64,000 nt of DNA from Polynucleobacter sp. JS-JIR-II-50 (GTDB lineage: Bacteria; Pseudomonadota; Gammaproteobacteria; Burkholderiales; Burkholderiaceae). The stretch covers positions 1,984,934-2,048,933 of the forward strand of contig NZ_CP061307.1 in the NCBI RefSeq assembly GCF_018687895.1, written 5' to 3'. The position numbers and the translations under genes are program-made. Below are positions 1-64,000 of the stretch, one piece after another. A model generated the notes under the pieces. That model saw only the letters and a program-made list of their open reading frames with translations. It was not told the DNA's origin and searched no databases. The stretch's first letter is position 1, and each line of letters begins with the position of its first letter.

Positions 1-1059
1 CAGTCCGTTGGATGTCAGTGCGGCTGCGCCAATAGATCCCGTGATATTAAATTGCGGCAATAAATTGGCTGTTGCAACACCCACGAAGGCATTCTGTGCT
101 TTTAACTGGGCTTCAGCTGCCCTTACATCAGGGCGCTGACGCACTAAGCTGGAAGGCACTGATAGAGGTAGCTTCTCTGGCAAATGCAAATTGGCCAAAT
201 CAAACTTTGCGATATTGGCATTGCTCGGAATCTCACCTACTAGCACTGCTAATTGATTGCGCGCAAATGCAAGATTTCTTTCGTAATTAAAGAGATCCAC
301 TTGAGAGTTGGATACCAAGGTTCGCTGGGATGTGACGTCTACCTTAGAAACTGTGCCAATGATTAACTGCTTCTCAGTGACTTCAGCCAGATTGGTTTGG
401 GCCTTGAGGATTTCTTCTGTGGCCTGCATTTGTGCACGAAGCGCGGCCTCCTTAACGGCGCTTGTTACTACGTTAGCCGTTAGCGAAAGATAAGCGCCCT
501 CCAATTGAAACTGCGCAACCTCAGCTTGTGCGCGCGCACCTTCAACCGCTCTCCGAGCTCCGCCAAACACATCCAACCTGTAAGTCACATTGACTGTGGT
601 GTTGTAGAGGTTATAAGTATCAGAACCGTAATTCATGCCATACACAGCTGAAGGTTGTTTTTGTCTTATTGCATTCGCGCCAAGACCAATCGCTGGAAAG
701 TATTGGCCACCAATTTGTGCGTTGACATTTTCTTGAGCGGCGCGCAATGCTGCATCGGCTGCACCTAAATTTGGATTTTGCTCAAGCGCTCTTTTAATGA
801 GGGCATCTAGCTCAGGAGATTTATAAAGCTCCCACCATTGCGCCTCTATATCTGCGCCCTCAACAAACTCTTGATCTGTACCGCCTGGCACTCCAGGCGC
901 AGTAGTGAGTTTCTTAGCTATAGGGGTTTCTGTATAAGAAGAGGTCTTGGGCGCCTCGGGTTGCTTAAAGTCTGGGCCGACTGCGCATGCAGAGAGAGCT
1001 AGCGCACAAATTAGCGGAAGCAATTTCAAACCTGAAAAATGGGGCATCGACAGAAACAT
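1..1059 (-). CDS. RND efflux outer-membrane lipoprotein, NodT/TolC-type (partial, C-terminus beyond window)
   Basis: Open in one frame for 353 codons from an ATG at 1057-1059 to the left edge, so the C-terminus is missing. The N-terminus is a lipoprotein signal with lipobox LSAC followed by AVGPDFKQ, typical of the outer-membrane channel lipoproteins (NodT family) of RND tripartite efflux pumps. The rest reads as TolC-like alpha-hairpin sequence, including YRLDVFGGARRAVEGARAQ and VRQRPDVRAAEAQLKAQN, which are hallmark stretches of the family. An AGAGGA lies about 16 bases before the start; a second ATG at 1047 lacks a ribosome site. Partner pump genes should lie to the left. The substrate is unknown. 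Confidence 0.9.
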   Translation of the reverse strand, partial: MFLSMPHFSGLKLLPLICALALSACAVGPDFKQPEAPKTSSYTETPIAKKLTTAPGVPGGTDQEFVEGADIEAQWWELYKSPELDALIKRALEQNPNLGAADAALRAAQENVNAQIGGQYFPAIGLGANAIRQKQPSAVYGMNYGSDTYNLYNTTVNVTYRLDVFGGARRAVEGARAQAEVAQFQLEGAYLSLTANVVTSAVKEAALRAQMQATEEILKAQTNLAEVTEKQLIIGTVSKVDVTSQRTLVSNSQVDLFNYERNLAFARNQLAVLVGEIPSNANIAKFDLANLHLPEKLPLSVPSSLVRQRPDVRAAEAQLKAQNAFVGVATANLLPQFNITGSIGAAALTSNGL

Positions 1060-1110
1060 GGGTTGCAACAAATATCCTCTTTTACAAGAGTTATTTGAAC
1101 ACAGAAATGC

Positions 1111-1136
1111 AATCAGGGCTTCGTAAAGCCCTGATT
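1111..1136. terminator. Perfect hairpin between glmS and the efflux gene
   Basis: An 11-bp perfect stem (AATCAGGGCTT / AAGCCCTGATT) with a four-base loop lies in the 129-base gap downstream of glmS and upstream of the NodT-type gene, both leftward. It is a plausible glmS-operon terminator, but the leftward side lacks a strong U-run, so it may be leaky or serve in mRNA processing. Confidence 0.45.
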
Positions 1137-1188
1137 TATCTACTGAATTTTGTTCACAACTTTAGTTGAATGTCAAACGGGCGAAAAA

Positions 1189-3021
1189 TTATTCAACCGT
1201 CACGCTCTTGGCTAGATTTCTGGGTTTATCAACATCAGTGCCGCGTGCGCAAGCTGTGTGATAAGCCAATAGCTGTAGGGGAACTACATGCAATATTGGT
1301 GAGAGGTTGCCATAGTGCTCTGGCAGCTTGATGACATTGATGCCGTCGCTGCTAGAGATATGGGTATCTTGATCAGCAAAAACATATAGCTTGCCACCGC
1401 GTGCCTTGACTTCTTGCATATTGGATTTGAGTTTTTCCAATAAGACGTCATTAGGCGCAACAGTGACAACCGGCATCTTGTCTGTAACTAGGGCAAGCGG
1501 CCCATGCTTTAACTCACCTGCTGGATAAGCTTCAGCATGAATATAAGAAATTTCTTTGAGCTTTAGTGCACCCTCGAGTGCAATTGGATAGTGCATTCCA
1601 CGACCAAGGAATAATGCATTTTCACATTTAGAAAATGTATCGCTCCAGGCAATGATTTGTGGCTCAAGCGCTAATACTGCATGTAGCGCTTTCGGTAGGT
1701 GACGCAAGTCACGAAGCAACTCTTTTTCTTTTTCAGCAAAAATTTTGCCATCGCGTTTAGCAATCGAAACTGCCAAGATATAGAGCGCTAAAAGCTGTGT
1801 CGTAAATGCTTTTGTAGAAGCAACACCAATTTCAGCACCAGCCTTAGTCAAGAAATGCCAATCGGTTTCACGAACCATGGCGCTGCTAGCCACGTTGCAT
1901 ATAGCTAATGTAAAGCGGTGACCCAAACTCTTGGCATGACGCAATGCCGCCAAAGTATCTGCTGTCTCACCAGATTGTGAAACCACCACAATGAGTGTTT
2001 TTGGATTAGGCACAGTGGTGCGATAGCGATACTCACTCGCAATTTCCACTTGAGTCGGAATGCCCGCAATATCTTCTAACCAATATTTAGCAACACATGC
2101 TGAGTAATAACTTGTGCCACATGCCAATATTAGAATCTGCTCAAAAGCTTTCCAATCTTCTGGCTTAGCCTCAAATAGTTCAGGACCAAAGTCAGTGATA
2201 TTGGCAAGCGTGTCACCAATTGCTCTAGGCTGCTCAAAGATTTCTTTTTGCATGTAATGCTGATAAGGGCCAAGATCAACTGAGTCAGCTTGAGCAGGCA
2301 TAGGCTTGAGCTCTCTTTGAGCGACCTTACCAGTTTGATCAATTACCCCAACGGAATCAGCCTTGAGAACAGCAACATCGCCCTCTTCTAAATACATCAT
2401 AGAATGAGCACGTCCTGCTAATGCCAAAGCATCAGAAGCCAAGAAGTGCTCATGATCCCCAATGGCAACCACTAAAGGAGATCCAACACGAGCGCCTACT
2501 AAGGTGCTTGGATTATCTTGTGCGATCACACCAATAGCGTATGCACCGTGCAACTGAGGAAGCACTGCTCTTACTGATACCGCAATATCTTTTTGGCCAC
2601 TAGCCACATATTGCTGGTGAATTAAATGGGCGATAACTTCAGTATCTGTTTCAGAGGTAAATACATATCCAGCAGCTTTTAAATCTGAACGCAGAACTTC
2701 ATAGTTCTCAATAATGCCGTTATGTACAACTGCAATTAAATCGTTTGAAGTATGTGGATGTGCATTTTGGGTATCTGGCTTACCGTGGGTAGCCCAACGT
2801 GTGTGTGCAATCCCTAAGGTACCGAAAAAATCTTTACCCTGTTCACCTAATTCAGAAACACGTGCAGTAGTTCGAGCTCTTTTGATGGGGTGCTTAGCAT
2901 CCTCACCATTAATGACCGCAAAACCACAAGAGTCATAACCACGGTACTCTAGGCGGCGTAAACCCTCAACCAAAACATCAACAATATTTTTATGGGAGGC
3001 CGCACCAACAATACCGCACAT
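1189..3021 (-). CDS. glmS: Glutamine--fructose-6-phosphate aminotransferase (isomerizing)
   Basis: Makes glucosamine-6-phosphate from fructose-6-phosphate and glutamine, the first step toward UDP-GlcNAc for peptidoglycan and LPS. It is 610 aa, close to the 609 aa of E. coli GlmS. It begins MCGIVGAA, so Cys2 becomes the N-terminal nucleophile of the class II glutaminase domain (about 2-220). Two SIS sugar-isomerase domains follow ([17 protein letters not shown] in the first), and the C-terminus ends [13 protein letters not shown] as usual. The start overlaps the glmU stop by one base (TAATG), indicating translational coupling. No glmS ribozyme was noticed, which is expected outside Firmicutes. 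Confidence 0.98.
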
Positions 3022-4514
3022 TATTTTTTACCCTTTGCAGTTTTCTTAACCGTCTTCTTGACGATCTTCTTCACAACCGTCTTTGCTGCCGCTTTTTTCA
3101 CTGGTTTCTTTTCTTGTTTCACAGGGCGCTGCCACTGTAAGGAAATTTGTTTTGCTCGGGATACGGTCAGTTGATAGGCGGGAGCATCTTTAGTCAGGGT
3201 TGTGCCAGCGCCCAATGTGGCACCACGGCCAACACGTACTGGTGCAACCAATTGAGTATCCGAACCAATGAAGACATCATCCTCAATAATCGTCTGGTGT
3301 TTGTTAACGCCATCATAGTTACAAGTAATAGTGCCAGCACCAATATTGACTCTTGAACCAACAATGGAGTCACCAACATAAGCCAAATGATTGGCCTTGC
3401 TATTAGCAGCAATTTTGCTGTTCTTCACCTCTACGAAATTACCAATATGCACATCATTTGATAAATCTGCGCCAGGACGCAAACGAGCATAGGGACCAAT
3501 TAATGATTGATTACCTACTTTGGCGCCATCTACATGACTATATGCATGAATGGATACGCCTTTACCGATCACGCTATTGCGAATCACGCAATATGGTCCA
3601 ACCTTTGTGCCAGCACCTAAAGTGACGCAACCTTCAAATACGCACCCCACATCAATTGATACATCAGTGCCGCACTCTAAGGTGCCACGTACATCAATAC
3701 GCGCAGGGTCAGCAAGCGATACGCCTGCATCCATTAATTGATTGGCAATATTAAGTTGGTTTACGCGCTCTAATGCAGCGAGTTGATCACGACTATTAAC
3801 ACCAATCGTCTCAAACTCATCATCAGCTTGTGTTGTACGAATCGGCACGCCGTCTTTAACAGCCATGGCAATCACATCAGTCAAGTAGTACTCGCCTTGT
3901 GCATTGCTGGCGCGTAAAGACTTGAGCCACTTCTTTAGTGAGTTTGTTGGCAACACCATGATGCCAGTATTGATTTCTTGAATTGATTTTTGCGCTGGCG
4001 TTGCATCTTTCTCTTCAACAATCTCTTTTACAGAGCCGTCAGCATCGCGCACGATGCGGCCATAGCCAGTGGGGTTGCTGAGGTTCTGTGTCAGCAAAGC
4101 TAATGCAGAGTCTTGTCCTCTGACGCCATCAGCTAACTTTGCTAATTTAGCCAGCGTCTTTTTTGTAGTGAGCGGCACATCGCCATATAAAACTAAAGTT
4201 GGTTCTTGAACATCCAATTTAGGTAAGGCTTGCAATAGCGCATGGCCTGTTCCTTTTTGTTCAGCTTGCAGCGCAGTGCTTACCTTGCCAAAGCTTGGGT
4301 CTTCCTTGCTTATATTTAGCAAGAATGTTTTTACATCTGCTGCGCCATGACCAATCACTACAACGGGGCCAGATTTAGCCTTCTTATCCTGTAGTGAAAG
4401 AGCGGTATTGAGAACGTGTTGGAGCAGGGGTTTGCCTGCGAGAGATTGCAGGACCTTGGGCAGAGCAGATTTCATCCGCTTTCCTTGCCCAGCAGCCAAA
4501 ATGACGATATTCAT
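3021..4514 (-). CDS. glmU: Bifunctional GlmU (GlcN-1-P acetyltransferase / GlcNAc-1-P uridylyltransferase) with lysine-rich tail
   Basis: Catalyses the last two steps to UDP-GlcNAc. The N-terminal nucleotidyltransferase starts with [17 protein letters not shown], the pyrophosphorylase signature. The C-terminal half is a left-handed beta-helix of hexapeptide repeats with the acetyl-CoA site region around [24 protein letters not shown]. The protein is 497 aa against 456 in E. coli. The extra C-terminal residues (about 464-497) are almost only K, A, V and T, in KKTVKK-like repeats resembling histone H1 or AlgP tails. It lies between ttcA (4-base overlap) and glmS (1-base overlap) in one operon. 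Confidence 0.97.
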
Positions 4515-5419
4515 AAAGGGGGATTATAAGTCCCCTGAATCATGGTTCCACAGGCTAATTCATCCAATTCAGCCTCATCAATTGCCCTGTCGCCAGAAGA
4601 TCTAGCGGCAATACCCGCTAACTCGGTGGAAATCTCCAGATTTTTGAAATCAAAGGCTTCGCCATCCATCAAATGGGATGGAACGATGTGATGCATAGAG
4701 CGGAATAAGTTCTCTACCCGACCAGGATGTTTCTTTTCCCAATCGCGCAGCATTTCTTTCATAACCTGACGCTGCAAATTGGGCTGACTTCCACACAAAT
4801 CACACGGAATAATCGGGAAGCTCATATCTGCTGCATAACGTTCAAGCAATTTCTCAGGAACATAAGCCAAGGGGCGAATCACCATATGCTTGCCATCATC
4901 TGAGCGCAACTTGGGCGGCATCCCTTTTAGTTTGCCTGCATAAAACATATTGAGCATCAAAGTTTCTAGAATGTCATCACGATGATGGCCTAAGGCAATC
5001 TTTGTTGCGCCCAACTCATCTGCAACACGATACAAAATTCCGCGACGCAAGCGTGAGCACAATCCACAAGTAGTTTTACCCTCAGGAATCACACGCTTCA
5101 CAATGCTGTAAGTATCTTGTTCTTCAATGTGATACTGAACACCTAAACTCTTCAAATAATTGGGTAAGATTTCAGCGGGGAAATTAGGCTGCTTCTGATC
5201 TAAGTTCACCGCAATAATTTCAAAATTGATCGGTGCGCGCTCACGCAGCTTCATCAGAATATCGAGCATGGCGTAACTATCTTTGCCGCCCGAAACACAT
5301 ACCATGACCTTATCGCCCTCTTCGATCATGCCAAAGTCACCAATGGCCTGACCTACCAAGCGGCAGAGTTTCTTCTCTAGCTTGTTTTCTTCGAAGACAA
5401 CTTTACGAATATCGCCCAT
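4511..5419 (-). CDS. ttcA: tRNA 2-thiocytidine(32) synthetase TtcA
   Basis: Thiolates C32 of certain tRNAs using ATP and a [4Fe-4S] cluster. It is 302 aa. The PP-loop SGGKDS is at residues 43-48, and the CGLC pair plus a later [12 protein letters not shown] supply the cluster-binding cysteines seen in the TtcA family. The [19 protein letters not shown] segment is the usual PP-loop ATPase motif II. It overlaps glmU by 4 bases (ATGA) and follows folB by 23 bases, so it is part of the leftward operon ending in glmS. Confidence 0.95.
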
Positions 5420-5442
5420 AAAAGTTCTTTTCTAAATTCTAT

Positions 5443-5838
5443 CTAAGAAGTCTTGATACGAAACACTTCAACACCTACCGAGTGACAATCTGGATAGACA
5501 TCTGGCTTAGCAGTGCTTACGCGCGCAGCCAATACCTTTGGGTGCAGCAACATTGCTGCCACGATGTCATCGCAAAAGGTTTCCTGCAAATGAATATGTC
5601 CCTGGGAGGCCCGGGCCTTAATAGTTTCACGCATGAAGTCGTAATCCACCACTTCATCCAACTGATCATTCGTTGGCGTATTCATTCCAAGGGGAATATA
5701 TAAGTCCACATTAAGGATGACACGTTGTTCTGCTTTTTTCTCAAAGTCATGAACGCCGATATTGATATAAATCTCATAGTCGCGGAGAAATAAACGGCGA
5801 CAGTCAACAAGAGCGGGATGAGAAAGAATGGCGTGCAT
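5443..5838 (-). CDS. folB: Dihydroneopterin aldolase
   Basis: Converts 7,8-dihydroneopterin to 6-hydroxymethyl-dihydropterin and glycolaldehyde in folate synthesis. At 131 aa it is near the usual 120 aa. It shows the family layout: LRDYEIYINIGVHDFEKKAEQ near the N-terminus (the I-G-V-H-x-x-E core), VVDYDFMRETI in the middle and a C-terminal STAKPDVYPDCHSVGVEV containing the conserved KP. It sits 23 bases after a pteridine-reductase-like SDR, which supports the folate assignment. Confidence 0.93.
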   Translation of the reverse strand: MHAILSHPALVDCRRLFLRDYEIYINIGVHDFEKKAEQRVILNVDLYIPLGMNTPTNDQLDEVVDYDFMRETIKARASQGHIHLQETFCDDIVAAMLLHPKVLAARVSTAKPDVYPDCHSVGVEVFRIKTS

Positions 5839-5861
5839 GTATATTTACTTTTTAAAAATAC

Positions 5862-6671
5862 TTAATTGGTTTTGAACATCACATCGCGTGATGATGGCAA
5901 TAAATGTTGCCCACCGTCTACATATAAGGTAGTTCCGGTGATGGCGCTAGAGTCAGCCAAAAATACCGCTGCTTTTGCAATATCTGCAGGCGTTGAAGAC
6001 CTTCCTAGCGGTGTCATTTGATGTACTTTGGAAAAACCATCCATTGTTTGATCGCCTGATGGCAAAGAGATTCCTGGCGCTAATCCGACTACACGCAGAT
6101 GAGGTGCAAAATCTATTGCCAATAATTCAACCGAAGAAAGTAATGCTGCTTTAGACAATGTGTAAGACAAATAATCTGGATTGAGATTAATCAATTTTTG
6201 GTCTAGCAATTGAATTGCCGCTGGAATTACACCAGATGTATTTGGCTTACTTTTTTGCAACTCAAACATCAGCTGAGATAGCAAAATTGGGGCAGTTAAA
6301 TTGACCTGCATATGGTCTTGCAAACTTTTCCCACTTAATGGGGTGCTGGAATTTGCGCGGTCATATTCAAAGATAGACGCGCTATTTACTAAGCAGGCCA
6401 AACTAGGGAATGCCTTGCTGACAGCCAGAAAAAGATCTTTAGTGGCAGCCTCATCAGCCAAGTCCGCCTGGAAAGCTTGGACTTTCACACCCATCATTTC
6501 GATTTCTCTGATGGTTTCTTGGGCCTCTTGCTCAGATCGCCCATAATGAACGGCAACATCCCAGCCCTGACGGGCAAACTGCAAGGCAATTTCTCGACCC
6601 AGGCGCTTTGCGGCGCCAGTCACTAAAACTGCTTTTCCTTGCTGGGATGGGGGCGTTGAACTAGGGTTCAA
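5862..6671 (-). CDS. SDR-family oxidoreductase, probably FolM/pteridine reductase-like
   Basis: A 269-aa classical short-chain dehydrogenase. The cofactor motif TGAAKRLG is at residues 18-25; its basic residues favour NADPH, and it matches the TGxxxRxG pattern of FolM/PTR1-type pteridine reductases. The catalytic YxxxK appears as YTLSK, with a VNSASIFEYD segment in place of the usual NNAG. It is the first gene of the operon with folB 23 bases downstream, which favours reduction of dihydromonapterin or dihydrofolate. The start lies 25 bases from the divergent MidA-like gene. The SDR family is certain; the substrate is inferred from context. Confidence 0.8.
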   Translation of the reverse strand: MNPSSTPPSQQGKAVLVTGAAKRLGREIALQFARQGWDVAVHYGRSEQEAQETIREIEMMGVKVQAFQADLADEAATKDLFLAVSKAFPSLACLVNSASIFEYDRANSSTPLSGKSLQDHMQVNLTAPILLSQLMFELQKSKPNTSGVIPAAIQLLDQKLINLNPDYLSYTLSKAALLSSVELLAIDFAPHLRVVGLAPGISLPSGDQTMDGFSKVHQMTPLGRSSTPADIAKAAVFLADSSAITGTTLYVDGGQHLLPSSRDVMFKTN

Positions 6672-6696
6672 TTAAATTCTCTTAGACTAGCGAGCT

Positions 6697-7884
6697 ATGG
6701 ATATTACCTTGACCAGCCTTGAAACGGAGCATAGCGCGCTTCTAAAGGCCAAAATAGCCTCTCAAATCGCCTTAAAGGGTGGCTGGCTGCCATTCTCTCG
6801 CTATATGGAGATGGCTTTATATGAGCCAGGAATGGGCTATTACAGCGCTGGCGCTCACAAACTCGGGGCTGGTGGCGACTTTACTACCGCCCCTGAATTA
6901 AGCCCTCTCTTTGGTGCAGCCATTTGCTCTACTCTCCTACCGGTACTTGAGGGGCTCAAGGAAAAAGGTCTGCCCACTCAAATCTTGGAGTTTGGCGCTG
7001 GGACCGGCAAGCTTGCCGCTTCAATACTTACCCGCCTGAATGACCTTGGCTTTCATTTGGATCGTTACGACATTATCGAAATTTCGCCAGACTTAGCCCA
7101 GCGCCAACAAGAAAGAATGGGAAACACGATTGGGCAACTCAATCTTAAGACGCAATGCAACTGGTTAACGGAGTTGCCTACAAATTTCAAAGGCATCATT
7201 CTGGCTAATGAAGTGATTGATGCCATTCCTTGTGATGCCATCATTTATCAAAATGGATTTTGGTATTGGTACGGCGTTGTATTTGAGAACGAAAAGCTCG
7301 TTTGGAAGACAGGTTTGCCAATGGAGCAAAAATTGCTTCCTGAAAGCCTTCTTGGCGGCGCTTTCTCAGAAGGCTATGTCACTGAACTACACGCGCCAGC
7401 AAATGCATGGATGCAACAGGTTGCCAAACATTTAGACACCGGCCTATTCCTCACGTTTGACTATGGATTTCCTGAGAGCGAGTACTATCACCCGCAAAGG
7501 CTTGAGGGCACCCTCATGGCCCATCATCGCCACCATGCAATTCAAGATCCATTTCATCTACCTGGTCTTTGTGATTTAACAACGCACGTTGAATGGTCAC
7601 AAATTGCTCGTAGCGCGTTGGCTGAAAATGTAGATGATGTATACCTTACCAACCAGGCTGCGTATCTATTAGATGCTGGCATTGGTGACATTGCTTTAGA
7701 AATTGGCGACCCAAGTGATCCAGAAACCTTCCTGCCGATCTCCAATTCTTTGCAAAAATTATTGTCTGAAGCGGAGATGGGCGAACTCTTTAAAGCTTTT
7801 GCATTTTCAAAGAAATTAGAAAGTCTACTGCCGGGATATGTACTCGAAGATTTGCCTGGCCTACGTGGCAGAAATAGGCTGTAG
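6697..7884 (+). CDS. Class I SAM-dependent methyltransferase, MidA/NDUFAF7 family
   Basis: A 395-aa protein of the DUF185/COG1565 family. The SAM-binding motif I LEFGAGTGKLA is at about residues 96-106. The N-terminal GGWLPFSRYMEMALYEPGMGYYS and the central ILANEVIDAIPCD are family signatures. The eukaryotic homologue NDUFAF7 methylates an arginine of a complex I subunit during assembly; a similar role here is inferred only. It is divergent from the SDR gene and faces cca. Confidence 0.88.
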   Translation: MDITLTSLETEHSALLKAKIASQIALKGGWLPFSRYMEMALYEPGMGYYSAGAHKLGAGGDFTTAPELSPLFGAAICSTLLPVLEGLKEKGLPTQILEFGAGTGKLAASILTRLNDLGFHLDRYDIIEISPDLAQRQQERMGNTIGQLNLKTQCNWLTELPTNFKGIILANEVIDAIPCDAIIYQNGFWYWYGVVFENEKLVWKTGLPMEQKLLPESLLGGAFSEGYVTELHAPANAWMQQVAKHLDTGLFLTFDYGFPESEYYHPQRLEGTLMAHHRHHAIQDPFHLPGLCDLTTHVEWSQIARSALAENVDDVYLTNQAAYLLDAGIGDIALEIGDPSDPETFLPISNSLQKLLSEAEMGELFKAFAFSKKLESLLPGYVLEDLPGLRGRNRL

Positions 7885-7893
7885 ACGCTTGTT

Positions 7894-9024
7894 TTAAGAA
7901 GCTAGAGCCCTAGTAATTGCAGACAACCTGGCAGACTCAAATGCGCTGCCAATCCGCTCTCCGTTGGATCGATCTTCTGCAGCTACACCAGCAATAATTT
8001 CGGCTGTATTGATGGCTTGAGTAGTACGCATTGCATTGATCAAAGGGGAAACAGGCATTCCCAATTTATCCGCAAGATTCAAAAGTGCTTGTGCTCGATC
8101 TGGCTTACGCCAAAAATCTGCACGGTTGAACCAATTCAAAACGTCTACCGCCTGATAAGAGGCATTGGGATACTTGTTTACTAAGATCCTAAGATCACTA
8201 AATATCTCGCTGAAATCTCGCACATCAATTGGCATGCGTACACTTTCAGCCCATGAACGAATTTCATTTGCAGGTAAATGCATCAAGGTAATTGCACAGC
8301 GCTCTTCAAGGCTATTTCCAGCTAAGGAAAAATACGCGATGAGCTCTTCACGGAACAACTCTTCAGATAGTTGAGCAGTCAATGTAGGTGCCAATATTGT
8401 TTTGGCTGCGCCGGCATCTAATAAGACTTGAAACAAGCGCATCGGCCTAACAGCAACCAAGCCCCTAGCCAGCTCCTGCCAAATACGCTCTGCGGATAAA
8501 GCGTTTAACTCGCCTGATTGAGCGATCGCTTTTAAAGCAACGAGTGTTTCAGCAGCAACACTAAATTCGGGGAAGCGCGCAGCAAAACGAGCAATACGCA
8601 AGAGACGCAATGGATCTTCTGCAAATGCATCCGACACGTGACGAAATACTTTGGCAGCTAAATCTTCTTGGCCGTTATAAGGATCAATAATCGGCCCAAA
8701 TGGCTTTCCATCAGCACCCACTTCTTGCGCCATCGCATTGATTGTTAAATCACGACGCTCTAAGTCTTGCTCTAAAGTGACAGAGGGATCGGCATGGAAG
8801 TTAAAGCCTTTATAGCCCTTGCCAGTCTTGCGCTCAGTACGCGCCAGCGCATATTCAGCCTGTGTCTCTGGATGCAAAAATACCGGGAAATCTTTGCCTA
8901 CCGGACGAAAGCCCTTAGCAGCCATCTCTTCTACGCTGGAGCCCACCACAACATAATCAATGTCGTGCATAGGTAAACCCATAAGGGTGTCCCTAATGGC
9001 CCCGCCTACTGCGTAGATTTTCAT
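7894..9024 (-). CDS. cca: CCA-adding tRNA nucleotidyltransferase (short, HD motif not seen)
   Basis: Adds or repairs the 3' CCA of tRNAs. It is 376 aa. The class II nucleotidyltransferase core is clear: [20 protein letters not shown] with the catalytic D-x-D, then [10 protein letters not shown] and the RNA-binding [14 protein letters not shown]. coli Cca (412 aa) also carries an HD phosphohydrolase domain; I cannot find its His-Asp signature in the C-terminal half, so the 2'3'-cyclic phosphodiesterase activity is probably absent. The start overlaps the upstream stop by one base (TAATG). Confidence 0.95.
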
Positions 9025-9932
9025 TACTGCATACCCTCCAGGGTACGACGACTCATTTTGAATACTTCCGTCAACGCATCAACACCATTCACTGGCAAAG
9101 TATTAGGCGCTTGCATAGATGCAATATTGTCACGCGACATTAATGTTGGGCCCGGCAGAAATTCAAATGCCAATGCCTGTAAATAACCCACAAAGGCCGG
9201 TACAGGGATGATGAGACACGAGGTTTTAGCCTTACGTGCAGCAAACTCAACAATCTCTTTCATGGTGTAAACCGTTGGGCCAACCAAGTCATAGGACTGA
9301 TGAATCGTTTGAGGCATCGATAAAGATTTAACAAATGCACTTGCAACATCATCTACGCTCACCGGCTGAAACTGCGCCTGATAATTTGCTAAAGGCATAG
9401 CCGGAAACAACTTAGTCAACTTAGAAAACAAATTAATAAATTGATCTTGAGCGCCAAAGATAACCGATGGCCTAAAGATGGTCCAATCTAAATTGCTGGC
9501 CTTCACTGCAGCTTCGCCAACACCTTTGCTACGCTGATACATCGATGGGCCATGAGAGTCAGCACCCAATGCGCTCATATGTAAATAGCGCTTTAAGCCA
9601 TGGAGCTGCATTGCCGTAATAATGTTTTTAGGGAGCTCCACATGCGCAGCTTTAAATACCTTTCCATAAGGCTTGGCCGGCTTATCGTGAAGCACTCCGA
9701 CTAAATTGATCACAGCACCATTTGACTTAATACGCCCACAAAGATTCTGTAGTTCATCAAACTCATGAACATCAGCCTCTTCGACATGCACCTTGGGCAA
9801 CATGCGCAATTCACGCGCAGCACCTAAGTGGCTTGTTGGAACCAATACGGAATAACCTGCTAGTTGAAGCTGCGCAGCAATCGCTCGCCCCACAAATCCA
9901 TTGCCACCGATTAGAAGGATGTCATATTTCAT
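9024..9932 (-). CDS. NAD(P)-binding epimerase-like protein, NDUFA9/complex I-associated family
   Basis: A 302-aa atypical SDR with the nucleotide-binding motif [14 protein letters not shown] at residues 8-21 and an [16 protein letters not shown] segment (here [13 protein letters not shown]) characteristic of the NDUFA9-like proteins widespread in Burkholderiales. Such proteins are related to a mitochondrial complex I accessory subunit; the bacterial role is not settled. It lies between slt (36-base gap) and cca (1-base overlap) in a leftward operon. Family assignment is firm, function uncertain. Confidence 0.85.
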
Positions 9933-9968
9933 AGGAAGCTTTCTTTGCTTAGCTCGGTGATTGATTGT

Positions 9969-11927
9969 TTAAGGAAGCTCAGATTGAGTGGCAGCCTTAG
10001 GTGTAATAACACCTAAGCGTTGTTTTAAAGATTGTGGCTGACCGTTCATCACCGATGAATAGTAATTTGCGTTAGAGAGTACGTTCTTCACGTATACACG
10101 TGTCTCAGTAAATGGGATGGTTTCAGCAAAAATAGCGCCCTCTGTAGGGCCGGATAATTTTTCCCGCCAAGCCTTTGAGCGTGAAGGGCCTGCGTTATAG
10201 GCTGCAGAAGCCAAAACCCAAGATCCATCCAAGTCGATCAAAACCATATTTAGATAATTACTTCCTAAAGTTAAATTGGTATTTGTATCGCTTAATTTGT
10301 CATTGGTGTAATTGGCCATTCCAATTTTTTTAGCCACGTACTTTGCAGTATTTGGCATCACCTGCATTAATCCAGAAGCGCCTACAGAAGAGGCGGCATT
10401 CATAATGAAGCGTGACTCTTGACGAATCAAGCCATAAGCCCAAGCAAGATTGAGATCGATTTGGCGCGCAATCGGAGACAGCTCTTCTTTGTAAGGAGTT
10501 GGGTAACGCAAACTAAAGTCGTGCTCTTGCTTGGTACGATCAGCAGTGTTGACAACGCGGTCATACAAATTGATTCGCTTTGCGTACTCGGCAGCAGCCA
10601 ACAATTGCTTGTCGGTCATATTGCGTAGCTCCCAATTCCATTCGCGATTACCCTCAAAGCGAAGATTCATGGCATACAAGCGCTCGCCACGAATAAAGCC
10701 CTTGCGGCTCGCCATCGCATCTATCTCCTGTTCAGTCACTTTCGTTTTAGCAGGTGCATTATTAGATTTACCTAATTCTTCGCGCGCAAGCTGGCCATAA
10801 AAATTGTATTGATCGGCAATCATTTCAAAACTGTCTTTGGCCTTTACATCTTGCCCTTCGGCTTTGAGCGCACGACCATACCAATAGGTCCATGCAGGAT
10901 CTTTAGCACGCACCGCTGGGTTCATACCATCAATCGCATTTTTAACTAGAACCCAATCTTTAGCACGCAAGCCTGCGCGCACTTTCCATTCTTGTGACTC
11001 GACTGAAAGAAGATCGTTATAGCCCAGCTCTTGTTGTAAGCGGTAGGCATCATCCGCATTGGGATCTAATTTCTTGGCTAAAAATTGTCCGATCACACCC
11101 CAAGCAATGGCTTGGTTTTCTTTGCTATAGCGTGAAGCGTTTTGAGAAAAGTCACGATAGGCCTTTGCTGGATCAGCCTTTGCAGCCTTAACAATATCTG
11201 CAATCGGATCTTCACCGCCAAGGCGACGCGCCATCGTGTCATAACCCCTCTCGCTAGCCGCACGCCCAATAGCCTTGGCTTCACTCGGAGACATGCCGCC
11301 TGCGGCAACCAATGATGGAACCAATTCTTGACAGGCTTGCCCAAAATAGCTTGGATCCAATAACACTGCTCGTGAATCAATGGCTAATTTAGTTGGGTTC
11401 TCACCTTGTGATAATTTTGATAGCAAGGAATAGCACTTCACTTGTGTGTCGTCATCCAACACAAACTTAGCGTACTCCACATCAAAGCGTGCCCAGTCCT
11501 TGCGCTTGCCTAATACCAACAACCAATCATTGCGCATACGGTCAGCCAGGGCAGTGCCTTGGTATTGATTTAAGAATGCAACCACCTGGGCATCTGCGCC
11601 ATAGTCATTACGTGCCCCACCAGCGCTATCAAATAATTGCGGCTTGATGCGGAAATAGGCTACATAGTCATCCATTGGGTAATTAACTAAATTAGATGAA
11701 AGTTGCTGAGTTCGAAATACATCATTCTTTTTTGCAGCTTCGCGCAAATCAATAAACATCCGATCGGTATCGGTAATTTCAGCTGGGGCTGCCTTGCTTT
11801 CATAAGACTTGGGTAGGCTTGGCTTCTTCAGCTTTTCAGCATAAGAATTGGACGCGCACAGTGCTAGACCCAAAACCAGAATTTTGGCCCAGTGAAGGTA
11901 TTTGCTGTTTACTATTACAAACTTCAT
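9969..11927 (-). CDS. slt: Soluble lytic murein transglycosylase
   Basis: A 652-aa periplasmic enzyme that cleaves peptidoglycan glycan strands to 1,6-anhydromuropeptides. An N-terminal signal peptide ends near CASNSYAEK. A long alpha-superhelical U-domain follows, then the catalytic SLT domain at about residues 490-600, with AYGLIRQESRF (catalytic Glu in QES), SSVGASGLMQVMPNTA and the AYNAGPSRSKAW motif. The ampG permease at 20.8-22.1 kb could import its products. First gene of the operon with the NDUFA9-like gene and cca. Confidence 0.95.
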   Translation of the reverse strand: MKFVIVNSKYLHWAKILVLGLALCASNSYAEKLKKPSLPKSYESKAAPAEITDTDRMFIDLREAAKKNDVFRTQQLSSNLVNYPMDDYVAYFRIKPQLFDSAGGARNDYGADAQVVAFLNQYQGTALADRMRNDWLLVLGKRKDWARFDVEYAKFVLDDDTQVKCYSLLSKLSQGENPTKLAIDSRAVLLDPSYFGQACQELVPSLVAAGGMSPSEAKAIGRAASERGYDTMARRLGGEDPIADIVKAAKADPAKAYRDFSQNASRYSKENQAIAWGVIGQFLAKKLDPNADDAYRLQQELGYNDLLSVESQEWKVRAGLRAKDWVLVKNAIDGMNPAVRAKDPAWTYWYGRALKAEGQDVKAKDSFEMIADQYNFYGQLAREELGKSNNAPAKTKVTEQEIDAMASRKGFIRGERLYAMNLRFEGNREWNWELRNMTDKQLLAAAEYAKRINLYDRVVNTADRTKQEHDFSLRYPTPYKEELSPIARQIDLNLAWAYGLIRQESRFIMNAASSVGASGLMQVMPNTAKYVAKKIGMANYTNDKLSDTNTNLTLGSNYLNMVLIDLDGSWVLASAAYNAGPSRSKAWREKLSGPTEGAIFAETIPFTETRVYVKNVLSNANYYSSVMNGQPQSLKQRLGVITPKAATQSELP

Positions 11928-12011
11928 TATTACGATCCAACCCTATCTCTAATAGCAAGGCTAGAGGCCCTGCAGCACTTGATTACTATATCCTTTAATT
12001 TTCGCCTGATA

Positions 12012-12638
12012 ATGGTCGATATGCACGGTAATTCACCAAAAACTCTTCGCCAAGATTTATTAAAACAACGCAAAGAATTTGCTTCTGGGAGTGGCTTTGC
12101 GTCTACAAAAACTAGCTTGATTGCAGGCCTCAATCATTTTTTAGCTAATGAAGACCGAACCATTCGCTCAATTGCCCTTTATTGGCCCATTCAGGATGAA
12201 ATTGATTTACGCCCAACCCTATTACGCTGGATGAGAAGTGATGCTCAGCGTCGCTTAGCACTGCCCTATGCGCGCCCGGATAAGCATCTTGATTTCTACG
12301 AGTGGCAAGAGGGAGATGCATTAATTCCAAGCGCGCACGGCGTTCCTGAGCCCAGCCCAGAAAATACTGCCAGGCCACAACTCATTCCTGACTGCATCCT
12401 GATTCCGTGCGTAGGCTGGTCTAGCTCTGTTGTGAGCGGTAAAGCACACTACTGGCGACTAGGCTATGGCGGCGGGTATTTTGATCGAACCCTAGCGCAG
12501 CTGCGAAAAAACAATCCAAACCTCATTTGCATGGGGATTGGATTTGATTGGCAAAAATTAGATGATTCACAATGGGCCGCTCAAACACATGACGAGCCCT
12601 TGGATATGCTGTTGACCGAGTCTGGCTTACTGAGTTGA
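12012..12638 (+). CDS. 5-formyltetrahydrofolate cyclo-ligase family protein
   Basis: Converts 5-formyl-THF to 5,10-methenyl-THF with ATP. The C-terminal signature GYGGGYFDRTLAQL is diagnostic of the family, and the N-terminal RQDLLKQRKEF fits the usual KxxLRxxxxxxR region. I start at ATG 12012 (MVDMHGNS, 208 aa); an ATG nine bases later is an alternative. The open frame extends to 11892 but that would overlap slt divergently and add an untypical leader. It is adjacent to and convergent with metF, so two C1-folate enzymes sit side by side. Confidence 0.92.
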   Translation: MVDMHGNSPKTLRQDLLKQRKEFASGSGFASTKTSLIAGLNHFLANEDRTIRSIALYWPIQDEIDLRPTLLRWMRSDAQRRLALPYARPDKHLDFYEWQEGDALIPSAHGVPEPSPENTARPQLIPDCILIPCVGWSSSVVSGKAHYWRLGYGGGYFDRTLAQLRKNNPNLICMGIGFDWQKLDDSQWAAQTHDEPLDMLLTESGLLS

Positions 12639-12639
12639 T

Positions 12640-13470
12640 TTACCTTGTTAAATCTAAGTTATCCGCAATTGCTAAAACTGCATCAGCCTGATTCAGGGAA
12701 TAGAAATGGATTCCAGGTGCACCAGCAGTTAACAACTGATCACACAAGTCGGTCACTACTTCTTCACCAAATGCGCGAATAGATGCAATGTCATCGCCAT
12801 AGGATTGAAGACGTAAACGAATCCAACGCGGAATTTCTGCGCCACAGGCATCAGAGAATCGCAGTAATTGGCTGCTATTGGTAATCGGCATAATGCCGGC
12901 AATGATCGGCTGTGTAACACCCAACTCATAAGCCTCGTCCACAAAGCGAAAGTACGCATCGCTATTGTAAAAATACTGAGTGACAGCAGAGTTTGCGCCC
13001 GCTTTCATCTTTTGGACAAAGAAATCGATATCACTAGCAGGCGACTTCGCCTGTGGATGCGTCTCTGGATAAGCGGCTACATCGATATGAAACCAATCGC
13101 CCGTTTCTGTACGAATAAATTCTACCAATTCATTGGCATGATGAAACTCGCCATACTGACCCATGCCAGAAGGTAAATCACCGCGCAAAGCCACAATGCG
13201 TTTCACACCTAAAGCTTGATATTGCTTGAGCATCTCGCGCACGCTTTCACGTGAGCTGCCAACACAAGATAAATGGGGGGCCACTGCTGCACCAGCAGCA
13301 TGAATGTCGCTCACCACCTTTAATGTGCCAGACTGAGTAGAGCCACCGGCACCAAAAGTCACGGAATAAAAGGCGGGCTTGAGCGTTTCAGAAAAACGCT
13401 CGCGCACCAGATGCAACTTACTCTCACCTTCAGGTGTTTTTGGAGGGAAGAATTCGACGCTTAATTCCAT
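12640..13470 (-). CDS. metF: 5,10-methylenetetrahydrofolate reductase
   Basis: A FAD-dependent TIM-barrel enzyme making 5-methyl-THF for methionine synthesis. It is 276 aa, typical length. The start MELSVEFFPPKTPEG carries the conserved SxEFFPPK, with the catalytic Glu; SVTFGAGGST and later QYFYN and PIIAGIMPI are the standard motifs. It begins 35 bases downstream of ahcY in the same direction, so it should share the SAH-responsive leader of ahcY: accumulated SAH would raise both SAH hydrolysis and methyl supply. Confidence 0.97.
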   Translation of the reverse strand: MELSVEFFPPKTPEGESKLHLVRERFSETLKPAFYSVTFGAGGSTQSGTLKVVSDIHAAGAAVAPHLSCVGSSRESVREMLKQYQALGVKRIVALRGDLPSGMGQYGEFHHANELVEFIRTETGDWFHIDVAAYPETHPQAKSPASDIDFFVQKMKAGANSAVTQYFYNSDAYFRFVDEAYELGVTQPIIAGIMPITNSSQLLRFSDACGAEIPRWIRLRLQSYGDDIASIRAFGEEVVTDLCDQLLTAGAPGIHFYSLNQADAVLAIADNLDLTR

Positions 13471-13505
13471 GATTTTGGGCCTAGTTATCTATTGAACAGT
13501 TTGGA

Positions 13506-14951
13506 TTAATAACGATAGTGGTCGGCCTTGTATGGGCCTTCCTTCGTTACGCCAATGTAAGAAGCTTGCTGATCAGATAACACTGTTAACTCTGCATTCA
13601 GAGTCTTGAGCTGTAATCGGGCAACCTTCTCATCCAAATGCTTGGGCAATGTGTAAACACCGACCGGGTATTTATCTGTGCCTACTGCATTCCACAGTTC
13701 AATCTGGGCAATCACTTGGTTTGCAAATGAAGAGCTCATGACGTATGAAGGATGTCCTGTGCCGCAACCCAGGTTTACCAAGCGTCCTTTAGCCAAAATA
13801 ATGATGCGCTTTTCAGGCTTACCATTAGCGGCTGGGAAAATCACGTGATCAACTTGTGGTTTGATTTCTTCCCACTTGTATTTCTCAATACCAGCAACAT
13901 CAATCTCATTATCAAAGTGACCGATGTTACAAACGATGGCTTGATTCTTCATCTTAGCCATGTGGTCATGAGTAATCACGTGGTAGTTGCCTGTTGCAGA
14001 AACAAAGATATCGGCCTTATCAGCAGCGTAATCCATTGTTACAACGCGGTAGCCCTCCATCGCAGCTTGCAATGCGCAGATTGGATCAACTTCAGTTACC
14101 CAAACTTGAGCAGACAAAGCGCGCAATGCTTGCGCAGAACCCTTACCCACATCGCCGTAGCCGCAAACTACGGCAACCTTACCGGCAACCATTACGTCCG
14201 TCGCGCGCTTAATCGCATCCACTAAAGATTCACGGCAACCATAGAGATTGTCGAATTTGCTCTTAGTAACAGAGTCATTGACGTTGATTGCAGGAAACTT
14301 CAAGTCGCCCTTAGCAAACATTTGATACAGGCGATGTACGCCAGTAGTCGTTTCTTCTGTAACGCCCTTAACTTTTTCTAAGCGCGTTGAATACCAAGTT
14401 GGATCTTGTGCCAATTTTTTCTTGATAGCAGCAAACAAAATAGTTTCTTCTTCGCTAGTTGAATGATTCAAGCAAGCTTGATCTTTCTCAGCGCGTGCAC
14501 CAAGGTGCAACAACAAAGTAGCATCGCCACCATCATCCAAAATCATATTGGTGTAGCCGCCATCAGCCCATTCAAAAATACGATGGGTGAAGTCCCAATA
14601 TTGCTCAAGGGTTTCACCCTTGATTGCAAACACTGGTGTGCCATTCGCAGCAATGGCTGCAGCAGCATGGTCTTGTGTAGAGAAAATATTGCAAGATGCC
14701 CACTGCACTTCAGCACCGAGTGCCTCTAGCGTCTCGATCAATACTGCAGTTTGAATGGTCATGTGCAATGAACCAGTGATGCGTGCGCCACGCAATGGCT
14801 GTTGTGCAGCAAATTCATCACGAATGGCGATCAGGCCAGGCATTTCAGTTTCAGCAATAGCAATTTCTTTGCGGCCAAAGTCAGCCAAAGAGATATCAGC
14901 AATTGCGCAACGAGTTGCTACAAAGTTATTTAAATCAGAAACGGTATTCAT
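13506..14951 (-). CDS. ahcY: S-adenosylhomocysteine hydrolase
   Basis: Hydrolyses SAH to adenosine and homocysteine, relieving product inhibition of methyltransferases. I place the start at ATG 14949-14951 ([10 protein letters not shown], 481 aa) because GGAG precedes it by about five bases; the frame stays open 20 codons further, but those lie inside the riboswitch platform. The NAD-binding motif [14 protein letters not shown], the [11 protein letters not shown] segment and the C-terminal KADHYRY are all present. The leader holds an SAH riboswitch, and metF follows by 35 bases. Confidence 0.98.
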
Positions 14952-14956
14952 TAATG

Positions 14957-14985
14957 CTCCAGCTAAATACGATCCAATGCTGGAG
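14957..14985 (-). promoter_or_regulatory. SD-sequestering hairpin in the ahcY leader
   Basis: CTCCAGC and GCTGGAG form a perfect 7-bp stem that closes over the GGAG ribosome site (complement of 14957-14960) of ahcY. Because it is directly downstream of the SAH aptamer, it may be part of the expression platform acting on translation. Confidence 0.55.
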
Positions 14986-14991
14986 TAGAAA

Positions 14992-15022
14992 CTCGCTAGC
15001 CATTGAATCATGGGTTAGCGAG
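14992..15022 (-). promoter_or_regulatory. Switching hairpin overlapping the 3' end of the SAH aptamer
   Basis: CTCGCTA and TAGCGAG pair perfectly (14992-14998 with 15016-15022), with an inner CCAT/ATGG pairing. One arm is part of the conserved CGCGCTCGC 3' strand of the SAH aptamer. Formation of this hairpin and of the ligand-bound aptamer should therefore exclude one another, as expected for an expression platform that is ON when SAH is bound. Confidence 0.55.
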
Positions 15023-15124
15023 CGCGGTTGCAATTAGCAAACTCCGGGGTTACCTTAGAGCCCGCTCCCTTCAAGCCTGGGGAAGTGCTGGGTCTCAGCA
15101 TTCCTTGCAACGCTCCTTGAAGGT
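15014..15124 (-). ncRNA. S-adenosylhomocysteine (SAH) riboswitch
   Basis: In the ahcY leader, read leftward: CCTTCAAGGAGCGTTGC at the 5' side, a variable hairpin (GCTGAGACCCAGC), CCCAGGCTTGAAGG closing stem P1 against CCTTCAAG, and AACCGCGCTCGC at the 3' end whose GCGCTC can pair with GGAGCGTT in the pseudoknot. These are the conserved elements of the SAH riboswitch found ahead of ahcY in beta- and gammaproteobacteria, where SAH binding turns expression on. Position, gene and motif order all agree. Confidence 0.88.
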
Positions 15125-15153
15125 ATGCCGTAATTGTAAACAATTACGGCATA
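15124..15153. terminator. 13-bp perfect hairpin between metK and the SAH riboswitch
   Basis: TATGCCGTAATTG and CAATTACGGCATA form a 13-bp stem with a TAAA loop, directly after metK and abutting the first base of the SAH aptamer. It probably ends or processes the metK message, but there is no U-run on the leftward side, so read-through into ahcY is possible. Confidence 0.5.
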
Positions 15154-15191
15154 TTTCGCCTCAATACACCTACAAACTGCGTATTTTCTAC

Positions 15192-16358
15192 TTACAGACC
15201 TGCTGCCGCACGTAATGCAGCCGCTTTATCTGTTTGCTCCCAAGTAAATTCTGGCTCTTCACGGCCAAAGTGGCCATAAGCAGCAGTCTTGCGATAAATT
15301 GGGCGCAAGAGGTTCAACATCTTCACAATACCTTTTGGACGCAAGTCAAAGTGCTCAGAAACCAATTGAGCAATCTTCTCATCCGAAATCTTGCCCGTAC
15401 CGAAAGTGCTTACCATCACTGAAGTTGGTTTAGCAACACCAATCGCGTAAGAGATCTGAATCAAGCACTTACTTGCCAAACCAGCAGCAACTACGTTCTT
15501 CGCAACATAACGACCAGCGTATGCAGCAGAGCGGTCAACCTTAGATGGATCCTTACCAGAGAAAGCACCGCCACCGTGAGGAGCTGCGCCACCGTAGGTA
15601 TCCACAATAATTTTGCGACCAGTTAAGCCGCAATCACCTTGTGGGCCGCCGATAACAAAGCGACCTGTTGGGTTTACCAAGAAGTTAATAGCGCCTTTGA
15701 TCAAATGCTTAGGCAATACTGGTTTGATGATTTCTTCAATAACTGCTTCGCGCAATTTTTCGAGAGAAATTTCTTCATCGTGTTGAGTAGACAGCACAAC
15801 GGTATCGATGGAGTCAGGCTTGCCATCCACATAACGCAAGGTCACTTGTGACTTCGCATCAGGGCGCAACCAGTTCAAACGGCCATCGCGACGCAACTGT
15901 GATTGACGCTCAACCAAACGGTGTGACAAGTGAATTGGCAAAGGCATGAGCTCTGCAGTTTCATCACAAGCGTAACCAAACATGAGGCCTTGGTCGCCGG
16001 CGCCTTGATCCAAGCCATCGTCATGGGCCTTATCGACGCCTTGAGCGATATCAGGACTTTGCTTGTCATAAGCAACCAATACTGCACAACCTTTGTAATC
16101 GATACCGTAGTCAGTGTTGTCGTAGCCAATTTCACGCAAGGTATTGCGTGCAACTTGAATGTAATCAACGTTAGCGTTAGTAGTAATTTCACCAGCTAAA
16201 ACTACTAAGCCGGTGTTGCACAAAGTTTCCGCTGCAACGCGTGCAGTTGGATCTTGAGCCAGGATGGCGTCTAAGATCGAATCAGAGATTTGGTCTGCTA
16301 CTTTATCGGGATGGCCTTCAGAAACGGATTCTGAGGTGAAGAAGTAATCATTTGCCAT
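15192..16358 (-). CDS. metK: S-adenosylmethionine synthetase
   Basis: Makes SAM from methionine and ATP. It is 388 aa (E. coli 384). It begins [20 protein letters not shown], with the catalytic His in GHPDK. The signatures [12 protein letters not shown] and [19 protein letters not shown] (ATP/Mg and P-loop region) are intact. AAGGA precedes the ATG. A SAM-II-like aptamer lies in the 5' leader. ahcY and metF follow leftward, so three genes of the activated methyl cycle are contiguous. Confidence 0.98.
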
Positions 16359-16416
16359 TGCATATTCCTTTAATAATTAACACGATCATAGGGACAACTC
16401 GACGTGCCAGGAACTA

Positions 16417-16479
16417 CAACGGCGACGCTTTAGCAGAATTTATGAATCGCCCTGCAAGTTGCCTTAACTCAGCGATTCG
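16417..16479 (-). ncRNA. SAM-II-like (SAM_alpha) riboswitch aptamer ahead of metK
   Basis: Read leftward: GAATCGC (16472-16478) and GCGATTC (16444-16450) form a 7-bp stem P1. The loop begins TGAGTTAAGGCAACTTGCAGG and the 3' part is ATAAATTCTGCTAAAGCGTCGCC. This order (stem, xTGAxTTAAxxx, TTGCA, P1 return strand, ATAAAT, GCTAAA) closely follows the SAM-II pseudoknot riboswitch as I remember it. The gene downstream makes SAM, which fits. The aptamer ends about 45 bases before the ribosome site rather than covering it, so the expression platform is unclear. Confidence 0.62.
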
Positions 16480-16561
16480 GTGATTTTATCCGAAAAATGC
16501 CTAATTCAGTCATTCATACTGAAATCCACACACCGAGAGCGGCATTGAATATCATTAGGGG

Positions 16562-17422
16562 GTGCTAAAACCCCTTCTAAAGCTCTGCCTTAATGCGATT
16601 GCCGTACTCCCCCTTGCGCTTGTGCAAGTGATTGGGGTCTTTTTAGGCATGCTGGCTTACCTTGGCTCCAAACAATATCGTTTGCTCTTTAGACCGCAAT
16701 ATGCAGCGGTAGTGAACGCACGGGGCCTACCATTTAAGCTTTGGGATGCGGTACGGGCCTCTGGAATGCTGTTTTCAGACAGCTTGTGGATTTGGCGCAA
16801 CCCTGCGAAAGCACTGAAATTAGTGGAAGTGCAAAACTGGGATGTAGTTGAGGCGGCTATCGGCGAAGGGCATGGCTTGGTGATGCTGACCCCGCACCTC
16901 GGTGGCTTTGAAATCATTCCACGTGTACTCGCTCAGCATTTCCCAGCAACGATTCTTTATCGACCCTCCCGCCAAGAATGGCTCAATGAAGTAGTAGAAG
17001 AAGGTCGCGCCTATCCAAATATGCATTTCGTACCGACCAACCTCAATGGCGTGCGCCAAATGACTAGAGCGCTCACACGAGGTGAGGCGATTGGCATTCT
17101 TCCGGATCAAGTGCCTAGTGGAGGTGAAGGTGTTTGGGTCCCATTCTTTGGGCGTCCAGCCTACACAACGCCATTACCAGCGCGTCTCGCCAATCGGAAT
17201 AAAACACCAGTAGTCATGTTTACCGCCAAGCGGAAAGGTATTGGCCAAGGATGGCTCATGCAGGCTACTCGTCTTGCGCCTTTATCTGAAGATGCCAATC
17301 TTGCCGCCGCAGAACTTAACGTTGCAATTGAAAATGCAGTTATGGTCGCGCCAGAACAATTCATTTGGTCATACAACCGCTATAAGCATCCTGCCGGTGC
17401 AGAATTGCCCCCGAGCAATTAA
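16562..17422 (+). CDS. Lipid A biosynthesis acyltransferase (LpxL/HtrB family), copy 1
   Basis: A 286-aa inner-membrane acyltransferase with an N-terminal hydrophobic segment. The family H-x4-E active site is HLGGFE, followed by the LYRPSRQEWLNEVVEEGR region, GILPDQVPSGGEGVWVPFFGRPAYTTPLPARLA and FIWSYNRYK. It likely transfers a secondary acyl chain to lipid A. The start is a GTG at 16562 preceded by GGGG; no in-frame ATG lies nearby. It is followed after 23 bases by a second family member and then dapF. Only moderately similar to the two other copies in the window. Confidence 0.9.
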   Translation: MLKPLLKLCLNAIAVLPLALVQVIGVFLGMLAYLGSKQYRLLFRPQYAAVVNARGLPFKLWDAVRASGMLFSDSLWIWRNPAKALKLVEVQNWDVVEAAIGEGHGLVMLTPHLGGFEIIPRVLAQHFPATILYRPSRQEWLNEVVEEGRAYPNMHFVPTNLNGVRQMTRALTRGEAIGILPDQVPSGGEGVWVPFFGRPAYTTPLPARLANRNKTPVVMFTAKRKGIGQGWLMQATRLAPLSEDANLAAAELNVAIENAVMVAPEQFIWSYNRYKHPAGAELPPSN

Positions 17423-17445
17423 ATAAATTCGTTATCATTTTTGAA

Positions 17446-18345
17446 ATGACCTGGTTACAAAACCTCTTCAATTTCTTGGCGCTCAGTCTTTTGCGCCTCT
17501 TTGCCTTTCTCCCGTATACGATTACTGTCAATGTGGGTTATGGCCTGGGCTGGCTTGCCGCCCATATTCCTAACAGCCGCACCCACGTAGTAAAGACTAA
17601 TTTACGTTTGTGCTTTCCCAATCTCAGCGAAAAAGAACTTGAAAATCTAGCGCTTGAGCACTGGAAATTATTTGGCCGCAGCGTATTAGAGAGAAGCCGT
17701 ATTTGGTTAGGTAGTGGCAAACAAATTACCGATATCGTCACCATTGAATCAGCGATTACCTTGGGAGATCGCAAGCCACGCCTACTGATCAATCCACACT
17801 TTGTTGGGCTTGAAGGCGGCTTCATGGCGCTTTCAGTATTGGCGAACCAACATGACTGGCCACGCGGTGCGGGTCTTTATCAAAATATGAAGAATCCATT
17901 CTTTAATCAAAAAATGATTGAGTGGAGAAATCGCTTTGGCGGAAAGTCCATTGAGCGACAGAGCCGCTTACGTGACTTGATTCGTGAAATTCAAACAGGT
18001 AACTTTATTTTCATTGCCCCCGATATTGACTTGGGCCCACGTGACTCCGTCTTTGTGCCCTTCTTTGGCATACAGACCAACACTATTACCTCTGTGTCCC
18101 GCCTAGCAAGACTCAGCGGCGCCGAAGTATGTTTGATGACAACTACCCTAAACAAAGACCGTAAAGGCTATACCTGCCATATCAGCGAGCCATTACCAAA
18201 CTTTCCTAGTGATGATGTTGAAAAAGATACTGCTCGCCTAAATCAATATATCGAGGAACTTGTTCGAGAAAGACCAGCAGAGTACTATTGGGTTCATAAG
18301 CGTTTTAAACACAGGCCCGAGGGCGAACCCAGTCTTTACGATTAA
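17446..18345 (+). CDS. Lipid A biosynthesis acyltransferase (LpxL/HtrB family), copy 2
   Basis: A 299-aa member of the same family. The active-site HFVGLE (H-x4-E) and the [19 protein letters not shown] segment are clear, and the C-terminus has [18 protein letters not shown]. It is much closer to the copy at 40654-41553 than to its upstream neighbour: both share [37 protein letters not shown] and YYWVHKRFK. The pair therefore looks like a lineage-internal duplication. It lies 11 bases upstream of dapF. Confidence 0.92.
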
Positions 18346-18356
18346 ACGGAAATATT

Positions 18357-19259
18357 TTGAGCACCAATACAAACAATCCAGCACGCAAGCTACGATTCAC
18401 CAAAATGCATGGTGCTGGCAATGATTTTATTGTGCTCAATGGTATCGACCAAGACTTAAACGGTATCACCAAGGATCAATGGCAAGCCTTAGCCCATCGT
18501 CAATTTGGCGTTGGTGCCGACCAAATTCTCCTGGTTGAAAAAACTACCCGCCCAGATGCTGATTTTCGGTACCGCATTTTTAATTCGGATGGCAGTGAAG
18601 TTGAGCAATGCGGTAATGGCTCACGCTGCTTTGTACGCTTTGTGCAAGACCAGGGCCTATCCAATAAGAATCCTTTGCGCGTGGAAGTGTCACACACCGT
18701 TCTGACTCTCAAGTCCCATCCGGATGGCCAGGTGGAAGTGGATATGGGCGCGCCTATTTTTGAGCACAGCCACATTCCATTTAATGCAACTGGGTTAGCA
18801 AGCGTTCAAGAGTTTCAAGAAACTCTCTATGCGCTTCCTTTGAATTACCCAGCTACTCACGATAGTTTGGTGGGCGTCATCTCAATGGGGAATCCACATG
18901 CCGTCCAAGTAGTTGGTGATGTCGATAGCGCACCCGTTCTAGAGGAAGGCCCTGAAATTGAAAAGTTTGTTGCGTTTCCAAAAAAAGTAAACGTGGGTTA
19001 CCTGCAGGCGCTTAATCGCCATGAAATCAAACTACGCGTCTTTGAGCGTGGCGCCGGAGAAACTTTAGCTTGCGGTACTGGCGCTTGCGCAGCCGTGGTT
19101 TCAGGCATTCGCAGAGGCTTATTAGATTCACCCGTAAAAGTGCATACTCGCGGTGGAGATTTGCAGATTACCTGGGGTGGGGTAATTGACGGTGTTGCTC
19201 AGCCCGTCATCATGACCGGGCCTGCCGTTACTGTCTTTGAAGGTGAAACATCAATCTAA
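18357..19259 (+). CDS. dapF: Diaminopimelate epimerase
   Basis: Interconverts LL- and meso-diaminopimelate for lysine and peptidoglycan synthesis. It is 300 aa. The two catalytic cysteines are visible in [10 protein letters not shown] and [23 protein letters not shown] is the N-terminal signature. The start is a TTG at 18357 (TTG-AGC-ACC) with GGA a few bases upstream; no ATG precedes the conserved region. Operon with two lipid A acyltransferases. Confidence 0.96.
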
Positions 19260-19271
19260 AAGCAGCCGCTC

Positions 19272-19940
19272 TTAGATTCCGTATTTATCGCGGTAGGCTT
19301 TAACTGCGGGTAAGTAATGAGTGAGCTGAGCATCACTAGAGGAGGTTAGGAAAGACATTAACCCAGCCAAGTTAGCAATCGTAACGACTGGCAAGCCAAA
19401 CTCTTGTTCTACAGCCTGCACCGCAGACTTGTCTCCAATTTCAACGGCATTACCTGAGCGCTCCATACGATCCAAAGCGATCAATACCGCTGCAGGCTCT
19501 CCCCCCGCTTTACGAATAAGATCTACTGATTCCCTAACTGAAGTGCCAGCAGAAATCACATCATCAATGATGACCACTTTGCCTTTTACGGGCGCACCAA
19601 CCAGCATGCCACCTTCACCATGATCCTTAGCTTCTTTGCGGTTGTAAGCATATGGAACGTTAATGCCATCATCTGCCAATGCAATCGCTGTTGCCGCTGC
19701 AAGTGTGATTCCCTTATATGCCGGCCCATAAAGCATATCGAACTGAATGCCTGATTCTTGCAAGGCTTTGGCGTAATAACGACCTAATGCGCTTAGACGA
19801 GCTCCATCATTAAACTCACCAGCATTAAAGAAATAAGGTGAGAGTCTTCCTGCTTTGGTTTTAAACTCCCCGAAGGACAAAACCTTTGCCTCTAAGGCAA
19901 AACGAATAAAGTTATCTTGATTTGAATTATTTGAGCTCAT
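19272..19940 (-). CDS. pyrE: Orotate phosphoribosyltransferase
   Basis: Converts orotate and PRPP to OMP in pyrimidine synthesis. It is 222 aa, near the usual 213. The PRPP-binding motif [16 protein letters not shown] is intact, as are the N-terminal [18 protein letters not shown] and the [10 protein letters not shown] catalytic loop. It is convergent with dapF (12-base gap) and divergent from xth (8-base gap). Confidence 0.97.
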
Positions 19941-19948
19941 AGGCCTAC

Positions 19949-20731
19949 ATGTTACGCATCATTTCCGCGAACCTCAACGGTATCCGTTCCGCAGTCAAAA
20001 AAGGCTTTCTGCCATGGGCTGTTAAGCAAAAGGCAGATTTCATTTGCATGCAAGAGCTCAAAGCTCAGCGCGACGATCTAGAGGATGCCATCCTCAATCC
20101 CGATGGTATGCATGGCTTTTTCCATCACGCAGAGAAGAAAGGCTATAGCGGTTGCGGTATTTATACGCCCCATAAGCCGGATGAGGTCTTGTACGGCTAT
20201 GGCAATGAAGAATTTGATGCGGAGGGACGATATGTAGAGGCGCGCTTTAAGGGGCTCTCTGTTATTTCGGTCTATATGCCGTCGGGCTCAAGCTCTCCCG
20301 AGCGCCAAGAGGCCAAATATCGTTACCTCGACAGCTTCCTGCCACATCTCGTCTCTCTCAAAAAATCAGGTCGTGAAATCGTCCTATGCGGTGATGTCAA
20401 TATTGCCCATCAAGAAATTGACCTGAAGAACTGGAAAGGGAATCTCAAAAATTCTGGCTTCTTACCGGAAGAGCGCGCGTGGCTTACCAACTTATTTAGC
20501 AAAGTGGGTTACGTCGATGTTTATCGACATCTTGAACCAGAGGCAACTGAAACTTGCTACACCTGGTGGAGTAACCGAGGTCAAGCCTACGCCAAGAATG
20601 TTGGCTGGCGTATTGACTATCACATCACTACCCCTGGTATTGCTGCTACAGCCAAGAAAACTGCGGTGTACAAGGAGGAGAAATTCTCAGACCACGCACC
20701 ACTTACCGTGGATTACGACTGGAAGATTTAA
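19949..20731 (+). CDS. xth: Exodeoxyribonuclease III (AP endonuclease)
   Basis: A 260-aa Mg-dependent DNA repair nuclease of the exonuclease/endonuclease/phosphatase fold. It begins [15 protein letters not shown] (metal-binding Asn), with CMQELKAQ (catalytic Glu), the [14 protein letters not shown] motif and the C-terminal [11 protein letters not shown] (catalytic His). It cleaves at abasic sites during base excision repair. Length and motifs are standard for ExoA/Xth. Confidence 0.96.
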
Positions 20732-20740
20732 TAAATAACG

Positions 20741-20758
20741 GGGAGAATTTAATCTCCC
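20741..20758. terminator. Small hairpin between convergent xth and ampG
   Basis: GGGAGA and TCTCCC form a 6-bp stem around ATTTAA in the 40-base gap between two converging genes. This is the expected place for a bidirectional terminator, but no clear U-run follows on either strand. Confidence 0.35.
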
Positions 20759-20771
20759 GAGTACTCCACTT

Positions 20772-22079
20772 TTACTCCCCCTCTTTTTTGATCTGCACGA
20801 TCTTGAAATGAATCGTTGCCCAAATAAGAAGTAGGACTGGGGCCCCAATAATGGCGGTGCCGTAGAAGAATGCTTGGTACCCAAAGTTATCAACAAACAC
20901 TCCGGAAAAGCCCGCCAACCATTTGGGCAAGAGCAGCATCATCGAACTAAACAAGGCGTACTGGGTCGCTGAGTAACGGATATTAGTAAGTGATGACAAG
21001 AAAGCTATAAAGGCTGCACTAGCGATACCAGAACTTAAATTGTCTGCTGAGATCACCCAAATCAAACCGTGTAAATCATGTCCTTGAGTAGCCAGCCAAG
21101 CAAACAATATATTGCTGACCGCCGAGAGAACCGCGCCCACAAAGAGAATTCGCAACACGCCAAAACGCAATGTGAGCACACCGCCTACAAAAGCACCGAC
21201 CAAGGTCATCACTACACCGAATACCTTACTAACAGCTGCAACTTCATCTTTGGTGTAGCCCATATCCACATAAAACGGGTTTGCCATAATGCCCATCACG
21301 ACATCACTAATGCGATAGATGGCAATTAAAGACAAAATCAAAATGGCATGCCAGCGATAACGCGTAATAAATTCCGCAAATGGCTCAACCAAGGTTTGAT
21401 ACAACCAAGCTTTAGCAGTGCGGACTTTAGCCAACTCATATCTTGCTGGCTCTTTACTCAAGAGCGTTGTAATCACACCTACCCCAATAGAAGCGGCCAT
21501 ACAGAGATAGGCAAACTGCCATGCATTTGCGTCATAGCCACTGCCAGTTTCAGCCCGCGCAGCAAGCCAAAGCACGCCGGCACCAGCCCAGATTAAGGCA
21601 AGGCGATAACCGGTTTGATATGTAGCAGCAAGGGCTGCTTGATGGTCACTATTAGCCGACTCAATACGGAAAGCATCCAATGCGATATCTTGAGTGGCAG
21701 ATCCAAATGCTACCAATAGCGCACACCAAACTATGGAATTGAGTGCCAGCTTAGGATCTAAAGTCGACATGCCAACAAGACCCAGAATGATGAGCGCTTG
21801 CGCAAAGAGCAGCCAGCTGCGGCGGCGGCCAAATAGTTTAGCAAGGAGGGGGATTTGTAGGCGGTCCACAAGAGGAGCCCAAACCCACTTAAAAGCGTAG
21901 ATCAAACCAACCCAAGTTAAGTAACCGATGGTGCTGCGATCAATGCCGGCTTCACGTAACCAAAAGCTCAGCGTTCCCAAAATAAGCAATAGAGGAAGGC
22001 CTGCAGAGAAGCCCAAGAACAGCATACGCAAACAAGGCCATTCGAGATAAACCCGAAAGTCTTCAAGCCAGGACTTCAC
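20772..22079 (-). CDS. ampG: AmpG-type muropeptide permease (MFS)
   Basis: An inner-membrane transporter importing GlcNAc-anhydroMurNAc peptides for cell-wall recycling. The family opening WPCLRMLFLGFSAGLPLLLILGTLSFWLREAG and TYLTWVGLIYAFKWVWAPLVDR-like sequence (GYLTWVGLIYAFKW) are clear, and a dozen or more hydrophobic segments follow. I favour a GTG start at 22077-22079 (VKSWLEDFRVYLEW, 435 aa) just past the metW stop. The frame remains open to an ATG at 22133, which would overlap metW by 38 bases. Last gene of the dksA-to-ampG run. Confidence 0.9.
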   Translation of the reverse strand: MKSWLEDFRVYLEWPCLRMLFLGFSAGLPLLLILGTLSFWLREAGIDRSTIGYLTWVGLIYAFKWVWAPLVDRLQIPLLAKLFGRRRSWLLFAQALIILGLVGMSTLDPKLALNSIVWCALLVAFGSATQDIALDAFRIESANSDHQAALAATYQTGYRLALIWAGAGVLWLAARAETGSGYDANAWQFAYLCMAASIGVGVITTLLSKEPARYELAKVRTAKAWLYQTLVEPFAEFITRYRWHAILILSLIAIYRISDVVMGIMANPFYVDMGYTKDEVAAVSKVFGVVMTLVGAFVGGVLTLRFGVLRILFVGAVLSAVSNILFAWLATQGHDLHGLIWVISADNLSSGIASAAFIAFLSSLTNIRYSATQYALFSSMMLLLPKWLAGFSGVFVDNFGYQAFFYGTAIIGAPVLLLIWATIHFKIVQIKKEGE

Positions 22080-22095
22080 TACATTAAGTTGTTTG

Positions 22096-22689
22096 TTAGG
22101 CACGACGAATGCGGAATAAAGCAAGGCTACCAAATAAATTTGGCATCAAAGTCACTTGGCGACCCTCATGCAAGATACATTGATCGATTACCTTCAGGCC
22201 AAGACTTGAGGCTAACCTCTCAAAGTCGGCGACCGTGAGCACGCGTACGTTAGGCGTGTTGTACCACTGATAAGGCAAGCTCTTAGAAACTGGCATGCGG
22301 CCCAAGCCAACAGCTAGACGATGTGACCAGTGGCCGAAGTTTGGAAAGGAGATCACCGACTCTTTACCCACACGCACTACCTCACGCAAAATCTTTTCAG
22401 TTTGATGAATAGTTTGCAGAGTTTGTGACAACACAACCGTGTCAAAACTGCTGTCCTCAAAGAGTGCTAAGCCGCCCTCTAAATCCTGCTGAATGACATT
22501 CAACCCCTTTTGCACACAAGAGAGTACGCGTGAATCATCAATCTCAACGCCATAAGCGTGAACCGGTTTTTGTTTCTGTAAAAACTCTAAGAAACTACCA
22601 TCCCCACAACCGAGATCCAAGACTTGAGTATTGGGTGCAATCCAATTGGCTATGGCAGCAAAGTCGGCACGCTTATTAAAATTGCTCAT
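22096..22689 (-). CDS. metW: Methionine biosynthesis protein MetW
   Basis: A 197-aa class I methyltransferase-fold protein with motif [16 protein letters not shown] at about residues 20-34 and the MetW-typical SFPNFGHW stretch. MetW acts with MetX in homoserine acylation in many proteobacteria. It overlaps metX by 4 bases (ATGA), the classic metXW arrangement. Confidence 0.95.
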
Positions 22690-23825
22690 GGTTGCGCCTC
22701 ACGCATTTGCTTAAAGTAAGAGCGGATCAGGTTGTGATAACGCTCGTCATCCAACAGGAAAGCATCATGTCCATGGGGCGCATCGATCTCGGCATAAGTC
22801 ACTTCACTCTTATTGCTCAACAAAGATTGCACAATCTCGCGACTGCGATCAGGCGGGAAGCGCCAGTCGGTTGAAAAGCTGACAACCAAAAACTTGGCTT
22901 GCACTTCCGCTAAAGCGCGATTCAGACTGCCATCGTAACGACGTGCGGGATCAAAATAATCGAGTGCACGCGTAATCAATAAATAAGTATTGGCGTCAAA
23001 GTAGGTTGAAAACTTATCACCTTGGTGACGTAAATAACTCTCAACCTCAAACTCAACATCAAAGCTAAAGCGGTAGTCATTAGACTCGCCATTAGGACGC
23101 TGCAATTCTCGTCCAAATTTTTCTGCCATATCATCATCAGACAAATAGGTGATGTGACCAACCATGCGCGCCAAACGTAAACCGCGTTTTGGTACAACGC
23201 CATGCTCGTAGTAGTTGCCGCCATGAAAATCAGGGTCCGACAAAATAGCATTGCGCGCTACTTCATTGAAAGCAATGTTTTGCGCGCTCAGCCTTGGGGT
23301 AGATGCCACCACCACACAGTGGTCTATGCGCTTAGGGAACTGAATGGCCCAAGCCATAGCCTGCATGCCGCCCAAGCTTCCGCCCATCACCGCAGCAAAC
23401 TTCCGAATTCCCAATTTGTCAGCCAGGCGGGCTTGAGTATTCACCCAATCCTCAACCGTGACAACAGGAAAATCTGCGCCATATGGCTTACCAGTAGCGG
23501 GATTAATGCTCATGGGCCCAGTAGAACCAAAACAAGAACCTAAATTATTTACACCTATGACAAAAAAGTGATTGGTATCTACCGGCTTACCTGGACCAAT
23601 CATGTTGTCCCACCAGCCGATATCTTTTGGATCTTCTGGACTTGGACCGGCCACATGGTGGGATGCATTGAGTGCATGACAAACTAAGATGGCATTGCTT
23701 TTATCGGAGTTAAGCTTACCGTAAGTTTCGATCACTAAATCGTAGCCAGACAAGATGGCGCCACTCTGCAAAGGCAGGGGCTCGGCAAAATGAATGGTAT
23801 TTCTAGAGAGGTGTAGCTCGCTCAT
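22686..23825 (-). CDS. metX: Homoserine O-acyltransferase
   Basis: An alpha/beta-hydrolase enzyme that activates homoserine for direct sulfhydrylation to homocysteine. It is 379 aa. The nucleophile elbow [13 protein letters not shown] holds the catalytic Ser; the C-terminal [12 protein letters not shown] supplies the His, and [13 protein letters not shown] the Asp. Whether the acyl donor is acetyl- or succinyl-CoA cannot be told from motifs alone; MetX of Burkholderiales is usually succinyl-type. It overlaps slmA upstream and metW downstream by 4 bases each. Confidence 0.95.
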
Positions 23826-24472
23826 TCTGAAAGAAGAAGGCGCAGACTAACATCGGAGGCTTCAGTTGGCAGCTTCTTAAATCCGCTACGGGCAAAGCGA
23901 TGCCAACGACCCAAAACAAAACTCATTAACATGGCCGCACGAATGCTGACCTCTTCTTGGCCCAGCTGAGCCCAGTTACCCCCTTGGGTTTGGGCAATCC
24001 GCAGAGCTTGCTTAAGAGACGCCTCAACACGATCAAGCACTTGAGTAATGCGCTCTTGAAGGCGATCATCTTCTTGAAATAAAGCATCACCCAATAAAAC
24101 GCGAGTCATGCCAGGATTTTTTTCGGCAAAGAATAAAAGCATTTGCAAAATGCCACGTGCCTGAGCAAGACCAGACTCTTCTTTTTGATTAATTTGATTA
24201 ATTAATCCAAAAACAGTTTGCTCGATAAAAGAAATCAGGCCCTCGAACATTTGCGCTTTACTAGCGAAGTGACGATATAGGGCCGCTTCTGAAACCTCAA
24301 TCTTGGCTGCTAAAGCCGCCGTAGTAACGCGCTCACCCTTCGGGTTTTGCAACATCTCAGCAAGCACTTGCAAAATCTGTAAACGGCGTTCACCTGGACG
24401 AGGGCGCTTACGAACTGCACCAGCATCAGCGTTGCTGTCATTGATGTTTGCTGGCTCTAAAGATTCGTGCAT
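23822..24472 (-). CDS. slmA: Nucleoid occlusion factor SlmA (TetR fold)
   Basis: A 216-aa TetR-family DNA-binding protein. The HTH region [37 protein letters not shown] matches SlmA of E. coli closely (SEAALYRHF, MFxxLIxFIE), and [26 protein letters not shown] matches its ligand/dimer domain. SlmA binds chromosomal sites and blocks FtsZ over the nucleoid. The first 25 residues are a low-complexity leader, so the true start might be slightly internal. Confidence 0.88.
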
Positions 24473-24490
24473 GCTTGTTTACTTGTCTAC

Positions 24491-25393
24491 CTATCTAGAG
24501 CGGATCATCGTACCGAACGCTTGCTCGGTCAGAATTTCTAATAATAAAGAATGCTCAATGCGGCCATCAATGATGTGCACTGAATTCACACCGCTCTTAG
24601 CTGCATCTAATGCAGAAGAAATCTTCGGCAACATGCCGCCAGAAATAGTGCCATCAGCAAATAGTGCGTCAATTTCTCGCGCAGTTAAATCTGTCAGCAA
24701 CTTACCGTCTTTATCCATCACACCCGGGATGTTAGTCATCATGACCAACTTCTCAGCGTGAAGAATTTCAGCCATCTTGCCAGCTACTAAGTCAGCGTTA
24801 ATGTTGTAAGCCTGACCTTCCGCACTAAAGCCAATAGGAGAAATCACTGGAATAAATGCGTCATCCTGCAAGGCTTTAACCACCGCAGGATTAATTGCCT
24901 CGATCTCACCAACAAAACCGATATCTACCATCTTGCCCGGCTCTGTATCGCTAGGAATCTTCATTTTCTTAGCGTGAATCAATCCACCGTCTTTACCAGT
25001 CAAGCCAACAGCCTGGCCGCCAAAGTGGTTAATCAACATCACAATGTCCTGCTGCACTTCACCGCCCAGAACCCACTCCACCACTTCCATGGTTTCTTCA
25101 TCGGTTACGCGCATACCTTGAATAAAAGTACCGGTCTTACCAATCTTCTTTAAGGCCTCATCAATTTGCGGACCTCCGCCATGAACCACTACTGGGTTCA
25201 TGCCGACGAGTTTTAATAAGATAACGTCACGCGCAAAACTTTCTTTGAGGCGCTCTTCCACCATCGCGTTTCCGCCGTACTTAATCACAATGGTCTTGCC
25301 GTGATACGCACGAATATAAGGCAAAGCCTCAGCAAGAATCTCCGCCTTTAATAAAGGAGAGATATCACTAATAGTTGGTAAATGCTTAGTCAT
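24491..25393 (-). CDS. argB: Acetylglutamate kinase
   Basis: Phosphorylates N-acetylglutamate, the second step of arginine synthesis. It is 300 aa. The amino-acid kinase fold is plain from [43 protein letters not shown] and [19 protein letters not shown]. It lies 13 bases after dksA and 18 bases before slmA on the leftward transcript. Confidence 0.98.
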
Positions 25394-25406
25394 CGCTACT
25401 TAAAAT

Positions 25407-25895
25407 TTATTCGCCAAATAATTTTTGACGGAGTTCGCGACGCTCTTGAGCCTCAAGAGATAAATTGGCTGTAGGTCTTGCAATTAAACGGTTCAAGCCG
25501 ATTGGCTCACCAGTTTCTTCGCACCATCCATAGTCGCCTGACTCAATGCGAGCCAATGCTTGCTCTACTTTTTTGAGCAACTTGCGCTCACGATCGCGCG
25601 TGCGCAATTCTAATGCGTGCTCTTCTTCGATCGTTGCACGGTCGGCGGGATCGGGAACCAAAATATTTTCACGCAGATGTTCTGTTGTCTCGGACGCATT
25701 CTTCAAAATGTCATCTTTAAGAGTGAGTAGTTTTTGACGGAAAAAATCTAACTGCGCAGCACTCATATAGTCCTTATCGGACATCTTGAGCAATTCCGCC
25801 TCAGTCAATGGAGCACCTTTTGCAACCTTAGCGCTCGCAGCCTTACTACTAGCTTTTGCAGCGGTTGCTGGTTTTGTTGCTGTTTTTACCGTCAT
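25407..25895 (-). CDS. dksA: RNA polymerase-binding transcription factor DksA (single-cysteine type)
   Basis: Binds the RNA polymerase secondary channel and, with ppGpp, controls rRNA and amino-acid promoters. It is 162 aa with an Ala/Lys-rich N-terminal leader (about residues 1-28), the coiled-coil DFFRQKLLTLKDDIL through DRERKLLKKVEQALARIESGDYG carrying the tip Asp residues (DPADRA), and the globular C-terminus. Of the four zinc-ligand cysteines of E. coli DksA only the first remains (Cys about 125, CEETGEPIG); the later pair reads SLEA. This pattern is known in betaproteobacteria. Confidence 0.95.
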   Translation of the reverse strand: MTVKTATKPATAAKASSKAASAKVAKGAPLTEAELLKMSDKDYMSAAQLDFFRQKLLTLKDDILKNASETTEHLRENILVPDPADRATIEEEHALELRTRDRERKLLKKVEQALARIESGDYGWCEETGEPIGLNRLIARPTANLSLEAQERRELRQKLFGE

Positions 25896-26006
25896 TTCAT
25901 TCTTTCCTGGTTTGAAGCATTATTGCCTCATTCTGCCAAACTTTTACGGCCCTTTTATTAATATTCATCAATATGGGCCGTGGCGGCGGATTGTACCCGA
26001 ATCTTG

Positions 26007-27077
26007 CTAGGCCAAACAGCCCTCAAGCCCTGCCAATAGGGTGTCCTTGGGCAAATCGATACCTATGAAGACCATCCGGGTTTGCTTGGGTTCTGTGCCC
26101 CATGGACCGGCTAAATCACTGCCCATCATCTGGTGAACGCCCTGGAACACTACTTTTCGGCTACTTCCCTTCACATAGAGCACGCCTTTATAGCGCAACA
26201 TCTTCTCTCCAAAGACCTCCAAAATGCCCCCCAGGAAGTCTTCCAACTTTTTGTGATTAAAGGGTTTATCACTACGAAAAACAAAGGATTGGATGCGATC
26301 AGTATGGCCAGCATGGCCATGGTGTTGGTGCTGGTGATCGTGACTATGATCGTGGCCACAGGTACTGTGATCATGATCGTGACTATGGTCATGACCGCAA
26401 TCCGCATGGTCATGATCGTCCTGCCCCAAGAAATGGGGGTCAATATCTAGCTTAGCATTGAGATTGAAGCCCTTGAGGTCCAAGACAGCATTCAGGGGCA
26501 CAACCCCCTTAGAAATCCCCGCAATAGGCGCTCTTGGGTTCATATGCATCAAACGATTACGTAAAGCATCTACTTGTGCAGGCGTCACCAAATCAGTCTT
26601 GGTAATAAAGATTTGGTCGGCAAAGCCCACCTGCCGCTGCGCCTCTTCATGCTCATTGAGTTGCTGTTGACCATGCTTGGCATCCACCAGAGTCACCACA
26701 GCATCCAAAACATAATGATCGGCTACATCATCATCCATAAAGAATGTCTGAGCAACGGGGCCGGGATTGGCAACGCCTGTGGTTTCAATCACAACACGAT
26801 CAAAGCTAATCTTCTTATCTTTGCGTTGCTCCCAAAGCTCATTTAAGGCATCCACGAGATCGCCGCGAATGGTGCAGCAAATACAGCCATTACTCATTTG
26901 CACAATGTTCTCTTGGTTGTCTTGCACCAAGATATCGTTATCAATATTCTCTTCGCCGAATTCGTTCTCGATCACGGCAATCTTTTTGCCATGCTCCTCG
27001 GTCAGAATATGTTTCAACAAAGTAGTTTTGCCGCTTCCCAAGAAGCCCGTCAAAATCGTTACCGGAATTAATGCCAT
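26007..27077 (-). CDS. CobW/ZNG1-family zinc GTPase with His-rich loop
   Basis: A G3E GTPase metallochaperone. The P-loop GFLGSGKTT is at residues 11-19, the metal-binding GCICC at 64-68, [14 protein letters not shown] follows switch I, and the C-terminal CobW domain ends [21 protein letters not shown]. Between the domains lies a strongly His/Asp-rich stretch (repeats of HDHSHDHDH with two CGHDH units), suited to holding zinc. I start at ATG 27077 ([11 protein letters not shown]), the family-typical N-terminus; an ATG five codons earlier is possible. Zinc delivery is inferred from the family. Confidence 0.92.
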
Positions 27078-27146
27078 GGATGATCCAATCAAAATCTAAA
27101 AGCCAACAATTCCCAAAGCGGGAAACCTTCTATCTTACCGAGTTCC

Positions 27147-28148
27147 TCAGCCTTTGCCAGCCTTTGCGCGTGGATGCGCTTTATCGTATGCCTGAGCAAG
27201 GTGCTGAAAATCTAAGGACGTATAAATCTGGGTGCTAGCAATGCTGGCATGCCCCAACATCTCCTGCACAGCCCTTAAATCTTGTGAGGATTGCAGCACA
27301 TGGCTCGCAAAGCTATGGCGCATCATATGCGGGTGCACATGAGTGGGCAAACCAGCGCGCATGGCTAAAGTACGTAATCTCGCTTGTACCGTACGCGGCG
27401 ATAAACGCCTGCCCGTTGCTGACAAAAACAAGGCGATGGACTCTTCTGAATAATTTCCAGCATCACGCAGCTCTCGCCATGCAGTCAGTGACTTCATGGC
27501 AGGTATGCCAACAGGAACAGATCTGCGTTTACCGCCCTTACCCAAAACAGTTACCTCTGCAGCATCCCAATCCAACCAGCCAGCAGATTCCTGTTGGCGA
27601 TCTTTGCTTTGCATCACATCAATTCCTAAGAGCTCTGAAAGACGTAAGCCTGAGGAATACAACAAATCAATAATGGCTGCATCACGGATCGATTCCAAAT
27701 CCTTTTTTTCTTCGGCCTCTTTGACCGCTTGATTTACCAAGGAAAGCGCTTGCTCGACGGATAAGGCCTTGGGTAAAGACTTCAGACGCTTGGGTGCCTT
27801 GACGTCGTCAACCGGATTGGCAATTAAATTGCTTGCTACCTTGCCAGCACGGGCATCGCGCCTGGCATCTTTTTCAGTAAGCCAGTCATACCATCCTCGC
27901 CATGCTGAAAGGGCTCTCGCAATACTTCTTGAAGATTTACCTTTGGAATGTAAGCGGCCGGCCCAACGACGTACATGGCCGTTACTCACTCTCAATAACT
28001 CAATATTGTCTTCAAGAGCAAAGTTTTGCAGGTCGCTCAGGTCCATGCCGTACGCTTTAAGCGTATGCGGCGAAAGTTGACGCAACACATGTAACTCATG
28101 CAAATACTCTTGCATGAAAGGATGTAGTTCAGTCGACTTTAATTTCAT
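27147..28148 (-). CDS. xerC: Tyrosine recombinase XerC
   Basis: With XerD it resolves chromosome dimers at dif. It is 333 aa. The N-terminal SAM-like domain (MQEYLHELHVLRQLSPHTL) is followed by the catalytic domain with YSSGLRLSELLGID (first Arg), GKGGKRRSVPVG (Lys), HPHMMRHSFASHVL (His-x-x-Arg) and LGHASIASTQIYTSLDF (His and the Tyr nucleophile). It overlaps the DUF484 gene by 20 bases, the usual DUF484-xerC pairing, and is a housekeeping copy rather than a phage integrase. Confidence 0.95.
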   Translation of the reverse strand: MKLKSTELHPFMQEYLHELHVLRQLSPHTLKAYGMDLSDLQNFALEDNIELLRVSNGHVRRWAGRLHSKGKSSRSIARALSAWRGWYDWLTEKDARRDARAGKVASNLIANPVDDVKAPKRLKSLPKALSVEQALSLVNQAVKEAEEKKDLESIRDAAIIDLLYSSGLRLSELLGIDVMQSKDRQQESAGWLDWDAAEVTVLGKGGKRRSVPVGIPAMKSLTAWRELRDAGNYSEESIALFLSATGRRLSPRTVQARLRTLAMRAGLPTHVHPHMMRHSFASHVLQSSQDLRAVQEMLGHASIASTQIYTSLDFQHLAQAYDKAHPRAKAGKG

Positions 28149-28803
28149 AAGCCTGGATACGATCCAAAGCTGCAGCAGTTAATTCGGCAATTTGACGCAA
28201 ATAGAAAGCGCCCATATCCGCCGTAAAGCGGGATTCATCCTTGCTGGCTAACAGCAATACTGCGGGCGATTGAGCGGCACCAATACTCTTGCCTAATGGC
28301 AACCCAATGGCCACCATGCTTTGCCATTCAGAATCAATGCTTGTCTGGCTTGCTAACAAATCTACGCTGGCTGCCGCCAACTCCTTAGCAGAGCCGCATA
28401 ACGGGGTGTCTACCCAAGGGCTAAAAGCAGAGTTAGGCGACAGTAATTGTGCAGACTCTACTTCGAATACTTCGGCTAAGCCCGAAGTTATCGCCGCCTC
28501 CACATCAGCCTTATTGTTGGCCTTCATCAAACGCAATAACCAAGCAACCAAACTTTGTTGGGTTTTGTCATTACGACTTCCAAAGTGCAACATCTCACTT
28601 AAGCGACGATTGAGCTCTTGATTTTGTGTCCGCAGCACTGTCATCTGACGCTCTTGCAAAGAAATCGCGCGATCCTCATGCGGGTGCTTAATCCGAATCT
28701 CATTAAAAAGATCGGCGTAGCGCTCAAAGAAGCCCGGGGTTGCACGTAACCACTCTGCAACTAATTCTTCTTGCTCGGCTTGCTTTGGATCAATTGCGCT
28801 CAT
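28129..28803 (-). CDS. DUF484 family protein (GAF-like)
   Basis: A 224-aa protein with the DUF484 opening VAEWLRATPGFFERYADLFNEIRIKHPH, then RAISLQERQMTVLRTQNQELNRRLSEMLHFGSRND, a coiled coil, and a GAF-like C-terminal half ending in SRFTADMGAFYLRQIAELTAAALDR. The family is almost always encoded next to xerC; its biochemical role is unknown. It lies 27 bases after gatB. Confidence 0.9.
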   Translation of the reverse strand: MSAIDPKQAEQEELVAEWLRATPGFFERYADLFNEIRIKHPHEDRAISLQERQMTVLRTQNQELNRRLSEMLHFGSRNDKTQQSLVAWLLRLMKANNKADVEAAITSGLAEVFEVESAQLLSPNSAFSPWVDTPLCGSAKELAAASVDLLASQTSIDSEWQSMVAIGLPLGKSIGAAQSPAVLLLASKDESRFTADMGAFYLRQIAELTAAALDRIQAYEIKVD

Positions 28804-28830
28804 GTATCTCTTTCTAAATGTATTCTTTGA

Positions 28831-30303
28831 TTAACCAAGCTTTTTACGTAAGAGCTCATTGACCTGACCGGGATTTGCTTTGCCTTGAGAAGCTTTCATA
28901 ATTTGGCCAATAAGGGCGTTGAATGCCTTCTCTTTGCCTGAGCGAAACTCTTCAACCGATTTCTGGTTGGCCGCCAACACCTGATCAATAATGGCCTCAA
29001 TGGCGCCGCTATCACTAATTTGTTTCAGCCCTTTGGCGTCAATGACCTGATCAACGGTGCTGATAGATTTGCCTGCAATCGCTTCTTCCCAAAGAATGGC
29101 AAAGATATCTTTTGCAATCTTGTTGGAGATAGTGCCATCTGCCACACGCGTCAGCAATGGCGCTAAATGCTCCGCTTTTAATGGGGCGTCAGCTGCGGCA
29201 ATACCTGCACGATTTAAGGAGGAAGCAAATTCACCAGCAATTAAATTGGCCGCGGCTTTTGCCAATGGCTTACCTACGATTACTAATAGCTCTTCAAATA
29301 CTTTTGCGGTATCACGATCTTGCGTGAGCAACTGCGCATCGTAAGCACTTAAACCAAACTCGGTTTGCCACTGCTCGCGTAATTGGGCTGGCAGCGCAGG
29401 CATTTTGCTACGGACATCTGCGATCCATGCATCATCAATCACAACGGGCAATAAATCAGGATCGGGGAAGTAGCGATAGTCGTTTGCATCTTCTTTACTA
29501 CGCATACTACGGGTTTCTTGACGATCGGGATCATACAAACGCGTCTCTTGAACGACGGTTCCACCATCCTCAATCAATTCGATTTGACGGCGCACTTCGT
29601 ATTGAATGGCCTCTTCCAAAAAGCGGAAGGAGTTCAAGTTTTTGATTTCGCAGCGGGTACCAAATTCAGCCTGGCCTATAGGGCGAACAGAAACGTTCGC
29701 ATCGCAACGGAAAGAGCCTTCTTGCATATTGCCGTCACAAACCCCAAGCCATACCACCAAGCTATGCAAAGCCTTGGCATAAGCAACGGCTTCAGCAGCG
29801 CTGCGCATGACTGGCTCAGTCACGATCTCGAGGAGTGGTGTACCTGCGCGGTTCAGATCAATCCCGCTAGAAGGTTCGCCATGAGGGCCTGTAAAGCCCT
29901 CTTCATGGACGGATTTACCAGCATCCTCCTCCATATGGGCGCGAGTGAGTTCAACAACTTTAACTTTGTCCCCCACCAAGATCTCCAGATGCCCGCCAAC
30001 AACAACCGGGATCTCCATCTGGCTGATTTGATAGCCCTTAGGTAAATCAGGATAGAAATAATTCTTGCGAGCGAAAATACTTGCTGGAGAAATCTTCGCA
30101 TTGACTGCCAAACCAAAACGAATGGCATGCTCTACCGCTTGACGATTGAGCACCGGCAAAACACCAGGCAACGCTAAATCCACTGCACACGCTTGCGTGT
30201 TTGGCGCGGCGCCAAAGCGCGTACTTGCGCCACTAAAAATCTTGGACTGAGTTTGCAGCTGCGCGTGGGTCTCTAGACCAATAACGACTTCCCATTGCAT
30301 CAT
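28831..30303 (-). CDS. gatB: Aspartyl/glutamyl-tRNA amidotransferase subunit B
   Basis: The kinase/tRNA-binding subunit of GatCAB, which converts Glu-tRNA(Gln) and Asp-tRNA(Asn) to the amidated forms. It is 490 aa. [23 protein letters not shown] is the N-terminal signature, with [18 protein letters not shown] and [13 protein letters not shown] in the cradle domain, and a C-terminal YqeY-like tail ([19 protein letters not shown]). It overlaps gatA by 4 bases. Its presence implies indirect aminoacylation of Gln and/or Asn tRNAs. Confidence 0.97.
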
Positions 30304-31817
30304 GCCACCTCACTTGCTGGACGCAAATGCCAATCGCTGGCTTGCTGATATTGATGGGCCACTTGCAACAAGCGTGCTTCAGAAAAATAATTACCAATGA
30401 GTTGCATGCCGATAGGTAAATTATTTCCATTAAATCCACATGGGACACTCATCGCTGGTAAACCTGCCAAGTTTGTAGAAAGCGTATAAATATCTTCTAG
30501 ATACATTTGCACTGGATCTTTAGATTTCTCGCCCAAACGCCAAGCCACATCAGGGGCTACAGGCCCTAGGATGACATCGCACTGATTGAATGCAGCTTGA
30601 AAGTCTGCCGCAATAATGCGACGAATTTTTTGTGCCTGCAGGTAATAAGCATCATAGTAACCATGACATAGCACATAGGTTCCAATCATGATGCGGCGCT
30701 TCACTTCTTCACCAAAACCTTCGGTACGTGACTTGGCATACATGTCATTGAGATCACGGTATTCACTAGCGCGATATCCATAACGCACACCGTCAAAGCG
30801 ACTCAAGTTACTTGATGCTTCTGCTGGCGCTAAAACGTAATACACCGGAATAGATAACTTGGTTTTTGGCAAACTCACTTCAACCAATGTAGCGCCTAGA
30901 TTTTCTAAAAGCTTAGTGGCTTCAGTAACGGATTTAGCAACATCAACGGCCAAACCTTCAGCAAAGAATTCTTTTGGCAAACCAACACGCAAACCCTCCA
31001 ACGGTTTTGCGGGATTGGCATTGCCTTCCTTCCACTGTTGATTGAGATAACGACCGTAATCTTCACCAGAATCAGCCAAGGAGGTGGAGTCACGCGGATC
31101 ATGCGAAGACATTGCAGACAGCAACAAGGCGCAATCTTCTGCAGTTTTGCCCATCGGCCCAGCTTGATCGAGCGAGGAAGCGTAAGCAATCATGCCGTAG
31201 CGCGACACGCGCCCATAACTCGGTTTAATACCGGTTAATCCACAAAAAGCTGCTGGCTGACGGATTGAGCCGCCCGTATCTGTACCGGTAGCGATCGGAG
31301 CCAAACCAGCGGCTACAGCTGCAGCCGAGCCACCCGATGAACCTCCAGCCACGTGGGCAGAATTCCATGGGTTTAGAACAGGGCCATAGGCAGAGTTCTC
31401 ATTAGACGAGCCCATCGCGAACTCGTCCATATTGGTTTTACCCAAACAAACCATTCCAGCGCCATGGGGATTGCCTTCGTCTGGGATTCCCAGATTGGCC
31501 ACCACCGTGGCATCAAAAGGACTCTGATATCCAGCCAAGATTTTGGAGGCAGCAGTCGACTTCCAGCCACGGGTAACAAAGACATCCTTATGTGCAACGG
31601 GGATACCAGTTAACTTACCAGCTTTGCCATCGGAAATTAGCTTGTCTGCTTTAGATGCTTGCTCTAAGCTTAAGTGAGCATTCACATCAAGATATGCATT
31701 CCACTGTTTTCCGGCCTCAATACGGTCCAAAAAGTACTGGGTTAACTCGGTGCTGGAAACCTCTTTTGCAGCCAGTGCCTTTGCCATTAAAGCGATAGGG
31801 GTGTGGTGCCAACTCAT
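30300..31817 (-). CDS. gatA: Aspartyl/glutamyl-tRNA amidotransferase subunit A
   Basis: The glutaminase subunit of GatCAB, an amidase-signature enzyme of 505 aa. The Ser-cisSer-Lys triad is visible: Lys in [12 protein letters not shown], the two Ser in [17 protein letters not shown] and [16 protein letters not shown]. The C-terminus carries [14 protein letters not shown]. It overlaps gatC and gatB by 4 bases each. Confidence 0.97.
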
Positions 31818-32107
31818 TCGATCACCTTTGGCACCAAGAAATAGCCGTCGTGCTGGGCAGGGGCTGACTGCATATTTTCGGCACGATGATCTGATTCAGT
31901 AACTCGGTCAACGCGCATGGGTTGAGCCAAATCACGCAAAAAGAGGATTGGGTGAGCCAATGGCTCAAGACCAGTAGTATCAACGGCCTGCATTTCCTCA
32001 ACCAAGGAAAAAATGGCCTGTAATTGAGGCAAAACTGCCTCGGCTTCTGCCTGATTTAACTCAAGCCTAGATAGGTGCGCAATGCGCTGGACATCATCAA
32101 GTTTCAT
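31814..32107 (-). CDS. gatC: Aspartyl/glutamyl-tRNA amidotransferase subunit C
   Basis: The small 97-aa stabilising subunit of GatCAB. It begins [19 protein letters not shown], the family signature (VxxIAxLARLxL), and includes [15 protein letters not shown] and the C-terminal FLVPKVIE. First gene of the gatC-gatA-gatB-DUF484-xerC series; 59 bases separate it from divergent mreB, so both promoters share that short gap. Confidence 0.95.
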
Positions 32108-32142
32108 GGGACGAGAGTATCATTCCTATATATTTTCATTAA

Positions 32143-33210
<1,068 letters not shown>

Positions 33211-33234
33211 GCGACATACACGTCGACCAGGGAA

Positions 33235-34170
33235 TTGCAACATAGCGCTCCACCACTTTTCAGACAGGGCATTCCGGCCTTACTTAAACTGATTGTCTGT
33301 CTGTCGATCAGCATCGCTCTGATGCTGATCGATTTTCGTTTCAAAGCACTCGACCCCATTCGCAATAACGTCAATTGGATTTTGCGTCCACTTGAATACG
33401 TCATGATGGCACCGCGCAATGCATTCGAAGCAACATCTGAATACTTCACAACCAGATCAACTCTTGATCAAGAAAACCAAGTAATGAAAGTACGTCAAGC
33501 AGAGCTTTCTTTGCTGGCAAATCAATCTGAGTTTTTGATGGTGGAAAACCAAAACCTGCGCGAGCTCATGACATTGCAAAAACAGGTTCCGTTCAAAACA
33601 TTGCCGGTAGAAATTCTGTTTAACCCACCCAATCCAATTTCACAGCGCATCGTAATCAATCGCGGCAGTAACAATGGCCTGAAGCTCGGCAACCCGATTG
33701 CCAATGATTCGGGCATTTTGGGTCAGGTGGTCCGTCTCTACGAACGCTCTGCCGAGGTTTCCCTGCTAGAAGACCGTGATTTTGCGGTTCCAGTTCAAGT
33801 GGCCCGCAACGGCCTTCGTGCAGCTGTATTTGGCGCGGGGCGCGGCAATCCACTGGAACTTCGCTATTTACCGGTAGCCAGCGATTTGGAAGTTGGCGAT
33901 ATTTTGCTGACCTCAGGCATTGATGGTGTTTACCCCCCAGGATTCGCAGTAGCAGTGATTAGCAAAATTGAGCGCAATGTCGACAAGAACTCTTCCAACG
34001 TATTTTGTGTTCCTGTTGCAGCAGTAAATCGCTATCGTCAAGCGCTTGCACTTTTGTATGATCCGCAGATCGACGCTAAGGCAGCCACTGTTAACAACAA
34101 ATCGGCTTCTGGTGCGCCACTAAGCAATACGCCTGGCAGGCGCCAAACTCGGGCGCGAGGAATGCAATGA
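33235..34170 (+). CDS. mreC: Rod shape-determining protein MreC
   Basis: Bitopic inner-membrane elongasome protein, 311 aa. A transmembrane helix at about residues 17-35 (LLKLIVCLSISIALMLIDF) is followed by a coiled coil (about 70-110) and the beta-domain with INRGSNNGLKLGNPIANDSGILGQV and DILLTSGIDGVYPPGFAVA. The start is TTG 33235 with AGGGA directly before it; the resulting QHSAPPLFRQG N-terminus is the conserved beta-proteobacterial form, and no ATG occurs until inside the membrane helix. The last 30 residues are a polar, probably disordered tail. Overlaps mreD by 4 bases. Confidence 0.95.
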   Translation: MQHSAPPLFRQGIPALLKLIVCLSISIALMLIDFRFKALDPIRNNVNWILRPLEYVMMAPRNAFEATSEYFTTRSTLDQENQVMKVRQAELSLLANQSEFLMVENQNLRELMTLQKQVPFKTLPVEILFNPPNPISQRIVINRGSNNGLKLGNPIANDSGILGQVVRLYERSAEVSLLEDRDFAVPVQVARNGLRAAVFGAGRGNPLELRYLPVASDLEVGDILLTSGIDGVYPPGFAVAVISKIERNVDKNSSNVFCVPVAAVNRYRQALALLYDPQIDAKAATVNNKSASGAPLSNTPGRRQTRARGMQ

Positions 34171-34691
34171 TCGATTTCCAGAGCGGCTACATTCTGCGCC
34201 CGGTAAATCCGGTCTTTATTTATTTCAGCCTATTTTGTGCGCTGCTATTAAACCTATTGCCCATTGGCAATTACGGCTGGGTTCCGGACTGGTTAATTCT
34301 GTGCATTGTGTTTTGGAACATTCATCAGCACCGTTATGTCAGCGTCATCACTGCATTCATTTTGGGCTTGATGATGGATGTGCATAATTCGGATTTATTA
34401 GGATTGCATGCATTTAGTTATTCTCTAGTTGCCTATCTTGCAATCTCATGGCATAGGCGTATCGTGGCCCTTACCGTTCTCTCGCAAGCCCTGCACCTGC
34501 TTCCTATTTTCTTATTGGTATCGCTATTTCCTGTGCTGGCACACTGGCTGCTCAGCGGTGAACTCTATTGGTGGGCTTTAACTGGCGCAATCCAGGCTTT
34601 GATTGAAGCGATGCTTTGGCCTATAGCCACCCGCATCTTGCTTGCGCCGCAACGTCGCCCTATAGATGTTGATCACAATCGACCCCTCTAA
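34167..34691 (+). CDS. mreD: Rod shape-determining protein MreD
   Basis: A 174-aa polytopic inner-membrane protein with about five hydrophobic segments. It begins with the typical RPVNPVFIYFSLFCALLLNLLP and contains FILGLMMDVHNSDLLGLHAFSYSLVAYLA, the signature loop (GLxxDxxxxxxLGxxAL). It works with MreC and RodA in the elongasome. Overlaps mreC by 4 bases. Confidence 0.93.
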   Translation: MIDFQSGYILRPVNPVFIYFSLFCALLLNLLPIGNYGWVPDWLILCIVFWNIHQHRYVSVITAFILGLMMDVHNSDLLGLHAFSYSLVAYLAISWHRRIVALTVLSQALHLLPIFLLVSLFPVLAHWLLSGELYWWALTGAIQALIEAMLWPIATRILLAPQRRPIDVDHNRPL

Positions 34692-34699
34692 GAAGCGGC

Positions 34700-36607
34700 A
34701 TGGTTTCTTTTAAAAAACCGAATCTCGACTCTTTTCAAGAGCGCATTCATATTGCGACTCTATTTGTCACGTTTTGCTTTTTACTACTCATCACCCGTCT
34801 TGTATGGCTACAACTAGTAAGCCACGGAAAATACGCACTTCTGGCTGAAAGCAATCGCATTGCCTTGGTTCCAGCGCCGGCAAATCGCGGGCTCATTATT
34901 GATCGCAATGGCATCGTTATTGGTCGAAATTATTCCGCCCTAACCTTGGATGTGAATGCCGAAGAAGTCAAAGGGAATGTAGATCAACTCATCAACGATC
35001 TTTCTGAAATCGTTGCTATTTCGCCTCGGGATCGTCGCAATTTCAAGCGCTCCCTGGAGGATTCTCGCAATATGGGCACTTTTCCCCTGCGTTCCATGCT
35101 CAACGAGACCGAAACTGCCCGGTTTATGGCAAATCGCTATCGCTTTCCTGGGGTAGAAATCCGAGCCAGAAGCTTTCGGGAGTATCCATACAACGAATTA
35201 GCCTCCCACCTAATTGGCTATATTGGCCGAGTTTCACAGCGCGACAAAGAGCGCATGCAGACTGAAATTGAGGGCGCCAAGGCCGATGATCCCGATGCTT
35301 TGCAGGCTTCTTTTTTACCTGGCATTCAGTACGTAGGCAAGATTGGTTTAGAGCAAAGTTATGAAACGGTATTGCGTGGCGTGCCTGGTTACGATCAAGT
35401 AGAAATTACTGCGGGCGGCAAACCAGTGCGCACACTTTCTAGCTCTCCTTCGGTTCCCGGCAAAAATGTAGTTCTCTCAGTTGATATCAAGCTTCAATAT
35501 TTAGTTGAGCAACTGTATGGAAATTTCCGCGGTGCATTTGTGGCGATTGAACCGGAGACGGGTGACGTATTGGCTTTTGTCTCTAAGCCCAACTTCAATC
35601 CGAATGATTTTGTGGAAGGCATTGATTCAGTGACTTGGAAAGAGTTAAATGACTCACCACAGAAGCCACTCTATAACCGCCCACTAAAAGGCATCTATCC
35701 ACCGGGATCAACATACAAACCTTTTATGGCATTGGCGGCCTTAGAAAATAAAAAGCGCACGCCATCACAAACTATTTCGGATCCTGGTTACTTTGATTTT
35801 GGTAACCACACCTTCCGGGATGATAAAAAAGGTGGTCACGGAATTGTCGATATGCAAAAGTCGATTGTTGAATCTTGTGACACTTATTACTACATGCTTG
35901 CCCGAGACATGGGCGTAAACATGATTGCCGATTTTATGAAGCCATTAGGCTTTGGTCAAATTACTGGCATCGATTTACAAGGCGAAGCAAGAGGTGTTTT
36001 GCCATCCACCGAATGGAAGAAAAATACTTTCAAAAAACCTGAGCAGCAAAAGTGGTACGAGGGTGAAACTATTTCCCTGGGTATTGGACAGGGTTACAAC
36101 GCTTTCACAATTTTGCAGTTAGCCCATGCCATGGCAAATGTAGCCAATAACGGTATTGTGATGAAGCCTCACTTAGTCAAAGCTATTGAAGATCCATTTA
36201 CTCGCAACAGAGTGCTGACAACCCCCAAAGAAAGTTATCGCATCGATCTCAATGCTGAGAATATTGAAGTGATCAAGAAGGCTATGGTCGAGGTTAATAA
36301 CTCTGGCACATCTGCCGCAGCATTTAAGGGCACTGGATATCAAGTGGGCGGAAAAACCGGAACTGCGCAAGTATTTAGCTTGAACTCCAAAGATTACAAA
36401 CATGGATCTACAGCAGAATTTTTGCGCGACCATGCCTTGTATATCGCCTTTGCTCCAGCGGATAAACCAACCATTGTGATTGCGATGGTTGTAGAGAACG
36501 CAGGCTTCGGCGCACAGTATGCTGCTCCGATTGCGCGTCAAGCATTGGACTACTACATTGAGGGCAAGTGGCCCAAGGAGGTTCCGGAATGGAAAAGAGC
36601 CCCTTAA
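34700..36607 (+). CDS. mrdA: Penicillin-binding protein 2 (elongation transpeptidase)
   Basis: A class B PBP that crosslinks lateral-wall peptidoglycan. It is 635 aa. A single N-terminal membrane helix (about 20-40) precedes the pedestal domain. The transpeptidase motifs are all visible: PPGSTYKPFMA (S-x-x-K), SCDTYYYMLA (the SxD variant usual in PBP2) and VGGKTGTAQV (KTG). It overlaps rodA by 19 bases. Confidence 0.97.
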   Translation: MVSFKKPNLDSFQERIHIATLFVTFCFLLLITRLVWLQLVSHGKYALLAESNRIALVPAPANRGLIIDRNGIVIGRNYSALTLDVNAEEVKGNVDQLINDLSEIVAISPRDRRNFKRSLEDSRNMGTFPLRSMLNETETARFMANRYRFPGVEIRARSFREYPYNELASHLIGYIGRVSQRDKERMQTEIEGAKADDPDALQASFLPGIQYVGKIGLEQSYETVLRGVPGYDQVEITAGGKPVRTLSSSPSVPGKNVVLSVDIKLQYLVEQLYGNFRGAFVAIEPETGDVLAFVSKPNFNPNDFVEGIDSVTWKELNDSPQKPLYNRPLKGIYPPGSTYKPFMALAALENKKRTPSQTISDPGYFDFGNHTFRDDKKGGHGIVDMQKSIVESCDTYYYMLARDMGVNMIADFMKPLGFGQITGIDLQGEARGVLPSTEWKKNTFKKPEQQKWYEGETISLGIGQGYNAFTILQLAHAMANVANNGIVMKPHLVKAIEDPFTRNRVLTTPKESYRIDLNAENIEVIKKAMVEVNNSGTSAAAFKGTGYQVGGKTGTAQVFSLNSKDYKHGSTAEFLRDHALYIAFAPADKPTIVIAMVVENAGFGAQYAAPIARQALDYYIEGKWPKEVPEWKRAP

Positions 36608-37740
36608 TCAAAGTTAAAGGATTTTTCTCCAGCATCTTCGCTGGTTTAGACCGCCAGCTAGGCCTTATTCTGCTTGGCTTAGCGGCCGTTGGCTTTTTTA
36701 CTTTTTTATCTGCAAGTCAAAACACTCCCGTACAAATTGCAGATGAATTACGTAATCTCGCACTCTCGTTTCTAGTGATGTGGGTCGTTTCACGTATTCC
36801 ACCAAAATGGTTAGAGATGGGTGCAGTTTGGATTTATGGATTTGGTGTTGCCCTCTTAATCGGGGTGGCCGCATTCGGACTCATTAAAAAAGGTGCGCGT
36901 CGCTGGCTCAATATTGGATTTGTCATTCAGCCATCTGAGATCATGAAGATTGCGATGCCGCTCATGCTTGCTTGGTACTTTCAAAAGCGGGAAGGCATTC
37001 AAAAATCCTGGGACTATGGTGTTGCTGCCGTGATCTTAGCTATCCCGGTTTTTTTAATTGCACGCCAACCAGATCTGGGAACGGCGCTCCTCGTTTTTGC
37101 GGCAGGGCTATACGTCATCATTTTGGCAGGGCTGCCCTGGAAATGGATACTGCCATTTGTGGGCTTAGGTGTTATTGGTATTTTGTTAATTATTATTTTT
37201 GGCGGCACCATTTGCGCCCACGATGTAGTGTGGCCATTTGTTCACGACTATCAGAAGCATCGTATATGCACTCTGCTAGATCCGACTAGCGACCCCCTTG
37301 GCAAAGGCTTTCATACCATTCAATCGATGATCGCAATTGGCTCTGGCGGATTTTTTGGCAAAGGTTGGTTCCAAGGAACACAAGCACATCTAGAATTTAT
37401 TCCAGAAAAACATACTGACTTTGTCTTTGCGGTGTTCTCGGAAGAGTTTGGTTTATTGGGAAACCTGATATTGATTGCCTTGTTCTTCGCGCTCATTAAA
37501 AGAGGTCTAGCAATCTCAGCTAGCGGGCCAAACTTGTTTACACGCCTTTTAGGCGCATCAGTGACTTTAATTTTCTTTACCTATGCATTTGTCAACATTG
37601 GCATGGTGAGCGGTCTCTTACCAGTAGTTGGTGTGCCACTTCCATTTATTAGCTATGGCGGTACTGCATTAGTGACGCTTGGATTTGGCGCAGGAATATT
37701 AATGAGCATCCATCGTCATCGTCGTTTAGTGCAAAGTTAA
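36589..37740 (+). CDS. rodA: Rod shape-determining glycosyltransferase RodA
   Basis: A SEDS-family peptidoglycan glycosyltransferase that pairs with PBP2, 383 aa. The core motifs are IQPSEIMKIAMPLMLAWYF, ARQPDLGTALL, LDPTSDPLGKGFHTIQS and PVVGVPLPFISYGGTALVTLGFGAGI. I choose ATG 36589 (MEKSPLIKVKG) because AAGGAGG lies seven bases before it; an in-frame ATG at 36568 lies deeper within mrdA and has no such site. Last gene of the mre operon, followed by a strong terminator. Confidence 0.96.
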   Translation: MEKSPLIKVKGFFSSIFAGLDRQLGLILLGLAAVGFFTFLSASQNTPVQIADELRNLALSFLVMWVVSRIPPKWLEMGAVWIYGFGVALLIGVAAFGLIKKGARRWLNIGFVIQPSEIMKIAMPLMLAWYFQKREGIQKSWDYGVAAVILAIPVFLIARQPDLGTALLVFAAGLYVIILAGLPWKWILPFVGLGVIGILLIIIFGGTICAHDVVWPFVHDYQKHRICTLLDPTSDPLGKGFHTIQSMIAIGSGGFFGKGWFQGTQAHLEFIPEKHTDFVFAVFSEEFGLLGNLILIALFFALIKRGLAISASGPNLFTRLLGASVTLIFFTYAFVNIGMVSGLLPVVGVPLPFISYGGTALVTLGFGAGILMSIHRHRRLVQS

Positions 37741-37786
37741 CTCAGCGCGGCGATGTATTGGATTGATTGAGATTCCTGAAGAAATA

Positions 37787-37812
37787 AAAAAGCCCGGCAT
37801 GCCGGGCTTTTT
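37787..37812. terminator. Bidirectional rho-independent terminator between rodA and hup
   Basis: AAAAAGCCCGGC and GCCGGGCTTTTT form a 12-bp stem with A-run and U-run on the two sides, so it can end both the rightward mre operon and the leftward HU gene, which converge here. Confidence 0.92.
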
Positions 37813-37828
37813 ATCAACAAAGGAAGAA

Positions 37829-38113
37829 TTACTTCTTACGCTTGTTAACTGAATCTTTAAATGCTTTACCAGCAGAAAACTTAACAGTTTTTGCAGCAGC
37901 AATTTTGAGTGGCTCACCAGTTTTTGGGTTACGACCCATACGTGCAGCACGCTTGCCAGAAGCAAAAGTACCAAAGCCGATCAGTTGTACTGAGTCACCT
38001 TTAGTAACAGCTTTGATGATTGTGTCGATTGCAGAATTCAATGCGAATTCAGCTTTGGCTTTAGAAATCTCCGCGTCGTCAGCAATCGCTGCGATTAGTT
38101 CGGCTTTGTTCAA
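37829..38113 (-). CDS. hup: Histone-like DNA-binding protein HU
   Basis: A 94-aa nucleoid protein. [28 protein letters not shown] is the dimerisation helix region, [25 protein letters not shown] the DNA-binding arm with its intercalating NP, and the end is [10 protein letters not shown]. The start is TTG 38111-38113, since AAGGAG lies six bases upstream and the protein then begins at the family-typical position; an upstream in-frame ATG would add twelve untypical residues. The TTG may limit translation of an abundant protein. Confidence 0.93.
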
Positions 38114-38226
38114 GTGAAGCTCCTTATAGATATTGATGTCAGCGCACATTACGCTTACATGATTTTAACCACAAAAAATTACAAAAATAAAGTTGCGTTA
38201 CAGCAATTTTTTACTACGACTACAAA

Positions 38227-38592
38227 TTACTCATCCAAAACGGTGATATCAGAAACAAAATACTCAGTATCGCCAAAACAGGTAGTTGGCAAACCAATGT
38301 GTTGCTCATACTTTAGGGCAACCTTTTTACCTAAATTAGCATTTATTTTTTGCGCCACAGCATCTTCACGCACCGTAAAGAGGAATTTTTCTGACATCGT
38401 GCCCGGCATAGAAACCATGGCTAATTCCCCTTCCCAAGTTTTGCATATATAACCGCGATTAGAGAATTTCTGCACGTACCCTGCGCGCTCTCCGCTGCCA
38501 TAGCTCCAGGTGAGCATACCCCACGTGTAGAGTGAAATACCCACTAACCCAATTAAAACAAGGCTTAAGAGCCACTTTATAAAGCTATTCAT
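38227..38592 (-). CDS. Conserved hypothetical membrane-anchored protein
   Basis: A 121-aa protein starting at ATG 38592, preceded by AAGGAAG at good spacing (the frame stays open upstream without support). An N-terminal hydrophobic helix (FIKWLLSLVLIGLVGISLYTWG) is followed by a soluble domain with RAGYVQKFSNRGYICKTWEGELAM, FTVREDAVAQKI and a C-terminal VSDITVLDE. I recall similar small proteins as conserved hypotheticals in Burkholderiales; some databases label them 6-phosphogluconate dehydrogenase without motif support. Function unknown; probably periplasm-facing. Confidence 0.8.
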   Translation of the reverse strand: MNSFIKWLLSLVLIGLVGISLYTWGMLTWSYGSGERAGYVQKFSNRGYICKTWEGELAMVSMPGTMSEKFLFTVREDAVAQKINANLGKKVALKYEQHIGLPTTCFGDTEYFVSDITVLDE

Positions 38593-38743
38593 AAGATCTT
38601 CCTTAGCAAAAATCCACATAAACCCTAATCCGGTTTTTAAACCCTCTGCTTGAAGTATATGGGCATCCGTCCATAAGAAATAGTCCATTTGGAGCTCATA
38701 TACAAATTAAAATAACAACCATTACCTCACTTAGACAAAGCTC

Positions 38744-39646
38744 ATGGAAATTCGTCACATTATTTTTTTTGTATTTATAGCATCGGCTGTTTACGTCTAT
38801 TTCAGAGGAAAAGTTCGTTTTGGGGTCGTTAGATCCCTGACCGACTATCAAGTGCTTTTGGCGCCCGTAAATGCACTTTTGTATTTATTTTCAAAAGTAA
38901 AACCTGGCGCCTTTATTCCGGTAAGTCAATTTCCTGAAATGCAACCCATCCAAGATAACTGGGAAATGATTCGGCAAGAAGCACTTTCACTGCAGGAAGG
39001 CGGCTCTATTGCTGCGGCAACTGGATACAACGATATTGGCTTTAACTCCTTCTTTCGCACTGGGTGGAAGCGTTTTCATCTCTGCTGGTACGGAAAAGAG
39101 GTGCCCTCAGCCCAAGCAGGATGCCCCAAAACGGTTGCACTGCTTAAATCAATCCCTTCGGTCAAGGCTGCCATGTTCGCCTCTCTGCCTCCTGGAGCAA
39201 CGCTGGTGCGCCATCGTGACCCCTACGCAGGCTCCTTGCGCTATCACATTGGCCTAACTACTCCCAACGACCCGAAATGTTTTATTGATGTGGATGGAGA
39301 GCGTTATTTCTGGAAAGATGGTGAAGCAGTGATGTTTGATGAAACTTACATTCACTTCGCCGCCAATGAAACAGATCAGCAAAGAATCATCTTATTTTGC
39401 GATGTCGAACGCCCAGTTCACACAAAGGCAGTTGCGCTATTCAATCGCTGGTTTGGACGCTATGTTATGAGCGCCGCATCATCCCAAAATGTTGAAGGTG
39501 AAAAAATAGGTTTCGTAAATATTTTGTTCACCTATTTCTACCATCTCCGCGCGCAAGCAAAAAAGCTTAAAGCAAAACATCGCTCCGTTTATTACGTGGG
39601 TAAGTGGGTGCTTATTTTGGGAATCTTGTGGGCAATTTTTTGGTAA
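38744..39646 (+). CDS. Aspartyl/asparaginyl beta-hydroxylase family protein, LpxO-like
   Basis: A 300-aa Fe(II)/2-oxoglutarate dioxygenase with hydrophobic segments at both ends (residues 6-22 and the last ~15), as in LpxO, which 2-hydroxylates a lipid A secondary acyl chain. The iron ligands are visible in LVRHRDPYAGSLRYHIGL (H-x-D) and DETYIHFAANET (distal His), and QQRIILFCDVERP carries the 2OG-binding Arg. Three LpxL-type acyltransferases elsewhere in the window fit a lipid A role; the exact substrate is inferred. Confidence 0.85.
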   Translation: MEIRHIIFFVFIASAVYVYFRGKVRFGVVRSLTDYQVLLAPVNALLYLFSKVKPGAFIPVSQFPEMQPIQDNWEMIRQEALSLQEGGSIAAATGYNDIGFNSFFRTGWKRFHLCWYGKEVPSAQAGCPKTVALLKSIPSVKAAMFASLPPGATLVRHRDPYAGSLRYHIGLTTPNDPKCFIDVDGERYFWKDGEAVMFDETYIHFAANETDQQRIILFCDVERPVHTKAVALFNRWFGRYVMSAASSQNVEGEKIGFVNILFTYFYHLRAQAKKLKAKHRSVYYVGKWVLILGILWAIFW

Positions 39647-39661
39647 GTACTGACTCTAAAA

Positions 39662-39958
39662 TCATGGACTTAACAACTGCGTAATTTGCTCAGGACTGAT
39701 AGGCCCCCAAATTTCCACTCGTTTCTTGCGGCTATTTTGACCAGAAACGAATTGAATTTGTTTTTGAGGCACCCTTAATTGCTTAGAAAGCCAAGCCAAT
39801 AAGAGCTCATTAGCCTTATTTTCCAGGGCAGGCGCCTGTAAAGAAATCTTTAAACACCCATCATGCAGGCCAACGACCTTGGTCACCTTGGCTCCTGGCT
39901 GACAGTGCAAATTTAAGATAATTCCGGTGGGGGTTTGTTTTAACCAATTAGGCGTCAT
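39662..39958 (-). CDS. DUF167 / YggU family protein
   Basis: A 98-aa protein of the YggU family: LHCQPGAKVTKVVGLHDGCLKISLQAPALENKANELLLAWLSKQL and VSGQNSRKKRVEI are the family core (PGAxxxxI, AxPxxGKAN, SGxxSRxK). No firm biochemical function is known. Convergent with the LpxO-like gene and divergent from the carbonic anhydrase (22-base gap). Confidence 0.9.
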   Translation of the reverse strand: MTPNWLKQTPTGIILNLHCQPGAKVTKVVGLHDGCLKISLQAPALENKANELLLAWLSKQLRVPQKQIQFVSGQNSRKKRVEIWGPISPEQITQLLSP

Positions 39959-39980
39959 TAAAGTACTTTAAACTGAAAGC

Positions 39981-40652
39981 ATGACGATGAAGAATTCTCA
40001 AGCGCTAGAGCAGCTATTTGCCAACAATCGCACCTGGGCCGAAAGCATGGTGGCAAAGGATGCCGATTTCTTTAAGCGCCTCGTTTCTCAGCAAGCTCCT
40101 GAATATCTGTGGATTGGCTGTTCTGATAGCCGAGTGCCGGCGAATGACATTGTGAACTTGCTTCCTGGCGAATTATTCGTTCACCGAAATGTTGCAAACG
40201 TAGTTGTTCATACTGATTTGAATTGCTTGTCTGTTATTCAATTTGCAATTGATTTACTAAAGGTAAAACACATATTAGTAGTAGGTCATTACGGTTGCTC
40301 TGGTGTTCATGCGGCGCTCACCGACAAGCGAGTTGGCTTAGCCGACAACTGGTTGCGTCACGTTAAGGATGTACATCAAAAACATGAGCGTTATTTAGGC
40401 GAAGCTATTCCAACCCCTAAGCGTCAAGATCGCCTTTGCGAACTCAATGTTATTGAGCAAGTGGTTAACGTATGCGAAACAACCATTGTGCAAGATGCTT
40501 GGGCACGCGGGCAAGATCTCACCGTTCATGGCTGGGCTTATCGCCTTGAAACTGGCCTAGTAAATGATTTGGGTATGTCGAGCAGCTCTATTGAAGAAAT
40601 GGCAGAGCGCTATGCCAAATCCGTAAAGCGTTACGAATCAGAGCAAAACTAA
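39981..40652 (+). CDS. can: Beta-class carbonic anhydrase
   Basis: Interconverts CO2 and bicarbonate. It is 223 aa. The zinc ligands are Cys and Asp in WIGCSDSRVPAND and His/Cys in VVGHYGCSGVHAAL; PGELFVHRNVANVV is the family signature. An ATG two codons further (MKNSQ) is an alternative start. It is followed after one base by an lpxL-like gene. A bicarbonate transporter (SbtA) lies 16 kb away. Confidence 0.96.
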   Translation: MTMKNSQALEQLFANNRTWAESMVAKDADFFKRLVSQQAPEYLWIGCSDSRVPANDIVNLLPGELFVHRNVANVVVHTDLNCLSVIQFAIDLLKVKHILVVGHYGCSGVHAALTDKRVGLADNWLRHVKDVHQKHERYLGEAIPTPKRQDRLCELNVIEQVVNVCETTIVQDAWARGQDLTVHGWAYRLETGLVNDLGMSSSSIEEMAERYAKSVKRYESEQN

Positions 40653-40653
40653 T

Positions 40654-41553
40654 TTGCTGAAGTCTTTTTCCAATCAAGTAGTCGTTGCTCTACTCAAGCT
40701 ACTTGCACTCTTGCCATACAAGCTTCTGGTTGCGCTGGGCTACGGCCTTGGATATATTGCGGCTCGTATTCCAAGCGATAGAAATCGAGTCGTCAAAACA
40801 AATCTCCATTTATGCTTTCCAAAATTAAGTCCGGCTGAAATCAACGATCTTGCCAAAGAGCATTGGCGATTGCTTGGACGTAGTCTGGTAGAGAAAAGCA
40901 TTATCTGGTGTGGCAGCTCCAAACAACTAAGCAATATGATTGAGGTGAAATCAGCAGTTGATCTTTCCAGCAAAAAACCACGCATCTTAGTAAACATGCA
41001 TTTCACGGGGATTGAGGGCAGCATTATTTTGAGTGCACTCTCCAAAACAAAACATTGGCCGCGTACCTCAGGATTTTTTCAGAGAATGAAGAATCCCTTT
41101 TTTAATAAGCGAATTGTCGAATGGCGCAATCGTTTTGGCGGGAATTCAATTGATCGCCAAGGCAATGCAAAGGCGATCATCCGAGAAATTCGCAATGGAG
41201 ACTTCATCATCATTGCGCCGGATCTTGATTTGGGTCTCAAGGATTCTGAATTTGTACCATTTTTTGGAATCCAAACAAACACCATTACCACCATTTCTCG
41301 CTTAGCAAAAATTACTGGTGCTGACGTATGCTTAATGACCACCACATTAAAAGCAGATGAATCAGGTTACCTTTGCGAAATTGGGAAGCCTTTAGAGAAT
41401 TTTCCCGGGGCAGACCCCAAGTCTGATACCGCACGCCTTAATCAATACTTTGAGGAAGAAATTCGACTTAGGCCGGCCGAATACTACTGGGTTCATAAGC
41501 GCTTTAAAAATCGCCCAGATAATGGTCCGAGCCCCTATAACCCTTCTATCTAG
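40654..41553 (+). CDS. Lipid A biosynthesis acyltransferase (LpxL/HtrB family), copy 3
   Basis: A 299-aa acyltransferase nearly the same length as copy 2 and closely similar throughout ([57 protein letters not shown]). The H-x4-E motif is HFTGIE. The start is a TTG at 40654, immediately after the can stop, with no nearby ATG. Two near-identical paralogues suggest different acyl-chain specificities or conditional use; that is inference. Confidence 0.9.
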   Translation: MLKSFSNQVVVALLKLLALLPYKLLVALGYGLGYIAARIPSDRNRVVKTNLHLCFPKLSPAEINDLAKEHWRLLGRSLVEKSIIWCGSSKQLSNMIEVKSAVDLSSKKPRILVNMHFTGIEGSIILSALSKTKHWPRTSGFFQRMKNPFFNKRIVEWRNRFGGNSIDRQGNAKAIIREIRNGDFIIIAPDLDLGLKDSEFVPFFGIQTNTITTISRLAKITGADVCLMTTTLKADESGYLCEIGKPLENFPGADPKSDTARLNQYFEEEIRLRPAEYYWVHKRFKNRPDNGPSPYNPSI

Positions 41554-41578
41554 GGGCCTTTTGTCCTATCATTAAGGG

Positions 41579-42331
41579 ATGACTGAACGTATTGGGCTAT
41601 TTGCCGATCTCCACAGCAATTTAGAAGCTTTTGATGCCTGCATGGCTCGCGCCGAGGAACTTGGCGTTACTCGCATGGTGTTTCTAGGTGACCTCGTGGG
41701 CTATAACGCCGATCCCGTCGCACTGCTTGAACGCGTTGCCGCGCTCGTAGAAAACAAAAAAGCGATTGCCATTCTCGGCAATCATGATGAGGCCGTTTTT
41801 AAAGATAGCCGCAATCAAATGAACGCTAGTGCCAATGCTGCCATTGAGTGGACAAAATCTCAACTAAACAATGGCCATATAGAGTTCCTTAAAAATCTTC
41901 CGCTGATGGTTCAAGAAGAGCGGATTTGTTTTGTGCATGCCTCTGCTTACAATCCGGCCGAGTGGAATTACATCACCGACAGCATGAGTGCATGGCGTTG
42001 CGTGCAAAGCTCTGGGAAAAATTACACTTTTGTTGGTCATGCACATGAGCAAGCGCTTTTTTATCAAAGCGCTGTTGGGAAACTCATTCGATTTGCACCA
42101 CACCCCGGCGATGAAATTCCTGTGCTACCTCATCGCCAATGGGTCGGCGTTGTGGGCTCGCTTGGTCAACCCAGAGATGGCAATCCAGAAGCCTGCTTTG
42201 CCGTTTTTGAGCCCGCATCAGAAGCATTGACATTTCATCGCACACCCTACGACCACTACACTGCTGCAGAGAAAGTACGTCGCGCCGGCCTGCCAGAAGA
42301 TCTGGCAAACCGCCTCATCACTGGCAAATAA
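41579..42331 (+). CDS. Calcineurin-like metallophosphoesterase
   Basis: A 250-aa phosphoesterase of the type grouped with Ser/Thr phosphatases and diadenosine tetraphosphatases (COG0639-like). The metal site is complete: FADLHSN (D-x-H), FLGDLVGYNADP (GD), ILGNHDE (GNHD) and TFVGHAHEQAL (GH-x-H). It ends three bases before a protein kinase gene, so a kinase/phosphatase pair acting on common targets is plausible but not shown. Confidence 0.88.
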   Translation: MTERIGLFADLHSNLEAFDACMARAEELGVTRMVFLGDLVGYNADPVALLERVAALVENKKAIAILGNHDEAVFKDSRNQMNASANAAIEWTKSQLNNGHIEFLKNLPLMVQEERICFVHASAYNPAEWNYITDSMSAWRCVQSSGKNYTFVGHAHEQALFYQSAVGKLIRFAPHPGDEIPVLPHRQWVGVVGSLGQPRDGNPEACFAVFEPASEALTFHRTPYDHYTAAEKVRRAGLPEDLANRLITGK

Positions 42332-42334
42332 ATA

Positions 42335-43753
42335 ATGTCCATCAATACCGATATTGAAGCAGTAGACGATATATTTCAAGAAGGCAAAGTAGTAGATGGA
42401 TTTGTTTTAGGCAAGGAAGTTCACCGCGGCGGAATGGCTAGCCTTTTTTCAGCAACTAAAGAGGGAATAGATGTTCCTATTTTGCTGAAGATACCGCGTG
42501 TTGGTAGAGATCAACCAGTGGAGAGTTTGATCGGCTTTGAAACTGAACTCACTATCTTGCGCTCCCTAAAAAGTCCTTACGTTCCTCAATATTTAGGTTC
42601 GGGCAATATGGCCACGCGCCCTTATATTGCAATGGAAAGGGTTGACGGCCGCCCATTAGAGGACTACATAAAAGAAGGCAAAGTATTTACGATTGATGAC
42701 GTCGTACGTATTGGCGCAGATTTAGCGCAAGCTGTTCAATCACTGCACTCACAAGATGCCATTCACCTAGATGTAAAGCCTGAAAATGTTTTGATTGATG
42801 AGAAGGGCAAGTTAACACTCATTGATTTTGGTTTGTCGCACCACGCTCGATACCCAGACTTGCTTGCAGAAGAGATGCGCAAAGGTATCGGCTCTGCACC
42901 TTATATCTCTCCTGAACAAGTAGCCGGCATTCGCTCTGATTCGCGCAGCGATATTTTTTCTATTGGCGTGATCATGTACGAGCTGCTGACTGGCGAGCTG
43001 CCATTTGGTAACCCTCAAACAATGAGCGGCTTGCGGAAAAGGATGTGGGCAGAACCCTTTCCGCCACGCGCCATTCGCAGAGAAATTCCTCGCTGGTTAC
43101 AAGAGGTGGTGCTGAGATGTCTAGAGCCTCGCGCTGCAGATCGCTATCAAAGCGCTGCGCGTTTACGTCAAGTATTGCGAGACCCTGAGGGCGTTACGCT
43201 AACCGAACGCGCCGACCGCGTTGAGCCGCCTAGCTTTTGGGAAAACCTCAAAGGAATGTTCAAAGCGGCTGGTTACGAGCCCTCTCCTAGCCCTCGGCCC
43301 AGCATGGGCAACCTTGATGCGCCCCTCATGATTGCCGCAATAGATACACGTCAATCCGATGAAGCTCTGCGTGAGCGTATGCAACTCACAGCAAAGAATT
43401 TATTGCAGGCTTATCCTGAAAGTCGCCTAATTTGCCTAAGCACGATTGCCAGCACGCCAACGTATGAAGGCAATCACGAAAGTCAAACTGCTAGCGGTAT
43501 CGTGCGTGGCCACTTAGTACAGCTGATGGAGTGGGCTAAACCACTCAAATTACCACCCGAAAGAATTTCTTATCACGTACTTGAGGCGCTTGATCCTGCG
43601 TCGCGAATCGTTGAATTTGCCAAAGACAATGATGCATCCCTCATTTTGATCGGAGCATCACATAAGTTGCCTAATAAGGTGACGCCTTGGAGAACCTCAA
43701 TGACCAAAATCGTCGAAGAGGCTCCCTGTAGCGTTCACATTGTGCGCACTTAA
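42335..43753 (+). CDS. Serine/threonine protein kinase fused to a UspA-like domain
   Basis: A 472-aa fusion. The Hanks-type kinase occupies about residues 20-280: glycine loop near LGKEVHRGGMASLF, ATP-binding Lys52 (LLKIPR), catalytic loop HLDVKPEN (Asp146, Lys148, Asn151; the Arg of HRD is Leu, so a non-RD kinase), DFG at 164-166 and ISPEQVAG after it. A Pro-rich linker (PSPSPRPS) leads to a universal-stress-like domain (about 328-472) ending ILIGASHKLPNK and APCSVHIVRT. No transmembrane helix is seen, so it is likely cytoplasmic. Directly follows the phosphoesterase. Confidence 0.9.
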   Translation: MSINTDIEAVDDIFQEGKVVDGFVLGKEVHRGGMASLFSATKEGIDVPILLKIPRVGRDQPVESLIGFETELTILRSLKSPYVPQYLGSGNMATRPYIAMERVDGRPLEDYIKEGKVFTIDDVVRIGADLAQAVQSLHSQDAIHLDVKPENVLIDEKGKLTLIDFGLSHHARYPDLLAEEMRKGIGSAPYISPEQVAGIRSDSRSDIFSIGVIMYELLTGELPFGNPQTMSGLRKRMWAEPFPPRAIRREIPRWLQEVVLRCLEPRAADRYQSAARLRQVLRDPEGVTLTERADRVEPPSFWENLKGMFKAAGYEPSPSPRPSMGNLDAPLMIAAIDTRQSDEALRERMQLTAKNLLQAYPESRLICLSTIASTPTYEGNHESQTASGIVRGHLVQLMEWAKPLKLPPERISYHVLEALDPASRIVEFAKDNDASLILIGASHKLPNKVTPWRTSMTKIVEEAPCSVHIVRT

Positions 43754-43756
43754 TTC

Positions 43757-45085
43757 TCAGCGCATTTTGTCCTGCTTTTGATCTAAGATTAGTTCCGGCT
43801 CTTGTGCTTCAATCCAGTTATCGCGATTGAGGACGCTAGTTAGCTGCTTTTGGTCTAGCTCACCAGTCCACTTGGCAACCACAATCGTAGCCACGCCATT
43901 GCCAACTAAATTCGTCAGCGCTCGTGCTTCAGACATAAAGCGGTCGATACCCAAGATGATGGCCAAACCAGCAACCGGAACATCTCCGACAGCAGAAAGA
44001 GTAGCTGCCAAAACGATAAAGCCACTACCAGTAACGCCTGCTGCACCTTTAGACGTCAGCAATAGCACCAGCAAGAGTGTGACCTCCTGCATGAGTGTCA
44101 TTGGCGTATTGGTTGCTTGTGCGATAAATACTGCGGCCATTGTTAGATAAATAGAAGTGCCATCTAGGTTGAATGAATAACCCGTTGGAATAACGAGGCC
44201 AACACACGTTTTCTTGGCGCCCAACAGCTCCATTTTTTCCATCATACGTGGCAAGACGGATTCTGATGATGAAGTACCTAAAACAATTAACAACTCTTCT
44301 TTAATGTAGCGCACGAATTTAAAAATATTGAACCCATTAATTCGCGCGATGATTCCCAAAACAATAAATACAAATAGCAAGCAGGTTAAATAAAACGAGC
44401 CCATGAGCTTGCCCAATGAGAACAAAGAGCCAATGCCATATTTACCAATGGTGAATGACATTGCGCCAAATGCGCCAATAGGTGCGAACTTCATAATCAC
44501 ACCAATCATGTCAAAGAGAACATGGGATGTTTTTTCAATTAAGTCAAACACCATCGTTCCGCGACCGCCGAACTTATGCAATGCAAATCCAAACAAGATT
44601 GCAATAAAAAGGACCTGCAAAATTTCACCCTTAGCAAATGCATCAACCGCGCTGCTCGGGATAATATTCATTAAGAAATCCGTAGTGGTGCCCATTTTTC
44701 CGGGCCCGGTATACGCAGCAATTCCTTTGGTATCTAAGCTTGCAGGATCGATGTTCATGCCAGCGCCAGGCTGAAGCACATTCACCACAACCAAGCCGAC
44801 CATCAAAGCAATAGTGCTCACAATCTCAAAGTACAACAGTGCTAGTCCACCAGTTTTGCCAACCTTCTTCATGTCTTCCATGCCAGCAATACCCAAAACT
44901 ACCGTACAAAAAATAATGGGGGCAATTAACATCTTGATGCCTTTAATGAAGGCATCCCCAAATGGCTTCATTTCTGTACCCAAGCTTGGGTAAAAATGGC
45001 CCAGTAAAACACCAATTACAACCGCTGTAAGTACTTGAAAATAAAGGATTTTATAGATTGGTGGTTTTTTTAATGTAACGGTCAT
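43757..45085 (-). CDS. dctA: C4-dicarboxylate/H+ (Na+) symporter DctA
   Basis: A dicarboxylate/amino acid:cation symporter (DAACS), 442 aa from ATG 45085 ([18 protein letters not shown]), which has GGA about nine bases upstream; the open frame extends 34 codons more without family support. [41 protein letters not shown] (the re-entrant serine-rich loop HP1), [17 protein letters not shown] and the HP2 [11 protein letters not shown] are diagnostic. The pattern fits DctA (succinate, fumarate, malate) better than GltP, but the substrate is not proven. Confidence 0.92.
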
Positions 45086-45185
45086 TTGGTCATCCTTTAT
45101 TAAAATATGTGCTGGCTTTTTTATTTCGTCTGCCCCCATATTAACTCCAGGCCAATAATTGGCCCCAATACCGGATAATGCAAGC

Positions 45186-45923
45186 ATGGAAGAAAAAGTA
45201 CGCGTCTCAAAATTACTCTCCGAGCTTGGTCTTTGCTCCCGCCGTGAAGCGGATTCATATATTGAGCAAGGTTTAGTAACAGTAGATGGCGAAGTGGTTA
45301 ACGAATTAGGCGTTCGCGCCTTCCGTCATCAAAAAATTGAATTGCAATCCGGGGCTAAAGCACAGCAAGCCTCTCGCATTACTGTCATCCTGAATAAACC
45401 CGTTGGCTATATTTCTCACTATGACGACGAGCAGGAATATCAACCAGCCGCCTCTTTGATTACCCCTGAAAATTACTTTGCCAGTCCGCTTGATAAAGGC
45501 AGAAGCCCTCGCTTCAATACTAAAGGACTGGCGCCGGCTGGCAGGCTGGATATTGACTCCACTGGCATGCTGGTTCTCACTCAAGATGGTCGTATTGCGA
45601 AATTATTGATCGGGGAAAATAGCCCCGTTGAAAAAGAATATTTAGTGCGCGTAGAGGGAGCCCTCTCTTTCGAAGATTTGGATCGCCTAAAACATGGCCT
45701 CTCTCTTGATGGTGTAGAACTCAAGCCTGCACAGGTAAGCTGGCAGAATGAAGATCAGCTTCGCTTTGTGTTGCGCGAAGGGCGTAAGCGCCAAATTCGT
45801 CGGATGTGTGAGATGGTGGGCCTCAAAGTGATAGGCCTCAAACGCGTCAGAATGGGTCGCATCTCATTGGGACCGCTTCCTCCCGGGCAATGGCGCTACG
45901 TAGGGGCTCATGAGCAGTTCTGA
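45186..45923 (+). CDS. RsuA/RluB/RluF-family pseudouridine synthase
   Basis: A 245-aa enzyme from ATG 45186 ([23 protein letters not shown]); an ATG nine codons upstream is less typical. An N-terminal S4 RNA-binding domain (about 5-60) precedes the catalytic domain with [34 protein letters not shown] (catalytic Asp in GRLD) and [27 protein letters not shown]. Such enzymes modify single uridines in 23S or 16S rRNA, with RluF as a close type. The site cannot be assigned from motifs. Confidence 0.9.
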
Positions 45924-45939
45924 AGTGCATTGGCACGCT

Positions 45940-45945
45940 TATAAT
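45940..45945 (+). promoter_or_regulatory. Consensus -10 box upstream of prfC
   Basis: A perfect TATAAT lies in the 37-base gap before prfC. Initiation about seven bases downstream would give a message with fewer than ten bases before the first ATT codon of the prfC frame. No good -35 is evident. Confidence 0.4.
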
Positions 45946-45960
45946 TGCCTCCGAACCTAG

Positions 45961-47610
45961 ATTACTCAACGCAGAATTACCATCGAAACTCTTACCTCCA
46001 GCACTCCAGGCGCAGAAGTACTTAGACGTCGCAGCTTTGCGATCATCTCTCACCCAGATGCGGGCAAAACTACGCTTACAGAAAAGTTATTACTGTATGC
46101 GGGGGCTATTCAGATCGCAGGAAGTGTTAAAGCGCGCAAAGCTAGCCGTCATGCAACATCTGACTGGATGGAAATTGAAAAGCAGCGCGGCATCTCCGTA
46201 GCAAGCTCGGTGATGCAGATGGAATACCGCGATTGCATCATTAATCTATTAGATACACCAGGTCACCAAGACTTCTCAGAGGATACATACCGCGTGTTGA
46301 CTGCGGTTGACTCTGCTCTCATGGTGATTGATGCGGCAAATGGTGTTGAATCTCAAACATTACGCTTGCTTGAAGTTTGCCGTGCGCGCAATACACCTAT
46401 CGTGACATTCATTAATAAGATGGACCGCGAAGTTAAGCCTCCAATGGAATTAATGGATGAGATTGAAACCGCACTTGGCATAGAGGTAGTACCCTTCACT
46501 TGGCCAGTTGGCATGGGCAAATCCTTTGCTGGTGTGATTGATATAGCCAATGCTCGTATGCGCATGTTTAAAGCAGGCGAAGATCGCGTGACCGAAGACT
46601 CACATGCAGTGGTTGCCATAAATGACCCAGCCCTTAAAGAGCGCCTAGGCACAGACCTAGAAAACGCCTTGGCAGAAGTAGATCTCATCAAAGAAGCAAT
46701 GCCTGCATTTGATCTCGAAGCCTTTCTAGCCGGCCGGCAGTCACCAGTCTTCTTTGGCTCGGCCATCAATAACTTTGGTGTGCGCGAGATTCTCAATACA
46801 TTAGTAGAACTCGCACCGTCGCCAGGCTCACGCAAAGCCTTGCAACGCGAGGTCAGCCCTGCTGAGAACAAATTCTCAGCTGTTGTGTTCAAGATTCAGG
46901 CGAACATGGATCCCGCACATCGTGACCGTGTGGCTTTTTTACGCATCTGTTCTGGCCATTTTCAGCGCGGCATGAAACTCAAGATTTGTCGCAACGGCAA
47001 AGAAGTACGAACCAACAATGCGCTATCTTTCTTATCCCAAAGACGTGATATTTTGGATGAGGCTTTTCCGGGTGACATCATTGGCTTGCCAAATCATGGC
47101 TTGCTGCGCTTAGGCGATACCTTAACCGAAGGTGAGCAATTGCAATTTACGGGGCTCCCATTCTTTGCACCAGAAATTTTCCGCATGGTTGAGTCTGCCG
47201 ATCCCTTGCGCTCCAAACAATTGCGTACCGGACTGATGCAGCTGGGAGAAGAAGGCGCCATTCAGGTCTTTAGGCCAATGGCAGGGGGTACGATGCTGCT
47301 TGGCGCTTTTGGTCAACTTCAATTTGAGGTGGTAAGCCATCGACTGCAAACCGAATATGGCGCAGAAGTACGGCTTCTACCTGCACGCTATAGTTTGGCT
47401 CGTTGGGTTAGCTCAGATGACCCTGTTGCCCTGAAAAAATTTACCCAAGAAAACATCCATCGCATGGCAGAAGACGTGGTGGGCGCATCTGTTTTCTTGG
47501 CATCACATAAATCAGAGCTAGATGTTGCCCAACAACGTTGGGAGTCCATTCAATTCCACGCGCTTAGAGAGCATGCCGGCTTAATTTATCAATCCGATTT
47601 GGCAGGCTAA
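45961..47610 (+). CDS. prfC: Peptide chain release factor 3 (no ATG/GTG/TTG start; probable ATT start)
   Basis: A translational GTPase that recycles RF1/RF2. EVLRRRSFAIISHPDAGKTTLTEKLLLYAG is the G1 region, followed by SDWMEIEKQRGISV, LLDTPGHQDF (G3) and TFINKMDRE (G4); the C-terminus is normal. The frame is closed upstream by TAG at 45958-45960. Between it and the conserved G1 motif there is no ATG, GTG, TTG or CTG: candidates are ATT 45961, ATT 45976 and ATC 45982. The first canonical ATG (46168) would delete the P-loop. I annotate from 45961 (549 aa; E. coli 529). Confidence 0.88.
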   Translation: MTQRRITIETLTSSTPGAEVLRRRSFAIISHPDAGKTTLTEKLLLYAGAIQIAGSVKARKASRHATSDWMEIEKQRGISVASSVMQMEYRDCIINLLDTPGHQDFSEDTYRVLTAVDSALMVIDAANGVESQTLRLLEVCRARNTPIVTFINKMDREVKPPMELMDEIETALGIEVVPFTWPVGMGKSFAGVIDIANARMRMFKAGEDRVTEDSHAVVAINDPALKERLGTDLENALAEVDLIKEAMPAFDLEAFLAGRQSPVFFGSAINNFGVREILNTLVELAPSPGSRKALQREVSPAENKFSAVVFKIQANMDPAHRDRVAFLRICSGHFQRGMKLKICRNGKEVRTNNALSFLSQRRDILDEAFPGDIIGLPNHGLLRLGDTLTEGEQLQFTGLPFFAPEIFRMVESADPLRSKQLRTGLMQLGEEGAIQVFRPMAGGTMLLGAFGQLQFEVVSHRLQTEYGAEVRLLPARYSLARWVSSDDPVALKKFTQENIHRMAEDVVGASVFLASHKSELDVAQQRWESIQFHALREHAGLIYQSDLAG

Positions 47611-47632
47611 TTCGCCTGGCCGTTGTAATAAC

Positions 47633-47878
47633 TTAGCGTGCTGTTTTGCAATCAAAGACAGAAACCAACTGCGTATCACTACTTCTGAACGAGGCAACCT
47701 TGCCGTACTGCGCACAATAGGCGCTAGCCTTCTGAGTTAATTGCTCAATTGATTCACTGCTACTGTTTAGAAAAGTAACGTGATTTGCATCGGATGCATC
47801 GGTGTATACCGCAGCACATGCTGCCAGCATAGACATGCAACATATGCTCAAGAGGGAATATTTTATCAATGCATTCAT
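47633..47878 (-). CDS. Small lipoprotein, hypothetical
   Basis: An 81-aa protein from ATG 47878, preceded by AAGGATC; an ATG eleven codons earlier would overlap the next gene. An N-terminal signal with lipobox LAAC gives a mature lipoprotein of about 60 residues with three further Cys (YCAQYG, VFDCKTAR), two of which could form a disulfide. SSSESIEQLTQKASAYCAQYG resembles small outer-membrane lipoproteins annotated only as hypothetical. Function unknown. Confidence 0.75.
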   Translation of the reverse strand: MNALIKYSLLSICCMSMLAACAAVYTDASDANHVTFLNSSSESIEQLTQKASAYCAQYGKVASFRSSDTQLVSVFDCKTAR

Positions 47879-47900
47879 ACAAAGATCCTTGATAGGTAAT

Positions 47901-48137
47901 TTAAGATTCATGAGATCTTAGTTTTTCTATAACGGCCGCAGTGATATTGCTAGCAAGCGGCTTGTATATCAAAATGCCGGCAATCGCAACCGGGTAAGCC
48001 ACCAACCATACCCCAAACCAAGCCCCAAAGAAATTTTCTGCAAAACCTATGCGCGCAAATGTAGTTGCAAGCGTAATGCTTAAAGACATCAAGCACCCCA
48101 TGATTAAAGCAAATATAAGGTTTTGTATCTGAATCAT
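47901..48137 (-). CDS. DUF2798 family small membrane protein
   Basis: A 78-aa protein with two hydrophobic helices: IFALIMGCLMSLSITLATTFARIGF and FFGAWFGVWLVAYPVAIAGILIY, the DUF2798 pattern of a helix-turn-helix integral membrane protein. It overlaps the DUF486 gene by 4 bases. No function is known for the family. Confidence 0.82.
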   Translation of the reverse strand: MIQIQNLIFALIMGCLMSLSITLATTFARIGFAENFFGAWFGVWLVAYPVAIAGILIYKPLASNITAAVIEKLRSHES

Positions 48138-48493
48138 GATCTAAACATAAAGTAGACGGCGCCCAATAAACAAAATCCCGCCCAGATGTAATCGGTTTTA
48201 AATGGCTCGCCCATGTAAAAAACAGCAAATGGAACAAATACACTGAGAGTAATCACTTCTTGGGCAATCTTGAGTTGTCCCAGACTAAAGAACTGATAGC
48301 CTATTCGATTAGCCGGAACCTGCAAGGCATACTCGAATAAAGCAATCGCCCAGCTAACTAAAACTGCAATCCACCATGGCTTGGCCGATAAGTTTTTTAG
48401 GTGCGCATACCAAGCGAACGTCATAAATACATTGGATAGTGCTAATAGGCCAATGAAGCTAATTGGGCTATTGAATATAGATAGATTGATCAT
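48134..48493 (-). CDS. DUF486 family membrane protein
   Basis: A 119-aa protein with four predicted membrane segments. LLALSNVFMTFAWYAHLKNL, WIAVLVSWAIALFEYALQVPANRIGY and LKIAQEVITLSVFVPFAVFYMGE are the DUF486 signatures; the family is related to small drug/metabolite transporters. Translationally coupled to the DUF2798 gene. Function unknown. Confidence 0.88.
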   Translation of the reverse strand: MINLSIFNSPISFIGLLALSNVFMTFAWYAHLKNLSAKPWWIAVLVSWAIALFEYALQVPANRIGYQFFSLGQLKIAQEVITLSVFVPFAVFYMGEPFKTDYIWAGFCLLGAVYFMFRS

Positions 48494-48621
48494 GACTACA
48501 TCATAGCTTCTAGGCTTGTTAACTGTTATTCTGGACTGTGATCACTATTGTGCGCCCTAGACAGGGGAATCTCTTGCAAAAGTCTTTGAGATTCATCATT
48601 CCATTACTCTAGGAAAACTCC

Positions 48622-48804
48622 ATGGCTGTAGGCCAAAATCAAAGAACCAGAAAAAATGACTCTATGCTCACTAAAACAGGAAAAGCGCGCTTAGGCCCCC
48701 TGAATACCACCCAACTTAATAAGTTACTAGAATCGAGCACCAAACCCAAAGAGAAAAGCAAAATCTTGCGTGCACTCAGCAAACACAAAGTTGTTGCCGC
48801 ATAA
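48622..48804 (+). CDS. Small basic protein, hypothetical
   Basis: A 60-aa, lysine/threonine-rich, cysteine-free protein (KTGKARLGPLNTTQLNKLLESSTKPKEK, then HKVVAA). AGGA lies eight bases before the ATG and a strong terminator follows directly, so it looks like a real one-gene unit. A 7-bp inverted repeat (GAATCTC/GAGATTC, 48567-48594) lies in its leader. The composition suggests nucleic-acid or ribosome binding, but I do not recognise the family. Confidence 0.7.
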   Translation: MAVGQNQRTRKNDSMLTKTGKARLGPLNTTQLNKLLESSTKPKEKSKILRALSKHKVVAA

Positions 48805-48837
48805 TTAAAAAGCCCCGTTTAACCGGGGCTTTTTAAT
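48804..48837. terminator. Rho-independent terminator
   Basis: ATTAAAAAGCCCCG and CGGGGCTTTTTAAT form a long stem around TTTAAC, with A and U runs on either side, so it can act on the small basic protein gene (rightward) and on the converging EamA gene. Confidence 0.92.
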
Positions 48838-48856
48838 TTCATGGTTACAAATAACA

Positions 48857-49729
48857 CTACGCTCTTTTTACCAGCATTCTTTTCCCAAGGATGACGGTAG
48901 ACACAACCAACATAGCAAAGATTAAATTCATTACCGTGAGTGAATCGCCCAACAAAACGCTTGCTGCAACTAGAGTGCAAAACGGCTGAATTAATTGCAC
49001 TTGACTGACACGTGCAATACCGCCAATCGCAAGGCCCTCATACCAAAAGAAGAAGCCAAGAAACATGGGAAATAAACTCAGATAGACAAAGCTAGTCCAG
49101 GCCACAACACCCGCATGAATATATTCAGGGCTGTAGGTGAGCCAACTCATCACAATGTTCAGCGGCAAGGAAATGACCAAGGCCCAAGAAATAACAGCGC
49201 GAGGATTCATATTTCTGGAGAGTTCGCCGCCCTCTACATAGCCAATGCATGCGCTGATCCCACCCAACACCAAAAGACCATCAATATACGTAAAGCTGCC
49301 GGAGCTTTTCAATAGAGCGTACAAAATGACCAAGCCCGCACCCAACAAAGACACTAGCCAGAATCCTAAGGAAGGGCGCTCTTTAAAGCGCAGCACTCCA
49401 ATAACGGTTGTAGCAAGCGGCATCATCCCTAAAATCACTGCGCCATGTGAGGACGAACCTTGAGTCATGGCAACGGTGGTAAATATGGGAAAGCCAAATA
49501 CAACGCCCAAGGCGATGACGACAAATTTCACGAAATCTACCTTGCTAGGTGCACCCTCTTTTTTGTAAGCAAGATAGGCGAGTGCAACTAGTCCTGCCAA
49601 AGTTGCTCTACCGAAAGCAATGAAATAAGGGTTAAAGCTTAAAACGGCAATCTTACTTACTGGTAGCGTTAAGCTAAAAATTAGAATGCCGACAAAACCA
49701 ATCAGCATTCCCTTGCTTTCTTTATTCAC
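48857..49729 (-). CDS. EamA/DMT superfamily transporter
   Basis: A 290-aa inner-membrane protein with ten hydrophobic segments in two EamA repeats: first KGMLIGFVGILIFSLTLPVSKIAVLSFNPYFIAFGRATLAGLVAL, second SRNMNPRAVISWALVISLPLNIVMSW. QVQLIQPFCTLVAASVLLGDSLTV is the usual end of the second repeat. Substrate unknown; members export amino acids or metabolites. Confidence 0.9.
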   Translation of the reverse strand: MNKESKGMLIGFVGILIFSLTLPVSKIAVLSFNPYFIAFGRATLAGLVALAYLAYKKEGAPSKVDFVKFVVIALGVVFGFPIFTTVAMTQGSSSHGAVILGMMPLATTVIGVLRFKERPSLGFWLVSLLGAGLVILYALLKSSGSFTYIDGLLVLGGISACIGYVEGGELSRNMNPRAVISWALVISLPLNIVMSWLTYSPEYIHAGVVAWTSFVYLSLFPMFLGFFFWYEGLAIGGIARVSQVQLIQPFCTLVAASVLLGDSLTVMNLIFAMLVVSTVILGKRMLVKRA

Positions 49730-49806
49730 TATCGCCCTTTGTCTTATGTTGTATTAATTGTATTAACAATCATCATGGCGTGGGCTGTAATATGTAAGTG
49801 CTCCAT

Positions 49807-50310
49807 ATGAAACTCAATGCCTATATTCAAGCCATCTATCTAGCAGCATCTGCTGGGACCCAGATGCTATCTGTCAGCACTGCTAAAGCCATGGCTGGTA
49901 TTGGCCTTGAAGGCGACCGTTATGCGCTAGGCACGGGTGCCTATTCGGCCATTGAGCCAACTAAAGTGCGTCATATCAGCATCATTGCCGTATCTGGAAT
50001 CAATACAGCCAATGACTGGTTAACAGCTGGTGATGAGCCTACTTTTGACGGCCCTGAAACACGCCGCAATATTGTGCTTGCAGGCATTGCGGCTTCCGAA
50101 CTCAATGCCCTTGTAGGCAAACCATTTCAGATCGGCAGCATTCAACTACTCGGCACAGAACTATGCACCCCCTGCGAGAGACCGGCGCAATTACTGAGTA
50201 GGCTAAGCTTCATGGACGCATTCGAAGGGCGTGGCGGTATTCGAGCTGAGATTTTAAATTCCGGGGCCCTCACTGTGGGTGATAAGCTATTTATCGGGAA
50301 TGAGGGGTGA
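49807..50310 (+). CDS. MOSC domain-containing protein
   Basis: A 167-aa MOSC (molybdenum cofactor sulfurase C-terminal) domain. KAMAGIGLEGDRYALGTGAYS is the GLEGDR motif, ETRRNIVLAGI the RRNI motif, and LCTPCERP holds the conserved cysteine; GRGGIRAEILNSGALTVGD completes the domain. A GTG three codons upstream is an alternative start. It is followed one base later by a GNAT gene. Substrate unknown, though the cysteine fits sulfur or molybdenum cofactor chemistry. Confidence 0.88.
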   Translation: MKLNAYIQAIYLAASAGTQMLSVSTAKAMAGIGLEGDRYALGTGAYSAIEPTKVRHISIIAVSGINTANDWLTAGDEPTFDGPETRRNIVLAGIAASELNALVGKPFQIGSIQLLGTELCTPCERPAQLLSRLSFMDAFEGRGGIRAEILNSGALTVGDKLFIGNEG

Positions 50311-50311
50311 C

Positions 50312-50707
50312 ATGATTCAATACCGCGACAACGCCATTATTAGCGCAGAACAAGCCATAGACTTATACAAGCGCTCGACTCTTGGAGAGCGCCGCCCCAT
50401 TCATAACGTTCAAACATTTGAGGACATGCTCAAGAACGCCAATCTCACTATTACCGCTTGGAACGGCGAAGCTTTGGTGGGCATTTCTCGCTCTCTGACT
50501 GACTTCTCTTATGTAGCCTATCTTGCGGATTTAGCCGTTGATGAAAAATATCAACGCTCTGGCATCGGCAAGCAACTAATTGAGGAAACCAAGCTACGTC
50601 TTGGTCCTGAATGCATGATTGTGCTTTTAGCAGCACCCAAGGCGAATGAATATTACGAGCATATTGGCTTTGAACACAATCCGCGCGCCTGGACTCTCAA
50701 AAAGTAA
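50312..50707 (+). CDS. GNAT family N-acetyltransferase
   Basis: A 131-aa acetyltransferase from ATG 50312, with GAGG upstream. LADLAVDEKYQRSGIGKQLIEETK is the acetyl-CoA motif A (Q-x-x-G-x-G), and ANEYYEHIGFEHNPRAW the C-terminal motif B. The start lies one base past the MOSC stop, indicating translational coupling. Substrate unknown. Confidence 0.9.
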   Translation: MIQYRDNAIISAEQAIDLYKRSTLGERRPIHNVQTFEDMLKNANLTITAWNGEALVGISRSLTDFSYVAYLADLAVDEKYQRSGIGKQLIEETKLRLGPECMIVLLAAPKANEYYEHIGFEHNPRAWTLKK

Positions 50708-50728
50708 TTCCGTCTTTATCATTGCCAT

Positions 50729-51373
50729 ATGACTATTACTCGATTTTGCTTAGTTCGCCACGGAGAAACCGACTGGAATGCTGCGCACCGCCTTCAAGGC
50801 CACACTGACATTAGCCTCAATGCCAGAGGCTTAGCACAAGCAAGACAAATGGCGCGTGCCCTCAAAAATATTCAGCTGCAATTTGATGTTTTATATACTA
50901 GCGATCTTCAGCGTGCAGCCAAGACTGCACAAGCCATTGAAGAATTATTCGACACAACTGCGATCCCAAATGCCGCACTCAGAGAGCGCCATCTTGGCGC
51001 CCTGCAGGGGCTCACTACTGATGAAGCCCCAATGCGTGAACCAGATCTCTGGGAATCTCATCTCAGCAGAAATATTGAAGAAAACTTACGTAATGGAGAA
51101 AGCATTCAACAATTTGCAGATCGCATTAAAACTACGCTTATCGAGATCTGCAAACAACATCCAGGTAAAACTATTTTGCTGGTCAGTCATGGAGGCGCAT
51201 TAGATATGATGTACAGAATTGCGAGCAATCAAGCTCTGGATGCAGAAAAGGCCGTTACCGTACCCAATGCCTCTGTCAACTGGATCAGTCATGATGGGCT
51301 TGCATGGAAAGTGAATAGCTGGGCAGATACAAGCCATCTAGAGGATTTATCTCTAGATAATCTAGATCTCTAG
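50729..51373 (+). CDS. Histidine phosphatase family protein
   Basis: A 214-aa phosphoglycerate mutase-like phosphatase. The phosphohistidine motif is LVRHGETDWNAAHRLQGHTDISLN and the second catalytic His is in LLVSHGGALDMMYRIA; RERHLGALQGLT carries the acid residue. Cobalamin-type (CobC), GpmB-type or nucleotide phosphatases all share this pattern, so the substrate is open. Follows MOSC and GNAT in the same direction. Confidence 0.9.
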   Translation: MTITRFCLVRHGETDWNAAHRLQGHTDISLNARGLAQARQMARALKNIQLQFDVLYTSDLQRAAKTAQAIEELFDTTAIPNAALRERHLGALQGLTTDEAPMREPDLWESHLSRNIEENLRNGESIQQFADRIKTTLIEICKQHPGKTILLVSHGGALDMMYRIASNQALDAEKAVTVPNASVNWISHDGLAWKVNSWADTSHLEDLSLDNLDL

Positions 51374-51400
51374 TAGCCCACAAGGGCTTATGATGCATAC

Positions 51401-52171
51401 ATGAAATCGATTTTTCGCATAACGACTCTTTTAATTGCCGCTGCAATCTATATTCCCGCCTACGCGTTAGATGATATTCCGGATGCACTTCCGGATCGCA
51501 TTGTTGGCGATATCGGCGCGGCCGTTTACACCTCTAACTTACACATTGGCACCGAAGGCACTCAATCCTTAGCTCTGCCCTATGCCTTTTTTGACTATCA
51601 GCGTTTTTTCGCTCGCATTGATGAGGTAGGCATTAAGACCTTCAAGATGGGCTACGGCTATTTTGAAGTCATCGGAAAAATTAATTTAGATACCTACAAA
51701 GTAAAGTCGTCAATTAATGGCAACTCTATCAATCGAAGCGACCCAATACCCCTTGGCCTAGGAACTTTTCAGGAAACGCCCATTGGGGGATTTTTTGTTA
51801 ATGCCTATCATGACTTCGGGAAGTCAAAAGGGGCGCTCTATGAATTTTTATACTTCGCCGAAATTGAAACCTATAAAAAAGTAATCGTCTATCCGCAAAT
51901 TGGTGTGGAACGACAGTCAAGTCAATATGCTAATTACTACTATGGCATCAACCCTGGAGAGTCGACAGCTACTGGTTATGCGGCTTATAGCGCCCCCGCA
52001 ACAAACAATCTTTTAGCGGGACTCATGGTGGAAATTCCAGTGGTGGATAACTGGTACATCAACGTGTATGGCAAACGCAAATGGATGGGTGGTGGAATTA
52101 ATAACAGCCCAGTCATGAATCGCTCATTCCAAGACAATGTCTTTATGGCACTTGCGTATCGCTTTAAGTAA
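51401..52171 (+). CDS. MipA/OmpV family outer-membrane protein
   Basis: A 256-aa beta-barrel protein with a signal peptide ending near YIPAYALDD. GDIGAAVYTSNLHIGTEGTQSLALPYAFFDYQRFFAR near the N-terminus and alternating polar/aromatic strands ending in VFMALAYRFK with a C-terminal aromatic are typical of MipA/OmpV, which scaffold murein hydrolases or act as porin-like proteins. Specific role unknown. Confidence 0.85.
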   Translation: MKSIFRITTLLIAAAIYIPAYALDDIPDALPDRIVGDIGAAVYTSNLHIGTEGTQSLALPYAFFDYQRFFARIDEVGIKTFKMGYGYFEVIGKINLDTYKVKSSINGNSINRSDPIPLGLGTFQETPIGGFFVNAYHDFGKSKGALYEFLYFAEIETYKKVIVYPQIGVERQSSQYANYYYGINPGESTATGYAAYSAPATNNLLAGLMVEIPVVDNWYINVYGKRKWMGGGINNSPVMNRSFQDNVFMALAYRFK

Positions 52172-52205
52172 GCAGATAGAATCCGGCTTACTCTACATGG
52201 CGGCC

Positions 52206-52940
52206 TTAGAAAGACATGACTAAGATCGACAAGCCTGAAATTAACATCACCAGCTCCATCAGCAACAAAAATTTCTTTTCTGGTAACGCCAGAACAATTT
52301 TCTTAGAAAAGATCGAGCCTACCAAAACACAGCTTCCAATAAGAAGTCCCTGAATAACTGCAGTTACATTGAGGAAGCCGAGCTGATGAAATGTAATTCC
52401 CTTGGTAAACAGAATAGATAGGGTGCTTGCCGCCTCTGTGCCTAAGAAGGCGCCCTTGGTGAGGCCAAAGGCCAGAAAGAAAGGGGTGTTGATAGCGCCT
52501 GTAGTCGCAACAATGCCAGTCAAATAGCCAATAGCGGCCCCAACCAAGGCCATCTGCCAAAGTTTTAGATAAAAATTTTGGTTGCGCATCCAGCGACGAA
52601 TCGGAATTAATGCGATTAAAAATATTCCTAAAGTTATTTCAATTAAATGTTCATCCAGTTGCACGAGAGTATTCACACCCAATATCGTGAATGGTATTGC
52701 AGCTAGGCTATAGACAAAACAAACGCGCCATTGAATCACACTCCACCACAAAAAAATACGAGAGAGATTGGCTACGGTGGCAACCAAAGCTATGACGGGA
52801 ATGGCCTGAATAGGTCCATAAAAATAGACCAAAGCGGGCATCAATATGATGGTGGTACCAAAACCAATGACGCCACCTAAAACCCCAGCGCCCAGGCCCA
52901 ATGAGCCAAGCACTATAGCCTGCAGAATTAGGTCAGGCAT
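52206..52940 (-). CDS. Sulfite exporter TauE/SafE family protein
   Basis: A 244-aa membrane protein with about eight hydrophobic segments. LGAGVLGGVIGFGTTIILMPALVYFYGP at the N-terminus and TGIVATTGAINTPFFLAFGLTKGAFLGTEAA in the second half are the two inverted TauE/SafE repeats (G-x-G-x-G-x-G-x-x-x-x-P). The family exports sulfite, sulfonates or related anions; substrate undefined here. Confidence 0.9.
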   Translation of the reverse strand: MPDLILQAIVLGSLGLGAGVLGGVIGFGTTIILMPALVYFYGPIQAIPVIALVATVANLSRIFLWWSVIQWRVCFVYSLAAIPFTILGVNTLVQLDEHLIEITLGIFLIALIPIRRWMRNQNFYLKLWQMALVGAAIGYLTGIVATTGAINTPFFLAFGLTKGAFLGTEAASTLSILFTKGITFHQLGFLNVTAVIQGLLIGSCVLVGSIFSKKIVLALPEKKFLLLMELVMLISGLSILVMSF

Positions 52941-53060
52941 GTTTACTTATCTCAATTAAATTTTGAATGACAAGGTCAATGTAAAAAATTTCTTTCAAAA
53001 AAAAACAAAAGCCGCTCGAAGGTGGTTTAAGCTCCTTAAGCAGCCGAAGGAAGCAATAAA

Positions 53061-53216
53061 TCAACTGCTGCTAACGCAGGCTGTAGGCATTTCCCATAAG
53101 GGTTTTTGTTGGCTAAAGTCGCAATTTAATCCATCCGGAGAGGTGGTACTGGCAAGACAACCGCTCAAAACCAGAGCGAATGAAGTCACAGTTAAAGCTA
53201 GGGCTATTTTGTTCAT
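53061..53216 (-). CDS. Very small lipoprotein, hypothetical (51 aa)
   Basis: In the 321-base gap between the TauE and patatin genes, an ATG at 53214-53216 with GAGG upstream opens 51 codons. The product starts MNKIALALTVTSFALVLSGC, a clear lipoprotein signal with lipobox LSGC, followed by about 30 residues with two more Cys (NCDFS and TACVSSS). A rightward frame (52963-53235) on the opposite strand has no such signature. Function unknown; possibly an outer-membrane small lipoprotein. Confidence 0.65.
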   Translation of the reverse strand: MNKIALALTVTSFALVLSGCLASTTSPDGLNCDFSQQKPLWEMPTACVSSS

Positions 53217-53261
53217 GTTGCAATACCTCACTTGAAATTCAGCTTTATAAATAATTTTGCA

Positions 53262-54365
53262 TTAAGCCCAAAATGCTTTCATCATTGCAACATCAGCAAT
53301 GCCCCTATCGTTCCCATACTTCAAATAGGGCGCAATCCATTTTGGATCAAGAAGATTCTCTACCTTAGATAAACCAGGCGGAAGACCAACAACAATGTGC
53401 TTGGTCTTTGTGCCGCCCCCCTCTAAATCTTTCACCTCTTGATTGATCGTATTGGGCAGAGAAGATAAACGCAATCCCTGCTTTTGCTCATTGATCGTTC
53501 CATCGCCTAAAGAAATCACAATGGCTCGTTTAACGCCGGCAATAACATCGCTATGCGTGCTACTTTGGCTCATGCCGCCATCCATACATAACCTATCCTT
53601 TATGAATGTAGGGCCAACCTGGCCTGGTGCTGAAGAGCTTGCGGCACAAGCAACGTTAATAGGAACATTATCGGCTTTTGACACAACAATACGCTGTCCC
53701 GTAAAGCAATCAATCGCCGTAGTAAACATTCCATCTGAAGGCCAAGCAGAAGCCGTTAGCAGCTTCTTCATTACCTTGTAGTGATTGGCTACACCATCAG
53801 GATTGAACGAAGCCATCGCAGCTTTGCCGATGCGCTGAATAGATGCGAGAGATCCATCACGCACCGTCAACTCGGCATGCTGCGCCCTTAATTGAGAAGC
53901 ATTAAATTTCAATGCGGGCATCATTTCTGCAAGCAGTTTTGGGAAATCCGCAAAAAGATCCATCTCACCCATAAGACGCCACAAGTGCCCAGATGTCAGC
54001 ATTGCGCCAAATATTGAACCTGCAGAAGTGCCGACCACAACATCTGCACCGCTTAAATCTACGCCAGCCTTCTTAAGCGCATTGCAGTACCCGGCATACC
54101 AAGCAATCAATGGAGTTCCGCCACCGCCCAACGCCAAACCTCGCTCCTTGCCTTGGGCGAACGGATTCTTAAATGGGGCTGGATGAACTAAACCATCATT
54201 CCAACTCGTTGTAGATTCAACATCTTTTTTAGCTGCCAAGGCCTCAACTTCTGCAATAGTGTTTGATGAAAAATTTTGTGCCTGGGCTAAAGCTTGTGTA
54301 CTGGTAACTGCCGCGATGCCAGCAGCAGAAGTTTTTAAGAAATTACGGCGTGATGATGCAATCAT
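53262..54365 (-). CDS. Patatin-like phospholipase with Tat-type signal
   Basis: A 367-aa serine hydrolase. SSRRNFLKTSAAGIAAVTST is a twin-arginine signal (RRNFLK) ending near TQALAQA. The patatin domain has the oxyanion loop LALGGGGTPL, the nucleophile elbow VVGTSAGS and the Asp of the dyad in DGGMSQSS. It is probably exported folded to the periplasm and acts on lipids; the exact substrate is unknown. Confidence 0.88.
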   Translation of the reverse strand: MIASSRRNFLKTSAAGIAAVTSTQALAQAQNFSSNTIAEVEALAAKKDVESTTSWNDGLVHPAPFKNPFAQGKERGLALGGGGTPLIAWYAGYCNALKKAGVDLSGADVVVGTSAGSIFGAMLTSGHLWRLMGEMDLFADFPKLLAEMMPALKFNASQLRAQHAELTVRDGSLASIQRIGKAAMASFNPDGVANHYKVMKKLLTASAWPSDGMFTTAIDCFTGQRIVVSKADNVPINVACAASSSAPGQVGPTFIKDRLCMDGGMSQSSTHSDVIAGVKRAIVISLGDGTINEQKQGLRLSSLPNTINQEVKDLEGGGTKTKHIVVGLPPGLSKVENLLDPKWIAPYLKYGNDRGIADVAMMKAFWA

Positions 54366-54420
54366 ATAGTTTCCATAAATAATGCTCGATTTATAGCGGG
54401 CCCTAACGGCAAAGGATCGT

Positions 54421-54819
54421 TTAAACAGCGAGCCTGTAGAGAGACCATCCCAAGTTCAAAGCAACTAATGCAATGAGCGTGAAAAAAGTAAATTTCATTC
54501 CGAGCACGCGCTTGCTGAAATCTGGCGGTGGAGTATTCATACCCTTTGCATGAATCAAACGTCCAATAATGAGTGAGACGCCTGGAATGGCCACCAACCA
54601 CCAAGGGGCGCCATTTAACTCAAGACAAGCAATTAGGATAATTCCAATGGGAACGTATTCGGCAAAGTTGCCTTGTGTACGAATGGCCCTCTCAAGATCT
54701 TCGTGACCACCACTTCCTAGACCAACCTTATTTTTCCTTCTTAAGCCAATGACAGCAAAAGAGAGTTTGATAAAAATAATGGTTAAGGCAGCGGCAATAA
54801 TTGAGGTGACTAATAGCAT
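54421..54819 (-). CDS. MAPEG family membrane protein
   Basis: A 132-aa protein with four hydrophobic helices. LERAIRTQGNFAEYVPIGIILIACLELNG is the MAPEG signature (eicosanoid/glutathione metabolism family), and RLIHAKGMNTP follows. Bacterial members may conjugate glutathione to lipophilic compounds, but the activity is unproven. It lies ten bases after the HAD gene. Confidence 0.9.
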   Translation of the reverse strand: MLLVTSIIAAALTIIFIKLSFAVIGLRRKNKVGLGSGGHEDLERAIRTQGNFAEYVPIGIILIACLELNGAPWWLVAIPGVSLIIGRLIHAKGMNTPPPDFSKRVLGMKFTFFTLIALVALNLGWSLYRLAV

Positions 54820-54829
54820 TCATATCTCC

Positions 54830-55513
54830 TTAGATAACTTCTAATACCTTGCTTAAAGAATTGCCTTCATAGTTTGGTTTTTCACCAATCTCTTCAAAAG
54901 GGTGACCAAGGCGATTGACCCAAAACACATCAAAGCCATACCACTTTGCAGCTAGAGCATCCCAAGCATTACTCGACACAAAGAGAATTTCTTCCTTCTT
55001 GACGGGAAATGCTTTTAGTAAAAGCTCATAGGCTTGTGGAGCCGTTTTAAATAGACGCACTTCCTCAATTGTTACAACCTTATCTAAGTAAGGCTTTACT
55101 CCGTTGCTCTCCACTACAGTAGCGAGCATCTCTCTACTGCCATTAGACAGTATGGCCGTAGATAAACCTTTTTCTTTAATAGCTTTGAGAACACTCACGC
55201 TATCTTCAAAACCAGTGAGCTTGGCATACTGATCCATCAATCGCTTCTCATATTCTGGCGAGAGATTTAAGTTCATGCGTTTACAGACATATCGCAATGA
55301 GCGAATGGTTAGCTCCCAAAACGGGAGATAGTGCTTACTGCCGCTAGGATTGGGATCGCTCATCGTCACTAAGCGGGTATATTCAATTTGACGATCGCGC
55401 CACATTAAAGCAAAGGCCTGTCCATGACCCGGAAACAATTCTTCTGCCAACTGCCCCATGGAATACACATCAAATAATGTGCCATAGGCATCAAAAGCGA
55501 TTAGCTTATACAT
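54830..55513 (-). CDS. HAD family haloacid dehalogenase, type II
   Basis: A 227-aa enzyme of the (S)-2-haloacid dehalogenase type. The nucleophile motif is IAFDAYGTLFDVYSM (Asp8), motif II is TAILSNGSREML, and FVSSNAWDALAAKWYGFDVFWVNR holds the Ser-Asn and Asp residues typical of type II dehalogenases rather than phosphatases. It likely releases halide from short 2-haloacids; substrate range unknown. Confidence 0.9.
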   Translation of the reverse strand: MYKLIAFDAYGTLFDVYSMGQLAEELFPGHGQAFALMWRDRQIEYTRLVTMSDPNPSGSKHYLPFWELTIRSLRYVCKRMNLNLSPEYEKRLMDQYAKLTGFEDSVSVLKAIKEKGLSTAILSNGSREMLATVVESNGVKPYLDKVVTIEEVRLFKTAPQAYELLLKAFPVKKEEILFVSSNAWDALAAKWYGFDVFWVNRLGHPFEEIGEKPNYEGNSLSKVLEVI

Positions 55514-55550
55514 GTGTTTCTTGCTTTCTAGTATGAATTTCTATTGTCAT

Positions 55551-56234
55551 TTAATCAGAAAATTTAGCCAACGCATGCCACCCAAAACTAAGAAGGGGGA
55601 GCATATCTTTAGCAAAACCAGTGACTTCTTTAATTAACTCTTTAGAGCAAATCGTTGATCTGGGCAACTGCTTTCTAATAATCCAGCCCTTGAGTTTGAT
55701 TGCTCGTTCAACCTCTGGCGGGACATCATTAAAGCCCCTCGGAATGCGGGCCAATGTGTTGGAATAATCCAGCTCATAGCCTTTTCTTTTTAGAGACTTC
55801 TCAAGCGAAATCCAAGCCTTAGGGCTATCTAAAATTCCCTGTCTGAGCTTTTTTAGATTGTGGGCTTCTGGCTGTAAATAACCTGCAGCACATCTACTAC
55901 CCAGGGGATCTAAACGAAAATACAAAACGCCGGGAGAGTGCTTGTCGCCAGTTCTCGTAAAGAGCCCGCTGGCATGCATGTTGTAAGGATGCTTTGCTTT
56001 TGAAAACCGAGCATCTCGATTAATTCTAAAGAGAGATTTTTTAGGATCACCCCACAAGGGCACATCTTTTTTAGCGAGACTCTCAGACAAGACATCTGTA
56101 AAGTGCTTCATGGGTTCGCGCACAAACTCTTCATATTCCGAGCGATGCTCAGAAAACCAAATTCTAGTTTGATTGTTGGTAAGCTCTTCTAGAAATTTGA
56201 AAGCTTTCGGACTAAATCCAATAAATTCACTCAT
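55551..56234 (-). CDS. DUF2461 / TIGR02453 family protein
   Basis: A 227-aa protein from ATG 56234 (MSEFIGFSPKAFKFLEEL); a TTG eight codons earlier, right after the DUF3106 stop, is possible. FSPKAFKFLEELTNNQTRIWFSEHRSEYEEFVREP is the family signature, with RINRDARFSKAKHPYNMHASGLF and YFRLDPLGSRCAAGYLQPEA further on. No biochemical function is established. Confidence 0.88.
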   Translation of the reverse strand: MSEFIGFSPKAFKFLEELTNNQTRIWFSEHRSEYEEFVREPMKHFTDVLSESLAKKDVPLWGDPKKSLFRINRDARFSKAKHPYNMHASGLFTRTGDKHSPGVLYFRLDPLGSRCAAGYLQPEAHNLKKLRQGILDSPKAWISLEKSLKRKGYELDYSNTLARIPRGFNDVPPEVERAIKLKGWIIRKQLPRSTICSKELIKEVTGFAKDMLPLLSFGWHALAKFSD

Positions 56235-56260
56235 TGCAGTAAGGGGCGAGGATGCCAAGC

Positions 56261-56692
56261 CTAACCCGGTTGTTTAAACCGCTGCTGCTTTTCCTCAGGA
56301 CTCATGTTGTCCCATTTAGCTCTTCGTGCTTTCATTTCTGCCTGCTCTTCGGGTGTTAGCCCATCAAAGAAAGCCTTTCTCTCGGCCTTCATTTTTTCTT
56401 TTTGTTCAGGAGTAATGGATTGCCATTGAGCCTTCATTTTTTCCTGAACCAGCTTGCGATCTTCGGGACTTAAGGCCTTCATTTGATTGCGCCTTTGATG
56501 CCAATACGCTTTGCGCTCCTCTGGTGTTGCCTTCAGCAATGCAGCATCTATTTGCTTCATCTGCTCAAAGCGCTGATCAAAGGTGAGATTGATGTTGGCC
56601 AAAGGATTTGGTGGCTCAGGTATGGCAGCACCAGCCAAGGAAATCACAGAAACACTAAATAGCGCTCCAACTACCCATTTTTTAGAAATCAT
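56261..56692 (-). CDS. DUF3106 domain protein, exported
   Basis: A 143-aa protein with an N-terminal signal (VVGALFSVSVISLAGAAIPEPP) and a charged helical body of repeated units in which SPEDRK, TPEQKEKMKAE, TPEEQAEMKARR and SPEEKQQRF recur at about 20-residue spacing, the DUF3106 pattern. It is likely periplasmic; the function is unknown. The closely similar spacing suggests internal duplication. Confidence 0.82.
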   Translation of the reverse strand: MISKKWVVGALFSVSVISLAGAAIPEPPNPLANINLTFDQRFEQMKQIDAALLKATPEERKAYWHQRRNQMKALSPEDRKLVQEKMKAQWQSITPEQKEKMKAERKAFFDGLTPEEQAEMKARRAKWDNMSPEEKQQRFKQPG

Positions 56693-56757
56693 CGCCTCAT
56701 CTCCCGCCGGTTATGAACCATTCTAATCCTGGTCAGGGCAGAGTCAACTGGCCCCAG

Positions 56758-57714
56758 CTAGTAAGTTAGGCCTGCAATATAAGCGTAAAGCGGAATGCCC
56801 AAAATGATATTGAAGGGGAAGGTAATTCCCAATGACATTCCCATATATAAGGCGGGGTTTACTTCTGGAAGCGCATGCCTTAACACTGCTGGCACAGCAA
56901 TATAAGAAGCGCTGGCAGCAAGCACCATCAATAGGACGGTATCGCCCAATGGCAAGCCCAATAGCTTGCAAAGTGCCAATGCAATAGAGGCATGAACCAA
57001 AGGAGCGCCGATTGCATAAAGCAAAGTAATGGGTGGCTTACCCTTTAATCCCTCAAAGTTCTTAGCCGCCATCAAACCCATGTCGAGCAAGAAGAAGGCC
57101 AGCATTCCCTTGAACAAATCGATTGAAAATGGGGCCATTATTTTTTGCCCACTATCGCCACTGACTAAGCCAACCAACATCGAGCCTAAAAGGAGTAGCT
57201 GCGCGCCATCAGTAAAGGATTCATGAAGAATCTTGGACATGCTTGTCGACTGTGTTGAATTCGTGGCTGATGTCCTCGCTTTATTCGCTAACAAGATTGC
57301 CAGAATGATTGCCGGTGACTCCATCAAAGCCATTGCAGCAGCCATGTGTCCGCCAAACGCAATGCCATATTGATCAAGCGCTTGTGTCGCAGTAATAAAC
57401 GTAACGGCGCTAACCGAACCATAAGTAGCTGCAATGGCGGCTGCATCATAGTTATTGAGCTTGGTTCTTAAAACCATATATCCCATGAGAGGAATGATGA
57501 TTGCCAAAAATACAGCGAGCCCAAGCGCCAAACCAATCTCAAGAGTAAATCCTGATTTATGAAGGGCAAAACCACCCTTTAAACCCAAAGCCATCAATAA
57601 GTAGAGCGATAAAAATCTAGCAATGGGCTGAGGAATTTCTAGATTGGATTTAACGGCACCAGCAAAAGCACCAAAGACGAAAAAGAGAATTGCTGGATCC
57701 AAGAAATTATTCAT
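56758..57714 (-). CDS. sbtA: Sodium-dependent bicarbonate transporter, SbtA family
   Basis: A 318-aa membrane protein with ten hydrophobic segments and the SbtA landmarks: NFLDPAILFFVFGAFAGAVKSNLEIP, LYLLMALGLKGGFAL, ATYGSVSAVTFITA and GHMAAAMALMESPAIILAILLA. Such permeases take up HCO3- with Na+. No SbtB (PII-like) partner is adjacent. In a heterotroph it could feed anaplerotic carboxylations, helped by the carbonic anhydrase at 40 kb; that link is inference. Confidence 0.9.
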   Translation of the reverse strand: MNNFLDPAILFFVFGAFAGAVKSNLEIPQPIARFLSLYLLMALGLKGGFALHKSGFTLEIGLALGLAVFLAIIIPLMGYMVLRTKLNNYDAAAIAATYGSVSAVTFITATQALDQYGIAFGGHMAAAMALMESPAIILAILLANKARTSATNSTQSTSMSKILHESFTDGAQLLLLGSMLVGLVSGDSGQKIMAPFSIDLFKGMLAFFLLDMGLMAAKNFEGLKGKPPITLLYAIGAPLVHASIALALCKLLGLPLGDTVLLMVLAASASYIAVPAVLRHALPEVNPALYMGMSLGITFPFNIILGIPLYAYIAGLTY

Positions 57715-57770
57715 ACCAACATCTTAGGTAATTTTAGAAGTTCTTGTATTAGCCACACAGCGCCTGAGGG

Positions 57771-58667
57771 CTATACAGGATCGATGTGCGTCATGACATT
57801 GAGCACCGGCAACTTTTTCTTGATTTGATTGCCCGCGTTTAAGGCAATGTCGTGCCCAACCTTGACAGTGGCATTGGCATCCACATCGATATGAACGTCT
57901 ACCAAAATCATGTCGCCCATCTTGCGAGTTCGTAGATCATGAAAGCCTCTAACGCCCTCAGTAGATTTAATAATGTCCTCTATCTGACGATGCTCTTCCT
58001 CTGATACTGCCCTATCCATTAAGTCATGCAGGGCATCCCAACCAAACTTCCAACCCATTTTTGCCACCATTAAGCCAACTACTAAAGCACCAATAGCGTC
58101 AAAGATTGGGTGCCCAAATAAAGCACCAACAATACCAATAGAAACCACTAATGAAGAAGCGGCATCCGATCTAGCGTGCCAAGCATTAGCTACCAACATC
58201 GAAGATCGCACACGCTGCGCTACTGCCAACATGTATCTAAAAAGTAGCTCCTTTGCAACCAAAGAGGCCAATGCAACATATAAAGCTAGGATTTGGATTT
58301 GTCCAGCCGGCATTGGATTGACAATCTTTTCTCCGGCCTTAAAAAGCATGCCCGCACCAACAGCCAATAATGAAATTCCCAAAAATAGAGAGGCGGCGGT
58401 TTCATATCGTTGATGACCATAGCGGTGATCTTCATCTGCATCTTTGGCGCTATGATGATTAGCAAAGAGTACGACGAAGTCAGCGACCAAATCTGTCGCA
58501 GAGTGAATGCCATCCGCAATCAAGCCCTGTGAGCCAGACACAATGCCCGCAAACACCTGAGAAACTGTCAGGCCGATATTCACAACAACACTAACTAATG
58601 TGCTTTTCTTCGCAGCCTGTTGTTTAGCGGGCGTTTGTGATTCGTGATCTTCTATTTCTTTGTCCAT
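57771..58667 (-). CDS. Cation diffusion facilitator (CDF) transporter
   Basis: A 298-aa metal exporter. Six hydrophobic segments hold the metal site GLIADGIHSATDLVADFVVL (H-x-x-x-D) in TM2 and ANAWHARSDAASSLVVSIG (H-x-x-x-D) in TM5. The cytoplasmic domain has GVRGFHDLRTRKMGDMILVDVHIDVDAN and the closing VMTHIDP. The HxxxD pairs suggest Zn or Fe rather than Mn. Confidence 0.92.
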   Translation of the reverse strand: MDKEIEDHESQTPAKQQAAKKSTLVSVVVNIGLTVSQVFAGIVSGSQGLIADGIHSATDLVADFVVLFANHHSAKDADEDHRYGHQRYETAASLFLGISLLAVGAGMLFKAGEKIVNPMPAGQIQILALYVALASLVAKELLFRYMLAVAQRVRSSMLVANAWHARSDAASSLVVSIGIVGALFGHPIFDAIGALVVGLMVAKMGWKFGWDALHDLMDRAVSEEEHRQIEDIIKSTEGVRGFHDLRTRKMGDMILVDVHIDVDANATVKVGHDIALNAGNQIKKKLPVLNVMTHIDPV

Positions 58668-58744
58668 TAACTGATACTAGCAAAGAAGGAGGGGTTTGAG
58701 CCTGTTTTAGCCCATGCATATACACAGGAGCAATCAAACCAGAC

Positions 58745-59506
58745 TCAGGATGACCGATCCTTCATGGCCGCCCTAATGTCTTGATATATCTGTAAACCGG
58801 CAATTAAGATAAGCGAAAGGGATAAGGGCAATACTGAAATATAACCAACCCTTTTAAAGCTCACTGCACCAATAATTCCGCCCACTAAAAACATTCCAAA
58901 AATAAATAGGTGGGTTTTGAGTTTCTCTCTGTTGGCCTTGACATAGCCACTTACATTAGCTTCTGGTGACTTATTCCAATAGATCAACTTACCCAACTCA
59001 ATACCTATATCAGTAATTACGCCCGTCATATGCGTGGTTCTTATTTCTGCTCTAGAGGCTTTTGTAACTATGGCATTTTGTAGGCCCATCACAAAACATA
59101 AAAGAAGGGCAATCGCCGGGACAGTTAAAGGCAAATAGATATTCAAGTTGGCTCCCACCAAACCAAACACCAGTAGCAGAATGGCCTCGACCAATAAGGG
59201 CAAAGCGAACTCACTATGAATTTTTCTTCTATGGCCCCAATTAACAAGAATGGCTGTGGTTGCTGCTCCAAATAGAAATGAGAACAAAAGTGAAATGCCG
59301 CCCAATACAGAAATAAAATTATTGAGGGCTAGGTCATCGCCAATCGCGGAAATGATGCCGCTCATATGAGAGGTATAACGAGCAATCGCCAGAAATCCAC
59401 CGGCATTCACCGCGCCCGCCACAAATGCCATATAGGCACCTAACTGAACATTGGTCTTATGAGAGCGTTGAGCGCTAGTTAAAAGCTGAATGAACTTTAT
59501 TGGCAT
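58745..59506 (-). CDS. YoaK family (DUF1275) membrane protein
   Basis: A 253-aa protein with six or seven hydrophobic segments. AGAVNAGGFLAIARYTSHMSGIISAIGDDLALN is the family signature near residue 35, with CFVMGLQNAIVTKASRAEIRTTHMTGVITDIGIELGKLI centrally (the TRAxxRTTHxTG motif). Function unknown, possibly transport-related. Confidence 0.9.
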   Translation of the reverse strand: MPIKFIQLLTSAQRSHKTNVQLGAYMAFVAGAVNAGGFLAIARYTSHMSGIISAIGDDLALNNFISVLGGISLLFSFLFGAATTAILVNWGHRRKIHSEFALPLLVEAILLLVFGLVGANLNIYLPLTVPAIALLLCFVMGLQNAIVTKASRAEIRTTHMTGVITDIGIELGKLIYWNKSPEANVSGYVKANREKLKTHLFIFGMFLVGGIIGAVSFKRVGYISVLPLSLSLILIAGLQIYQDIRAAMKDRSS

Positions 59507-59562
59507 TGAAGTTACATTCTAAGGCCCACGCCGATTCGCCAATCAATGGGGCGCCTCAAGTG

Positions 59563-59586
59563 AAAAAACCACCCGAAGGTGGTTTT
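59563..59586 (-). terminator. Rho-independent terminator after cydB
   Basis: Leftward, AAAACCACC and GGTGGTTTT pair around a four-base loop (TTCG on the transcript) and are followed by TTTTTT. It is about 80 bases after the cydB stop, the expected end of the cydAB message. Confidence 0.88.
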
Positions 59587-59594
59587 GATCAGCT

Positions 59595-59631
59595 TGGTGG
59601 CGCGGCGTGGAGCCTAACCACCGATATAAGG
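59595..59631 (-). repeat. R1: degraded tRNA-like 3' half
   Basis: Read leftward it gives TCGGTGGTTAGGCTCCACG then CCGCGCC A CCA. That is a tRNA T-arm (GTGG/CCAC stem, seven-base loop TTAGGCT in place of TTCGANT), a seven-base acceptor strand, a discriminator and CCA, in correct spacing. No 5' half is present. It lies just after cydB and just before a terminator. Confidence 0.6.
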
Positions 59632-59663
59632 CGCGAATTATTTAATACGTCAGTTCTGGGGCT

Positions 59664-60677
59664 TTAGTAATAACTCAGTGGCTCGGTTTTACCCCAAAAG
59701 ATTTTGTAGGAATAAATCGTATATCCAATGATGGTTGGCAGCACAACTATAGCCCCCCAAAATATGACCCACAATGACTCCGTAGCTGAGGCCGCCTCCC
59801 AAATTGTCATTTTGTCTACAACGATATAAGGGAACATGCTGTAAGCGATTCCTAGGAATGCCAGGACAAAGATGGCTACGCTTAGAGCAAAAGGAACCCA
59901 AACGGGAGCAGGCTTATTCTTCAGCATTTTTAACAAGTTCAAATCGATAAAGATAAAGCAAGCCAAAGTCAGAACCGGGAAAGGCAGCAAGAAAAATACA
60001 TTGGGGAGAGTAAACCATTTAGCCGCAATCTCTGAACTAAAAAATGGCGTCGCTACAGAAATGATCCCAACACCAAGCGCCGTTAATAAGAGGCATTTTC
60101 TTGCCCAGCCCACTGCCTTTAGTTGTAACTCGCCAGACGTCTTCATAATCAGCCAGCCAGCACCCAATAAGGCATACCCAGCAGGCAGGCAAAGCGCCAC
60201 GATAAAAGAAAATATCCAGCCCAAGTATCCGGAGTCAAAACCAATCACCTCTCTACCAACCATGACGCCTTGAGATGCAGCGGCCAAGAAACTACCAAAA
60301 AAGAATAGAAAGTTCCAGACTGCCTTCTGGCTCAAATGTGCTTTTGCACGAAAGTCAAAAGATACGCCTCGTAAAATTAAACCGGCTAACATGATGCCCA
60401 CAGGCAAATAGAGTTCCGTCAAAATAATTCCATGGGCCATTGGAAAGGCAATCAAGAGAACTCCGACTCCGAGTACTAACCAAGTTTCATTGGCATCCCA
60501 AAAAGGGCCGATTGATGAAATCATGATGTCTTTTTCTGACTCACTTGCCTGATTCAATAAGATGCCCACACCTAGGTCATATCCATCCAAGACAACGTAA
60601 GCAATCATTGCAATACCCATTGCTACCAAAAAGAAAAGGGGCAACCAACCAGATGGTTCATATAAGTTAGGAATCAT
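59664..60677 (-). CDS. cydB: Cytochrome bd-type ubiquinol oxidase subunit II (CIO type)
   Basis: A 337-aa membrane subunit beginning GWLPLFFLVAMGIAMIAYVVLDGYDLGVGIL, with the conserved WDANETWLVLGVGVLLIAFPMA and GVSFDFRAKAH (the R-x-K-x-H region). It is close to the length of CioB-type subunits of cyanide-insensitive oxidases (E. coli CydB 379). It ends EPLSYY. Its start is two bases after cydA. Its last 44 bases reappear exactly at 63957-64000. Confidence 0.95.
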   Translation of the reverse strand: MIPNLYEPSGWLPLFFLVAMGIAMIAYVVLDGYDLGVGILLNQASESEKDIMISSIGPFWDANETWLVLGVGVLLIAFPMAHGIILTELYLPVGIMLAGLILRGVSFDFRAKAHLSQKAVWNFLFFFGSFLAAASQGVMVGREVIGFDSGYLGWIFSFIVALCLPAGYALLGAGWLIMKTSGELQLKAVGWARKCLLLTALGVGIISVATPFFSSEIAAKWFTLPNVFFLLPFPVLTLACFIFIDLNLLKMLKNKPAPVWVPFALSVAIFVLAFLGIAYSMFPYIVVDKMTIWEAASATESLWVIFWGAIVVLPTIIGYTIYSYKIFWGKTEPLSYY

Positions 60678-60679
60678 TC

Positions 60680-62032
60680 TTATGCTCCTGCAATACCGTT
60701 AGTCAAGCCTGGTTTTTGCTCACCAATAATATGCACGGGGTGAGTTTGTCTTGCCAAATAAAAAACAACCCAGATGTAAGAAACAATCAGCCCTAAATAA
60801 AGTGCAAGATACATCACGAGTGTGCCCAAAACCATATTGGTAGGCACTTTAGTAACCGCATCAGCAGTCTTTAGCACCCCACTCACCAGGTAAGGCTGTC
60901 TGCCTATCTCTGTCACATACCAGCCGGCAACTACCCCGACCCAACCAGAAAATGTCATCACACTGAGCCCCTTTAAGAGCCAGGTTGGCAGTTCTGTATT
61001 TTTTCTTGTGAGATAAAACCCAACGAATGCCGTTAAGAGCATCAACATACCAACGCCAACCATGATGCGAAAGGCAAAGAAGATGGGGGCAACTGGTGGG
61101 GTTGCGCCAGGGAAAGCATCCAACCCCTTCACCTCACCCGCAAAGGAGTGTGTCAAATATAAAGATGCAAGCTTTGGAATGGCTATTTCGTATTTATTGG
61201 CTTTAATGGTTTCATCAGGTATAGCAAACAAAACGGCGGGGGCGCCTTTGGTTGTTTCCCAAATTCCCTCCATTGCCGCCACCTTTGCGGGTTGATACTC
61301 CAGCGTATTTAGGCCGTGTGAATCGCCAAGCACAATTTGTAGCGGGGCTAACACCGCCGCCATAGCCATTGCCAACTTGATCAGCGCTCGGTTGCCGGAA
61401 AGATTGATGCCCTTCAAATAACGATAAGAAGAAATACCCGCAATTAAGAACGTTACCGTCAAAAATGATGCCGTCATCATATGAAAGAGGCGATACGGCA
61501 TGGAGGGATTAAAGACAATCTCAATCCAATTGGTTGCATGCGCTTGACCATTGATCATCTCAAACCCTTGTGGGGTTTGCATCCAAGAATCTAAAGCAAT
61601 AATCCAAAATGCCGATAGCGATGTACCGAAGGCAACTAAAAATGTGGCGACAGTATGAGCTCTTTGGGAGACTCGTTTAGAGCCAAACAACATAATTCCT
61701 AAAAAAGTTGCCTCGAGGAAGAATGCAGACAAAACCTCATAGCCAAGCAAAGGCCCTGCGATATTGCCTACTGTTTGCATATATCCAGGCCAGTTGGTTC
61801 CAAACTGAAAGCTCATCGTAATGCCGCTAACAACACCAAGCGCAAAGGTTAATGCAAATATCTTGACCCAGAATTGATAAGCCTCACTCCATACTGAGTC
61901 ACCTGTTTTATTGAATTTAACCTTGAAATAAAAAAGTACCCATCCCAAAGCAATCGATATCGTTGGGAAAAGAATATGAAAAGTCATATTCGAAGCAAAT
62001 TGAATTCTGCTCAAAATAAGCGTATCAAGCAT
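60680..62032 (-). CDS. cydA: Cytochrome bd-type ubiquinol oxidase subunit I (CIO type)
   Basis: A 450-aa quinol oxidase subunit carrying the haem sites. Haem b595 His is in MTFHILFPTISI, haem b558 His in YRLFHMMTASFLT, and GWYVTEIGRQPYLV is the conserved GRQP motif (W of GRQPW replaced by Y). The length and short Q-loop region match the cyanide-insensitive oxidase (CioA) branch rather than E. coli CydA (522 aa). AAGAGGT precedes the ATG. With cydB it allows oxygen use that bypasses the cytochrome c oxidases. Confidence 0.95.
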   Translation of the reverse strand: MLDTLILSRIQFASNMTFHILFPTISIALGWVLFYFKVKFNKTGDSVWSEAYQFWVKIFALTFALGVVSGITMSFQFGTNWPGYMQTVGNIAGPLLGYEVLSAFFLEATFLGIMLFGSKRVSQRAHTVATFLVAFGTSLSAFWIIALDSWMQTPQGFEMINGQAHATNWIEIVFNPSMPYRLFHMMTASFLTVTFLIAGISSYRYLKGINLSGNRALIKLAMAMAAVLAPLQIVLGDSHGLNTLEYQPAKVAAMEGIWETTKGAPAVLFAIPDETIKANKYEIAIPKLASLYLTHSFAGEVKGLDAFPGATPPVAPIFFAFRIMVGVGMLMLLTAFVGFYLTRKNTELPTWLLKGLSVMTFSGWVGVVAGWYVTEIGRQPYLVSGVLKTADAVTKVPTNMVLGTLVMYLALYLGLIVSYIWVVFYLARQTHPVHIIGEQKPGLTNGIAGA

Positions 62033-62128
62033 TTTGTTACCTCTTATTTTTAATGTACTTTTATTATGCTCTTTACCCCCCTGGCCTGCTGAAGCCGATT
62101 TACTTGGCTTACCTCAGCATCGTATGTC
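62033..62128 (-). promoter_or_regulatory. Probable cydAB promoter/leader
   Basis: The 96 bases ahead of cydA, up to the edge of repeat R2, hold an AT-rich block read leftward as AAAGAGCATAATAAAAGTACATT, with CATAAT as a possible -10, then AAGAGGT at the ribosome site. No -35 or operator can be named with certainty. Confidence 0.4.
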
Positions 62129-62187
62129 GTTTTAGTGTTTCTTGGTGGCACGGGGCAGAATCGACGAGGGCCCAGGATGTCTAATCC
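62129..62187 (-). repeat. R2: degraded tRNA-like 3' half (59 bp, about 85% identical to R3)
   Basis: Leftward it reads GGATTAGACATCC (anticodon-arm-like; tRNA-Phe has GGATTGAAAATCC), then GTCGATTCTGCC (T-arm-like), CCGTGCC A CCA (acceptor end), then AAGAAACACTAAAAC. Fifty of 59 positions match R3 by hand alignment. It begins at the stop codon of the BLUF gene and lacks the terminator hairpin that follows R3; unrelated sequence starts at about 62128. Confidence 0.65.
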
Positions 62188-62612
62188 TAATCTTGATTGC
62201 CTTTGGCCACTGAACGCATGATTCTCAACAATTCAACATCATGGCTTGGAAGACCATCAAGCAGACCCACTAGATGTGGAACATCCCTAGCAATTTGATC
62301 GCCCCCATAAAACCTCAAGGCCCAATTGGGAAACAATCTTTGGTCAATCTCATCGAGCTCAATTCGATGAAGAACTTTATGGCGATAGTCTTTCTGAATT
62401 TTTTCCCAAATGAACAAAACATCTTTTCGCTTACCCTCAAGAATCTGGGCGAAATAGCCATTCTCGTAGAACAGAGCGCCCGTAAGCTCATGGTCTAAAT
62501 TCCACTTTCGGGCAACATCAAATAGATGGACTAAGCTTGAAAGCCCCATGTCATGAGTTGCTTTGCTGATATAGCTCAGCTCTACCAATTGATTTGGATC
62601 GTCAGCACTCAC
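62187..62612 (-). CDS. BLUF-domain blue-light photoreceptor (stand-alone)
   Basis: A 141-aa flavin-binding light sensor. The BLUF photocycle residues are in place: Tyr14 (LVELSYISKA), Asn38 (KWNLDHELTG), Gln56 (YFAQILEG) and Trp96 (FPNWALRFYGG). The C-terminal 35 residues form short helices with no output domain, so signalling would go through protein contacts. The stop codon coincides with the first base of repeat R2. It lies upstream of cydAB in the same direction, but the two are separated by R2 and a probable promoter. Confidence 0.93.
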   Translation of the reverse strand: MSADDPNQLVELSYISKATHDMGLSSLVHLFDVARKWNLDHELTGALFYENGYFAQILEGKRKDVLFIWEKIQKDYRHKVLHRIELDEIDQRLFPNWALRFYGGDQIARDVPHLVGLLDGLPSHDVELLRIMRSVAKGNQD

Positions 62613-62710
62613 TTATTCTCCCGGCATCTAAAAATAACTATGAAAACTAAAGTCAGTTTGTTCTTTTAGTCACCAAGCTTAAATGGGCAATAACCCTATC
62701 GACCGCAAAT

Positions 62711-62734
62711 AAAAAACCACCTGAAGGTGGTTTT
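62711..62734 (-). terminator. Rho-independent terminator after the tautomerase gene
   Basis: AAAACCACC and GGTGGTTTT pair around TTCA, followed leftward by TTTTTTATTT. Nearly identical to the terminator after cydB. Confidence 0.88.
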
Positions 62735-62788
62735 GGTGTTTCTTGGCGGCCCAGGGCAGAATCTACCAGGGTCGAAGATGTCTAATCC
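62730..62788 (-). repeat. R3: degraded tRNA-like 3' half
   Basis: Leftward GGATTAGACATCTTCG, GGTAGATTCTGCC, CTGGGCC G CCA and AAGAAACACC, then the terminator hairpin. The tautomerase gene's last codons and TAG stop lie inside the repeat (GAT TAG of GGATTAG), as the BLUF stop abuts R2. That both reading frames end at the same point of the repeat suggests cassette-like junctions. Confidence 0.65.
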
Positions 62789-63171
62789 TTGTCGGCATAT
62801 TGCATTTCACCATTGCCAAACGACCAATTTTCTTTGCTTACCTCAAGCAAGTTAATAAAAACATCTTGAGACCTGACTTTTAGCTTTTGCACTAAAGTCT
62901 CGCAAATGGCTTTATATAGTTTCTTTTTTATCTCGATAGACCTACCAAAACTTATGGTCGCTTGAATAAAAATAATGCTTTCTGAATATTCAATTCCTAA
63001 ATAGCTTTTTGGAATATTTAATTCTGAAACGTCGTGTCTAGTAATAATCTGAAATTTATCGTCTTCAGGAACGTTGATTTGCTCTCGCATCACGTTATAG
63101 ACAATGTCCCCGACTTGCTGAGCAAAGCTCTCAGAGTGTTTTTTACTTAAATCAATTCTGACTAATGGCAT
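62782..63171 (-). CDS. Tautomerase superfamily protein
   Basis: A 129-aa protein from ATG 63171, with AGGAGA seven bases upstream; the frame stays open seven codons more. It begins MPLVRIDLSKKHSESFAQQV, so after Met removal it exposes the catalytic Pro1 of the tautomerase/4-oxalocrotonate family. FIQATISFGRSIEIKKKLYKAICETLVQ and VFINLLEVSKENWSFGNGEMQYAD fit the longer cis-CaaD/MSAD-like members. Substrate unknown. The 3' end runs into repeat R3. Confidence 0.88.
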   Translation of the reverse strand: MPLVRIDLSKKHSESFAQQVGDIVYNVMREQINVPEDDKFQIITRHDVSELNIPKSYLGIEYSESIIFIQATISFGRSIEIKKKLYKAICETLVQKLKVRSQDVFINLLEVSKENWSFGNGEMQYADKD

Positions 63172-63240
63172 CGCTATTCTCCTTAGATCCATCTATCTTA
63201 AACAGATTCAATTCATTGCGCGGAAGCTTGAGTAGGGGCC

Positions 63241-63301
63241 AAAAAATCAGCCGAAGGTGGTTTAGTGATTCTTGTTGGCCCGGGGCCTAAGATGAACGAC
63301 C
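63241..63301 (-). repeat. R4: strongly degraded tRNA-like end plus terminator remnant
   Basis: Leftward: GGTCGTTCATCTTAGGCC, CCGGGCC A ACA, AAGAATCACTAAACCACC, TTCGGCTGATTTTTT. It follows the order of R2/R3 (T-arm-like, acceptor-like, AAGAAxCAC, terminator) with more changes; the CCA reads ACA and the terminator stem has mismatches. Confidence 0.5.
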
Positions 63302-63350
63302 GTAGACTTTTGCCGCTTAAGGCAATAAAAGTCACCGGGGAGAAAAATCG

Positions 63351-63373
63351 CTTATAGTTATTAAAACTATAAG
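63351..63373. promoter_or_regulatory. 23-base palindrome upstream of the lipoprotein gene
   Basis: CTTATAGTT and AACTATAAG are perfect inverted arms around ATTAA, eight bases before the lipoprotein ATG. It overlaps a plausible -10 (TATAGT) and the ribosome-site region (AAGGGG), so it could be an operator or an mRNA hairpin controlling translation. Confidence 0.45.
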
Positions 63374-63380
63374 GGGTACC

Positions 63381-63770
63381 ATGAAGAAATTTCTTGCGCT
63401 AACGCTGTTTTGCTTACTGGTTGCTTGCTCACAAAAGCCTGACAACTTAACATTAAGTTGTTATGGTGCGGCCATTAAGACCGAAGCAAAGCAAGAGGTT
63501 GTTACGCCTCAGGTTACGCGAACTTATAAGTTCCAAAATTACAAGATTGATGATTATGATTGTGCTCAACAAGCTAACATTATCAGTTGTAACTTTATAA
63601 AAGAAGAAAACGGTACCAGACAGCGTAAACGCATCATTTACGATATAAGCACGCAGTCATTCGCAGAAATTGATGCTATTTGGGCTATTGGTGAAAAGAT
63701 AAATACTAATGAACGCAATATAGCCAGAACAGAGTTTCTTGGTAGGTGCCAAAAGCCCCTCATAAACTAA
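63381..63770 (+). CDS. Lipoprotein, hypothetical
   Basis: A 129-aa protein. MKKFLALTLFCLLVACSQKPDN is a lipoprotein signal with lipobox LVAC. The mature part contains four more Cys (LSCYG, DYDCAQ, ISCNF, GRCQK) and alternating polar/aromatic stretches such as RTYKFQNYKIDDYDC, suggesting a small disulfide-bonded beta domain. AAGGGG precedes the ATG. It is the only rightward gene in the 48.9-64 kb stretch besides the MOSC-to-MipA group. I do not recognise the family. Confidence 0.82.
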   Translation: MKKFLALTLFCLLVACSQKPDNLTLSCYGAAIKTEAKQEVVTPQVTRTYKFQNYKIDDYDCAQQANIISCNFIKEENGTRQRKRIIYDISTQSFAEIDAIWAIGEKINTNERNIARTEFLGRCQKPLIN

Positions 63771-63853
63771 ACGGTCATTTTTTAAACGACATCTCGCGTC
63801 CAGGGGAATGCTGGAAGACTTGAGACCAATAGTGGCTAACCCACCAGATCAAA

Positions 63854-64000
63854 TGAAAAAACCACCCGAAGGTGGTTTTGATCAGCTTGGTGGCGCGGCG
63901 TGGAGCCTAACCACCGATATAAGGCGCGAATTATTTAATACGTCAGTTCTGGGGCTTTAGTAATAACTCAGTGGCTCGGTTTTACCCCAAAAGATTTTGT
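63854..64000. repeat. 147-bp exact direct repeat, copy B
   Basis: Identical to 59561-59707 to the last base of the window, including terminator (63856-63879), tRNA-like end (about 63888-63924) and the cydB 3' end. Only the sequence to its left (GATCAAA against CTCAAG) differs from copy A. The true right boundary is unseen. Confidence 0.97.
63957..64000 (-). CDS. cydB: Partial second copy of cydB (3' end only)
   Basis: The last 44 bases of the window read leftward encode the same C-terminal residues as cydB (KIFWGKTEPLSYY, stop TAA), with no base change. Whether a full second cydB and cydA follow, or only a fragment, cannot be known from this window. An assembly artefact at a repeat is an alternative. 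Confidence 0.6.
   Translation of the reverse strand, partial: KIFWGKTEPLSYY

Follow-up and report, generated by a model that had tools for sequence, protein, structure and literature searches.

Freshwater Polynucleobacter appear to gather swappable, mostly one-gene cassettes beside tRNA-Phe, with a hybrid tRNA piece at each junction

We analysed a stretch of 64,000 nucleotides from Polynucleobacter sp. JS-JIR-II-50 (contig NZ_CP061307.1, positions 1,984,934–2,048,933), referred to as a whole as the window. Between 59.6 and 63.9 kb it holds five minus-strand segments resembling the 3′ part of tRNA-Phe (R1–R4 and a copy of R1), located where a preliminary description of this DNA had placed them. 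A blastn search with the genome's own tRNA-Phe, its trailer and its terminator against 72 retrieved loci, almost all of them 20 kb long, gave E-values of 1e-13 for R1, 1e-7 for R2, 4e-14 for R3, 2e-8 for R4 and 8e-16 for the R1 copy; judged by this sequence comparison, the likeness of the five segments to tRNA-Phe is far beyond chance. The intact parent gene lies at window-equivalent positions 64234–64309, 234 bases past the window end and beyond a 95-N assembly gap; a scan of 30 of the genome's 36 tRNA loci showed no other tRNA-Phe.

As had been described, the sites contain only 3′ pieces of a tRNA, and Rfam and ARAGORN are silent on them for this reason. The covariance search that had been proposed as a check found no Rfam tRNA match at 58–64 kb (the best was a sub-threshold Phe_leader), and ARAGORN called no tRNA in the 64-kb window. 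The search pattern proposed with it misses R2 and R3 (spacer 8 against 4), and with two mismatches allowed it gave two chance-like matches elsewhere in the genome. A site model was trained on 160 rows that include R1, R3 and the R1 copy, which makes its E-values for these three partly circular.

Table 1. Sites and cassette genes of the array within the window
Feature	Position in window	Strand	Description
Terminator-only match to site model	53003-53030	-	Weak (E 0.005); after patatin gene
Eight older cassette genes	53262-59506	-	Patatin, MAPEG-like, HAD, DUF2461-like, DUF3106, Sbt_1, cation efflux, DUF1275
R1	59560-59627	-	Degenerate tRNA-Phe 3′ fragment (T-arm, acceptor, CCA) with trailer and terminator; directly after cydB
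cydB-cydA cassette	59664-62032	-	Cytochrome bd oxidase subunits II and I; homologs in tRNA-Phe arrays of 4 other genomes
R2	62126-62188	-	Hybrid site (AGGATTAGACATCC... to CCA, with trailer); terminator lost; adjoins BLUF gene stop
BLUF blue-light sensor gene	62187-62612	-	Homologs in arrays of 3 other genomes, one just 37% identical
R3	62707-62789	-	Full hybrid site, terminator intact; overlaps tautomerase gene stop region
Tautomerase_2 gene	62782-63192	-	Homologs in arrays of 7 other genomes
R4	63241-63286	-	Degraded site: acceptor, ACA replacing CCA, trailer, terminator
Small lipoprotein-like gene	63381-63770	+	No Pfam match; against array direction
R1 copy (63852-63919) and start of second cydB 3′ end	63849-64000	-	Stops at 95-N gap

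The sites punctuate a run of accessory genes (Table 1). The small lipoprotein-like gene has homologs in the arrays of 3 other genomes, likewise pointing against array direction. To the left of R1 lie eight further genes, all of them with homologs in tRNA-Phe arrays elsewhere (1–10 other genomes per gene), as against 0 of 6 genes at 48.9–52.9 kb; between these eight genes the site model found no sites. Patatin, HAD, DUF3106 and Sbt_1 were named via Pfam scans of homologs; three others we take to be MAPEG, DUF2461 and cation efflux proteins. The terminator-only match beyond the patatin gene is possibly the distal end of the old array. The array of this genome spans about 53–64.2 kb and is mostly old, so that the extent first proposed holds for 59.6–63.9 kb, with the correction that R1 is not its boundary.

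The five sites had been treated as equals, and this stands for R1–R4; the R1 copy is doubtful. It closes the left contig at the gap, whose Ns start at the first base after the window end, and joins the tRNA-proximal flank to R1. The right contig opens with a 130-base copy of window positions 63751–63880, and a 27-base identical stretch with the terminator within it is shared at the junction. The R1 copy may mark where a 4.3-kb unit, repeated in tandem or closed into a circle, joins up, or it may come from misassembly across this stretch.

Across 71 genomes the site model detected 300 sites downstream of tRNA-Phe (E<1e-4, over 100 bases beyond the tRNA and on its strand) in 62, the window's five included; by this model 9 of the 71 loci are without any site. 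The exceptions to polarity were one site on the opposite strand and one upstream of tRNA-Phe. An independent search with each genome's own tRNA gave 253 downstream copies in 57 of 72 loci, none reversed, and downstream copies in one of 27 testable outgroup loci. Detected sites form runs of up to 12 per 20 kb. The cassettes between them are about 1 kb long at the median and as a rule carry one gene: exactly one ORF of at least 80 aa is present in 161 of 258 cassettes of up to 3 kb. The gene stop lies a median of 2 bases before the site (207 cassettes with a last ORF of at least 80 aa in forward orientation), and 86 of 389 cassette ORFs point against the array. The left half of the site is conserved across unrelated cassettes and is not tRNA sequence. 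The genus carries a cassette array anchored at a chromosomal tRNA-Phe, with polarity, unit boundaries, interspecies transfer and progressive decay of the sites farther from the tRNA.

The two ends of a site have different histories. Its left half tracks the preceding gene (z 8.5, 0 of 300 permutations), the terminator tracks the following gene (z 4.4, 0 of 300) with a weak link to the preceding one (z 1.8, 16 of 300), and the tRNA-like middle tracks neither neighbour. A T/TT indel in the T-loop could be scored in 169 of the 300 sites; it goes with the upstream gene (0 of 500 permutations; downstream gene, 38 of 500). Since the left half goes with the preceding gene and the terminator with the following one, the mobile unit is terminator, gene and left half-site; on the same observation, the earlier suggestion of a repeat that spreads together with its terminator is incorrect in its details.

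It is very improbable that the repeats are instead functional modules duplicated on the spot, be it as an RNA (for instance a tRNA-like mRNA end) or as a terminator, and not sites of mobility. The T-loop, acceptor and CCA are strongly conserved, the repeats lie at stop codons and a terminator is attached, all of which would fit such a module. However, the acceptor- and T-type helices covary no better than shuffled controls (102 and 225 of 300 score at least as high) and the anticodon-like helix only slightly better (9 of 300), the halves of the site differ in descent, and whole units have passed between species. An attC-like folded hairpin was also considered as the site; the candidate hairpins gave no clear covariation support.

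Comparison of the locus among relatives revealed strongly different gene content, with cassettes present or absent at a fixed position among species-level relatives. We found 164 whole-cassette pairs between genomes, with identities up to 100%; in the best measured pair the core flank is 75% identical. Of 22 pairs with a measurable flank, 18 have a cassette whose identity exceeds that of the core by over 3 points, and the reverse was seen in none. Among 223 comparisons of neighbouring cassettes, 4 gave a match. In three species the same first cassette stands behind an identical tRNA, with diverged DNA upstream of the tRNA. The preliminary description had named two observations that would speak against a stack of attachment scars, namely no matching tRNA gene, or fixed repeats without change in gene content; the genome has a matching gene, and the content changes. 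That idea was right in kind, as regards the serial sites, the orientation of displaced 3′ ends and the variable gene content. The fragments are, however, junctions of a genus-wide, mostly single-gene cassette array and not traces of a few large integrase-bearing islands.

Classic tandem accretion, in which every fragment is the scar of a separate island whose own integrase was later deleted, is improbable as a general account. Cassettes are already short at 97–100% interspecies identity, which argues that they move as such and were not whittled down from islands, and unrelated cassettes have one conserved non-tRNA left half-site in common. A second class of sites does behave as accretion predicts: these consist of genuine tRNA-Phe sequence from the anticodon loop and bound larger islands, some with tyrosine recombinases. 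Accretion is largely refuted for the small cassettes and right for the larger islands.

In 32 of 40 loci the sites score lower the farther they lie from the tRNA (0 of 1000 permutations), and near-identical cassettes are found closer to it (p 0.014). Recent cassettes occupy the first position in 13 of 45 cases against 39 of 229 (p 0.054, weak alone). Because the distal sites are more degraded, the array probably grows at the tRNA end; decay and rank together point to polar insertion there. Between two genomes (G106 and G031) a one-cassette difference at an ectopic locus fits insertion or loss, but with flanks only about 85% alike we give it little weight.

We read the sites as junctions of a tRNA-Phe-anchored gene-cassette array that has grown by recombination beside the tRNA (probability about 0.8). 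A cassette would comprise trailer and terminator, usually one gene, and then the left half of the hybrid site (consensus AGGATTAGGCATCCTCGGCCCTGG). Recombination within the common tRNA-like middle (T-loop, acceptor, CCA) would place a newcomer next to the tRNA, ahead of the older cassettes; the tRNA would retain a working 3′ end, and its old 3′ end, pushed behind the newcomer's gene, would become the new site. The crossover appears to lie mostly within this middle, a near-invariant stretch. In one pair of 99.8% identical cassettes the sites differ from column 16 on, so the crossover point is not constant. A CuZn-SOD cassette occurs in an ectopic array in one species and in the tRNA-Phe array in another, with homology from the trailer to CCAAG and none beyond.

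The integron integrase IntI (TIGR02249) exceeded its cut-off in none of 30 genomes (best 80.7 bits against 265), and the window's array yielded no tyrosine recombinase. Tyrosine recombinases of PF00589 lie inside the islands of four genomes (G013, G026, G079, G131), another integrase of 424 aa also belongs to PF00589, and island integrases in places stand directly beside tRNA-Phe. At E<=1e-20 an island-type integrase is present in 79 of 151 genomes, and none was found in the window genome or in the array-bearing G004, G024 and G036; an island integrase as the resident partner of every array was rejected on these grounds. Whole-genome PF00589 scans miss weak members (the island integrase itself scores 31 bits), and other recombinases may have been overlooked. 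No copies of the site were seen in phage, plasmid and viral collections at the sensitivity used (exact patterns only for the viral one), and hence no mobile form of it either.

A circular intermediate and a tyrosine recombinase acting in trans, most plausibly from integrase-bearing islands using the same tRNA, may move the cassettes. We tentatively propose, at slightly below even odds, a 'tRNA integron': the single-copy-looking tRNA-Phe would serve as attI, the hybrid half-tRNA sites as attC, the cassettes would bring their own upstream terminator and come from a pool common to many species, and larger islands or the host would supply the recombinase. It is possible, although we lean away from it, that the same array is driven by RecA-type homologous recombination between the tRNA gene (76 bp) and near-identical sites (30–60 bp), with no dedicated recombinase. 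Such an engine would suit the crossover points that differ between pairs, the R1-copy junction, which if real lies in the terminator and not in the T-arm, and the array-bearing genomes that lack an island integrase. The consulted sections of PMC5644125 report mutS and mutL absent in 20 of 20 PnecC genomes, a group to which the window genome may not belong, and without these genes short or diverged repeats should recombine more readily. Yet where three species have a cassette at 99.8–100% identity they share no flank beyond tRNA and site, so both crossovers would need to lie within roughly 90 and 30 bases, and homologous recombination alone leaves the single polarity and the growth at the tRNA end unexplained. 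Moreover, two ectopic arrays start at the tRNA anticodon loop, a usual target of integrases.

Several known systems resemble this array. In tandem accretion, integrative elements are stacked at a tRNA attachment site; shared with it are the displaced 3′ ends in series and the larger, integrase-carrying members at tRNA-Phe, whereas most Polynucleobacter units are small cassettes that already move as such. Integrons are the best known of the systems by which bacteria capture single-gene cassettes; they have these mostly in one direction, a site after the stop codon, polar growth and toxin-antitoxin cassettes, and attC clusters without an integrase are known as CALINs. The consulted parts of PMC4119200 describe some of these integron features. 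The Polynucleobacter array has single-gene cassettes, mostly in one direction, sites at gene 3′ ends, probable polar growth from an anchor and toxin-antitoxin cassettes as well. It differs in lacking an IntI above cut-off in the 30 genomes, in its tRNA-Phe anchor, in a tRNA-derived site with a terminator behind it and in hairpin pairing without clear covariation. A second, tRNA-anchored route of cassette capture in a common freshwater genus would help to explain the flexibility of small genomes. With sites, cassette boundaries and interspecies transfers readable from sequence, the identity of the moving enzyme becomes directly testable.

The tycheposons of Prochlorococcus are likewise tRNA-bounded, cargo-bearing elements of streamlined aquatic bacteria. 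As far as the consulted text of PMC10872708 goes, they measure 4–200 kb and carry a tyrosine recombinase; the median unit described here is about 1 kb long, and such recombinases were found in larger islands of some relatives only and not in the window's array. Closest in setting are the additive flexible genomic islands at tRNA genes, described in parts of reports on Alteromonas (PMC4119200) and Ca. Actinomarinales (PMC7771536), and fGI-2 of Ca. Methylopumilus, an additive island at tRNA-Lys (PMC10872708). With these, to the extent that the consulted portions cover them, the array shares the tRNA target, cassettes present or absent between strains and the direct repeat of the tRNA 3′ part by which an inserted cassette is marked. 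Relative to the same portions, it differs in its mostly single-gene units, in a conserved hybrid site with a non-tRNA left half and in that the behaviour of half-site, terminator and polarity has been measured. The Polynucleobacter array is a tRNA-anchored additive island in a new form.

The five leftward tRNA-like 3′ ends that the preliminary description had placed at 59595–63924 (R1, R2, R3, R4 and a copy of R1) were all recovered on the minus strand. Their proposed kinship with a tRNA was borne out as well, each of them resembling the genome's own tRNA-Phe with its trailer and terminator far more closely than chance would allow (E-values between 1e-7 and 8e-16, 72 loci being searched). The intact parent gene lies outside the window. 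A run of 95 Ns starts one base past the window's end; the right-hand contig opens with a 130-base copy of window 63751–63880, terminator included, and then reaches tRNA-Phe, while the left-hand contig continues instead into a copy of the end of cydB. The contig ends are discordant past the common terminator. The R1 copy possibly belongs to a tandem or circular 4.3-kb unit (the cyd region), or else reflects a misassembly via a 27-base identical stretch. In view of these two readings it was given no weight as a separate site, yet it is included among the 300 sites counted below. Elsewhere in this genome, a stretch of ~44 bases in R3 is matched, at 86% identity, by the terminal part of tRNA-Ser(gga) together with the trailer and terminator behind it, and the 3′-end and trailer of tRNA-Lys(ttt) recur ~0.97 kb downstream with 81% identity. 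No 3′-end copies were found within the ~1.4 kb examined behind 28 other non-Phe tRNAs.

Coordinates of features in the window and in related loci
Feature	Location	Remark
Intact tRNA-Phe(gaa), parent of the sites	window-equivalent 64234–64309	outside the window
Contig ends at the 95-N assembly gap	window 63849–64000 / L070 7935–8160	130-base overlap
Window array, 13 genes	window 53262–63770	
Terminator-like match left of R1	window 53003–53030	E 0.005
XerC-like tyrosine recombinase	window 27147–28148	25 kb from the array
tRNA-Ser(gga) end, trailer and terminator	G000:C1:1269086–1269129 (L006)	window genome
tRNA-Lys(ttt)	G000:C1:1530283 (L040)	window genome
Array fragments away from tRNA-Phe	L259 6164–7187; L260 5250–6493; L261 5825–5870; L262 6230–7218	genomes G106, G076, G078
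BrnT/BrnA pair in an array fragment	L260 5829–6343	
424-aa integrase relatives, 5′ side of tRNA-Phe	G018, G027, G034, G059 (broken copy), G089	≤350 bases
424-aa integrase relatives, 3′ side of tRNA-Phe	G020, G048, G079, G131	≤350 bases

Searching 150 same-genus genomes and the window's own with tRNA-Phe plus trailer revealed, among the matches listed, many genomes that have detached 3′ pieces as well as the tRNA itself; the genus, Polynucleobacter, was inferred from the nearest named records (≤93% identity for a neighbouring response-regulator gene). tRNA-Phe loci, mostly 20 kb, were taken from 72 of the 151 genomes, hand-picked and mostly single-contig with good tRNA hits, and 71 of the 72 could be oriented (the exception being L244). 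A profile of 160 aligned copies, drawn from these same loci, located 300 sites downstream of the tRNA and on its strand in 62 of 71 genomes (maximum 12 per locus), as against one on the opposite strand and one upstream. Because its training copies thus came from the very loci being scored, the test was repeated with each locus's own tRNA, resulting in 253 downstream copies in 57 of 72 loci and no reversed copies. Among 58 outgroup Burkholderiales loci (L098–L155), 27 were testable, with tRNA-Phe present and >200 bases behind it, and one had a copy. The Polynucleobacter-like loci, 22 in all and either named or from MAGs (L076–L097), included nine testable ones, five of them with copies; P. aenigmaticus MWH-K35W1, for instance, has five copies and P. 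bastaniensis two.

The common class of sites (180 of the 300 pass the class filter) has the consensus AGGATTAGGCATCCTCGGCCCTGG(T)TCGATTCCGCCCCGGGCCACCA-AGAAACACC-AAAACCACCTTCGGGTGGTTTTTT. Its right part is tRNA-Phe from T-loop through CCA; its left part is anticodon-arm-like, yet a conserved sequence of its own. A second class consists of true tRNA sequence from the anticodon loop onward and borders larger islands, tyrosine recombinases being encoded in some of them (PF00589 in the islands of G013, G026, G079 and G131). The cassettes between sites have a median length of 1036 bases (n = 300). Of 258 cassettes ≤3 kb, 13 contain no ORF of ≥80 aa, 161 contain one and 84 more; 303 such ORFs run in the direction of the array and 86 in the opposite one. 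In the 207 cassettes that end with a forward ORF, the median distance from stop codon to site is 2 bases.

Site score declines away from the tRNA (mean rho –0.29, negative in 32 of 40 loci with four or more sites, 0/1000 permutations). Cassettes that recur almost unchanged elsewhere (≥93% identity) lie closer to the tRNA (mean relative rank 0.40 versus 0.53, P = 0.014); their over-representation in the first position, taken by itself, is weak (13/45 versus 39/229, P = 0.054). These gradients point to an array that probably grows at its tRNA end.

We found 164 whole-cassette homologous pairs across genomes, the best being 97–100% identical. For the 22 pairs whose core flank could be compared, cassette identity was >3 points higher in 18 and within 3 points in four, the reverse never being observed. 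Adjacent cassettes share a family in only 4 of 223 comparisons. A CuZn superoxide dismutase cassette (PF00080) is 96% identical between an ectopic array in G106 and the tRNA-Phe array of G031, the likeness extending from one site's trailer to the next site's CCAAG with none outside. Three species have a common first cassette at 99.8–100% identity, with a core flank of 75% in the single measured pair; tRNA and cassette are the same, yet DNA upstream of the tRNA has diverged, and behind the cassette's site one species has one type of terminator and the other two another. Cassettes move as units. Small array fragments were also observed away from tRNA-Phe in three genomes; those in L259 and L260 start with true tRNA-Phe sequence, entered at its anticodon loop, as though they had been cut out and inserted anew.

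In permutation tests on families seen in several genomes, sites preceded by the same gene had similar left halves (0.691 versus 0.594 permuted; 51 families, z 8.5, 0/300), and sites followed by the same gene had similar trailers and terminators (0.785 versus 0.704; 40 families, z 4.4, 0/300). The middle tracks neither gene, and the terminator is weakly associated with the gene before (z 1.8, 16/300 permutations). At the T-loop, a T/TT indel could be scored in 169 of the 300 sites and tracks the gene before (0/500 permutations), its association with the gene after being unclear (38/500). Thus, the mobile unit runs from terminator through gene to left half, with crossover mostly between T-loop and CCA. 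The crossover point varies: from column 16 onward, the sites of one 99.8% identical pair are no longer the same. Homologous recombination over short repeats, the rival engine, gains from this variability and from the absence of mutS and mutL that a passage of PMC5644125 reports for the PnecC group; the very short homologies on offer in the three-species case speak against it.

Together, the comparisons demonstrate units, polarity, exchange and boundaries. Their best reading is that a cassette would insert beside tRNA-Phe via the site it carries, recombining within the tRNA-like middle, probably as a circular intermediate. A tyrosine recombinase may act in trans, candidates being integrases encoded by larger islands that occupy this tRNA as well. 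Pfam assigns a 424-aa island integrase to Phage_integrase (31.2 bits against a cut-off of 27.1), and this protein has relatives ≤350 bases from tRNA-Phe in at least nine genomes, positions being compared among the matches listed. The 5′-side relatives, and another in G090 ~1.2 kb off, are directed away from tRNA-Phe. The window genome lacks this integrase at E ≤ 1e-20, as do several more array-bearing genomes.

Each of the 13 genes of the window's array has homologs, in 1 to 10 other genomes, that lie within cassettes of tRNA-Phe arrays; for 12 genes these genomes number two or more. Control values were 0 of 6 genes at 48857–52940 and 1 of 37 ORFs of ≥150 aa in window 1–45000. Left of R1 the site model returned nothing but a terminator-like match, and therefore older sites there, if they existed, have eroded. 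Taken with the homologs, this indicates that the array is ~11 kb long and mostly old. Among its products are cytochrome bd (cydBA), a BLUF sensor, a tautomerase and transport proteins; the nearest tyrosine recombinase within the window is XerC-like.

A Pfam scan of 40 representatives of recurrent cassette families gave no match for nine. The matched families include transporters and porins (Sbt_1, OprB, MIP, TctC), redox/stress proteins (Redoxin, molybdopterin oxidoreductase), uracil-DNA glycosylase, lipid A acyltransferase and toxin–antitoxin parts (BrnT, a Gp49/HTH pair, Phd antitoxin). The BrnT/BrnA pair is among the most widespread cassettes (arrays of 13 genomes) and also occurs in an array fragment.

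This widespread toxin–antitoxin cassette recalls those of large integrons, and a passage of PMC4119200 describes toxin–antitoxin genes and many unknowns in Alteromonas integrons too. Despite an integron-like working, integron integrase was above cut-off in none of the 30 genomes tested, so that the array is not an integron and this identity was rejected. In the literature searched, no title or opening of an abstract described such an array, and no paper mentioned both 'Polynucleobacter' and 'tRNA-Phe'; the main Polynucleobacter island paper, PMC5244307, lay outside the search. Passages of PMC4119200, PMC7771536 and PMC10872708 already describe additive islands that sit at tRNAs and repeat their 3′ ends. 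We therefore call the array, apparently undescribed in the literature searched, a variant of the known tRNA-anchored additive islands.
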